Made by a program: the position numbers and the translations under genes | Shown: positions 1 to 39,509 of the stretch, in pieces | Layout: every line of letters starts with the position of its first letter | Position numbering within the stretch: position 1 is the first letter of the stretch | Virus record (IMG/VR): IMGVR_UViG_3300028925_010123 | Span: 1-39,509 of that record | DNA length: 39,509 bases | Origin: a virus | Reading direction: 5' to 3' (one strand) | Notes under the pieces: generated by a model | Told to the model about the DNA's origin: nothing | Seen by the model: only the letters and a program-made list of their open reading frames with translations | The model's database searches: none

Positions 1-198
1 GACGCATTAAAAGAACATTTAAGAAAAAAATGTAGAATTAAACCAGGTGAGGATAAAGTTTCAGTTGTAGATTCAGGTGGTAAAAGCACAGAATTATTTA
101 ACGACCAATGGAGAACTGCAGGAGCAGGACAACAAAAAATTGCAACACACTTCGGTAAAGGTATGATTGATTGTATGACTAAAAAGGTTCAAAAATAA
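1..198 (+). CDS. C-terminal end of an unrecognised protein (cut by window start)
   Basis: An open frame runs from the first base to a TAA at 196-198 and gives 65 residues with no start inside the window. The segment is basic and ends in MTKKVQK; it contains a single Trp in NDQWRTAG and two Cys. I recognise no family. The TAA shares its last base with the ATG of the next gene (TAATG), the tight coupling seen throughout this phage, so the two are probably co-translated. Reading frame and codon choice match the neighbours, so it is likely a real gene end. Confidence 0.6.
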   Translation, partial: DALKEHLRKKCRIKPGEDKVSVVDSGGKSTELFNDQWRTAGAGQQKIATHFGKGMIDCMTKKVQK

Positions 199-611
199 TG
201 AGAACACAACTACTATGCACATTTACTCGTAAAATAAAGTTAAACGAAATCGTAGACATTATAGTTTCGTGTAATGATATCCTATATGATAAAATTTATA
301 TATTTGAAAACCGAGATGATTCCAATCAATTGATTTGCACTTACAATGTAGAATTTATTGAAAACTATGAAGAAAACATTATAGATACAATCTCACTACA
401 CAGAAAAAAACAATCCAATACATTGTATACAATCAATGCATTGAACGAAGTTATCAGAGAAAAGAACGGAGGCGTGTTGGATAAATCATTTATGGTGGAT
501 TGGATGGAATTTGAGAACACATTGTTATTAACAAATGAATCAGGATTGACAAAAATCCCTACAAAAATACATCAAATTATAGATGTTACGACCTGGTCGC
601 AAAATAATTAA
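198..611 (+). CDS. Conserved-looking phage hypothetical protein, 137 aa
   Basis: No function recognised. The protein is soluble, with no signal peptide or membrane segment. It has a central segment SLHRKKQSNTLYTINALNEV and a C-terminal part rich in Leu/Thr/Lys. It feels like a small hypothetical found in marine T4-like phages, but I cannot name a family. The ATG at 198 overlaps the previous stop by one base. The frame ends at 609-611, ten bases before a strong promoter (621-649), so it is probably the last gene of its transcription unit, although no terminator hairpin is visible after it. Confidence 0.65.
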   Translation: MRTQLLCTFTRKIKLNEIVDIIVSCNDILYDKIYIFENRDDSNQLICTYNVEFIENYEENIIDTISLHRKKQSNTLYTINALNEVIREKNGGVLDKSFMVDWMEFENTLLLTNESGLTKIPTKIHQIIDVTTWSQNN

Positions 612-620
612 AAAAAACAC

Positions 621-649
621 TTGACATTACTAAATAATTTTAGTATATT
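621..649 (+). promoter_or_regulatory. Sigma70-type promoter, TTGACA-N17-TATATT
   Basis: A perfect -35 box (TTGACA, 621-626) is followed after exactly 17 bases by TATATT (644-649), one mismatch from the -10 consensus. It lies in a gene gap and reads toward the 75-aa gene at 687. An almost identical copy, with the same boxes and spacing, stands before the DNA polymerase at 14247-14275, which supports both. It should be recognised by the unmodified host housekeeping polymerase, so it is probably an early promoter. Confidence 0.75.
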
Positions 650-686
650 GTATCGTAATGTTAATTAATAAAAGGAGTTCCTAACT

Positions 687-914
687 ATGATATTAAAAGT
701 AGTTGGACAAGTAAAAGGACATCGAGAGAAAATGACTATGACTCTTGATACGGAGGCTTTTCGTAATTCTTATAAGGGATTTACTTCCAAACAAGTAAAA
801 GCAAACGCAAAGAAATCTCTTAGATTAGCCAAGACTAAGAAATGGGCAGACTTCAGAGAGTTCTTTGAAAAGAAAGCAGAGATTGAAAATTCTATTTCTG
901 AGATTAATTCTTAA
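687..914 (+). CDS. Small basic hypothetical protein, 75 aa
   Basis: No family recognised. The protein is lysine-rich and likely alpha-helical after residue 30, with a run of KANAKKSLRLAKTKKW in the middle; nothing suggests export. The start is well supported: AAAGGAG at 671-677 lies 9 bases before the ATG, and a strong sigma70-type promoter (621-649) lies just upstream. A small basic protein behind a host-type promoter would suit an early takeover function, but that is inference from context only. The stop is followed by A-rich sequence and then the structured-RNA region. Confidence 0.7.
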   Translation: MILKVVGQVKGHREKMTMTLDTEAFRNSYKGFTSKQVKANAKKSLRLAKTKKWADFREFFEKKAEIENSISEINS

Positions 915-1009
915 AAAAAATTAAAAAAAAATAAAAAAACTGCGTTTTGAGTTTTTTAGTTTATATATATGTATATAACAGATTACTTATTTGGTTTTAA
1001 GTAATTTAG

Positions 1010-1440
1010 TTCTTTGACAATTTGGAATTTTGAAAGTAGAGAGAGTTATAAGCTCTCTATGGGATTGGCTGAATAATGGATGCCTCGAAAGAAGTCCATA
1101 AAGCAATCCACTACAGAATCGTGGTGATTCAATCGATGCTAAATGTTGTGTCGGTTTTCTTTGACAAAAGATGTAGAATGTATTTTCGCAAAAAAAAAGA
1201 AGCGATTCTTTGACTTCATTTTGGGTAAGGGTAAAACTGAAATCCCAACTTGTGACAGAATTAACCCAGAGTTAGAGGGGTAATGTAATCACATAGGAGT
1301 TGTATCCACTCGGACGATTATTAACTATAATTGAAGAGCACTATCATAACCGATAGATGTGAGGTATGGAGTAAACAAATCTAACACGAAAATTATAGGT
1401 AATCGCAAATCCTATATCCCCATTATAATTCCAAAGATTT
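1010..1440 (+). ncRNA. Probable large structured non-coding RNA (about 415 nt, class unknown)
   Basis: The 700-base gap 915-1619 holds no convincing gene but has clear RNA-like order. The 9-mer TTTGGAATT at 1021-1029 is exactly complementary to AATTCCAAA at 1427-1435, so the two ends of a 415-nt RNA can close into a helix. Inside are local hairpins: 1037-1043 with 1053-1059 (7 bp); 1062-1067 with 1104-1109, extended by CT/AG and enclosing 1076-1080 with 1095-1099; 1116-1120 with 1126-1130 (loop GTGGT); 1394-1399 with 1411-1416. A terminator follows directly at 1442-1505. The region looks less AT-rich than nearby genes. The paired ends recall tmRNA, 6S, RNase P or the large ornate phage RNAs, but I found none of the diagnostic motifs. 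Strand is inferred from the terminator. Confidence 0.6.
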
Positions 1441-1441
1441 T

Positions 1442-1505
1442 AAAAGCCCCAGCGATTTTTAGTTTCCACCTTTATATAGACTTAAAAATACAATGGGGCT
1501 TTTTT
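1442..1505 (+). terminator. Intrinsic terminator after the structured RNA
   Basis: AAAAGCCCCA (1442-1451) pairs perfectly over 10 bp with TGGGGCTTTT (1494-1503), and the stem runs into six T residues (1500-1505). The 42-base loop is long for a terminator, but the GC block in AT-rich sequence plus the T tract is typical. It marks the end of the RNA transcribed from about position 1020. Confidence 0.75.
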
Positions 1506-1547
1506 CTATAAAAAAATAAAAAAAACTATGTTTTTAGAAATTTATAT

Positions 1548-1560
1548 GATACTTATTATT
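1548..1560 (+). promoter_or_regulatory. Shared upstream motif GATACTTATTATT before the SSB gene
   Basis: This 13-mer recurs exactly at 21459-21471 and, with one or two changes, at 20918-20930 and 24831-24843; a shorter match lies at 17609-17618. All sit in the few gene gaps of the window on the coding side. GATACT could act as a -10-like element for phage-modified polymerase. Here it lies 72 bases before the SSB start, farther than in the other copies. Confidence 0.4.
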
Positions 1561-1619
1561 GTATCAAGGTTACTTGATTAACAAATGACAATTAAAAATA
1601 AAAAACAGGAGAATGAAAA

Positions 1620-2381
1620 ATGGACTTAAATGCAATTCGCAAACGTCTCGGTCAATTACAGACCACAAACAATCGCACATCAAGCTTATGGAAACCACAA
1701 CCAGGAAACCAACAGATTAGAATCGTGCCTTACGCTTTCAATAAAGAGAATCCTTTTATTGAATTATTCTTTCACTATAATTTGAACAATCGTTCTTATT
1801 TATCACCAATATCTTTTGGTAGACCAGACCCTATTGAAGAGTTTGCTCAAAAACTAAAAGCAAGTGGTAATAAAGAAGATTATCAATTATCTAAAAAACT
1901 TGAAGCAAAAATGAGAACTTTTGCTCCAGTTATAGTTAGAGGTGAAGAATCACAAGGTGTGAAACTATGGGGATTTGGAAAGACAGTTTATCAAGAACTA
2001 CTTTCTATAATCGCAGACCCTGATTATGGTGATATTTCTGACCCAATTAACGGTCGTGATGTATCGGTTGAATTCATTTCAGCAGAAGAGAGTGGAGCAA
2101 GTTTCCCTAAAACAAATATTAGGGTTAAACCGAATCAAACACCAATTTCTGATGAACCATCAGTCTTAGAGTTAGTAAAATCATCTCAGAAAGACATTAC
2201 TGATATTTATCAAGAGCAATCATACGAGGAGTTAACAGGCATTCTAAACGAATGGTTAAATCCAAGTGATGACGCATCAACAGAAGAAGAAAAAGCACCA
2301 AGCACGGTAGCAACTTCTAAGTTGGAAACTTCTAAAGTAAAAGATACTTCAGAAGCTTTTGATGAATTATTCAATTCATAA
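1620..2381 (+). CDS. 32: Single-stranded DNA-binding protein, T4 gp32-like
   Basis: Coats single-stranded DNA at the fork and during recombination and recruits replication partners. The N-terminal part shows the gp32-family core: LWKPQPGNQQIRIVPY (residues 24-38), NPFIELFFHY and SPISFGRPDPIEEFA (62-76). Residues after about 205 form a low-complexity acidic tail ending SEAFDELFNS, the expected partner-binding tail. At 253 aa it is shorter than T4 gp32 (about 300). It contains no cysteine at all, so the structural zinc site of T4 gp32 is absent. The start is fixed by AGGAG at 1607-1611, 8 bases upstream. The next genes are UvsX and the 5'-exonuclease, its functional partners. Confidence 0.85.
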   Translation: MDLNAIRKRLGQLQTTNNRTSSLWKPQPGNQQIRIVPYAFNKENPFIELFFHYNLNNRSYLSPISFGRPDPIEEFAQKLKASGNKEDYQLSKKLEAKMRTFAPVIVRGEESQGVKLWGFGKTVYQELLSIIADPDYGDISDPINGRDVSVEFISAEESGASFPKTNIRVKPNQTPISDEPSVLELVKSSQKDITDIYQEQSYEELTGILNEWLNPSDDASTEEEKAPSTVATSKLETSKVKDTSEAFDELFNS

Positions 2382-2394
2382 ATAATAACACAAT

Positions 2395-2420
2395 ATGGGG
2401 GTTGAGTTATCAATCCCCAT
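2395..2420 (+). terminator. Strong hairpin between SSB and UvsX genes
   Basis: Positions 2395-2405 pair with 2410-2420 over 11 bp (one G-U) around a GTTA loop, in the 58-base gap between the two genes. No T run follows, so it may be a partial terminator or an mRNA-stabilising stem that lets SSB be made in excess over UvsX. The stem covers an in-frame ATG at 2395, an argument against that ATG being the UvsX start. Confidence 0.5.
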
Positions 2421-2439
2421 TCAAACACGGAGTATTGAA

Positions 2440-3540
2440 ATGTCAGTAAATGATGTATTGGCTAAAACATTAGCCGACTCTTTGAATAAAAAATTCAAGG
2501 ATACAAACAAGGTAGCATACTTCTTAGACGGAAGTGATACCACACCAACAGATATCAAGGAATTTATCTCAACAGGTAGTTCCACATTAGATTTGGCTAT
2601 ATCAAATAAGCCAAATGGTGGTATTGCAGTTGGTAGAATTACAGAAATCAATGGATTAGAATCAAGTGGAAAATCTCTACTTGGTGCACACATCTTAGCA
2701 GAAACTCAAAAGAAAGACGGAATAGCAGTATATATAGATACTGAAACTTCAGTCAGTCAAGAGTTTATGGAAGTCATTGGTATAGATTTAACTAAGATGT
2801 TATATTTACATTTAGAAACCGTAGAAGAAATCTTTGAAGCAATTGAAGAAATCGTAACCACCGTTAGAGAATCTGACAAAGAAAAGTGTGTAACGATATT
2901 AGTTGATTCATTGGCAGCAGCTTCAACAAAAGTTGAAATGGACGCAGACTACGACAAAGATGGTTGGGCAACTTCAAAGGCAATCATTATATCAAAAGCT
3001 ATGAGAAAAATCACTCAAATGATTGGAAAACACAATGTAGCATTGGTATTTACTAATCAATTAAGACAAAAACTCGGAGTAATGTTCGGAGACCCTTGGA
3101 CAACAAGTGGTGGAAAAGCACTACCATTTCACGCATCAACAAGAATTCGTTTGAAAAATCTTGGTCAAATCAAGGATACTAAAAAGAATACTATTGGTAT
3201 GAAATGTAGAGCACAGATTGTCAAGAATAGACTAGGGCCACCTTTGAGACACGCAGACTATGCTATGTATTTCGATAGAGGAATAGATAACTATGGTGGG
3301 TGGTTAACCGTGATGAAAGAGCATAAACTTGTTAAATCAGGTGGTGCTTGGTATACATTAGTAGACCAGAACGGAGATGAACATAAATTCTTATCTAAAG
3401 ATTGGGAAGAGTTAATTACCAAGAATGATGAACTAAGAGAATATGTTTATGAACTCATTTGTGATAAAGTTATATTAAAATACAAAGGAAAACTTGGTAT
3501 TGATGATGTAGAGTTCACAGATGAGGTAATTGGTGATTAA
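2440..3540 (+). CDS. uvsX: UvsX-like RecA-family recombinase
   Basis: ATP-dependent strand-exchange protein for recombination-dependent replication and repair. Read from ATG 2440 (366 aa) it has the Walker A GLESSGKS at residues 72-79, a hydrophobic Walker B strand ending at Asp156 (CVTILVDSL), IDTETS after the P-loop, and a RecA-like segment TNQLRQKLGVMFGDPWTTSGGK that fits DNA-binding loop 2. Length is close to T4 UvsX (about 390). I choose 2440 because CGGAG (2428-2432) lies 7 bases upstream, while the earlier in-frame ATG at 2395 is buried in a hairpin without a ribosome site. The gene overlaps the 5'-exonuclease by 8 bases. Confidence 0.9.
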   Translation: MSVNDVLAKTLADSLNKKFKDTNKVAYFLDGSDTTPTDIKEFISTGSSTLDLAISNKPNGGIAVGRITEINGLESSGKSLLGAHILAETQKKDGIAVYIDTETSVSQEFMEVIGIDLTKMLYLHLETVEEIFEAIEEIVTTVRESDKEKCVTILVDSLAAASTKVEMDADYDKDGWATSKAIIISKAMRKITQMIGKHNVALVFTNQLRQKLGVMFGDPWTTSGGKALPFHASTRIRLKNLGQIKDTKKNTIGMKCRAQIVKNRLGPPLRHADYAMYFDRGIDNYGGWLTVMKEHKLVKSGGAWYTLVDQNGDEHKFLSKDWEELITKNDELREYVYELICDKVILKYKGKLGIDDVEFTDEVIGD

Positions 3541-4582
3541 TAAAAGACACCTATCGATTCTGAATCAAATAAAAGAATCTGGCGGCGAAATAGATAGTGG
3601 AAAATCAAATGACTCGGTTTTATTGATTGACGGCTTGAATTTATTCATACGAGTATTTTCAGCCATACCAACTACTAACGAGGACGGAGTTCACGTTGGT
3701 GGAATAGTTGGTTTTTTAAGGTCATTAGCGTTTTCTATTAATATGATTAGGCCTACACGAACTATCATAGTATTTGATGGTAAAGGTGGGTCTAATCGCC
3801 GTAGAAAGATATTTCCACAATACAAGATGGGAAGAAAGATGTCGTATCGTTTGAATAGAGCACACGATTTTCTGACTCGTAATGAAGAACAACAAATGAT
3901 GATACGACAATTAAATCGTGTCGTAGAATATTTGGAGTGTTTACCAATTACCATAATCAATATGGAGAACAATGAGGCAGATGATGTCATTGGATATTGT
4001 GCAAAACATATTTTCAAAAACAAAGAAACTACCATTTTATCAACCGACAAAGACTTTCTACAATTAGTAGATAAAAATACAAAACTTTATTCACCGACAA
4101 AGAAAATAATGTATGATGAAGCAAAGGTATTTGAAGAGTATGGAATACACCCAAAGAACTTTTTATTATATAGAGTATTTGATGGAGATAAATCTGACGG
4201 AATACCAGGAATACACGGAGCAGGTATGAAAACACTCGTTAAGTTATTCCCATTTCTAAAAGATGATGGTAAATACGATATTGATGATGTGATAAGAAGC
4301 GCATCAACACAAAAACATAAGTTATGTGAAAAAATTGTTAAATCAAAAGACCAATTAGAAATGAATAGAAGACTTATGGACTTAGATGATGGTATTATAT
4401 CAGGTCAAACAAAACTTAAAATAAAAGAAATAGCAGAAAGGCCAATACAACGATTGATTAAACATAAATTTCAAAAGATGTTTTTAGAAGACAAATTGTA
4501 TCAGGCATTACCAAATCTTAATAGTTGGTTGGCAACTACATTTAACAGATTAAACTTTATGGCAGAGGACACACATAAATGA
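3533..4582 (+). CDS. rnh: 5'-3' exonuclease / flap endonuclease, T4 RNase H-like
   Basis: Removes RNA primers and flaps from lagging-strand fragments. PIN/FEN-type acidic residues are all visible in order: LLIDG near residue 33, VFDG near 82, NEADD (about 148-152), STDKD (about 171-175) and DGDKSDGIPG (about 218-226), followed by the helix-hairpin-helix-like GIPGIHGAGMKT. Length (349 aa) is near that of T4 RNase H (305). The best start is GTG 3533 (GAGG at 3524-3527, 5 bases upstream); a TTG at 3530 is the alternative. It overlaps UvsX by 8 bases and the first methyltransferase by 4 (ATGA). Confidence 0.87.
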   Translation: MINKRHLSILNQIKESGGEIDSGKSNDSVLLIDGLNLFIRVFSAIPTTNEDGVHVGGIVGFLRSLAFSINMIRPTRTIIVFDGKGGSNRRRKIFPQYKMGRKMSYRLNRAHDFLTRNEEQQMMIRQLNRVVEYLECLPITIINMENNEADDVIGYCAKHIFKNKETTILSTDKDFLQLVDKNTKLYSPTKKIMYDEAKVFEEYGIHPKNFLLYRVFDGDKSDGIPGIHGAGMKTLVKLFPFLKDDGKYDIDDVIRSASTQKHKLCEKIVKSKDQLEMNRRLMDLDDGIISGQTKLKIKEIAERPIQRLIKHKFQKMFLEDKLYQALPNLNSWLATTFNRLNFMAEDTHK

Positions 4583-6132
4583 ATAATAAATTAATACACG
4601 GAGATAGTGTTAACGAATTGAATAAGTTTGAAGACAATTCAGTAGATTTATTATGCACAGACCCGCCATACGGTTATGGATTTATGGGTAGAGATTGGGA
4701 TAAAGTATTGCCAGACATTAAAATATTTGAAGAGTGTTTCAGAGTATTGAAACCTGGTAGTATGGCATTCGTTATGTCTGCACCAAGAAGTGATGTTCAG
4801 TATCGTATGGCAGAAATGTTAGAAAAGGTTGGATTTAGAATTGACTACACACCAATCTATTGGACTTACGCAAGTGGTTTTCCAAAAGCAATGAACATTG
4901 GTAAGATGATTGATAAACGAGACGGAAACGATAGAGAAGTTATCGGTGTTGATAAAAACTCTGCACCAGACCTACGAGATGTTGGTAAAAAATCAAAAGA
5001 AGCTATCGGTATTGACAAGTTATCTTATGGACAAGTTCAAAATGCAGAACGAAAAGTAAATGAAATAACCAAAGGTGGTTCAGAATTAGAGGGAAGTTAT
5101 GCAGGATTTCAACCAAAACCAGCAGTTGAAGTAGTTATTGTAGCAATGAAACCAATAGATAAAAAAGGTTATTTAGAACAAGCAGAAGATAATCAAAAAG
5201 GTGTAACTTGGTTTGATGATTGTAGAATACCATTTGCAGATGGTAGTGATGCGGAACAATATGATTATAATAATGTTGCCGGTCAGATGAACTTTGATGA
5301 AAAATATGAAAAAGATAGTGGTAAAATGTATGAAGGTGGTTGGGAAAAACCTAAAAGAAAAAAGAAATCAGATTATGAAAAATATGTAGAAAAGCAAAAA
5401 TCATTTAAAGGTGCAAAAATAATTGGTAAAACCATTAAAGGTAATGAACACTTTTTGAGTGGAGATATTAAACAATTAAATCCAGCAGATAATTATCAGA
5501 AACCAAAAACCACCAATAGAAAACCAAGAACAGAGGGTTCAGTATTTAAAACAAGTGGATTTAAGAGTGAAGATAATGATACCGCAGAAGCAAGTCCAAT
5601 GGGTAGATTTCCAGCTAATCTATTAGTAAGTGATAATATTATTGATGATGGAAGGATTAGAAAAGGCGATAGTAGAACGACAAAATCTACATATGATAAA
5701 GGAATATGGGGTAATGCTAAAGCAGTTGAAAGTAATGCATTATATAATGATAGTGGTGATTATTCAAGATATTTCAGTTTAGACGCTTGGTGGAGTAAAA
5801 ATCTAAAATCATTACCAGAACCAGTTCAGAAAACATTTCCATTTATGATTGTTCCAAAAGCAAGTCGTAGTGAAAAAGATAATGGATTAGATAGAAATAT
5901 ACACCCGACGGTAAAACCCTTGACATTGATGAATTATTTAGTTACATTAGGTAGTCGTAAAGGTGATGTAGTATTGGAACCATTTGCTGGCAGTGGAACA
6001 ACTGCACTCGCTTGTGTAGCACAAGAAAGAGATTACATCGCAATAGAACGAGAACAAGAGTATTACGAGATAGCAAAAGCTCGTTTAGAAAAAGTAGAAC
6101 GACCATTAAAACTATGGAAAAAGTTTTCGTGA
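4579..6132 (+). CDS. DNA methyltransferase, beta-class (DPPY type), 517 aa
   Basis: Predicted to methylate adenine N6 (or cytosine N4) in DNA using S-adenosylmethionine. The catalytic motif IV, DPPY, is at residues 28-31 and the cofactor-binding FAGSGTT at 469-475, the IV-before-I order of beta-class enzymes. About 430 residues separate them, far more than usual; the stretch 130-400 is lysine-rich, low in hydrophobics and probably holds an expanded target-recognition or accessory region. Its C-terminal end (RPLKLWKKFS) resembles those of the next two methyltransferases, suggesting a shared origin. No restriction endonuclease is adjacent, so protection of phage DNA is the likely role. Confidence 0.82.
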   Translation: MNNKLIHGDSVNELNKFEDNSVDLLCTDPPYGYGFMGRDWDKVLPDIKIFEECFRVLKPGSMAFVMSAPRSDVQYRMAEMLEKVGFRIDYTPIYWTYASGFPKAMNIGKMIDKRDGNDREVIGVDKNSAPDLRDVGKKSKEAIGIDKLSYGQVQNAERKVNEITKGGSELEGSYAGFQPKPAVEVVIVAMKPIDKKGYLEQAEDNQKGVTWFDDCRIPFADGSDAEQYDYNNVAGQMNFDEKYEKDSGKMYEGGWEKPKRKKKSDYEKYVEKQKSFKGAKIIGKTIKGNEHFLSGDIKQLNPADNYQKPKTTNRKPRTEGSVFKTSGFKSEDNDTAEASPMGRFPANLLVSDNIIDDGRIRKGDSRTTKSTYDKGIWGNAKAVESNALYNDSGDYSRYFSLDAWWSKNLKSLPEPVQKTFPFMIVPKASRSEKDNGLDRNIHPTVKPLTLMNYLVTLGSRKGDVVLEPFAGSGTTALACVAQERDYIAIEREQEYYEIAKARLEKVERPLKLWKKFS

Positions 6133-6154
6133 TAGAATTAAACAAAACATATAA
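6121..6154 (+). repeat. 34-bp direct repeat, copy 1 (methyltransferase junction)
   Basis: Perfect 34-bp match to 6909-6942. It spans the stop of one methyltransferase and the GTG start of the next, so the gene junction itself was duplicated. The spacing of 788 bp equals one gene unit, the mark of a tandem duplication. Confidence 0.9.
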
Positions 6155-6920
6155 CGAAAATTGTTTAGATACAATGAAAGAAATGCCAGATGATTTCGTA
6201 GATATGACATTGACTTCACCACCTTATGATAATCTTAGAGATTATAAAGGATATAGTTTTGACTTTGAACCAATTGCAGATGAACTATATCGTGTAACGA
6301 AACCAGGTGGAATAGTAGTTTGGATTATAGGAGATGCGACAATCAAAGGAAGTGAAACAGGAACTTCATTTAAACAAGCACTATATTTTAAAGACACAGG
6401 ATTTAATCTACACGACACTATGATTTACAGAAAACTAAATTACTTACCAGTTACTGCTAATCGTTATGAACCACAATTTGAATATATGTTTGTATTGTCA
6501 AAAGGAAAACCAAAAACATTTAATCCATTGACAAAGATAAATACATCAGCAGGTTCAAAGGGCGGTAATCACAGACACGACGGAGAAAATCTACAACCAC
6601 TTCACACTAATGACGGAATTATTAAAAAGGTTGGTAGAAGAACTAATGTTTGGGATGTCGCATGTGGTTCAATGAACTCAAAAGATAAAGTATCATTTGA
6701 ACACCCAGCAACTTTTCCAGAAAAGTTAGCAAAAGACCACATAGTGAGTTGGACTAATGAAGGAGATTTAGTATATGATTGTTTTATGGGGAGTGGAACA
6801 ACAGCAAAAATGTGTTTAGAAAATAAAAGAAACTATATCGGTAGTGAAATATCAAAAGAATATTGTGAGATTATACAGAAAAGATTAGAATCATTAAAAG
6901 TTTGGGATAAGTTTTCGTGA
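6129..6920 (+). CDS. DNA methyltransferase, SPPY type, tandem paralog A
   Basis: Predicted SAM-dependent DNA amino-methyltransferase. TSPPY (catalytic motif IV) is at residues 29-33 and FMGSGTT (SAM binding) at 219-225, again beta-class order; SPPY is commonest in N4-cytosine enzymes, so m4C is somewhat favoured over m6A. Length 263 aa is normal. I start at GTG 6129, overlapping the previous stop as GTGA; the paralog downstream starts identically. The in-frame ATG at 6114 would add MEKVF. The N- and C-terminal thirds are nearly identical to the next protein while the middle (about 115-205) differs, which points to a changed recognition site. Confidence 0.85.
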   Translation: MIELNKTYNENCLDTMKEMPDDFVDMTLTSPPYDNLRDYKGYSFDFEPIADELYRVTKPGGIVVWIIGDATIKGSETGTSFKQALYFKDTGFNLHDTMIYRKLNYLPVTANRYEPQFEYMFVLSKGKPKTFNPLTKINTSAGSKGGNHRHDGENLQPLHTNDGIIKKVGRRTNVWDVACGSMNSKDKVSFEHPATFPEKLAKDHIVSWTNEGDLVYDCFMGSGTTAKMCLENKRNYIGSEISKEYCEIIQKRLESLKVWDKFS

Positions 6921-6942
6921 TAGAATTAAACAAAACATATAA
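6909..6942 (+). repeat. 34-bp direct repeat, copy 2 (methyltransferase junction)
   Basis: Perfect copy of 6121-6154. It carries the GTGA stop/start overlap between methyltransferases A and B. Identity at DNA level in a fast-changing phage implies a recent duplication, ongoing gene conversion, or recombination between the copies. Confidence 0.9.
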
Positions 6943-7720
6943 TGAGAATTGTTTAGAAACAATGAAAAGAATACCAACACATACGGTAGACTTAACCATT
7001 ACTTCACCGCCATACGATAATTTAAGAGATTACAATGGATATGATTTTGATTTTGAGGAAATAGCAGATGAACTATACAGAATTACAAATCCAGGTGGAG
7101 TTGTAGTTTGGGTTGTAGGTGATGCTACTATCGATGGTAGTAAAACAGGAACATCATTTAAACAAGCACTTCATTTTAAAGAAATTGGGTTTGATATGTA
7201 TGATGTATTTATTTATGAAAAGAGTGGAACAGCACCACCACATAAAAATAGATATTTCAACGCTTTTGAATATATGTTTGTTTTTTCAAAAGGAAAACCA
7301 AAGACAACTAACTTACTGAAAGACAAGAAAAACAAATATGGTGGGACACAAACATTTGGAGATGTAACGAGGAGAGAAAAGGACGGAACACTTACGAACA
7401 AAGGTAGAAAAACAATCAATGAGTTTGGTATTAGAACAAACATTTGGAAATATAATAATGGGAAAGGTTTTACTACAAAAGATAATATTGCATATCAACA
7501 CCCTGCAATATTTCCAGAAAAATTAGTTCAAGACCATATGTTGAGTTGGAGTAATGAGGGAGATATCGTATATGATTGTTTTATGGGAAGTGGAACAACC
7601 GCAAAAGTAGCGATTGAAAACAATAGAGATTATATCGGTAGTGAAATATCAAAAGAATATTATGACATTATACAGAAAAGATTAGAACCATTAAAAGTTT
7701 GGGATAAGTTTGGTGGGTAG
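6917..7720 (+). CDS. DNA methyltransferase, SPPY type, tandem paralog B
   Basis: Sister of the preceding gene. It has TSPPYDNLRDY at residues 29-39 and FMGSGTT at 222-228, and the shared C-terminal end EPLKVWDK. The start is GTG 6917, fused to the previous stop as GTGA. The central region carries a different, lysine/glycine/threonine-rich segment with a few extra residues compared with paralog A; this is where beta-class enzymes of this size hold target recognition. I infer that the pair methylates two different short sequences. Its last 8 bases overlap the small gene at 7713. Confidence 0.85.
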   Translation: MIELNKTYNENCLETMKRIPTHTVDLTITSPPYDNLRDYNGYDFDFEEIADELYRITNPGGVVVWVVGDATIDGSKTGTSFKQALHFKEIGFDMYDVFIYEKSGTAPPHKNRYFNAFEYMFVFSKGKPKTTNLLKDKKNKYGGTQTFGDVTRREKDGTLTNKGRKTINEFGIRTNIWKYNNGKGFTTKDNIAYQHPAIFPEKLVQDHMLSWSNEGDIVYDCFMGSGTTAKVAIENNRDYIGSEISKEYYDIIQKRLEPLKVWDKFGG

Positions 7721-7901
7721 AAAAAGAAAATATCATACCGATAAAGAAAGACGAGAAGCCCAAAGAAAGTGGCAAATGGAACATTATTTACGCAATAAAG
7801 AAGAAATTAAAGAAAAAGCACGACAAAGATATCGTGAACAAAAAAGAAAAGACATTTATGAAAAAAAAGTTAACGATTTGTATGGGGACATTGATATTTA
7901 A
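7713..7901 (+). CDS. Small, highly charged helical protein, 62 aa
   Basis: No firm function. Almost half the residues are Lys, Arg or Glu, with a repeating RR-x-Y / KEEIKEKARQRYREQ pattern predicting one long helix or coiled coil. Similar charged segments occur at the N-terminus of phage HNH-type proteins, but no nuclease motif is present here. GTG 7713 overlaps the methyltransferase stop by 8 bases, the same spacing as other junctions in this genome; TTG 7710 is the alternative. Its place directly after three methyltransferases could mean a DNA-binding helper, but that is a guess. Confidence 0.6.
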   Translation: MGRKRKYHTDKERREAQRKWQMEHYLRNKEEIKEKARQRYREQKRKDIYEKKVNDLYGDIDI

Positions 7902-7913
7902 TATAAGAAGGTT

Positions 7914-9281
7914 ATGAGCAAAAACGAATCACTAATACAATATGGAACATCTTTCCAATCAAAAATCATATCATCGTTATTGGTAAACAATAAGTTTATC
8001 CAAACCGTATATGATATCTTAGAAGTTAGTTACTTTGATAGTGACGCTAATAAATTTCTAATCACAGAAATCAGAAGATATTTTGACAAGTATAAAACAC
8101 CACCTACGATGGAAGCATTGAAAGTGCAGATTGATGACTTGGATAACGATGTAATGAAGACAGCAATCGTAGATAGTTTAAGAAATGCTTGGAACTTCAG
8201 AGAATCACCAGACTTGGAATTCGTTCAAGAAAAAACATTAGAGTTTTGTAAGAATCAAGTTATCAAGGGTGCAATTATGCAATCAGTTGAGTTATTGGAT
8301 ACACAAAAGTATGATGAAATCAAAGGTGTAATTGACAACGCAATGAAAGCCGGAGCCGAAAGAGATATCGGACACGAATATATGACTGGCTTTGAAGAAC
8401 GAATGAGTTCATCAACGAGAGAAACCGTAGCAACCAAATGGGATAGTATAAATGATTTAATGGAAGGTGGATTAGCAGGTGGAGAACTTGGAGTAGTAGT
8501 GGCACCAGCAGGTATTGGTAAATCGTGGACACTACAAGCAATCGGAGCAGACGCAGTCGCTAAAGGTAAAACCGTAATCCATTATACATTAGAGTTAAAT
8601 GCAGAATATGTAGGATTACGATATGATTGTATCGTAAGTGGACAACCTACTGGCAATTTACAATACTATAAAGAAGAAGTTTTAGCTAAAATAAATAAAT
8701 TAAAGGGTAATTTGATTATCAAATATTATCCAACCAGAAGTGCAAGTGTTGCAACATTGGCAGGACACCTACAACAATGTGAATTACAAGGTATAAAACC
8801 AGATATGGTATTGGTTGACTATGCAGATATTATGAAGTCTACGGTCAATTTCAAAGAAAAAAGACACCAAATTGGACACGTTTATGAAGAACTAAGAGGT
8901 ATGGCAGGAGAGTTTAACATACCGATATGGACAGCTTCACAAGCAAATCGTTCATCATTAGAGGAAGATGTGATTGACGCATCAAAAGTTTCAGAAGATT
9001 ATTCAAAAGTTATGACAGCTGATTTTATTATGAGTATGTCAAGAAAAGTGGAAGACAAGATAGCAAACACGGGTAGATTCCACGTTATTAAGAATAGATT
9101 TGGACCAGATGGATTGACCTTTCCAGCTACCATTAATACCAATACAGGTTACATTCAAATATATGAAGCCAACACTCAAGAAGGAAAGCAAGCACAAGGC
9201 AAAATGGACAATGCAGAAGAGTATATGAGAAAAACCTTAGCACAAAAAAAGAAAGACTTCGACTCAGAAGGGTTTGAATAG
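7914..9281 (+). CDS. 41: Replicative DNA helicase, T4 gp41 / DnaB-like
   Basis: Hexameric 5'-3' helicase of the replication fork. The N-terminal 150 residues form a DnaB-N-like helical domain. The RecA-like motor follows, with Walker A APAGIGKS at 197-204, the H1a-like glutamate in HYTLELNAEYV, Walker B MVLVDYAD at 298-305, and the downstream TASQANRS (H3-like) plus a C-terminal KNRFGPDG segment typical of the arginine-finger region. The 455-aa length matches gp41 (475). It is read from ATG 7914 behind a purine-rich AGAAGG. No gp61-like primase was seen in the window. Confidence 0.87.
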   Translation: MSKNESLIQYGTSFQSKIISSLLVNNKFIQTVYDILEVSYFDSDANKFLITEIRRYFDKYKTPPTMEALKVQIDDLDNDVMKTAIVDSLRNAWNFRESPDLEFVQEKTLEFCKNQVIKGAIMQSVELLDTQKYDEIKGVIDNAMKAGAERDIGHEYMTGFEERMSSSTRETVATKWDSINDLMEGGLAGGELGVVVAPAGIGKSWTLQAIGADAVAKGKTVIHYTLELNAEYVGLRYDCIVSGQPTGNLQYYKEEVLAKINKLKGNLIIKYYPTRSASVATLAGHLQQCELQGIKPDMVLVDYADIMKSTVNFKEKRHQIGHVYEELRGMAGEFNIPIWTASQANRSSLEEDVIDASKVSEDYSKVMTADFIMSMSRKVEDKIANTGRFHVIKNRFGPDGLTFPATINTNTGYIQIYEANTQEGKQAQGKMDNAEEYMRKTLAQKKKDFDSEGFE

Positions 9282-9316
9282 AACTTCAAAGAAAATCTTT
9301 CTAAAACTTCAAAGAA
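9282..9316 (+). repeat. Two 12-bp direct repeats in the leader of the reductase gene
   Basis: AACTTCAAAGAA occurs at 9282-9293 and again at 9305-9316, 23 bases apart start to start (about two helical turns), in the 118-base gap before the ribonucleotide reductase. A perfect TATAAT follows at 9324-9329, with no good -35 box. The arrangement suits activator or repressor binding next to a promoter lacking a -35. A second TATAAT lies at 9356-9361. Confidence 0.4.
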
Positions 9317-9399
9317 TTTAAAATATAATAGAATAAGATGAGTATATATTATACTTATAATAGGAACAAAAAGACAGACAAAACATAGGAGAGTTTCAA

Positions 9400-11391
9400 G
9401 TGAAATTTAAGTTATCAGAAAATTTTATCAGTAAGTATAAAAGGAAAAAAGCACCATTTGGTTTTAACGGATTAGGCGAATTAGTCTATATGAGAACATA
9501 TTCAAGACTTAAAGAAGATGGGAAGAACGAGCGTTGGTGGGAAACCGTTCAACGAGTAGTAGAGGGAACATATTCAATGCAAATGAATCACATTGAATCA
9601 CACCAATTAGGTTGGAATCCTTGGCAAGCACAGAAATCTGCACAAGATATGTATGATAGAATATTCAATATGAAATTCTTACCACCAGGTCGTGGTTTAT
9701 GGGCTATGGGAACAGCAATCACAGAAGAAAAAGGATTGTATGCAGCACTAAACAATTGTGCTTTTGTATCAACGAAAACACTTAAAGAAGATTTAGCAAA
9801 ACCATTTTGTTTCTTAATGGACGCCTCAATGTTAGGAGTTGGAGTAGGATTTGATACTAAAGGAGCGGGGGAAGTTCTCGTTAAAGAGATTGATAAGAAA
9901 AGAGATTCAGTTACATTTGAAATACCAGATACTCGTGAGGGTTGGGTAGAATCACTTAGACTTTTATTAGAAAGTTACTTTCACGGAACACAAAGAGTTG
10001 AGTTTGATTATTCATTAGTTAGACCAGCAGGAGAGCCAATCAAGGGCTTTGGTGGTGTATCAAGTGGACACGAACCATTAGAAGAAGTTCACGAAGATAT
10101 CAGAAAAGTATTAGAGGGTAATGCAGGAAATCCAATTACAATAACAACAATCGTAGATATAATGAATTTGATTGGTAAATGTGTTGTAGCAGGTAATGTT
10201 AGACGAACAGCAGAAATTGTATTCGGTGACCCTGATTCAGATGAATACTTAGATTTAAAGAATTATAAAGTAAATCCACATAGAGACCAATATGGTTGGA
10301 CTTCAAACAATTCAGTATTTGCAGAACTCGGTATGGATTATACCGAAATAGCAAAAAGAATTGTAGATAATGGAGAACCTGGTCTTGCTTGGTTAGAAAA
10401 TATGAGACATTATTCAAGAATGAAAAATGGTGGTGATAACAAAGACCATAGAGTAATGGGTGGTAATCCTTGTTTAGAACAATCACTTGAATCATATGAG
10501 TTATGTTGTTTAGTGGAAACATTTCCAGACAACCACGATTCATTTGAGGATTATCAAAGAACATTAAAATATGCTTATTTGTATGCAAAAACCGTGACAT
10601 TAGGAAGAACACATTGGTCAGATACCAACAGAGTTATGTTGAGAAATAGACGAATAGGTTGTTCAGTAAGTGGTGTCGCACAATTTATAACTAATCGTGG
10701 TTTAGATACTTTAAAGAATTGGTTAGAAGATGGATATGATACAATACAAGAATGGGATAAGATGTATAGTGATTGGTTCGCAGTTCCAAGAAGTATTAAA
10801 ACAACATCAGTAAAACCAAGTGGTACGGTTTCTCTATTAGCAGGAGCAACACCTGGTTTACATTATCCAGAATCAAGATTCTATACAAGAAGAATTAGAA
10901 TATCAGTTAATTCAGAACTAATAGAACCATTAAATAAAGCAGGTTACACGATAGAGCCAGCATTCGGTTCAGAAGACTCAACATTAGTTGTTGAGGTGCC
11001 AGTAGATGTCGGTGAAGGAATAAGAACTGCAAAAGATTTATCAATATGGGAACAATTTAGTTTGGCTGCATTTATGCAACGACATTGGGCAGATAACCAA
11101 GTTAGTTGTACTGCAACATTTGACCCTGAAACAGAAGGTCAAGAGATACCGCATGTATTGAATTATTATCAATATCATTTAAAAGGTATATCGTTACTAC
11201 CAAGACACGATTGGGGAGCATATCCACAAATGCCTTATGAAGCTATTGATGAAAAGACATACAATAAGAATGTTAAAAAACTTGGTAAATTATCATTTGG
11301 TGTGATTAAGAACGAAGAAGCAGAAGTTGATAAGTTTTGTAACAATGATTCTTGTGAATTACCAGGTTTACCAGATGTAGAAGAAAATTAG
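9400..11391 (+). CDS. nrdJ: Class II (adenosylcobalamin-dependent) ribonucleotide reductase
   Basis: Makes deoxyribonucleotides from ribonucleotides using a coenzyme-B12 radical. The monomeric RTPR-type layout is visible. The substrate-site cysteine pair is Cys120 (ALNNCAFVS) and Cys369/370 (YELCCLVE), the radical Cys358 and Glu360 lie in GGNPCLEQS, and the C-terminal CxxxxC shuttle pair is Cys647/Cys652. The 663-aa length is a little shorter than Lactobacillus RTPR (739). No small subunit gene is near, as expected for class II. GTG 9400 is supported by AGGAGAG at 9387-9393. T4 itself uses a class I enzyme, so this phage depends on the host for B12 but not for oxygen. Confidence 0.88.
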   Translation: MKFKLSENFISKYKRKKAPFGFNGLGELVYMRTYSRLKEDGKNERWWETVQRVVEGTYSMQMNHIESHQLGWNPWQAQKSAQDMYDRIFNMKFLPPGRGLWAMGTAITEEKGLYAALNNCAFVSTKTLKEDLAKPFCFLMDASMLGVGVGFDTKGAGEVLVKEIDKKRDSVTFEIPDTREGWVESLRLLLESYFHGTQRVEFDYSLVRPAGEPIKGFGGVSSGHEPLEEVHEDIRKVLEGNAGNPITITTIVDIMNLIGKCVVAGNVRRTAEIVFGDPDSDEYLDLKNYKVNPHRDQYGWTSNNSVFAELGMDYTEIAKRIVDNGEPGLAWLENMRHYSRMKNGGDNKDHRVMGGNPCLEQSLESYELCCLVETFPDNHDSFEDYQRTLKYAYLYAKTVTLGRTHWSDTNRVMLRNRRIGCSVSGVAQFITNRGLDTLKNWLEDGYDTIQEWDKMYSDWFAVPRSIKTTSVKPSGTVSLLAGATPGLHYPESRFYTRRIRISVNSELIEPLNKAGYTIEPAFGSEDSTLVVEVPVDVGEGIRTAKDLSIWEQFSLAAFMQRHWADNQVSCTATFDPETEGQEIPHVLNYYQYHLKGISLLPRHDWGAYPQMPYEAIDEKTYNKNVKKLGKLSFGVIKNEEAEVDKFCNNDSCELPGLPDVEEN

Positions 11392-11407
11392 ATTTCTTAC
11401 AGGCAAG

Positions 11408-11433
11408 CAACACACCTGGATAAAAATGTGTTG
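11408..11433 (+). promoter_or_regulatory. Hairpin and possible weak promoter before the receptor gene
   Basis: CAACACA (11408-11414) pairs over 7 bp with TGTGTTG (11427-11433) around a 12-base loop, in the 66-base gap between reductase and receptor genes. No T tract follows. A weak promoter reading (CTTACA at 11396-11401, 17 bases, GATAAA at 11419-11424) overlaps it, so the stem could be a weak terminator or an operator-like dyad. Either would set the receptor gene apart as its own unit. Confidence 0.35.
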
Positions 11434-11457
11434 TCAACAAAAATAAGGAGAATGATT

Positions 11458-14199
11458 ATGAATTATCGTAATCTTTTAGCATCACTATTGTTAATGTGTG
11501 GATTGTTTGCTCAATCTATTCACGGAACAATTGTTGATGTGAACTCAAAGCCCTTGAATGGAGCAAATGTTGTTGTTGTTGGAACTAACTTAGGTGGAAT
11601 ATCAGATGAAAGCGGTACATTTCACATTGATTTAAGTTCTGGAACATATGACATAACAGTTTCTTTCATAGGGTATTCATCAATGACTAAATCAGTTGTT
11701 GTTGGTGAGAAAATGTCTACATTGGAATTTGTCTTAGAACAAAACTTTGTAGTCCTTTCAGATGTTGAGGTATTAGCTTCTAGAGCATCTCAACAAACAC
11801 CGGTAGCCTTCACTAATGTTTCAAAAGAAGATTTGGAATTAAGACTTGGTTCACAAGACCTTCCAATGATTCTTAACACAACACCAAGTGTTTACGCTAC
11901 ACAACAAGGTGGTGGTGCGGGTGATGCTCGTATCAACATTCGTGGTTTTAATCAAAGAAACATCGCAGTAATGATAAACGGAGTACCACAAAACGATATG
12001 GAAAATGGTTGGGTATACTGGTCTAATTGGGACGGAGTTGGAGACACAGCTGCTTCAATACAAGTTCAAAGAGGACTATCAGCAGTAAACTTAGCAACGC
12101 CATCAATCGGTGGAACAATGAATGTCTTAACTGACCCAACTGCCTTTGAAAAAGGTGGTAAGTTCAAACAAGAAGCAGGAGAAGGTGGTTTTCTTAAAAC
12201 TATGTTCAACTACAATACTGGTCTTATGTTTAATGACAAGTTAGCTTTGAGTGGAACTATTGTTCGTAAAACAGGTGATGGACTTGTTAACGGAACGTGG
12301 ACTGACGCTTGGGCATACAACTTGGGAGCAAGTTTTGCAGTAAGTGACAAACAACGTTTTGAATTATATGCAATTGGTGCACCACAAAGACACGGACAAA
12401 ATCTATACAAGCAAAATATCGCTACTTACTCACAAGAGTTAGCTGGTGATGTTGACGGATACGATACTGACGCTTTCGCAGAAGGTGAAAAGTTCGAAAC
12501 CGAAGCAGGTAGATTGTTCAATCAAAATGTCGCACCTATTGACCCATCATATACAGGTGAACAATACTGGTATATGTATGGAGCAAACACAACTAAGAGA
12601 TATAGTTCAACTTTCTTAAATGAAAGAGAAAACTATTTCCATAAACCATTGGTTAACTTAAACCATTTCCTAGAATTAAATGACAAAACTCGTATGAGTT
12701 CAGTTGTTTATTGGAGTGGTGGTTCAGGTGGTGGAACAGGAACTTACGGAAGTGTATCAAGAATGCCAGCAGTTGAAGGCCAGAAATGGTACGCATCTTC
12801 GCCGTGGACTTGGGATTGGAATGCTGAAATAGCACAAAATTCTGACAATGTGGATGAAAACTTCTCAACTGATGAAAATCGTTCAACAGGAATACTTCGT
12901 AATTCTATCAATCGTCAAGATACATATGGTTTGATTAGTAAATTAAACTTTATTGTAAATGATGAATTAGAACTACAAATGGGTATTGACTGGAGAGCAG
13001 CAACTATTGAACACGCTAGAGAAGTTCGTGATTTATTAGGTGGTGATTATTATGTTGACTATTCAGACGACAACTTTGAAGAAGGTAAAGTCGTTCGTTT
13101 AGGAGACGAGATAGCATACCACAATGATACAACTGTAGATTGGTTAGGTGGATTTGTTCAAGCAAATTACACTACTGACAAGATGAACATTTATGGAATG
13201 GGTGGACTATCAAGTATAGAATACTCTTACCAAGACCACTTCACAGTGGAAGATGAAGTCATCACAGCAGACCCAATTTCAACATACCAAGTTAAAGGTG
13301 GAGTAATGTATAATGTCAATGATGATTTAAGTGTATTTTTCAATACAGGAATGGTTGAGAAAGCACCTATTATGGACAATGTAATTTACTTTGACGGAAC
13401 TGTAGCAACAGACCCAGCAAATGAGAAATTTTTGCATAATGAGTTTGGTGTAAATTACAAGTTCGGTAAACTTGGATTAAATGCAAGTGCTTATAACACA
13501 GATTGGCAAGATAGAAACTTGACTAAGTCAGTAACGACTGGTCAAGGAGATTCAGGTGATACTGATGTTATCTTCCTAACAGGTGTTAATCAAAAGCATT
13601 CAGGTATAGAACTTGAAACTAACTATATGGTAAATGATATGTTAGATTTAATGTTCGTAGCATCTTTCGGTAATTGGAAATTTGATGGTGACGCCAACGG
13701 AAATTATCAGGAAACTGAATATAATGACGCAGGCCAAGCAATTGGATACCAAACAACTGAATACGCTTACGCACTTGACGGATTGTATGTGGGAGATATG
13801 CCACAAACATCTTATATATTAGGAGTAACTCTTAAACCTATCAAGGATTTGAGTATACAAGCAATACATAAAATGTATGACAAAAACTACTCTGACTGGT
13901 CGCCATCAGCTCGTGAATTTGACGGGACTAATGATGACGCAGACAGAAGTCAAGTTTGGGAAGCACCAAGCTATAACAGACTTGATTTACATATGTCTTA
14001 TAAACTTCCAAAAGTCAAAGACTTGGATATGATGCTAACCGCACATATTTTCAATGTTCTTGATGAAGTTTATGTACAAGACGCAGTCGATAATAGTCAA
14101 TACAACGGTTTTGGTTCTAAAGTACACGCAGCACACAACGCTGAAGTATTCTTAGGAACACCAAGATACGCAAATATTGGATTATCTATTGGATTCTAA
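11458..14199 (+). CDS. TonB-dependent outer-membrane receptor (phage-encoded)
   Basis: A complete 913-aa outer-membrane transporter. Order: signal peptide (residues 1-18/19, cleavage after LFA or LFAQ), carboxypeptidase-regulatory-like beta domain (about 20-100, with GTIVDVNSKPLNGANVVVVG and VSFIGY), plug domain (about 105-230, with INIRGFNQRNIAVMINGVPQ and GGTMNVL), then a long beta-barrel rich in alternating aromatic strands, ending in Phe as outer-membrane assembly prefers. In cells such proteins import siderophores, B12 or glycans with TonB energy. ATG 11458 is chosen because AAGGAG (11445-11450) lies 7 bases upstream; ATG 11452 is too close. Codons look richer in C and G at third positions than in neighbouring genes, suggesting host origin. 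It lies between reductase and polymerase, flanked by hairpins, like a moron cassette. Confidence 0.9.
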   Translation: MNYRNLLASLLLMCGLFAQSIHGTIVDVNSKPLNGANVVVVGTNLGGISDESGTFHIDLSSGTYDITVSFIGYSSMTKSVVVGEKMSTLEFVLEQNFVVLSDVEVLASRASQQTPVAFTNVSKEDLELRLGSQDLPMILNTTPSVYATQQGGGAGDARINIRGFNQRNIAVMINGVPQNDMENGWVYWSNWDGVGDTAASIQVQRGLSAVNLATPSIGGTMNVLTDPTAFEKGGKFKQEAGEGGFLKTMFNYNTGLMFNDKLALSGTIVRKTGDGLVNGTWTDAWAYNLGASFAVSDKQRFELYAIGAPQRHGQNLYKQNIATYSQELAGDVDGYDTDAFAEGEKFETEAGRLFNQNVAPIDPSYTGEQYWYMYGANTTKRYSSTFLNERENYFHKPLVNLNHFLELNDKTRMSSVVYWSGGSGGGTGTYGSVSRMPAVEGQKWYASSPWTWDWNAEIAQNSDNVDENFSTDENRSTGILRNSINRQDTYGLISKLNFIVNDELELQMGIDWRAATIEHAREVRDLLGGDYYVDYSDDNFEEGKVVRLGDEIAYHNDTTVDWLGGFVQANYTTDKMNIYGMGGLSSIEYSYQDHFTVEDEVITADPISTYQVKGGVMYNVNDDLSVFFNTGMVEKAPIMDNVIYFDGTVATDPANEKFLHNEFGVNYKFGKLGLNASAYNTDWQDRNLTKSVTTGQGDSGDTDVIFLTGVNQKHSGIELETNYMVNDMLDLMFVASFGNWKFDGDANGNYQETEYNDAGQAIGYQTTEYAYALDGLYVGDMPQTSYILGVTLKPIKDLSIQAIHKMYDKNYSDWSPSAREFDGTNDDADRSQVWEAPSYNRLDLHMSYKLPKVKDLDMMLTAHIFNVLDEVYVQDAVDNSQYNGFGSKVHAAHNAEVFLGTPRYANIGLSIGF

Positions 14200-14200
14200 T

Positions 14201-14237
14201 TAGTTATTGGGGCGAATTAATTTTCGCCCCTAACTAA
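14201..14237 (+). terminator. Terminator-like hairpin after the receptor gene
   Basis: TTAGTTA (14201-14207) pairs with TAACTAA (14231-14237) and GGGGCGAA (14209-14216) with TTCGCCCC (14223-14230), leaving a TTAATT loop and a one-base bulge: 15 bp in all, two bases after the stop. A runs rather than T runs follow on the + strand, so it is a strong stem without the usual U tract. It separates the receptor from the polymerase promoter just downstream. Confidence 0.6.
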
Positions 14238-14246
14238 AAAAAATAC

Positions 14247-14275
14247 TTGACATTAACAAAATTAATTTGTATATT
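14247..14275 (+). promoter_or_regulatory. Sigma70-type promoter for the DNA polymerase gene
   Basis: TTGACA at 14247-14252, 17 bases, TATATT at 14270-14275: the same boxes and spacing as 621-649, with a matching ATTA after the -35. It starts transcription about 30 bases before the TTG start of the polymerase, making polymerase and downstream replisome genes independent of the receptor gene. Confidence 0.75.
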
Positions 14276-14310
14276 TATATACAGAGAGTTAAAACCTAAA
14301 GGAGTTATAT

Positions 14311-16812
14311 TTGTATCAAAATCTATGGTATGATGTTCGTAAGAACAAAATGCATTTGTGGGATGATTTAAAAGGTTATCTACAAATACCATACAGAAAG
14401 TATGCCTATGTCAAAGATTCATCTGGACAACACATTAGTCTATATGGTGATAAATTGAAGAGGGTTACTTCATTCGATAAAGATGACCCAACACTACACG
14501 AATCAGATATTCCACCAATGACAAGATTCTTGGTTGACCAATATGGAGATTCAGATGAAGTATCAACAGGACATAGAGTTATGTTCTTTGATATTGAAGT
14601 AGAAGTAACTGAGGGATTCCCTGATGTTCAGAAAGCATACAATCCAATTACATCAATCGCATTATATGATTGTACAACAGAAAAGTATTTTACATATTGT
14701 TTTGACCCACACGAAAGAATTGAAAGTTACAAGAAAGGTAATGAAGAAGTAAAATTTTACAAAACAGAATATGAAATGTTAAACAAGTTTTATCAAAAGT
14801 ATATGGAGATACAGCCAACAATCATTAGTGGTTGGAACTCGGAGTTCTTTGATATTCCTTATCTATATAATAGAGCAGTTAGGGTATTGGGGCATAGTGT
14901 GGCAAAACTACTATCACCAATATCTAAAGTTATTTATTCTGATTACAAAAAGAAACATAATATAGTGGGTGTATCATCATTAGATTATTTACAACTATAT
15001 AGACAATTTACATTTACTCAACAATCAAGTTATCGTTTGGACTATATTGGCGAAATTGAAGTCGGTATGAAAAAGGTTTCCTATGAGGGAACTCTTAATG
15101 ATTTATACGACAATGACTTACAGACATTTATAGATTATAATATCCGAGATGTAAAAATCTTGGTTGAATTAGATAGTAAATTAGACTTAATTGAGATTGC
15201 TAGAGGTATTTCACACTTAGGACATACACCTTATGAAGATGTTAATATGTCATCAAGGTGGTTAGAGGGTGCTATATTGGTATATTTAAAAAAGATTGGA
15301 GTGATATCGCCAAATAAACCACCAAGACCAAAGAAATTAAATGATGAGAAGTTCGCAGGAGCTTATGTTCAAGACCCACAATCTGGCAAACACGATTGGG
15401 TTTATGATTTAGATATCACGAGTATGTATCCAAGTGTTATTCGTTCATTAAATGTTTCACCAGAAACTAAAGTCGGTAAGGTTGAGGGTTGGAATCCAGA
15501 ACAATTTATAAAATCAACCAACAAAAAAACTTATTCCCTTATGAATAAACAAGGTAAAGAAGTCGGTAAGATGACTGAAACCGAATTAAAAGATTATTTT
15601 GATAACGCAAAAGTATCGATAGCATCCAACGGAGTAATGTACAGAACAGATAAACAAGGATTGATTCCAGCACTATTAACAAAGTGGTTCAATGAACGAG
15701 TAGAGATGAGAAAACTTGTTAAAAAATATAATGAACAGGGAGATAAAGCAAAGGAAGAATATTTTGATAGAAGACAATATATTCAGAAAATTATTCTAAA
15801 CTCATTGTATGGTGTATTGGGATTACCAGTATTTAGATTCTATGATTTAGATAATGCAGAAGCCACTACATTAACAGGCCAATCATTGATTAAATTTAGT
15901 AAAAAGATTACAAACCATTTCTACAATAATGAACTCGGAACCAATGAAGACTATGTTATCTATATTGATACAGACTCTATTTTTGCATCAGCAGTTCCAT
16001 TGATTAAAAAAAGATTTCCAGACCAAGAATTATCAGAAACAATGATGACACAAAGAATTATGGAAATTTGTCAAGAAGTTCAAGATTATTTAAATACGAG
16101 TTATCATTACTTTGCTAAGAAATTTTGTAATGTAGATGAACACGTGTTTGATATTAAACAAGAGGTAATCGCAAAGACAGGTTTATTCGTAACGAAGAAA
16201 CGATATGGATTACGAATCATTAATGACGCAGGTAGAAAAGTAAATAAGATTCACGTTAAAGGATTGGATACGGTTCGTAGTAATTTTGCAGTCGCTATGA
16301 AAGATTTATTATCAAAAGTATTAGATGATATATTAGCAGATGTTCCAAAGGAAAAGATTGACGAACGAGTATCATTGTTCAAAAGAAATATGCACAATCT
16401 ATCTTATGAGGTAATGGCAAATCCTATCGGAGTAAAAGGTATTGGTAAATATATTTCCAGAGATTCAGAAACATCATTTGCTAAATACAAAAAGGGTGCG
16501 CCAGTCCACGTTAAAGCAGCAATCAATTACAATTCATTGATTGACCATTGGTATGAGGGTAAACGATATGAAAAGATATCTAACGGAACAAAGATAAGGT
16601 GGGTGTATTTGAAAGAGAATTCATTTGGATTTGACGCAATTGCATTCAAAGGACACGAAGACCCACGAGAAATATTAGAATTGATTAAAAACCATATAGA
16701 CCACAACAAAATGTATGAACAAGCTATGAGTAAGAAACTCGGTATGTTTTATAAAGCAATGCATTGGGGTGGTGTAGAAGATAAGACAACATCAATGAAT
16801 AGGTTTTTTTAA
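14311..16812 (+). CDS. 43: DNA polymerase, family B, T4 gp43-like
   Basis: Replicative polymerase with proofreading exonuclease. Exonuclease motif I is FFDIEVE (Asp94, Glu96); further exo residues lie in SGWNSEFFDIPYL (about 173-185) and DYNIRDVKIL (about 275-284). Polymerase motif A is DLDITSMYPS (366-375), motif B KIILNSLYGVLG (493-504), motif C YIDTDS (551-556). Length 833 aa is near T4 gp43 (898), so the protein is intact, with no intein at the usual sites. TTG 14311 is the start, backed by AAAGGAG at 14298-14304 six bases upstream and by the promoter at 14247. The stop overlaps the next ATG by one base. Confidence 0.92.
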   Translation: MYQNLWYDVRKNKMHLWDDLKGYLQIPYRKYAYVKDSSGQHISLYGDKLKRVTSFDKDDPTLHESDIPPMTRFLVDQYGDSDEVSTGHRVMFFDIEVEVTEGFPDVQKAYNPITSIALYDCTTEKYFTYCFDPHERIESYKKGNEEVKFYKTEYEMLNKFYQKYMEIQPTIISGWNSEFFDIPYLYNRAVRVLGHSVAKLLSPISKVIYSDYKKKHNIVGVSSLDYLQLYRQFTFTQQSSYRLDYIGEIEVGMKKVSYEGTLNDLYDNDLQTFIDYNIRDVKILVELDSKLDLIEIARGISHLGHTPYEDVNMSSRWLEGAILVYLKKIGVISPNKPPRPKKLNDEKFAGAYVQDPQSGKHDWVYDLDITSMYPSVIRSLNVSPETKVGKVEGWNPEQFIKSTNKKTYSLMNKQGKEVGKMTETELKDYFDNAKVSIASNGVMYRTDKQGLIPALLTKWFNERVEMRKLVKKYNEQGDKAKEEYFDRRQYIQKIILNSLYGVLGLPVFRFYDLDNAEATTLTGQSLIKFSKKITNHFYNNELGTNEDYVIYIDTDSIFASAVPLIKKRFPDQELSETMMTQRIMEICQEVQDYLNTSYHYFAKKFCNVDEHVFDIKQEVIAKTGLFVTKKRYGLRIINDAGRKVNKIHVKGLDTVRSNFAVAMKDLLSKVLDDILADVPKEKIDERVSLFKRNMHNLSYEVMANPIGVKGIGKYISRDSETSFAKYKKGAPVHVKAAINYNSLIDHWYEGKRYEKISNGTKIRWVYLKENSFGFDAIAFKGHEDPREILELIKNHIDHNKMYEQAMSKKLGMFYKAMHWGGVEDKTTSMNRFF

Positions 16813-17591
16813 TGAGTGAATATGTAAAATCAGATTCAGTTTACATTGAAGAGATTCCAAGTTCAGTAGCCAAGAAGATGATTATTGAAAAACACTACAC
16901 TCACGCATTTAGTATGTGTAGATATGCTTTGGGTATTTATTATGTAGGGGATAAAGACCATAAGTTCTATGATGAGAAAGAAAAGAAACTAATTGGTTGT
17001 ATGACTTATGGATATCCAGTTGGTCGTTCAGCAATTAAGTCTATGATTCCTACATTACAAAAGGAAGAAGTATTAGAATTAACAAGATTATATATAGATG
17101 ATGGAAACGGAAAGAACATTGAATCACTATCATTGGGTAAATCATTTAAATGGTTGAAACAAAATGCACCAAAAGTTCAAATGTTAATCAGTTATGCAGA
17201 CCCTGAACAAATGCACTTAGGAGTAATTTATCAGGCAACAAATTGGTTGTATCAAGATTGTCGTGATATACAATTAATGCCAAATTATTCAGTATCGTTA
17301 GGTGAACCACACAAATGGATACATAGTAGGACGGTATTCTCAAAGTGGGGTAGTCATAATGTAGAACATTTAAAAGAACATATAGGACAGACATTTTTTA
17401 GGAAACGAGAAGCACCTAAACACAGATACTTATATTTCTTGGGTTCATCAAGAGAAAACAAAAAGATGAGAACACAATTAAAACACGATTGTAAAGCATA
17501 CCCAAAGAACAAAAAAGAATTCATACCACCAATTGAAAAATATGAAGTGGAGAATATAAATAAAAACAAGTCTATGGAAAAATTTATTTGA
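16812..17591 (+). CDS. Mom-like DNA-modification acyltransferase-fold protein
   Basis: Resembles phage Mu Mom, a GNAT-fold protein that converts adenine in DNA to N6-(carbamoylmethyl)adenine and so blocks restriction. Family signs: IIEKHYTHAF near residues 24-33, LIGCMTYGYPVG (60-71), LELTRLYIDD (88-97) and the strong block SYADPEQ..HLG.IYQATNWLY (127-147), then an SVSLGEPHKWIHSRTV segment. The C-terminal third is basic and ends in a Lys-rich tail. Length (259 aa) is near Mom (about 240). It sits between polymerase and clamp genes, overlapping the polymerase stop by one base, so it is expressed with the replisome. The exact chemical group added cannot be read from sequence. Confidence 0.72.
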   Translation: MSEYVKSDSVYIEEIPSSVAKKMIIEKHYTHAFSMCRYALGIYYVGDKDHKFYDEKEKKLIGCMTYGYPVGRSAIKSMIPTLQKEEVLELTRLYIDDGNGKNIESLSLGKSFKWLKQNAPKVQMLISYADPEQMHLGVIYQATNWLYQDCRDIQLMPNYSVSLGEPHKWIHSRTVFSKWGSHNVEHLKEHIGQTFFRKREAPKHRYLYFLGSSRENKKMRTQLKHDCKAYPKNKKEFIPPIEKYEVENINKNKSMEKFI

Positions 17592-17608
17592 TTTTCGGAT
17601 TATTAAAT

Positions 17609-17618
17609 GATATTTATA
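17609..17618 (+). promoter_or_regulatory. Upstream motif GATATTTATA before the clamp gene
   Basis: A partial match to the GATAYTTATTAYT element found in other gene gaps, 36 bases before the clamp ATG. Only the first nine positions agree, so it is a weaker member of the set. Confidence 0.3.
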
Positions 17619-17644
17619 GATAAACCAAACAGGAGTTACAAATA

Positions 17645-18376
17645 ATGAACAAATCTCAATTAACTAATTTCATTAACAAATACACATTAGGTGGAGAAAT
17701 AAAATCTACCAAATGGACTTCTAATGGTGATAGCTTAACAACAAGATTTATCTCAGGAGATAAGTCAGTTGTTGGTAGAGTCGCTCTAAGTAAATTTAAA
17801 CACTTAGAACCTTGTGAACTTGGAGTTTACAATACAGGACAACTACTTTCATTGTTATCAGTATTAGGGGATGATGTTGATGTAAAATTATCACGAGCAG
17901 GTGATAAATTTATCTCTATGGAATTAGTAGATAGTATAAGAAAAACAAAATCTAAATATATGTTAAGTGATTTATCAGTTATACCAACACCACCAGAACT
18001 AAAGAATCTTCCAGATTCATTTGAGCTAGGTATTAAGGTAGACGCATATTTCATCAATACATTTATTAGTGGTAAAGGTGCTTTATCAGAAGCAGAAACC
18101 TTTACGATATTAACTGAAAACGATAAAACAAGTATCGTAATTGGATATGCGTCAATCGCATCTAATCGTGTTACGATTCCAGTTGAAACTACAAAGTATA
18201 AAATGATGGAACCAATATCATTTAATGCTAATATGTTCGCATCAATCTTAAATGCAAATAAAGATTGTGAAAGTGCAACATTAGAAGTTAGTTCACAAGG
18301 GTTATCAAGAATTAAATTTGAAATCGATAATTACGATTCAGAATACTTCTTGGTATCAACACAAGCAGTTAACTAA
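17645..18376 (+). CDS. 45: Sliding clamp, T4 gp45-like
   Basis: Ring-forming processivity factor that tethers the polymerase; in T4 it also activates late transcription. Evidence is the length (243 aa; T4 gp45 has 228), position next to the gp44-like loader, and a gp45-like order of short strands: SQLTNFINKYTLGG at the start, SDLSVIPTPPELKNLP in the inter-domain region, FNANMFASILNAN and a final strand SEYFLVSTQA. No catalytic motif is expected. AGGAG at 17631-17635 lies 9 bases before the ATG. The stop shares one base with the next ATG (TAATG). Confidence 0.82.
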   Translation: MNKSQLTNFINKYTLGGEIKSTKWTSNGDSLTTRFISGDKSVVGRVALSKFKHLEPCELGVYNTGQLLSLLSVLGDDVDVKLSRAGDKFISMELVDSIRKTKSKYMLSDLSVIPTPPELKNLPDSFELGIKVDAYFINTFISGKGALSEAETFTILTENDKTSIVIGYASIASNRVTIPVETTKYKMMEPISFNANMFASILNANKDCESATLEVSSQGLSRIKFEIDNYDSEYFLVSTQAVN

Positions 18377-19299
18377 TGCAAAGCTTGGAACATAGCTTAT
18401 GGGTTGAAAAGTATAGACCGACATCATTGGATAGTTACATTGGTAACGACCATTTGAAAAGTAAGGTGTCGGTATATCTTGAATCAGGAGATATCCCACA
18501 TTTGTTATTATTTGGTAGAGCAGGAACAGGTAAAACTACTCTTGCTAAACTATTAATAAACAATATAGAGTGTGATTATCTTTATATCAACGCATCAGAC
18601 GAGAATAGTGTAGATGTAGTTCGTGAGAAAGTCAAGAACTTCGCATCAACATTAGGTTTCAAAGATATGAAAGTGATTATCTTGGACGAGTGTGATTACA
18701 TTACACCAAACGCTCAAGCAGCACTTCGTAATCTTATGGAAACTTTCTCAAAACATTGTCGTTTTATATTGACTTGTAATTATGTGGAAAGAATAATTGA
18801 CCCGATACAAAGTCGTTGTCAATCATTTCAGATAGTTCCACCCGATAGAAAACAAGTCGCACAACATCTGGCAAATATATTGAATAACGAAAATGTTCAG
18901 TATGACATTAAAGACATAGCAACCATAGTAAATGGTGGTTATCCAGATATCAGAAGAGTAATCAATGGCGCTCAAAGACAAGTCGTAAATTCTAAATTAA
19001 CAATTGATGAAAATACTATTGCTCAAAATGATTATAAATTGGAAGTGTTGGATATATTGAAAACACAAGACAAAAAGAATTCATTTCAGAACATTAGACA
19101 AGTGTTAGCAGATTCAAAAGTAACGGACTTTTCTGATTTATTCAGATTGATGTTTGATACCGTAGATGATTGGGGAGCAGGACATATCGCAGAGTGTATA
19201 TTGATTTTAAGTAAATATCAACAATCAGACGCAGTCGTAGTGGATAAAGAAATTAACATTATGGCAATGTTTGTTGAATTAATAGGGAGTATTAAATGA
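18376..19299 (+). CDS. 44: Clamp loader ATPase subunit, T4 gp44 / RFC-small-like
   Basis: AAA+ ATPase that opens the clamp and loads it on primed DNA. It starts with the RFC box LWVEKYRPTSLDSYIG (8-23), followed by Walker A GRAGTGKT (47-54), Walker B VIILDECD (100-107), sensor 1 ILTCNY (131-136) and the SRC arginine-finger motif at 146-148. The C-terminal collar helices follow. Length 307 aa agrees with gp44 (319). The partner gp62 normally lies next door in T4; here the likely gp62 is 2.2 kb downstream, past an insertion of unrelated genes. Overlaps the next gene by 4 bases. Confidence 0.92.
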   Translation: MQSLEHSLWVEKYRPTSLDSYIGNDHLKSKVSVYLESGDIPHLLLFGRAGTGKTTLAKLLINNIECDYLYINASDENSVDVVREKVKNFASTLGFKDMKVIILDECDYITPNAQAALRNLMETFSKHCRFILTCNYVERIIDPIQSRCQSFQIVPPDRKQVAQHLANILNNENVQYDIKDIATIVNGGYPDIRRVINGAQRQVVNSKLTIDENTIAQNDYKLEVLDILKTQDKKNSFQNIRQVLADSKVTDFSDLFRLMFDTVDDWGAGHIAECILILSKYQQSDAVVVDKEINIMAMFVELIGSIK

Positions 19300-19550
19300 G
19301 TAGTCATCCAAACGCAGCACCACCAAAAGCACAACCACAGATTGACTTAACAAAAACAGATACAATTTTGTGTGAAGATTGTGGAAACGCAGCATTCACA
19401 CCGGCTTTCTTCTTAAAAAAGTTATCCGCATTAGTATCACCAACAGGTAAAGAATCAATCGTTCCGATTCAAGTTTTTACTTGTGGTAGTTGTGGTAAAG
19501 TTCCACAAAATATGCTAGAATCAGCCGGATTAGCAAAACCAGGAGTATAA
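19296..19550 (+). CDS. Small zinc-ribbon protein, 84 aa
   Basis: Two CxxC pairs (Cys26/Cys29 in CEDCG and Cys63/Cys66 in CGSCG) should bind one zinc ion. The N-terminal 20 residues are Pro/Ala/Gln-rich and probably flexible; the insert between the knuckles contains FTPAFFLKKLSALVSP. No enzyme motif. It is joined to the gp44-like gene by an ATGA overlap, so a replication or late-transcription accessory role is plausible but unproven. I cannot give it a family name. Confidence 0.72.
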   Translation: MSSHPNAAPPKAQPQIDLTKTDTILCEDCGNAAFTPAFFLKKLSALVSPTGKESIVPIQVFTCGSCGKVPQNMLESAGLAKPGV

Positions 19551-19552
19551 TT

Positions 19553-20386
19553 ATGGGTATCATTGATGTTATAAAAGGTTGGAAGCCACCAAGCAGTAAA
19601 CAAAGTGGCATAACAGACGCAGATACATTATATTCTGAAAAGACAATTCAACACGTTGAAAAATATTACAACGAAGAAATAAGATATCTCAATGTGAAAG
19701 CAGATGGTTCAGATATCGGTAATAACGCTGACCATAGATATACAACATTTGGACCTGGTAAAAAAGCAATACCAATAACTTTAGACCAACACCTTTATCA
19801 AAATGATATAAATAGATATCACGACCCAATACATAATGACAAGAACGCTCCATTACAAATCCATTGTTTCGGAGATAGTTGGACATATGGTTGGGATATA
19901 AAGCAAGAAGAAACTTTCGTTCATCTATTAGGTGATGAAAATACTTCGGTATGGAATTATGGTGGTGGTAAAACAGGTTTAGATTGGGCAGTTAAAAAGA
20001 TAACCGAAACCTATGTTAATTTTAACCATAGAGAAAATCAGAACTTCGTATATGTTATAACGATTCCACATAGTTTTAGAAGAATGCACTTTGAAGACAA
20101 TGGAACAGCTCGTAGAACTTGGGACAAACCAACCGCCGCAGAAGTAAATGAATATAATCACTTATTATATTTTTATCATCATTATGAAATCTTAAATCGT
20201 TTAATTGGTAGAGAAAAAATCATATGGGGAACTTGGGATGATGAAATTCCAAAAAATATGATTGATGTATTCTTTGATTTACACGATTATGCAGGAAGAC
20301 ATCCTGGTCCAGAATCTCATAAGTTATATGCAGAACAAATAAAGGATATAATGCGAGAGAGTGGTTGGTATAATGAGCAAAAGTAA
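19553..20386 (+). CDS. SGNH/GDSL-type hydrolase-like protein
   Basis: Contains the GDSL-family block I HCFGDSWTYGW (about 104-114; candidate nucleophile Ser109), a glycine block NYGGGKTGLDWA, and near the end DYAGRHPGPESHKLYAEQI, which fits block V with a candidate Asp/His pair (Asp245, His250). Members deacetylate or de-esterify sugars and lipids. There is no signal peptide, so it acts inside the cell or on the virion. GGAG at 19541-19544 precedes the ATG by 8 bases. It is the first of a three-gene block inserted between clamp-loader genes. Substrate unknown; given the sugar genes downstream, glycan O-deacetylation is a reasonable guess. Confidence 0.65.
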   Translation: MGIIDVIKGWKPPSSKQSGITDADTLYSEKTIQHVEKYYNEEIRYLNVKADGSDIGNNADHRYTTFGPGKKAIPITLDQHLYQNDINRYHDPIHNDKNAPLQIHCFGDSWTYGWDIKQEETFVHLLGDENTSVWNYGGGKTGLDWAVKKITETYVNFNHRENQNFVYVITIPHSFRRMHFEDNGTARRTWDKPTAAEVNEYNHLLYFYHHYEILNRLIGREKIIWGTWDDEIPKNMIDVFFDLHDYAGRHPGPESHKLYAEQIKDIMRESGWYNEQK

Positions 20387-20888
20387 AAGAAAAAAAATAA
20401 CTTCATATGGTTGTAGTTTCACTTTTGGTGAGGGATTGGATGATTCAAAAAAAAGTTATCCTTATGAATTGGGTAGATTGTTAGATGATGAGTTTGATAT
20501 TGAAAATAATAGTTCAGTAGATGAAAGCAACGATAGAATTTTCAGAACATTTTTTGAACATCTGATAACTAATGAACAAAAAACTATCTATACAATACAA
20601 TGGACATTTCCAGACAGAACAGAATTTAAAAATGATGATATTGATACTGAAAAGTTATTACGATATATTTGGAGTATAGATTCACTTTGTAAACAATTCG
20701 GACACGAACTAATTCAATTTATGCCAATAGAAAATAAATTTGATGTATTGCCAGACTCATTTTTAAATACAAAAGAAATTACCACATTAGTAGAAAATAA
20801 TACCCAACTTACAGAAGAACAACACAAAAAATTAGGAAAATATTTATTAATAGCATTAATAAATGTATTGGAAAATAAACTTAAATAG
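20373..20888 (+). CDS. Shorter SGNH-like protein, 171 aa, atypical active site
   Basis: Begins with ITSYGCSFTFGEGL, which aligns with the FGDSWTYGW block of the preceding protein but has Gly-Cys-Ser in place of Gly-Asp-Ser. GCSxT is seen in some phage and bacterial SGNH-like proteins. No clear C-terminal Asp-x-x-His block is present, so it may be catalytically weak, truncated or non-enzymatic. I start at ATG 20373 (MSKSKRKK), overlapping the upstream gene by 14 bases; GTG 20361 is an alternative. The C-terminal third is helical and Lys/Glu-rich. Confidence 0.55.
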   Translation: MSKSKRKKITSYGCSFTFGEGLDDSKKSYPYELGRLLDDEFDIENNSSVDESNDRIFRTFFEHLITNEQKTIYTIQWTFPDRTEFKNDDIDTEKLLRYIWSIDSLCKQFGHELIQFMPIENKFDVLPDSFLNTKEITTLVENNTQLTEEQHKKLGKYLLIALINVLENKLK

Positions 20889-20917
20889 TTACTAATTTAC
20901 TAAAATCACAGACATTT

Positions 20918-20930
20918 AATATTTATTATT
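20918..20930 (+). promoter_or_regulatory. Upstream motif AATATTTATTATT before the Hint gene
   Basis: Matches the GATAYTTATTAYT element except for the first base, 23 bases before the ATG of the Hint-domain gene and in one of the few true gaps of this region (20889-20940). Confidence 0.35.
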
Positions 20931-20940
20931 AGAAAAAATT

Positions 20941-21435
20941 ATGTCAACACAAACAAAAATAGAAAACACACCCGATATACACTTTACATCACCGAAGTCT
21001 TGTTTCGTTGGCAATACTATGATTACACTATCAGACGGAACATATATAAAAATAGAAGATATTAAGATTGGTGATAAGGTTAAATCTTATGATATGGAAA
21101 CAGAAAAATTAAAAAATTCAATAGTAGAGGAAATATGTACACCAATATATGAGAATATAATTGAATATGCATTTCGTGATAATACAAAAATACAATGCAC
21201 AGACGACCATCCAATCTATCCCTTCTGGACTAAAAATAAGGGTTGGACTTCTAAATTAGAATTGGGTGATATGGTATTTATGCCAGTAGAAAATAAATTT
21301 ACAGAATTAATTGGTTATACACCAATAAAAACTGATGGGGTACAAACTTACAATTTGGGTAAGTTAAACAATAATTACAATTATTTTATAAATAGGATTT
21401 TAGTCCACAATTATCATCTCTTATCGCAGAAATAA
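20941..21435 (+). CDS. Stand-alone Hint (intein-like) domain protein
   Basis: A 164-aa protein that is almost entirely a mini-intein-like fold. Splicing block A begins at Cys21 (CFVGNTMITLSDGT), followed by IEDIKIGDKVKSYD. Block B TDDH is at 87-90, and block F/G is NYFINRILVHN ending at His156-Asn157. Only 20 residues precede it and 7 follow it (YHLLSQK). The residue after Asn157 is Tyr, not the Cys/Ser/Thr needed for ordinary splicing, which resembles type-A bacterial intein-like (BIL) domains that cleave or splice in other ways. No homing endonuclease is present. It has its own upstream motif but only a weak ribosome site. What the short flanks do is unknown. Confidence 0.75.
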   Translation: MSTQTKIENTPDIHFTSPKSCFVGNTMITLSDGTYIKIEDIKIGDKVKSYDMETEKLKNSIVEEICTPIYENIIEYAFRDNTKIQCTDDHPIYPFWTKNKGWTSKLELGDMVFMPVENKFTELIGYTPIKTDGVQTYNLGKLNNNYNYFINRILVHNYHLLSQK

Positions 21436-21458
21436 TTTACATTTTAAGGATTTAATAA

Positions 21459-21471
21459 GATACTTATTATT
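21459..21471 (+). promoter_or_regulatory. Shared upstream motif GATACTTATTATT before the probable gp62 gene
   Basis: Exact copy of the 13-mer at 1548-1560, here 30 bases before the ATG at 21489. Both copies are followed by a short AAGGTTA segment, so the similarity extends past the 13-mer. Confidence 0.45.
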
Positions 21472-21488
21472 ATCTAAGGTTATTCACT

Positions 21489-21920
21489 ATGAAAACAAAA
21501 ACACTATTTGACCATATAAAGCAGATTACTAATGTTCAGAACCAACATTATTGGGAAAACTTAGACGAAGGTTCTAAGAAAACTTTCAGTAATTATATGG
21601 TGCATAGGTTTTTATCAATGAAAGCCGAGTGGATAGAAGTTGTAAATGAAATACAACAATATTGGGAATTGAAACCTAAAACAGTTTATCAATTCTATAC
21701 AAATTTATTACCAAGAGGAAATACATATTTACGATATACAAAATCTAAAAAGAAATCCAAAATAGAAAAGTGGGCTATGGATATATTATGTGAACATTTA
21801 CAAGAAAGTTCACGTAATGTTGAAAAAACACTTGACATTATGGGTAAAGATGTTGTATATTCTATTATATCCAAGTATGGTATAGACGACAAGCAAATGA
21901 AAAAAATATGGAGTAAATAA
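21489..21920 (+). CDS. 62: Probable clamp loader small subunit, gp62-like
   Basis: The 143-aa protein has the look of marine T4-like gp62: TLFDHIKQITNVQNQHYWENL at the start, SNYMVHRFLSMKAEWIEVVNEIQQY in the first third, and YQFYTNLLPRGNTYLRY (about 67-83) before a helical C-terminal part ending KYGIDDKQMKKIW. gp62 has no ATPase motif; it bridges gp44 and the clamp. Evidence is pattern memory plus replisome context, so a structural comparison is needed. It is separated from the gp44-like gene by four other genes. AAGG at 21476-21479 precedes the ATG by 9 bases. Confidence 0.6.
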   Translation: MKTKTLFDHIKQITNVQNQHYWENLDEGSKKTFSNYMVHRFLSMKAEWIEVVNEIQQYWELKPKTVYQFYTNLLPRGNTYLRYTKSKKKSKIEKWAMDILCEHLQESSRNVEKTLDIMGKDVVYSIISKYGIDDKQMKKIWSK

Positions 21921-22318
21921 TGGCGATTAAAGACGCACCTACAAGAGTTATTGATGATGTCGGTCAAGAATATGACCCGACAGGTGTCGTTGGATATATG
22001 GAAAACAAATATCCCGAAATGACACAAGAATTTAGAACTATACAACAAGAACAATACGAATTGTTCTTACACAAACAACACGACTACGGCCCACAAAATG
22101 TGGCAGTTGGTTCATTGTTGAAAACCAAAGAAGATATTAAGTTATCGTTGTTGGGTTTATGGTTTAGAATACAAGACAAGACAGAAAGAATTAAAACTCT
22201 ACTGATGAGAGATGATAAAAACTCAGTTCAAGATGAATCAGTAGTGGATAGTTATAATGACATATCAGTATATGGAGTTATGGCACAAATAGTATCGAGG
22301 GGCAAATGGGCAAAATAG
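21920..22318 (+). CDS. Nmad1 / DUF1599-like protein (nucleotide-modification associated)
   Basis: Carries the pattern of this family: HKQHDYGPQNVAVG (about 51-64), then a charged helix LGLWFRIQDKTERIKTLL and QDESVVDSYNDISVYGVMAQ (about 104-123), the conserved Asp/Glu face. The fold is small and all-helical. Members occur in phages beside DNA-modification genes, and their biochemical role is not settled. Here it fits with the Mom-like protein and three methyltransferases. The ATG overlaps the preceding stop by one base; the stop overlaps the next gene by 13. Confidence 0.62.
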   Translation: MAIKDAPTRVIDDVGQEYDPTGVVGYMENKYPEMTQEFRTIQQEQYELFLHKQHDYGPQNVAVGSLLKTKEDIKLSLLGLWFRIQDKTERIKTLLMRDDKNSVQDESVVDSYNDISVYGVMAQIVSRGKWAK

Positions 22319-23133
22319 GAATTATAGGACAAGGATATGTAGGTAGTGCCATTAAAGTTGGTTTTGAACCACATTATACAGTATCAACATATGATAAATA
22401 TGACTTGAGTAAATCAACACATAGTAAATTATCTGATGTAGTAAAGAACTCAGATGTTATATTTGTATGTGTTCCGACACCAATGAAGAAAGACGGAACT
22501 TGTCATACCGATATCGTAGAGGATGTCGTTAGTGAAATTAATGAATGTGGTAAGGGGCAAGTCGTAGTGATTAAATCTACTATTCCACCTGGCACAACTG
22601 ATAGATTACATAGAAAATACAAAAACATTGATGTTATATTTAATCCAGAGTTCTTAACTGAAGCAAACTTTATTGATGACTTCAAGAATCAAAACAGAAT
22701 TATATTGGGTGGTATTCGTAGAGGAACTACAAAACTAAGACAAATATATTCTAAAGTATTTCCACACGCAACAATCGTTAAGACAGGTGCTAAACACGCA
22801 GAAATGGTAAAGTATTTTACTAATTGTTTCTTAGCAACCAAAGTATCATTTGCAAACGAAATGAAATACATTTGTGATAGTATTGATTTAGATTACGATA
22901 AAGTAGTGGAGTATGCGACATATGATGAAAGATTAGGTAAATCACATTGGGGTGTTCCAGGTCCAGATGGAGATTTGGGTTTTGGTGGACATTGTTTACC
23001 AAAGGATTTATCAGCAATGATTAATGAATTTGAAACATTAGGATTATTAGAAGCAGTTGAACAAGTCAATGACCAAGTTCGTGAGAATAGAGATTGGGAA
23101 ACGATGAAGGGTAGAGCAGTAATAGATGGGTAA
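22306..23133 (+). CDS. UDP-glucose/GDP-mannose dehydrogenase family, shortened
   Basis: NAD-dependent oxidation of a nucleotide sugar to its uronic acid is the family reaction. The Rossmann motif GIIGQGYVGSAI is at 4-15, VFVCVPTP at about 51-58, KSTIPPGTTD at 89-98, and the catalytic-cysteine block GFGGHCLPKD at 225-234 (Cys230). The protein stops at 275 aa, whereas UDP-glucose dehydrogenases have about 390-450; the C-terminal sugar-nucleotide-binding domain is missing, so activity, dimer form or substrate may differ. GAGGGG at 22297-22302 supports ATG 22306. It lies apart from the main sugar cluster, between modification and nuclease genes. Confidence 0.78.
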   Translation: MGKIGIIGQGYVGSAIKVGFEPHYTVSTYDKYDLSKSTHSKLSDVVKNSDVIFVCVPTPMKKDGTCHTDIVEDVVSEINECGKGQVVVIKSTIPPGTTDRLHRKYKNIDVIFNPEFLTEANFIDDFKNQNRIILGGIRRGTTKLRQIYSKVFPHATIVKTGAKHAEMVKYFTNCFLATKVSFANEMKYICDSIDLDYDKVVEYATYDERLGKSHWGVPGPDGDLGFGGHCLPKDLSAMINEFETLGLLEAVEQVNDQVRENRDWETMKGRAVIDG

Positions 23134-23992
23134 AATAAGTTATAGTCAGTTCTCACAATGGGATAAGTGTCCACAAATGTGGAAACTCAATTATGTAGAT
23201 AGAGTAGGAACATTTACAGGTAATATCTATACAGTATTTGGTTCGGCACTACACGAAACACTTCAAGCATATCTTGTATGTTATTATGAGAGAACAATCA
23301 AAGAAGCAGATGCTTTACCATTAGAGGATATTCTAATGTATCGTATGAAAGAAAACTTCAAGCAATCTAAAGCACAACACGGAAATGACTTTGAAATCAC
23401 TAAAGAAGATATGGCAGAGTTCTATCAGGATGGATTAGATATTATTAATGAGTTTTTAAAGAAAAAAACAAGACACTTCTCAAAGAAGAATACAGAATTA
23501 GTTGGTATTGAAATGAAACTAAATTATGATATGCCAAACAATATGAAATTCAATGGATATATGGACGTTGTATTGCACGACAAGAGAACAGGTCGTATGA
23601 GAATTATTGATATCAAAACTTCTACAATGGGTTGGAATAAGTATATGAAAGCCGATAAGAACAAAACTAATCAGTTATTATTATATAAACATTTTTTATC
23701 AAAAGAGTTAGATATTTCGGTAGATAAAATAGATGTTGAATATTTAATATTGAAGAGAAGATTATATGAAAATATGATGTATCCACAGAAAAGAATACAA
23801 TCGTTCTCGCCAGCAAGTGGAACGCCAAGTATCAATAGAGTTATGAGTAGATTAAATGAATTTATGAGTGATTGCTTTGATGAGAGTGGAAAAACCATTG
23901 ATAAAGAATATGTAAAAATAGCTTCAGCAAAGAATTGTAAGTATTGTGAATTTAAAACCAAAGCAGACTTATGTGATAGGAACAAAAAATGA
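23126..23992 (+). CDS. PD-(D/E)XK nuclease, RecB/Cas4-like, with Fe-S cysteines
   Basis: Predicted DNA exonuclease. Active-site elements: GSALHE (39-44, His43), Glu129 in GIEMKL, Asp147 in GYMDVV, and the core IIDIKTS with Asp162 and Lys164. Four cysteines fit a 4Fe-4S site as in Cas4/AddB: Cys15 in the N-terminal DKCPQMW and Cys271, Cys274 and Cys283 at the C-terminus. Length 288 aa. Likely roles are processing recombination ends or degrading host DNA. There is no CRISPR array nearby, so a Cas4 adaptation role is unlikely. It overlaps neighbours by 8 and 4 bases. Confidence 0.82.
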   Translation: MGKISYSQFSQWDKCPQMWKLNYVDRVGTFTGNIYTVFGSALHETLQAYLVCYYERTIKEADALPLEDILMYRMKENFKQSKAQHGNDFEITKEDMAEFYQDGLDIINEFLKKKTRHFSKKNTELVGIEMKLNYDMPNNMKFNGYMDVVLHDKRTGRMRIIDIKTSTMGWNKYMKADKNKTNQLLLYKHFLSKELDISVDKIDVEYLILKRRLYENMMYPQKRIQSFSPASGTPSINRVMSRLNEFMSDCFDESGKTIDKEYVKIASAKNCKYCEFKTKADLCDRNKK

Positions 23993-24432
23993 TAGTGCCA
24001 GTATTGAGATTAAAATTATCGGACTTCTTAGGAACTGATTATGAATCGGACATCTTAAAAAAACTGCGTGATATAAATAATGAAGGACATTTTCCACCAT
24101 TTGAAATATATTTGTGGTATGATAGAGAGAATGACAAAAATATTGATTTAAGTCGTTTGAAAGATTTTATCGTAGAGTGGGAAAGTAAAGGAGACTTTAA
24201 AAGCAAAACTATTATTGTTCCTGAATTCTTTGACAGACCACGAGATTTTATTTGGTATGACATTATACCAAACGAGGTTGCTAATAACAATTTCATACAA
24301 TATTCAAGATTTAGATGGAACTATTCAGACCCAAAGACTGGTATTTTACAAGGATTAGATGAATTCATTAAAACATTTGAGTTCACAATTGCAGACAAAC
24401 TACCAAAAAAGCAAAAAAGGAATGATTATTAA
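23989..24432 (+). CDS. Hypothetical protein, 147 aa
   Basis: No family recognised. The sequence is soluble, with aromatic-rich stretches (FEIYLWYDREND, PRDFIWYDIIP, YSRFRWNYSD) that suggest a compact alpha/beta fold. No catalytic motif is visible. It starts as ATGA, overlapping the nuclease stop, and runs 11 bases into the following gene. Co-expression with the Fe-S nuclease makes a partner role possible. Confidence 0.65.
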   Translation: MIVPVLRLKLSDFLGTDYESDILKKLRDINNEGHFPPFEIYLWYDRENDKNIDLSRLKDFIVEWESKGDFKSKTIIVPEFFDRPRDFIWYDIIPNEVANNNFIQYSRFRWNYSDPKTGILQGLDEFIKTFEFTIADKLPKKQKRNDY

Positions 24433-24826
24433 AATAGCAATCATAGGTAGTAGAACTTATACGAATAAGAAAAAGATTCAAGATTTCTTATTCAGATTAA
24501 AAATGGAACATAAAGATATGGAGATTGTAAGTGGTGGAGCAAAAGACGGAGCAGATAAATACGCAAAGAGATTTGCATTAGAATTTGGACTAAAGTATTC
24601 AGAGTTCCCACCACAACATCAAACACATAATCAACATTGTATAATGGAAGCGTATAATTATGGTAAAGAATATAATGTTGGATATTATCATAAAAGAAAT
24701 AAAGACTTAGTAAAATATTCAGACAAGGTTGTGGCATTTATCAAAGATGATATCATTACCAATGGAACAAAATCAGCATTAGAATATTGCGAAAAAAATA
24801 ATAAAAAATTCGTTATTTTAAGTTAA
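24422..24826 (+). CDS. SLOG / DUF2493-like Rossmann-type protein
   Basis: The 134-aa protein has the nucleotide-binding signs of the SLOG superfamily (YspA/DUF2493 type): IAIIGSRTYTNKKKI near the start, VSGGAKDGADKYAKRFA (about 37-53), and a final strand NGTKSALEYCEKNNKKFVIL. Such proteins bind nucleotides or ligands and appear in stress and phage-defence settings, but a specific role here is unknown. I place the start at ATG 24422; AAGG lies only one base upstream, so an in-frame earlier start (24359) remains possible although it would overlap the previous gene by 74 bases. Confidence 0.68.
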   Translation: MIIKIAIIGSRTYTNKKKIQDFLFRLKMEHKDMEIVSGGAKDGADKYAKRFALEFGLKYSEFPPQHQTHNQHCIMEAYNYGKEYNVGYYHKRNKDLVKYSDKVVAFIKDDIITNGTKSALEYCEKNNKKFVILS

Positions 24827-24830
24827 GGTT

Positions 24831-24843
24831 GATATTTATTACT
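24831..24843 (+). promoter_or_regulatory. Upstream motif GATATTTATTACT before the regulator gene
   Basis: Matches GATAYTTATTAYT at every position, 40 bases before the ATG of the ribbon-helix-helix gene, in the only gap between 22306 and 25074. A TATATATGTATATA alternating tract follows and may be an operator or part of a -10 region. Confidence 0.4.
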
Positions 24844-24870
24844 GAATATATATGTATATACAAGGACAAT

Positions 24871-25074
24871 ATGAGTAGAAACAAAGAAGAAAAATTAACA
24901 TCAGTAAAAGTAATTGACGAACTCTATAAGAAATTTAGAGAGAAATCAATTCGTGAGGACTTTTCATTACAAAAGCTTGTAAATCGTAGTTTAGATTTAT
25001 TTGTTTATGATGAAGAGTTTGCAAAAAAGGTTATGGAATATAGTGAGTTGGAAGAAAGCGGTTCTAAATATTAA
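24871..25074 (+). CDS. Small ribbon-helix-helix-like DNA-binding protein, 67 aa
   Basis: The sequence KLTSVKVIDELYKKFREKSIREDFSLQKLVNRSLDLF fits a MetJ/Arc/CopG-type strand-helix-helix: a short strand (TSVKV), helix A and, after FSLQ, helix B. The final 20 residues are acidic. Such dimers repress or activate nearby promoters. The start is ATG 24871, with AAGGA at 24862-24866; an in-frame start at 24829 would give an unlikely hydrophobic extension. It stands just before the glycan cluster and behind an AT-alternating tract, so it may regulate itself or that cluster. Confidence 0.68.
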   Translation: MSRNKEEKLTSVKVIDELYKKFREKSIREDFSLQKLVNRSLDLFVYDEEFAKKVMEYSELEESGSKY

Positions 25075-25092
25075 TAAATACGAAGAGGTTTT

Positions 25093-26517
25093 ATGGAATT
25101 ACCAAAATTAAAAAAAGTTACAGAAGTTAAAAAGAAAAAGATTATGCTACTATCAGACGATTTACGTATGTCAAGTGGTGTCGGTACAATGTCAAGAGAG
25201 ATTGTAATGGGAACCCTTAATGAGTTTGATTGGGTTCAAGTTGCAGGTGCAATAAAACATCCAGATGCGGGTAAAGCAATTGATATGTGTGATAGTGCCA
25301 GAGAAGAAACAGGTGTTGAAGACGCATATCTAAAACTATATCCAGTATCAGGTTATGGTAGTCAAGATATATTGAGAGAATTATTACAAGTAGAAAAGCC
25401 AGATGCTATTCTACACTACACAGACCCAAGATTTTGGAAGTGGTTATATGATATGGAACACGAGTTAAGACAAACAATTCCTATATTCTATTATAATATA
25501 TGGGATGACTTACCTTATCCTATGTGGAACGAACCATTTTACGAAAGTTGTGATTTGATTATGAATATTTCAAAGCAAACGCACAATATTGTTCAAAATG
25601 TTTGTCTTGATAAACCAAGAACAGATTGGGATTCAACTTATGTTCCACACGGAATAAATGAAAAATATTTCTATCCAGTTGATAATAAAAAAGAACAATT
25701 GGAAATGAATAAAATGAAATCAGAACTATTTCAAGGTAAAGATTTAGATTTTGTTTTATTTTACAATAATAGAAATATCAAAAGAAAAATGACTTCTGAT
25801 GCTATCTTAGCATTTAGAGAATTTGCATACAATTTACCAGAAGAAAAGAGAAAAAAGACTGCATTTGTTCTACATACACAGCCAAAAGACCAACACGGAA
25901 CAGATTTACCTGCAGTTGTAGAAGCAATGTGTCCAGATTTGAACATAATATTCTCAACACAAAAACTTTCCAATCAACATCTAAATTATCTATACAACAT
26001 AGCAGATGTCACAATCAATATCGCATCCAATGAGGGATTCGGATTAGGAACGTGTGAATCATTGATGTGCGCAACACCAATTATTGTTAATGTTACAGGT
26101 GGATTACAAGACCAATGTGGATTTAGATTAAAAGATAAATTCATTACTTATAAAGATTATGCAGATGTTGAAACACTACACGATTGGAGAAAGTGGGAAA
26201 ACAATGAAGATTTAACTCACGGAGAGTGGGTAAAACCAGTATGGCCGAGAAGTCGTTCATTACAAGGTTCAATTCCAACACCTTATATCTTTGATGATAG
26301 AATTGATTATATTGATGTATCAGAAAAAATTAGAGAATGGTATGATATGGATAAAGAAGAAAGAGAATCTTGTGGTAGAGAAGGATATGAATTTGTTTGT
26401 GGAGATGACTCAATGATGAGTGCACGATGGATGTGTAAGAACTTTGAAGACCATATGAATACAGCATTTGATAAGTGGACACCACGAAAACGATTTGAAA
26501 TTATAGGGGTTAAATAA
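25093..26517 (+). CDS. Glycosyltransferase, GT-B fold (GT4-like), 474 aa
   Basis: Retaining-type sugar transferase using a nucleotide sugar. After a basic N-terminus comes IMLLSDDLRMSSGVGTMSREI (17-37), the typical glycine-bearing first loop. The donor-site E-x7-E motif is ASNEGFGLGTCESL (Glu314 and Glu322). VPHGINEKYFYP (184-195) and HTQPKD lie in the expected order. No membrane segment, so cytoplasmic. Acceptor unknown: lipid-linked glycan, protein or modified DNA base are all possible. It is followed with a one-base overlap by a second GT-B enzyme, and the two share general layout but not close sequence. Confidence 0.8.
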   Translation: MELPKLKKVTEVKKKKIMLLSDDLRMSSGVGTMSREIVMGTLNEFDWVQVAGAIKHPDAGKAIDMCDSAREETGVEDAYLKLYPVSGYGSQDILRELLQVEKPDAILHYTDPRFWKWLYDMEHELRQTIPIFYYNIWDDLPYPMWNEPFYESCDLIMNISKQTHNIVQNVCLDKPRTDWDSTYVPHGINEKYFYPVDNKKEQLEMNKMKSELFQGKDLDFVLFYNNRNIKRKMTSDAILAFREFAYNLPEEKRKKTAFVLHTQPKDQHGTDLPAVVEAMCPDLNIIFSTQKLSNQHLNYLYNIADVTINIASNEGFGLGTCESLMCATPIIVNVTGGLQDQCGFRLKDKFITYKDYADVETLHDWRKWENNEDLTHGEWVKPVWPRSRSLQGSIPTPYIFDDRIDYIDVSEKIREWYDMDKEERESCGREGYEFVCGDDSMMSARWMCKNFEDHMNTAFDKWTPRKRFEIIGVK

Positions 26518-27833
26518 TGAAACCATTAGTATTAGTATCAGCACCAGTAAGAACAAGAAGTGGGTATGGAAATCACTCACGAGATATTTGTCAAGCACTA
26601 ATTCAATCGGATAAATATGATTTGAGAATACAAGCACTTCGTTGGGGAACAACACCAATGAATGCATTAGAAGTGGATAATCCAGTTCATCAAGAGATTG
26701 AGAAGAGAATTTTAATACAAGCAACTATGGAAAAACAACCTGATGTTCATTTACATATTGTTGTTCCGAACGAATTTCAACCAATAGCTAAAAAGAATAT
26801 TGGAATCACAGCAGGTATTGAACATACGGTTCCACCAGCAAGTTGGTTTGATGGAATTAATCGTATGGACTTGACAATACTAACATCTGAATTTTCAAAG
26901 TCTGGATTTGCAGAAACTACATTTGATAAGGTTGATAATAAGACAAAGAAAGTTGTCGGTATAGTAAAAGTAGAAAAACCATTAGATGTATTATTTGAGG
27001 GAGCAGACCCTGAAATATATAAACAAACAGCAGAATTATCAGATGATATGAAAGAAGAATTTTCAAAAATAGATAATGACTTTTGTTTTCTTTATGTAGG
27101 ACATTGGTTACAAGGTAAATTAGGTGAAGACAGAAAAGATACGGGTATGATGTTGAAAGTATTCTTAGAAACATTCAAAGGTATGAAAGATAAACCAGCA
27201 CTAATTATGAAAACAAGTGGAGCAGGATTTTCTATCATAGATAGAAGAGATATACTTGAAAAAATAGATTTAATTAAACAGAATGTCAAGTCAGATGATT
27301 TACCAGATGTATATTTATTACACGGAGACTTAACTGATGAAGAAATGAATCAAATGTACAATCATAAAAAAGTAAAGGCACATTTGACATTTACTCACGG
27401 AGAGGGATTTGGAAGACCATTGTTAGAAGCATCATTTAGTGGAAAACCAATTATAGCACCAATCTCAACAGGTCAAGCAGATTTCTTAGATAAAAATTAT
27501 ACTGTGGAAATACCACATATAATGACAAAAGTTCCAGGAGGAGCATTTCCAAAGGAATATCATAATCCAGAAGCTCAATGGTCTACGGTAAATTATGGTA
27601 TTGCAAGTAAACTTATGAGAGATGTCCATAAGAACTACAAAAAATATGAACTTAAAGGTAAAAAGCAGATGATTGTAAATAGACAAATGTTTACTCACGA
27701 TAAAATGAGTAAGAAATTGATATCTATTGTTGATAAGATGTTAGAGAGTGTTCCACAACCAGTAAAGTTAAAGATACCAAGTCTAACAAAAGAACCAAAG
27801 AAATTAAAATTACCAACATTAAAAAAGGGATAA
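26517..27833 (+). CDS. Glycosyltransferase, GT-B fold, 438 aa
   Basis: Second GT4-like enzyme. The N-terminal VSAPVRTRSGYGNHSRDICQAL (7-28) is the acceptor-side loop; VLFEGADPEIY follows mid-protein; LTFTHGEGFGRPLLEASFSGKPIIA carries the E-x7-E donor motif. The C-terminal 30 residues are a Lys/Pro/Leu repeat-like tail (KLKIPSL, KKLKLPTL), unusual for the family and perhaps a docking or nucleic-acid-binding tail. Its ATG shares one base with the previous stop (TAATG), so the two transferases are made together and may act in sequence. Confidence 0.78.
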   Translation: MKPLVLVSAPVRTRSGYGNHSRDICQALIQSDKYDLRIQALRWGTTPMNALEVDNPVHQEIEKRILIQATMEKQPDVHLHIVVPNEFQPIAKKNIGITAGIEHTVPPASWFDGINRMDLTILTSEFSKSGFAETTFDKVDNKTKKVVGIVKVEKPLDVLFEGADPEIYKQTAELSDDMKEEFSKIDNDFCFLYVGHWLQGKLGEDRKDTGMMLKVFLETFKGMKDKPALIMKTSGAGFSIIDRRDILEKIDLIKQNVKSDDLPDVYLLHGDLTDEEMNQMYNHKKVKAHLTFTHGEGFGRPLLEASFSGKPIIAPISTGQADFLDKNYTVEIPHIMTKVPGGAFPKEYHNPEAQWSTVNYGIASKLMRDVHKNYKKYELKGKKQMIVNRQMFTHDKMSKKLISIVDKMLESVPQPVKLKIPSLTKEPKKLKLPTLKKG

Positions 27834-27834
27834 A

Positions 27835-28287
27835 ATGGCAGAAATAAAAATAACTTGTCCGAATTGTTTTACTGATACACAATGTTTTCAAGAAGAAGTG
27901 GAAGTAGAAAACTTCAGTTCTTATATGTGTTTTCAATGTGGATTTACAAGCAATTCATTATACAAAAATGATTCAGACGAATTAAAACAAATTAAAAAAT
28001 CTTCAACAGAATTAATGAGAGAAATCAGTATGTATGATTACGACAGAAAAATACATTGGTTTCCATCAGTATTGAATATGGGTAAACTCGGTTTAATCTA
28101 TCCTGAGGGTTCAAAAGACAATTGGAGCTGGAAATTAGCAGAAGTTCGTAAATTGTCTAATGAAGAGCAATCACAACCACAATATGAGGGACACGAATAC
28201 ACATTAGATGTTGACAATTCAAAAGAATTTGGCCAACACGAGTTTCTACAAGCTTGTAAAGATATGGGAATCGTAAAAGGCGTATGA
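27835..28287 (+). CDS. Zinc-ribbon protein, 150 aa
   Basis: An N-terminal ribbon, CPNC (Cys8/Cys11) and CFQCG (Cys32/Cys35) with an extra Cys17, precedes a charged helix and an aromatic-rich region WFPSVLNMGKLGLIYPEG. No enzyme motif. The general layout recalls small ribbon proteins of marine T4-like phages whose function is unknown. It is separated by one base from the glycosyltransferase and joined to the next gene by an ATGA overlap. It interrupts the glycan genes, so it may belong to older phage backbone. Confidence 0.68.
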   Translation: MAEIKITCPNCFTDTQCFQEEVEVENFSSYMCFQCGFTSNSLYKNDSDELKQIKKSSTELMREISMYDYDRKIHWFPSVLNMGKLGLIYPEGSKDNWSWKLAEVRKLSNEEQSQPQYEGHEYTLDVDNSKEFGQHEFLQACKDMGIVKGV

Positions 28288-28763
28288 AAAATACCACTTG
28301 GCAATTAGTAGAATCAGGACAAATTGTATCATTTAGATACAAATCTGAATCTGGCAAAAGTGCTAAAAGAACTGTTTTGTGCTTAGACCCAAGATTTAGT
28401 TATAGAAAGAAATCAACAGGTCGTATCGTTGAATTCTTTATAGGATTAGAATTATACGCACCAGGTAAAGGTAGAGTACCAGTAGGTAAACTTAATCAAT
28501 TATTTAAAATATTGGGAAAGGGTGATAGTACACCAGCCCAAACAACCAATCAAGAAATGGAGAAATTGTATAAAGCAGTAAGGGGATTTTTAAATTCAAC
28601 ACCTATTTTTAGAACATATTTACTAAGAAAATGTAGAAAAAATAGAGTATTTTTGGAAAATAAATATCAATCATTAAACACACTACAAGTCAAACAGGTA
28701 TCTGAAAAAATTAGTAAAGAAAAAGATACGGTAAATATATTGGAGAATAACCTTGAAGATTAG
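28284..28763 (+). CDS. Hypothetical protein with probable small beta-barrel N-terminus, 159 aa
   Basis: Residues 5-60 (WQLVESGQIVSFRYKS, KRTVLCLDPRF, IVEFFIGLELY) look like a short-strand SH3-like barrel; the rest is basic and helical (FRTYLLRKCRKNRVFLENKY). This suggests nucleic-acid or protein binding but no named family. It starts as ATGA on the previous stop and its end overlaps the TTG start of the next gene by 11 bases. Confidence 0.62.
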   Translation: MKNTTWQLVESGQIVSFRYKSESGKSAKRTVLCLDPRFSYRKKSTGRIVEFFIGLELYAPGKGRVPVGKLNQLFKILGKGDSTPAQTTNQEMEKLYKAVRGFLNSTPIFRTYLLRKCRKNRVFLENKYQSLNTLQVKQVSEKISKEKDTVNILENNLED

Positions 28764-29388
28764 TTACGCAATAACGGTTTGTAATGAACACATAGAATTG
28801 GATAATTTACTACATCATTTATCACAACATATTAGAGATGAAGATGAAGTAGTGGTTACACGAGATAGTAAAAACGGAACAGATGGAGTAGAAAAGGTTG
28901 TTGAAAAGTATGAGTATGGTGATTGGTTTAGAAACTTTGAAATAAATACTTTTTATTTTGACCCTAAAGACTTTTCAGCACTAAAGAATCATACAAAAGA
29001 ACATTGTAGTGGAGATTACATATTTCATTTAGACGCAGATGAAATACCAAATGAAATATTAATCAAACAATTACCACAGATATTAGAAATAAATGATGTG
29101 GAGTTGGTATGGATTCCAAGAATAAATACCGTAAAGGGAATTACAGAATTTCATATGAATTTATGGAATTGGAGAGCAACGGAACAAGGTTGGATTAACT
29201 TTCCAGATTATCAAGCAAGAGTATTTAAAAATGTAGAACACATTAAATGGGTAGGTAAAGTTCACGAAGTTATACAAGGTGCACAAACATTTTCACATTT
29301 ACCACCACACGAAGAATTGACATTATTACACAAGAAAGATATTGTCAGACAAGAAATGCAAAATAAAATATATGAAAACATCATATAA
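28753..29388 (+). CDS. Family 2-type glycosyltransferase, GT-A fold, 211 aa
   Basis: Starts with ISYAITVCNEHIELDNLLHHL (3-23), the usual GT2 opening, and has the metal-binding DADE in YIFHLDADEIP (about 92-102). The later WVGKVHEVIQG segment is common in short GT2 proteins of the polysaccharide type. No membrane helix. The start is TTG 28753 with GGAG at 28742-28745 seven bases upstream; no ATG fits. It adds a sugar to an unknown acceptor. It is short for the family (usually 230-350 aa), though the catalytic half is complete. Confidence 0.75.
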   Translation: MKISYAITVCNEHIELDNLLHHLSQHIRDEDEVVVTRDSKNGTDGVEKVVEKYEYGDWFRNFEINTFYFDPKDFSALKNHTKEHCSGDYIFHLDADEIPNEILIKQLPQILEINDVELVWIPRINTVKGITEFHMNLWNWRATEQGWINFPDYQARVFKNVEHIKWVGKVHEVIQGAQTFSHLPPHEELTLLHKKDIVRQEMQNKIYENII

Positions 29389-29403
29389 AGAGTAGAGGTT
29401 TTA

Positions 29404-29484
29404 ATGAAAAAAATGGTTACCGGTGATACAGAATTTGTAGACACCAATTTAGTTAAAAGGTTATTGAAAAATATAAATGAGTAA
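29404..29484 (+). pseudogene. 26-aa reading frame resembling a decayed epimerase N-terminus
   Basis: ATG 29404 to TAA 29484, preceded by a purine-rich AGAGG and overlapping the next ATG by 8 bases. The peptide MKKMVTGDTEFVDTNLVKRL follows the opening of NAD-dependent epimerases (VTGGTGFIGxNLVKRLL) residue by residue, except that the glycines needed for NAD binding are now Asp, Glu and Asp. I read it as the remnant of an epimerase gene lost from the cluster, perhaps kept as a leader whose translation helps start the next gene, which has no good ribosome site of its own. Confidence 0.45.
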
Positions 29485-30262
29485 AAATTTAATCTATATG
29501 ACGGCAGTCAATCACGATACCTCAACATACAGAAATTCAGACTATGCTAAATACTCTAAATTAAGTTGGAAATATTGGTGTAAAAGAAACAATATAGACT
29601 TTATAGTCATTGATAAACACCATCCAAGATATAAATTCCCAGTTTGGAATAAAGATACGATTTTCGACATTGTCGGTGATACTTATGATAAAATAGGTTA
29701 TGTTGATAGTGATACTATGGTTCATTGGAACGCTCCTAATCCATTTGACTTATATACAGATGAATGGTGTTGGGTTAGAGATTACGCAAATTTAAGATGG
29801 ACAACAGAAAGTATAAATAATTACCAAAGGTTTTATCCTAATCAAACATTAGACATTTATGATTATTATAATTCAGGTGTAAGTTTCTTTACTAAAGAAC
29901 ATAAACCTATATTTGACAATTTAATTAAGTTGTATGAAAACAATTCAGAAGAATTGGATAAATGTGCAACTATGGGTGGTGGAAAAGTTCAAACATTATT
30001 AAATTTTGAATTACAAAACCACGACATTAAAATAAAAGAGTTATCACCACAATGGAATATGTTTTCAATGCACAAACGAGAAATGTTTAGTCACAATTGG
30101 CAAGATGGTGAAGATAAAACACCACATTTTATTAAATATAGTTGGATATGGCACTTTACAGGCTTTCCAATAGAAGATAGAACAAGAATTATGAAAGATA
30201 CTTGGAAAGTAATACAAAATAAATATTTCCCAGAAAGTGATGAAGGTAAATTTGATGGATAA
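29477..30262 (+). CDS. Glycosyltransferase-like protein, GT-A fold with DSD motif, paralog A
   Basis: The 261-aa protein has a nucleotide-sugar-transferase layout: KNLIYMTAVNHD at the start, the DxD metal motif in IGYVDSDTMVHW (about 73-84), YYNSGVSFF in the middle and WIWHFTGFP (about 224-232) near the end. The pattern resembles GT8-type enzymes. The next gene encodes a recognisable relative with the same landmarks in the same order, so the pair arose by duplication. No signal peptide or membrane segment. Sugar and acceptor unknown. Confidence 0.68.
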   Translation: MSKNLIYMTAVNHDTSTYRNSDYAKYSKLSWKYWCKRNNIDFIVIDKHHPRYKFPVWNKDTIFDIVGDTYDKIGYVDSDTMVHWNAPNPFDLYTDEWCWVRDYANLRWTTESINNYQRFYPNQTLDIYDYYNSGVSFFTKEHKPIFDNLIKLYENNSEELDKCATMGGGKVQTLLNFELQNHDIKIKELSPQWNMFSMHKREMFSHNWQDGEDKTPHFIKYSWIWHFTGFPIEDRTRIMKDTWKVIQNKYFPESDEGKFDG

Positions 30263-30995
30263 AAATATTGTATTTATAATCGCAGTCAAGAAAGATGGAC
30301 AACTCAAACCAGAGTATGAAATCGGTATAGAGAGTTGGAGAAGATGGTGTAAGAAAAATGATGTTGATTTATTTTTATTAGAAGACCCAATTCTACCAAT
30401 GGAAGATATGCATATTATCTGGCAAAGGTATTTCTTATTTGATATTTATGATGCTAATAAAATTAAAGCAAATCAAACATTACTTGTGGACGCAGATACA
30501 ATAGTTCATCCTGATTGTCCAAACTTCTTCAATGAAACAGAAGACAAGTATTGTTTAGTTCACGATGACGGAAGTTATGATTGGGTATTGAGAGGTATGG
30601 AACACTATAAAAAAAGAGTGTATGATACAGAGTGGTTTAATTATTGGGAGTATGGGAATAGTGGATTCCAAATAGTTAATCAGAAGCATAGAGGGTTTTT
30701 TGAGTATATGAGAGAGTTTTATTTTAAAAATATAAAAGAAATTAATTTTATACAACAAAGTTATGGAATTGGAACAGACCAAACACCATTGAACTTCAAT
30801 CTGAGAGCGCAAGATGTTGATGTGAAGTTATTGGGATACAAATATAATATGGGTTGTATGTTAAAGAAAGAGATATTAGCAGAAGATATGTTATTTACAA
30901 AATTAGGTTGGGTATATCATTTCAATGGATTACCAAACAAAGACACAACGGTTCCACATTGGATGGAAAAAACATTTAGGTATTTATATGGTTAA
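30255..30995 (+). CDS. Glycosyltransferase-like protein, GT-A fold, paralog B
   Basis: Related to the preceding protein: KNIVFIIAVKKDG opening, TLLVDADTIVHPDCP (DxD) near residue 80, YGNSGFQIV in the middle and GWVYHFNGLPN near the end. 246 aa from ATG 30255, chosen because GAAGG (30242-30246) lies 8 bases upstream; upstream in-frame starts lack one. It overlaps the paralog's stop by 8 bases and the next gene by 8. Two neighbouring related transferases usually add successive or alternative sugars. Confidence 0.68.
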   Translation: MDKNIVFIIAVKKDGQLKPEYEIGIESWRRWCKKNDVDLFLLEDPILPMEDMHIIWQRYFLFDIYDANKIKANQTLLVDADTIVHPDCPNFFNETEDKYCLVHDDGSYDWVLRGMEHYKKRVYDTEWFNYWEYGNSGFQIVNQKHRGFFEYMREFYFKNIKEINFIQQSYGIGTDQTPLNFNLRAQDVDVKLLGYKYNMGCMLKKEILAEDMLFTKLGWVYHFNGLPNKDTTVPHWMEKTFRYLYG

Positions 30996-32691
30996 AGTTC
31001 ACTTAATAGGTTATGGAAAATGGGGAGCAGTGATTGATAATGCTATCAATGATTTAAATGTCAAATGGGTAGAACCAAAAGACGCAGATTGGATTATCAT
31101 ATCAACACCAAACGATTTACACTATGAGCAGGTTGCTTATTGGTTAAGTAAAAAGAAAAATGTATTCGTGGAAAAACCATTGACACTAAGTTATGATTCA
31201 GCAAAAGAATTATTTGATTTTGCAGATACTATGGGTGTAAAATTATATGTAGATGATATATTTGCTTGGAGAGATGATTACGATATATATGATGATGTAA
31301 ATCATTTCGTTTGGACTAAACCTAACCAGAAAGATAAGAATTACATTGATAGATTAGCATATCATCACTTTTATATGTGGGTTCGTGATACTGACTTTGA
31401 AATAGAGAGTATTACGGGTGAAATAAATGATTTCAAAATAGAATTACAAGACGGAAGAATTGCAGAGTTCTTTTATGGGGATAGTTCTGAGGTTGTTCAT
31501 TATGTTAACGAAGATGATATGGCACATAATCAAAACAATCCATTAAGAACAATGTTTGAACTTTTATTTCAATATTCAAATGATATCAGAATAAGTGACA
31601 TAAATAGAAAATTAACATTAAATGCAACCAAACTATCAGAACAAGTTAGAAAAACATTATTACCAAAAGCATTAGTTGTGGGTGGGGGAATCTTCGGAAC
31701 AACAGCAGCAGTAGCATTATCACATAATGGATATCAAGTAGAATTACACGAAGAACTTGAAGATGTGATGATGGCAGCATCAGATATTAATCAATACAGA
31801 TTACATAGAGGTTATCATTATCCACGAAGTAAAGAAACTGCACAAGAGTGTTTAGATGGATTGAAAACATTTAAAAGAAAGTATGAACATAGCGTAGTCA
31901 ATGGAAACATAGAACATTACTATGCAATATCATCAAAGGAATCTATGACAACACCAAGTCAGTATCTTGAATTTTTAAATGAAATGGACTTACCATACGA
32001 AAAAGTTGATTCATTACCAAATACAGATATCACATTAAAGGTTGAGGAAGAGTTATTTGACAATTATGGATTGTATGACGCAGTCAGAAGTAAATTGTGG
32101 AGTAGTGGTGTAGATGTTCAAAGGAATAGAACTACCACTAAAGATGATTTCAAGAATTATGATGTAGTTGTAGTGGCAACTTACGCAAAACTAAATGATT
32201 TACTCGACAATAAAAAGGAATATCAGTTTGAAGTGTGTGAAAAGCCAGTCGTTAGATTACCACGAGAATATGAAGGTAAGAGTATTGTCGTAATGGACGG
32301 CCCATTTATGTGTTTAGACCCATATGGACAAAAAAATCACGTATTGGGTAATGTAGTTCACGCAATCCACGAAACAAATATTGGTGAAGAGCCAATCGTA
32401 AGTAAAGAATTAAAACAATATCTAAACAAAGGTGTAATAGAAAAACCAAAGCACACCAACATAGATAAATTTATTAAAACAGGTAAAAGATTTTTCAAAG
32501 ACTTTGACAAACTAAAACACATAGGTTCAATGTATACCATTAGAACCGTACAAAAAAATAGAGAGCACGACGACGCAAGACCTACCTTAGTTAATCACGA
32601 GGGTGGAAATGTTTATAGTTTATTTTCAGGTAAAATAGATACTTGTGTTGACGCAGCAAACGAACTAATAAGGAGATTACAAGGTGATTAA
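30988..32691 (+). CDS. Fusion: Gfo/Idh/MocA-like dehydrogenase + FAD-dependent oxidoreductase
   Basis: A single 567-aa reading frame holds two redox modules. Residues 1-225: NAD(P)-binding VHLIGYGKWG (4-13), STPNDLHYEQVAYWL, then the family EKP motif at 62-64 and a helical C-terminal part. Residues 226-567: the FAD-binding ALVVGGGIFGTTAAVALS (228-245; G-G-G-I-F-G at 232-237) of the DAO-like group, followed by RLHRGYHYPRS and a long C-terminal domain. The usual MocA beta-sheet half is shortened. I start at ATG 30988 (TTAGG at 30976-30980, 7 bases upstream). The two steps could act in sequence on one sugar. This combination is unfamiliar to me. Confidence 0.75.
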   Translation: MVKVHLIGYGKWGAVIDNAINDLNVKWVEPKDADWIIISTPNDLHYEQVAYWLSKKKNVFVEKPLTLSYDSAKELFDFADTMGVKLYVDDIFAWRDDYDIYDDVNHFVWTKPNQKDKNYIDRLAYHHFYMWVRDTDFEIESITGEINDFKIELQDGRIAEFFYGDSSEVVHYVNEDDMAHNQNNPLRTMFELLFQYSNDIRISDINRKLTLNATKLSEQVRKTLLPKALVVGGGIFGTTAAVALSHNGYQVELHEELEDVMMAASDINQYRLHRGYHYPRSKETAQECLDGLKTFKRKYEHSVVNGNIEHYYAISSKESMTTPSQYLEFLNEMDLPYEKVDSLPNTDITLKVEEELFDNYGLYDAVRSKLWSSGVDVQRNRTTTKDDFKNYDVVVVATYAKLNDLLDNKKEYQFEVCEKPVVRLPREYEGKSIVVMDGPFMCLDPYGQKNHVLGNVVHAIHETNIGEEPIVSKELKQYLNKGVIEKPKHTNIDKFIKTGKRFFKDFDKLKHIGSMYTIRTVQKNREHDDARPTLVNHEGGNVYSLFSGKIDTCVDAANELIRRLQGD

Positions 32692-33556
32692 AATAAAACA
32701 AGGTAAAAAATACTTGATAACAGGCGGAGCAGGATTCTTGGGTGGAGAATTGATTGATAGAATTCTTCAACAAGGTGGTGATGTAGTTACGGTATCACGA
32801 AATGAAGGTAAATTAATAGAATTAAAGAATAAATACAAAAGTAGAAACGGAAGAATAGAAATTCACACAGGTGATATTTGTGATGATTTCACATTACCAA
32901 GATTAATGCAAGGTATTACGGGTGTATTTCACTTGGCAGCATTTAAACACGTTGGATTAGCAGAAACACAAGGTAGAGAGTGTATTAAATCAAATGTTAT
33001 TGGTAGTATGAATGTATTGGAAGAAGCAGTTAAAAATGATGTAGAGTTCGTAGTTGGTATATCAACAGATAAAGCAGCTCAAGTTACTGGAACATATGGA
33101 GCAACCAAATATCTTATGGAAAGAATGTTTACACAATTTGAATTAGATTATCCACAAACTAAATTCAGAATAGTTCGTTATGGTAATGTATTGTATTCAA
33201 CAGGTTCAGTATTGTGTATTTGGAAAGATAGATTAGAAAAGGGAGAAGAAATTATAGTAACAGACCCTGAAGCTACGAGATACTTTTGGACATTGAACCA
33301 AGCAGTTGATTTAATATTTGATTGTATGGAAAATGCCACAACAAGTCATTTCCATTTCCCAAGTATGAAGTCAATGAGTATGGGTGATTTACTAAACGCA
33401 ATGGCTAAAAAGTATTTGCCAGAGGGTAAAGAACTTAAAGTAAAAACCATTGGATTACAAAGAGGTGAAAACCTACACGAGAAGATATCAGAAGACGGAT
33501 TGTATTCTAATGAAGCAGAACAATTTTCAATTGAGGAAATCAGGGAGTTAATTTAG
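32684..33556 (+). CDS. Nucleotide-sugar 4,6-dehydratase, PseB/CapD-like
   Basis: Extended short-chain dehydrogenase that makes a 4-keto-6-deoxy sugar from UDP-GlcNAc or a similar donor. NAD-binding GGAGFLG (14-20), HLAAFKHV (83-90), the subgroup signature STDKA (127-131) and Tyr138-x3-Lys142 (YGATK) are all intact. Length 290 aa is slightly shorter than PseB (about 330). GTG 32684 is the start, with AGGAG at 32671-32675. Product 4-keto sugar is the natural substrate for the DegT-type aminotransferase two genes on, so together they should give an amino-deoxy sugar. Confidence 0.82.
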   Translation: MIKIKQGKKYLITGGAGFLGGELIDRILQQGGDVVTVSRNEGKLIELKNKYKSRNGRIEIHTGDICDDFTLPRLMQGITGVFHLAAFKHVGLAETQGRECIKSNVIGSMNVLEEAVKNDVEFVVGISTDKAAQVTGTYGATKYLMERMFTQFELDYPQTKFRIVRYGNVLYSTGSVLCIWKDRLEKGEEIIVTDPEATRYFWTLNQAVDLIFDCMENATTSHFHFPSMKSMSMGDLLNAMAKKYLPEGKELKVKTIGLQRGENLHEKISEDGLYSNEAEQFSIEEIRELI

Positions 33557-34392
33557 TGGAAAATGTATTAATAATTGGTGGTAATAGATTTGTTGGTAAA
33601 GCATTATCAGAAAGACTATTACATAATGGAGTTCAAGTTGATGTATTCAATAGAAGTGGAACATCATCTGATGGTGTAAAGGTCATACAAGGTGATAGAA
33701 ATAAACCAGAGGACATAGAAAAGATAGACTTTACTAAATATGATTGTATTGTTGATATGTGTTTGTTCTTTGAAAGTCAGTTTGATTTGATTGAACACCT
33801 TATACCAAACGAAACTAATTATATATTTATCAGTAGTGGTGGAGCAGACGATAGATACATTGAACACTATGGTGATTATGGTATTGGTAAGAAGAAAGTT
33901 GAGTCAAGATTAGAAGAATCAGATATAAACTATAAGATAGTTAGACCAACTTATATCGTGGGTAAAGGTAATCATAGACCAAGATTGGGCTATTATATGC
34001 ATAAAATGTTAAATAGAGAACACATTGAAATAGCTGGTGATGGAAAGAATACAATCAATATAGTATTTGTTCAAGATGTAGTGAATTGTTTGGAAGAACT
34101 TATTTTCACCGATGTCAAAACTGCAGTTCAGCATCCACCAATAGAGGTAGTTGGAAGAAACATTGAAGTTATAGATTTAATCCATATATTAAAAAATTGG
34201 GTTACCATTAGAGGTTCACAAGAGAGTGAAGTAATGTTAGTTCAAGATGATGAAAATGCAATAATTTCAAAGAATAATTTTGTATTTGATAGACTTATAG
34301 GTTTATCACCATCATCATTTGATGATAGATTAAGAGATTATGTAAATTGGTATTATAAAGAAGGAGCAAAGGGTTATGGACACAATATATAG
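33556..34392 (+). CDS. NAD-dependent epimerase/dehydratase family protein
   Basis: Rossmann-type short-chain reductase: VLIIGGNRFVGKALSERLL (4-22) binds the dinucleotide, with Asn-Arg replacing the usual Thr-Gly of GGTGFIG, an accepted variant. YGDYGIGKKKVE supplies the Tyr-x3-Lys pair (near 105-109), and VRPTYIVGKGNHRPRLGYY plus INIVFVQDVV fit the substrate domain. It likely epimerises or reduces the 4-keto intermediate. GTG 33556 start, GGGAG at 33543-33547. Specificity not readable from sequence. Confidence 0.77.
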   Translation: MENVLIIGGNRFVGKALSERLLHNGVQVDVFNRSGTSSDGVKVIQGDRNKPEDIEKIDFTKYDCIVDMCLFFESQFDLIEHLIPNETNYIFISSGGADDRYIEHYGDYGIGKKKVESRLEESDINYKIVRPTYIVGKGNHRPRLGYYMHKMLNREHIEIAGDGKNTINIVFVQDVVNCLEELIFTDVKTAVQHPPIEVVGRNIEVIDLIHILKNWVTIRGSQESEVMLVQDDENAIISKNNFVFDRLIGLSPSSFDDRLRDYVNWYYKEGAKGYGHNI

Positions 34393-35539
34393 AGCAAAAC
34401 CATATATTCCAGAGGTTACACACAAATGGATATTAGGTAAATATGAGGAAATACTTCAATCAGGTGGATTGATACAAGGAAAGCATGTGGGGGATTTTGA
34501 GAAAGATGTTTGTCAAATGTTTAATGTAAAGAATGCAGTCGCAACAACATCTTGTGGAACAGGATTAGAAACCGTATTGATAGCAAGTGGTATCAAAGGT
34601 AAAAGATTTATAGTTCCAACACAGACATTTGCTGCAAGTGTAAATTGTATCATTAGAACTGGCAATACACCACTAATCGTAGATGTTGATTCAGAAACAC
34701 AATGTTTATCATTGGATATTATCAAGAAAAGTATGGAAGAAGCTGGTCAAGGTGCAATAGGTGGAGTTGTATTGGTTCATATGTCAGGTTTGATTACACC
34801 CGATATGTTAGAGATAGAAGAATATTGTAAACAAAACAATCTATTCTTATTGACAGATGACGCTCATAGTTATGGTGCTCAATTTTACAATCAATATAAA
34901 GATGAAAGAAGATGCGCTGGAACATTTGGAGACGCTGGAGTATTTAGTTTTTATCCAAGTAAAATCATCACAACAGCAGAGGGTGGTATGATTACCACTA
35001 ATGATGATGAGTTAGCAGAGAAATGTAGAGTAGTGAGAAATCACGGAACGACAAGAAATGATGGAGAGTATCAAGGATTAGATTATGGATATACTTGTGC
35101 AATGCCTTCAAGTAATTATCGTATGTCGGAGTTCCACGCAGTTCTCGGATTAGCACAGAACAAATATCTACAAAGTTTTATCGAAAGAAGAAACGAAATA
35201 GCAGATATCTACAATGAAAGATTATCAAAGGTTGAGTGGTTACAAACACCATTTAAAGATGATACAATTAAACAAACTTATTGGCAATATATTGTTAAGA
35301 TTACAGACGGAAGAGATAGAACAGAAACATTGTTAAGGTTATTAGATGAATATCAAATACCAACAGCAAATGCTTATTCACCACTATGTCACGAACAAGA
35401 AATCTATAAAGACTATCTAAGTTCTAATGGATATGAAAATTCAGAAGACTTCATCACAAAGATATTCTCACTACCAATGTATGTTGAGATGACTGATGAA
35501 CAAGTTAATTATATTTGTCGCACAATAGAAGAACTATGA
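34376..35539 (+). CDS. DegT/DnrJ/EryC1/StrS-family sugar aminotransferase
   Basis: PLP enzyme that puts an amino group on a keto-sugar nucleotide. Family landmarks: GLIQGKHVGDFE (31-42), TTSCGTGLE (57-65), PTQTFAASVN (81-90), DDAHSYGA (161-168, Asp161/162 hold the PLP ring nitrogen) and the Schiff-base lysine Lys196 in FYPSKIITTAEGGM, followed by RNHGTTR and NYRMSEFHAVLG. The 387-aa length is complete. It overlaps the epimerase by 17 bases and is followed as ATGA by the WbqC-like gene. Partner of the 4,6-dehydratase in making an amino-deoxy sugar. Confidence 0.88.
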   Translation: MDTIYRAKPYIPEVTHKWILGKYEEILQSGGLIQGKHVGDFEKDVCQMFNVKNAVATTSCGTGLETVLIASGIKGKRFIVPTQTFAASVNCIIRTGNTPLIVDVDSETQCLSLDIIKKSMEEAGQGAIGGVVLVHMSGLITPDMLEIEEYCKQNNLFLLTDDAHSYGAQFYNQYKDERRCAGTFGDAGVFSFYPSKIITTAEGGMITTNDDELAEKCRVVRNHGTTRNDGEYQGLDYGYTCAMPSSNYRMSEFHAVLGLAQNKYLQSFIERRNEIADIYNERLSKVEWLQTPFKDDTIKQTYWQYIVKITDGRDRTETLLRLLDEYQIPTANAYSPLCHEQEIYKDYLSSNGYENSEDFITKIFSLPMYVEMTDEQVNYICRTIEEL

Positions 35540-36219
35540 TAGTATCAATTCATCAACCAAATTATTTGCCCTGGTTGGGATTCTTCGATAAGATAAAACG
35601 AAGTGATATATTTGTTGTGTTTGATGATGTTCAGTTCCCACGAGGAAAGAAACATTTCGGACATAGAAATCAAATCAAAACCAATACGGGAACAAAATGG
35701 TTGACGGTTCCAATCAAGAATAAATCTGATATGGTATCGTTCAATGAAACGATTATAAATGATGATACGGATTGGCACAATGAACATTGTAAACAAATAT
35801 CAAATCATTATTCTAAATCACCATATTTTATGGACTATTTTATGACCATAAATGATATCATTTGTAAACAACATAACTCACTAACAGAACTATCAGTTGA
35901 GTTAATCAGATACTTTATGAAAGAACTAAACATAGATACCGAAATAATATATTCATCACAACTTAATCCAAGTGGATTTGGTTCTGAAAAGATATTCAGT
36001 ATCTTGGAAAACCTAAACGCAACAGAATACATAACAGGTTCAGGTCCAGGTTCACAAAGATATATAAACGAAGAAGCTTTTGGAAGAAGAAATATTAATC
36101 TACAATGGCAAGACTATGTGTGTAAAGAATATAATCAGTTATTTGGAGATTTCATACCATATTTATCAGTAGTAGATTTATTATTTAATCACGGAAAGAA
36201 AGCAGGAGAGGTTATATGA
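35536..36219 (+). CDS. WbqC-like family protein
   Basis: Starts IVSIHQPNYLPWLGFFDKIKRSD, the characteristic opening of the WbqC family; FDDVQFPR and NRNQIK-type segments follow (here HRNQIKTNTGTKWLTVPI) and YITGSGPGSQRYI lies in the last third. The family is found in O-antigen loci, often beside sugar aminotransferases; its biochemical role is thought to be acyl or amino-acid transfer to an amino sugar but is not firmly established. The start is ATG 35536 (ATGA overlap), 227 aa. Context here matches bacterial loci exactly: aminotransferase, WbqC, then deacetylase. Confidence 0.85.
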   Translation: MIVSIHQPNYLPWLGFFDKIKRSDIFVVFDDVQFPRGKKHFGHRNQIKTNTGTKWLTVPIKNKSDMVSFNETIINDDTDWHNEHCKQISNHYSKSPYFMDYFMTINDIICKQHNSLTELSVELIRYFMKELNIDTEIIYSSQLNPSGFGSEKIFSILENLNATEYITGSGPGSQRYINEEAFGRRNINLQWQDYVCKEYNQLFGDFIPYLSVVDLLFNHGKKAGEVI

Positions 36220-36866
36220 ATGTAATGGCAATCGGAGCTCATCCAGATGACATAGAATTTGGTTGTGGTGGAACTTTAATCAAACACAAAGACAATGGAG
36301 ATAAAGTTATCTATGTATGTATGACTGATACAGAATCAGTTGATGCTACTAAAGGGAAAGTTATTCGTTCAGAATCACAATTGAAATCAGAAACACAATG
36401 TGCAGCTGATATTCTCGGAGTTGATAATATATTTTATTTACCATTTAAAGATTTACACGTTCCATTTAGTTTTGAAAGTGTATCGGCATTAGAAACATTG
36501 ATAAAACAATATAATATAGATACAATTTATACACATTGGTCAGGTGATAGTAATCAAGACCACATAGCAACATTCAAAACAACTATGGCTGCTGCAAGAT
36601 ATGTAAGAAATGTTTATTGTTATGAACAAATACCAATCCCAAGACACACAGATAATCCTATGAGAATAAATTCATACACAGATATATCAGATTCATTTGA
36701 CGATAAGATAAAAGCAGCAGAATGTCATCAAAGTCAGTTCAAGAAATACAAAGAAGCTGGATTTGATGTAACAAAAAACTTAACCACATTAGCAAAGTTC
36801 AGAGGTATTCAGGCAAATTGTCAATACGCTGAAAGTTTCCAAGTAATTAAACAAGTTGGTCTATGA
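36216..36866 (+). CDS. PIG-L / LmbE-type N-deacetylase
   Basis: Zinc-dependent removal of an acetyl group from an N-acetylated sugar. The metal site AHPDD is at residues 8-12 (His9, Asp11/Asp12) and the third ligand lies in SNQDHIATF (about 108-116). ECHQSQFKKY is also typical. Length 216 aa is normal. It is coupled as ATGA to the WbqC-like gene before it and to the next gene after it. It probably acts on the sugar or nucleotide sugar built by this cluster, exposing an amine for a different acyl group. Confidence 0.85.
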   Translation: MNVMAIGAHPDDIEFGCGGTLIKHKDNGDKVIYVCMTDTESVDATKGKVIRSESQLKSETQCAADILGVDNIFYLPFKDLHVPFSFESVSALETLIKQYNIDTIYTHWSGDSNQDHIATFKTTMAAARYVRNVYCYEQIPIPRHTDNPMRINSYTDISDSFDDKIKAAECHQSQFKKYKEAGFDVTKNLTTLAKFRGIQANCQYAESFQVIKQVGL

Positions 36867-37807
36867 TAGTTAAAGCAAATCCAGAGTTCGGAGTTGAGTT
36901 AGCATTAGTTGTTCCTTATGCTTATCATTTACATTTACAAGGTAAGTTAGATACCGTGATTACTTCTAAAGGTATGAAACCATTTTACTATTTTTGTGAT
37001 GATGTAAGGGAAGAATTTGAACAAAGGACAGTTGATAATAGTTTAGCAGGACTTGATGAACTTCCAAATAATTGGATACACGGAATTAATCCATTAGAGG
37101 AGCCAGCAGTATTAAACTATGATGAGTGGACACCACCACCATACAAAGAACATTACGAAACCATTGATAATTTACCTACTGAACCAAGAAAAATAGTATT
37201 TATTTCAAACAAATATAATTTAGAACACGGACAAGAACCATTAGGTTTCTTTGATATCCAATGTTTGTATGATATGTTCACATATATAACGAGTTGCGGA
37301 TATAATGTGATATACAAAAGAGCAACCAATAAAGAAAGTGAATTTGCAGTAGATGAGAATGAAATGAATTCTATTCATCAAGGATATCACGATATCACAG
37401 CAGATGTTGAGGGTATCGGAGTAATATCTGATAGAGAGTTACCAAAGTATATGGAAAATGTTACATTGTTTGATGATATACTATACCAATTTGATAATAA
37501 TTACAATGAAACACAACTAAAAGTTATGGCAAATTGTGACCATTTTATATCAGTTTGTGGTGGTAATTCTATATTGTCAAGTTATTTTGGTGGAACTATG
37601 ATATCATATGTTCATAAAGGAAAAGAATTAAGACCAAACTATTTCGGAGAGAATAGTTATTTCAGAAAGTTATCAAACGCAAAGATTGTGCCAGTTTATG
37701 ATGTCATTGGTAAAGTAAATACAGAAACTTACCACCATAAAGTAAATAAAACAGGAAAGCAAGATTATACAAGATTTTTAGAGGTAATTAAAAATGAAAT
37801 TAAATAA
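36863..37807 (+). CDS. Unknown protein, possibly glycosyltransferase-like, 314 aa
   Basis: No family recognised with confidence. Features: VELALVVPYAYHLHLQGKLDTVITSKG at the start (a receptor-free Rossmann-like segment), RKIVFISNKYNLEHG mid-protein, and CDHFISVCGGNSILSSYFGGTMISYVHKGKE near the end, which resembles the donor-binding half of some GT-B or fucosyltransferase-type proteins. The position inside the sugar cluster and ATGA coupling to the LmbE-like gene support a glycan role. Last 14 bases overlap the next gene. Confidence 0.55.
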   Translation: MIVKANPEFGVELALVVPYAYHLHLQGKLDTVITSKGMKPFYYFCDDVREEFEQRTVDNSLAGLDELPNNWIHGINPLEEPAVLNYDEWTPPPYKEHYETIDNLPTEPRKIVFISNKYNLEHGQEPLGFFDIQCLYDMFTYITSCGYNVIYKRATNKESEFAVDENEMNSIHQGYHDITADVEGIGVISDRELPKYMENVTLFDDILYQFDNNYNETQLKVMANCDHFISVCGGNSILSSYFGGTMISYVHKGKELRPNYFGENSYFRKLSNAKIVPVYDVIGKVNTETYHHKVNKTGKQDYTRFLEVIKNEIK

Positions 37808-38786
37808 TAAATATATTATTGGTTGTCACGTTATGTTCTACGAGATAGATATTGTAGAAGAATATCTTGAATCAATACATTTGGCATTGGAAGAGGTGGA
37901 CAATAAGGAAAATGTCAAGGTAGAGATGATGTGGAATCTATCACAATACTTTGAAGAAGTAGAATCATCTACTAAAATGTATGAGATACGAAACAAAATA
38001 GAATCATTGGGTATGAAATATCATTATATTACAAATAAATTCTATGAGCAGAACGATAAGCCATATACAATGGCAGACTATCGTAGAGAATTGAACAACC
38101 AATGTAATGAGTGTGATTATGTAATATGGGGTGAATCAGATTGTTTAATGCCAAGACAGATGTTCGGTGTATTGGAACAATTAAAAGAATACGCTAATGG
38201 ACAGGGAGTTCATAGATACATCACAACATTTGGTATTAGAAAGATGTGGGATAATAGTTGGACTATATTAGAGCATCCTGAATTTACCAATAAACCATAC
38301 TATTCAATGGACACACCAGAAGACACTAAATTAGCAGAGTCATCACCGTGGTCTATCAGATATACTATGTCGCAAAGAGAAATGGACGAAGTAAATTCCA
38401 AAACAAAAGAATTGAATGTTCAGATGATTAATTATCCAAAATTTGACGGAAGTGGACTAATTATTTCATCAGACTTATTAAGAACAGGTGCAAATATACC
38501 ACCAGCAGTCTATATGAACGGAGATGATAGTTCATTTTTAGAAAGTTGTAGATTACATATGGGTGATAGATATTCACAATTTGTAATAAATAACATATTG
38601 AAAGTTCACAATAGAAATCATCCGAACAAAAGACATTATGTAAAAGATGAAGACCAAACCAAAAATACACATTTTAAAAGGTCAACGAAGAATTGGTATA
38701 AAGAATTTAATGATATTTCAAAGGGAAACCTAAATAAACTATATAAAAGCCAGGAACCATTCAATAAAAAGGATTTTAAGAAATGA
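37794..38786 (+). CDS. Probable glycosyltransferase, GT-A-like, 330 aa
   Basis: YIIGCHVMFYEIDIVEEYLESI at the N-terminus, then DYRRELNNQCNECDYVIWGESDCLMPRQM (about 94-121), where ESD or the preceding acidic residues sit as a GT-A metal motif would, and YMNGDDSSFLESCRLHMG later (a catalytic-base-like DD). The Lys-rich C-terminal 60 residues look flexible. Weaker evidence than for the other transferases, but context agrees. ATG 37794 precedes the upstream stop by 14 bases; the gene ends in an ATGA overlap. Confidence 0.6.
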   Translation: MKLNNKYIIGCHVMFYEIDIVEEYLESIHLALEEVDNKENVKVEMMWNLSQYFEEVESSTKMYEIRNKIESLGMKYHYITNKFYEQNDKPYTMADYRRELNNQCNECDYVIWGESDCLMPRQMFGVLEQLKEYANGQGVHRYITTFGIRKMWDNSWTILEHPEFTNKPYYSMDTPEDTKLAESSPWSIRYTMSQREMDEVNSKTKELNVQMINYPKFDGSGLIISSDLLRTGANIPPAVYMNGDDSSFLESCRLHMGDRYSQFVINNILKVHNRNHPNKRHYVKDEDQTKNTHFKRSTKNWYKEFNDISKGNLNKLYKSQEPFNKKDFKK

Positions 38787-39454
38787 AAAATTTAGTAGTA
38801 GCAATTGATGATTTGCATCCTGAACAAGGTTGGGGGTGCGAGGGTGATACACAAGTAGAATATTTAAGCTCGTTAAATGCGCAATATGGTGTCAAATTTA
38901 CCCTATTCTGCCCAAGTTATTATCATCACAAGTATAAATTAACAAAAGACTGGATATCGTATTGGAAACAATTTGATTGGATTGAATTGGCAAATCACGG
39001 ACATTATCACGATGTTCAGAAGTATTCATTTGACCAAATAGGTGACCAAGAGTTCTTAGAATTGGATTATGCCGAAGCAACAGAAAGAATACAAGACTCA
39101 ATGACATTGTGGAAAGAGTGTGGTCATACACCAAAAGGATTTAGAACGCCGGGTTGGGGTATTACACAAGAAGCTGCAACAGCAATATCAACTTATTTTG
39201 ATTGGGTAGCAGGACACGAACAGATAAATAAAGATATTGTATATCCAACTCAATATTTTATTGGAGCAGATGGAATCCACGAAACAGAAGATATAAGTTT
39301 ATACGGAGATACATTTATGTTTCAATCACATATTCAAGGGGATTGGAATGATAATGTATGGAATGAGAAAAATTACCTACATTTTCAGAAAGTTTTGGAC
39401 TATTTATTATCAGAATATGAGTTACAATTCACAACAATTTCAGAGATAAAATGA
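38783..39454 (+). CDS. NodB-type polysaccharide deacetylase (CE4-like)
   Basis: Metal-dependent N-deacetylation of GlcNAc-like residues. Motif 1 is AIDDLHP (Asp9/Asp10), motif 2 NHGHYHD (His72, His76), motif 3 FRTPGWG (Arg121, Pro123), all present in the right order. There is no signal peptide, so it acts in the cytoplasm on a precursor rather than on finished wall or capsule. Length 223 aa is compact but complete. It is the second deacetylase of the cluster, unrelated in fold to the LmbE-type one. ATGA overlaps at both ends. Confidence 0.82.
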   Translation: MKNLVVAIDDLHPEQGWGCEGDTQVEYLSSLNAQYGVKFTLFCPSYYHHKYKLTKDWISYWKQFDWIELANHGHYHDVQKYSFDQIGDQEFLELDYAEATERIQDSMTLWKECGHTPKGFRTPGWGITQEAATAISTYFDWVAGHEQINKDIVYPTQYFIGADGIHETEDISLYGDTFMFQSHIQGDWNDNVWNEKNYLHFQKVLDYLLSEYELQFTTISEIK

Positions 39455-39509
39455 AAGTAGTATTTTTCTCAGAGAGTCAATTAGTAGGTAAAGCACCAAG
39501 AAACCATCC
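39451..39509 (+). CDS. Start of a further gene, cut by the window end
   Basis: ATG 39451 overlaps the previous stop as ATGA and reads MKVVFFSESQLVGKAPRNH before the window ends. The opening (short strand, then Ser-Glu-Ser loop) could begin a GT-B glycosyltransferase, but 19 residues are too few to say. It shows that the glycan operon continues beyond this window. Confidence 0.55.
   Translation, partial: MKVVFFSESQLVGKAPRNH

Follow-up and report, generated by a model that had tools for sequence, protein, structure and literature searches.

A single viral gene joins a compact Gfo/Idh/MocA dehydrogenase to an FAD-dependent oxidoreductase of the DAO fold. Both protein families are well known, and the new part is their joined architecture. 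The gene is found in a 39.5 kb virus record that was analysed at its full length (hereafter called the window). In cells, the FAD and Gfo genes are usually separate neighbours, which makes the viral gene a 'Rosetta-stone' fusion of a pair that is widespread in glycan loci but uncharacterised. Its main value is the functional link that it provides for this pair: the fusion indicates that two proteins encoded next to each other in many uncultivated archaea, CPR bacteria, and other bacteria, an uncharacterised flavoenzyme and a small Gfo dehydrogenase, co-operate. Together, the data point to an uncharacterised two-enzyme step in the making of surface sugars. The gene and its features are as follows.

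30988..32691, + strand: Gfo/Idh/MocA-DAO fusion protein of 567 aa (open frame, Pfam, same fusion in viral relatives)
30988..31650, + strand: compact but apparently complete Gfo/Idh/MocA dehydrogenase domain, residues 1-221 (model, fold match)
30997..31026, + strand: putative NAD-binding glycine motif VHLIGYGKWG, residues 4-13 (G8 and G10 in 66/66 rows)
31171..31179, + strand: EKP motif, residues 62-64, with catalytic-type Lys63 (E62 and K63 in 66/66 rows)
31363..31365, + strand: catalytic-type His126 of a YHH/YHD motif (66/66 rows)
31669..32688, + strand: DAO-fold FAD oxidoreductase domain, residues 228-567 (Pfam DAO, fold match)
31681..31698, + strand: putative FAD-binding GGGIFG, residues 232-237 (glycines invariant in 87 rows)

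The fused gene and its junction

Positions 30988 to 32691 form one open frame of 567 codons plus a stop codon with zero internal stops, which bears out the original prediction that no frameshift is needed to join the domains. Between 31600 and 31720, the fusion frame alone is open, with stops in both other frames. An upstream in-frame ATG at 30925 also leaves the fusion frame open. However, 30988 is the likelier start, because 30925 lies inside the preceding gene (30237-30995), which the longer N terminus would overlap, and because, in 12 of the 15 viral loci found in our first scan for relatives, the frame stays open for no more than seven residues ahead of residue 1.

The same architecture recurs in other uncultivated viruses that infect microbes. 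A scan with the family alignment, all 13 members of which match both Pfam families at E <= 0.001, yielded 74 further distinct viral loci that represent the best 80 of 99 relatives. An uninterrupted Gfo-FAD fusion is present in 51 of these 74, at identities down to ~35%. To locate Gfo partners, two profiles were used, one built from fused proteins only and a wider one built partly from neighbours that were later counted; the fused-only counts are those to trust. For the window plus the 74 loci (best 80 of 99 relatives), the fused-only profile gives 52 fused forms, 6 adjacent partners, 1 farther away, and 16 loci with none detected, and the wider profile gives 52, 8, 1, and 14, respectively.

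Such an adjacent gene pair does exist in other genomes, and two neighbouring genes could in principle be merged by a sequencing or assembly error. We assign this explanation a negligible probability. The junction is open in 52 of 75 viral loci (best 80 of 99 relatives plus the window), and these many independent contigs exclude the stop or start codon between the domains that had been named as the sign of two erroneously joined genes. In addition, the fused forms cluster on a tree of the FAD domain (87 rows, near-copies removed at 85% identity, quick search, SH-aLRT support only), where the Gfo-FAD label needs 3 changes compared to a shuffled mean of 25.7, and 0 of 500 shuffles were as low. 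The fusion is thus confirmed to be real and to be neither an assembly nor a sequencing error. In one virus (L031, 5788-9026), a radical SAM gene (6473-8002) sits between unfused Gfo and FAD genes, and the FAD domain of this virus clusters with the fused ones on the tree.

Both domains are under purifying selection. Codon comparisons of six fused-gene pairs gave dN/dS values of 0.02-0.32 in 17 of 18 regions, and the one other region, the 37-codon junction in the comparison of the window with locus L002, gave ~0.7. In a full-length structural model (pLDDT 82.8), the last Gfo helix (residues 200-224) nearly abuts the first FAD strand (residues 227-231). Because the helix ends at 224 and the strand begins at 227, a long linker appears to be absent.

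Features of the two domains

Members of the Gfo family are distinguished by a GxGxxG motif, the lysine of an EKP motif, and a conserved histidine of the second domain, with the lysine and histidine being catalytic. The first two were noticed in the original prediction, which placed an NAD-binding motif at residues 4-13 and EKP at residues 62-64 of one frame, and VHLIGYGKWG and EKP are indeed found there. Across 66 Gfo domains, both fused and separate, G8, G10, E62, K63, and H126 are invariant, and G13 is present in 65. Binding of NAD by the fused domain is likely.

The domain is nevertheless unusually small. The stretch between the glycine motif and a TP motif has a median of 33 residues in fused forms versus 55 in separate ones, such that the fused domain is ~20 residues shorter in the adenosine-side part of the Rossmann fold. 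The match to the Pfam GFO_IDH_MocA family (PF01408) is clear (8.5e-14, 52.7 bits versus a cut-off of 24), with an alignment that spans profile positions 61-118 only, and no Pfam C-domain model was matched by this half. The missing residues and the partial Pfam coverage are compatible with a catalytically dead Gfo domain that acts as a binding or docking module of the flavoenzyme. This seems improbable to us, since Gly8, Gly10, Glu62, Lys63, and His126 are retained in 33 of 33 fused rows and the full-length fold resembles those of active enzymes.

Modelled alone (pLDDT 95.7), the N-terminal half is predicted to adopt a two-domain fold with a C-terminal alpha/beta substrate domain. By fold, it appears nearest to the sugar 3-dehydrogenases/ketoreductases GnnA (7bvj_C; Z 22.8, rmsd 2.1, 218 residues aligned), GenD2 (Z 22.3), and KijD10 (Z 21.5). 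Residues 1-221 of the model cover the span of these proteins and, because this is the span of ordinary Gfo enzymes, the N-terminal half is probably a complete enzyme made small rather than a fragment. The match to GnnA cannot name the substrate, because GenD2, KijD10, and others lie within ~1.5 Z units. Assignment as an archaeal UDP-GlcNAc 3-dehydrogenase (NCBIfam NF040723) is not supported, as the N-terminal half scores 24.1 bits versus a curated cut-off of 450.

The C-terminal half matches the Pfam DAO family (PF01266; 3.8e-7, 30.4 bits versus a cut-off of 27.9). The FAD-binding GGGIFG that was predicted from residue 228 occupies residues 232-237, within ALVVGGGIFG starting at 228, and its glycines (alignment columns 10, 12, and 15) are invariant across 87 aligned FAD-domain relatives. 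Structural comparison with VIA-align gave Z scores of 26.4 to entry 3dme, 26.1 to an opine dehydrogenase (7fgp), and 26.0 to a glycine oxidase (4ysh). At the sequence level, the FAD-family profile aligns to solved structures over just 33-66 N-terminal positions, too short a stretch for us to assign DAO active-site residues in this way. According to the entry titles, the substrates of the fold relatives with solved structures are amino acids, amines, sarcosine, opines, hydroxy acids, and glycerol phosphate, and no sugars are among them. Given these substrates, which count against the sugar-directed function proposed below, the FAD half may target a substituent of the sugar rather than the ring itself.

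Gene pairs in cells and the viral sugar cassette

A scan of cellular genomes, which detects relatives bearing one of two short conserved peptides, identified 40 loci from DPANN archaea, Nitrososphaerota, haloarchaea, CPR bacteria, Chloroflexota, Actinomycetota, Prochlorococcus, and others. Here, the FAD protein is usually encoded by its own gene (~350 aa), and the Gfo gene encodes ~290 aa. A stand-alone Gfo gene lies less than 150 nt from the FAD gene in 24 of the 40 loci by the fused-only profile and in 26 by the wider profile. For two loci with overlapping open frames (L077 and L111), adjacency was judged by domain positions. Carriers of the pair include the archaeal locus L083 (FAD gene 7980-9053, Gfo gene 9089-9961) and the cultivable Catenulispora pinistramenti (L100). 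The Gfo gene of the 26 adjacent pairs is upstream in 9 and downstream in 4 in the same direction, while 12 pairs are convergent and 1 is divergent. Six further pairs are 0.7-2.7 kb apart and were excluded from the adjacent count.

This proximity is specific to the immediate neighbours. In the 38 unfused cellular loci, with mechanically called ORFs and the fused-only profile, Gfo genes fill 19 of 74 immediate-neighbour positions versus 7 of 393 positions two to eight genes away (p 2e-11, a value that ignores kinship and is uncorrected for shared ancestry). No partner was detected by the wider profile in 6 of the 40 cellular loci, one of which is a contig-end fragment (L108), nor in 14 of the 75 viral loci (best 80 of 99 relatives plus the window), which suggests that a linked Gfo protein is not essential to the FAD enzyme.

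The cellular pairs reside mostly among glycosyltransferase genes, accompanied in some cases by nucleotide-sugar dehydratases/epimerases, methyltransferases, and aminotransferases. This picture comes from 106 neighbour proteins of 16 of the 40 loci and from direct inspection of ten neighbours. A second fusion order is present in a Pacearchaeota archaeon (L091:7983-9959), where a FAD-Gfo protein of 658 aa apparently arose independently. The sole same-order fusion among the 40 cellular loci is in a Marinoscillum single-cell genome (L076) and is truncated at a contig end.

Locus L108 comes from the same Marinoscillum assembly as L076; both are contig ends and possibly are two halves of one similar fused gene. 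Four of the ten L076/L108 proteins match PHROGs (two families with no assigned function, one aminotransferase, and one methyltransferase), and none of the ten is a phage hallmark protein by PHROGs. No match to the DNA polymerase of the window was found in the L076 single-cell genome, and the locus may be either chromosomal or viral. Distant FAD homologues (~25%) are also located on Roseobacter and Psychrobacter plasmids (L117 and L118), where the surroundings include a TIM-barrel or sugar-phosphate isomerase-type protein, an NAD-dependent oxidoreductase or epimerase, GtrA or SMR proteins, and a GT2 glycosyltransferase. The Gfo profile revealed no partner on the plasmid homologue loci L116-L118.

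In the window, the fused gene is embedded among the following sugar-related genes.

25093..27833, + strand: two glycosyltransferase genes, upstream (phrog_2170)
32684..33556, + strand: polysaccharide-biosynthesis 4,6-dehydratase type SDR, PseB-like below cut-off (PF02719, 3.2e-65)
33556..34392, + strand: SDR epimerase/reductase (PF01370, 1.2e-11)
34376..35539, + strand: DegT-type sugar aminotransferase, PseC-like below cut-off (PF01041, 4.1e-91)
35515..36219, + strand: WbqC-like protein (PF08889, 2.9e-69)
36216..36866, + strand: PIG-L-type deacetylase (PF02585, 5.5e-25)

The downstream cassette also includes a DUF2334 protein (Pfam). The neighbours stay below the equivalog cut-offs of the PseB/PseC pathway to pseudaminic acid, with scores of 184.9 versus a cut-off of 407.75 for PseB and 259.9 versus 423.5 for PseC. 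Because of these low scores, and because the neighbour sets differ in other carriers, the exact pathway cannot be read from the neighbours. Farther upstream are a 164 aa ORF (20941-21435) with a weak Hint/intein-type splicing match (PF14890, 3.4e-7, below cut-off) and a 275 aa UDP-glucose/GDP-mannose dehydrogenase (22306-23133) that has the N-terminal and central domains, with the C-terminal UDP-binding domain unmatched.

Assignment of the window to a virus is supported by genes for a ribonucleotide reductase, a DNA polymerase, and a DnaB-like helicase earlier in the window. In the phage collection, this polymerase is best matched by its counterpart from Microcystis phage Mel-JY01 (44.6% identical), and a related DNA polymerase is present in 7 of the 8 viral carrier records searched, which are up to 216 kb in length.

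Proposed function and comparison with known systems

Since the gene pair is adjacent in many bacteria and archaea, both steps presumably belong to one pathway. This adjacency, the two fusion orders, and the conserved catalytic-type residues together give strong support to a functional link between the domains. We lean towards the view that the protein is a bifunctional redox tailoring enzyme of a viral sugar-biosynthesis cassette that carries out two steps of one pathway, and give it a somewhat better than even chance. The neighbours favour this assignment, being dehydratase, aminotransferase, deacetylase, and glycosyltransferases in the window and mostly glycosyltransferases and nucleotide-sugar enzymes in cells. 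The N-terminal half, as a minimal Gfo/Idh/MocA dehydrogenase, would use Lys63 and His126 to oxidise or reduce a sugar hydroxyl or ketone with NAD(P)(H), probably on a nucleotide-sugar. The DAO-fold flavoenzyme would then oxidise (or reduce) a second time, acting either on what the N-terminal half has produced or on a group that this product carries. The fusion itself probably arose when two genes of the kind found next to each other in many bacteria and archaea were joined.

Alternatively, the two halves might act at separate, non-consecutive points of one glycan pathway, with the fusion ensuring equal expression or co-location while substrate and cofactors are not shared. Unfused pairs are common and are convergently transcribed in 12 of the 26 adjacent cellular cases, and this possibility deserves weight, even though we judge it rather doubtful. 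The recurrence of strict adjacency across distant phyla and the two fusion orders suggest closer co-operation. The model argues in the same direction, because the last Gfo helix leads almost straight into the first FAD strand and the domains would therefore be held close.

The bifunctional tailoring enzyme that we prefer could also take a more specific form, in which one half oxidises a carbon of a nucleotide-sugar and hands this intermediate to the active site of the other half for re-reduction or further oxidation, all within a self-contained NAD-FAD enzyme. We regard this as unlikely; if true, it would yield a rare sugar via a new route common to archaea, CPR bacteria, and uncultivated phages. 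The sugar substrate, the order of the steps, action on the same substrate, the electron acceptor, and cofactor coupling or channelling are all matters on which we can only infer. The original prediction of a two-step conversion of one sugar with coupled cofactors is thereby supported in part, through the functional link between the domains. The viral fusion offers one expressible protein for learning the product of the gene pair, and hints at a sugar that these viruses build for themselves.

The original prediction described the architecture as uncommon, and this description holds: the fusion protein has no match in PHROGs, and among 50,697 phage records there is one weak match, to the FAD portion only. 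A search of titles and the beginnings of abstracts found no publications on a pairing of MocA with an FAD-dependent oxidoreductase, an absence that is weak given the partial coverage.

Sugar/LPS biosynthesis cassettes, as seen here, are carried by the large T4-like cyanophages P-SSM2, S-SM2, and S-SSM7, and the available sections of that report (PMC3037559) leave open whether the cassettes are functional. Unlike the window, these LPS-type clusters are described there with no mention of a Gfo-FAD fusion.

The best-scoring whole-domain fold match of the N-terminal half is GnnA, a UDP-N-acetylglucosamine 3-dehydrogenase (7bvj, 7bvk). The two are 17% identical, and GnnA has ~300 aa compared to the 221 aa of the N-terminal half, which, unlike GnnA, is fused to a flavoenzyme. 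Residues 223-567 share their fold with glycine oxidase, flavin opine dehydrogenase, NikD, and glycerol-3-phosphate dehydrogenase (Z ~24-26), at 9-15% identity to the DAO-superfamily flavoenzymes with solved structures. In contrast to those enzymes, the family of the C-terminal half has its own conserved motifs RLHRGYHYPRS, MDGPFMC, and DDARPT (87 relatives), and it sits in glycan loci, either beside a Gfo domain or joined to one.
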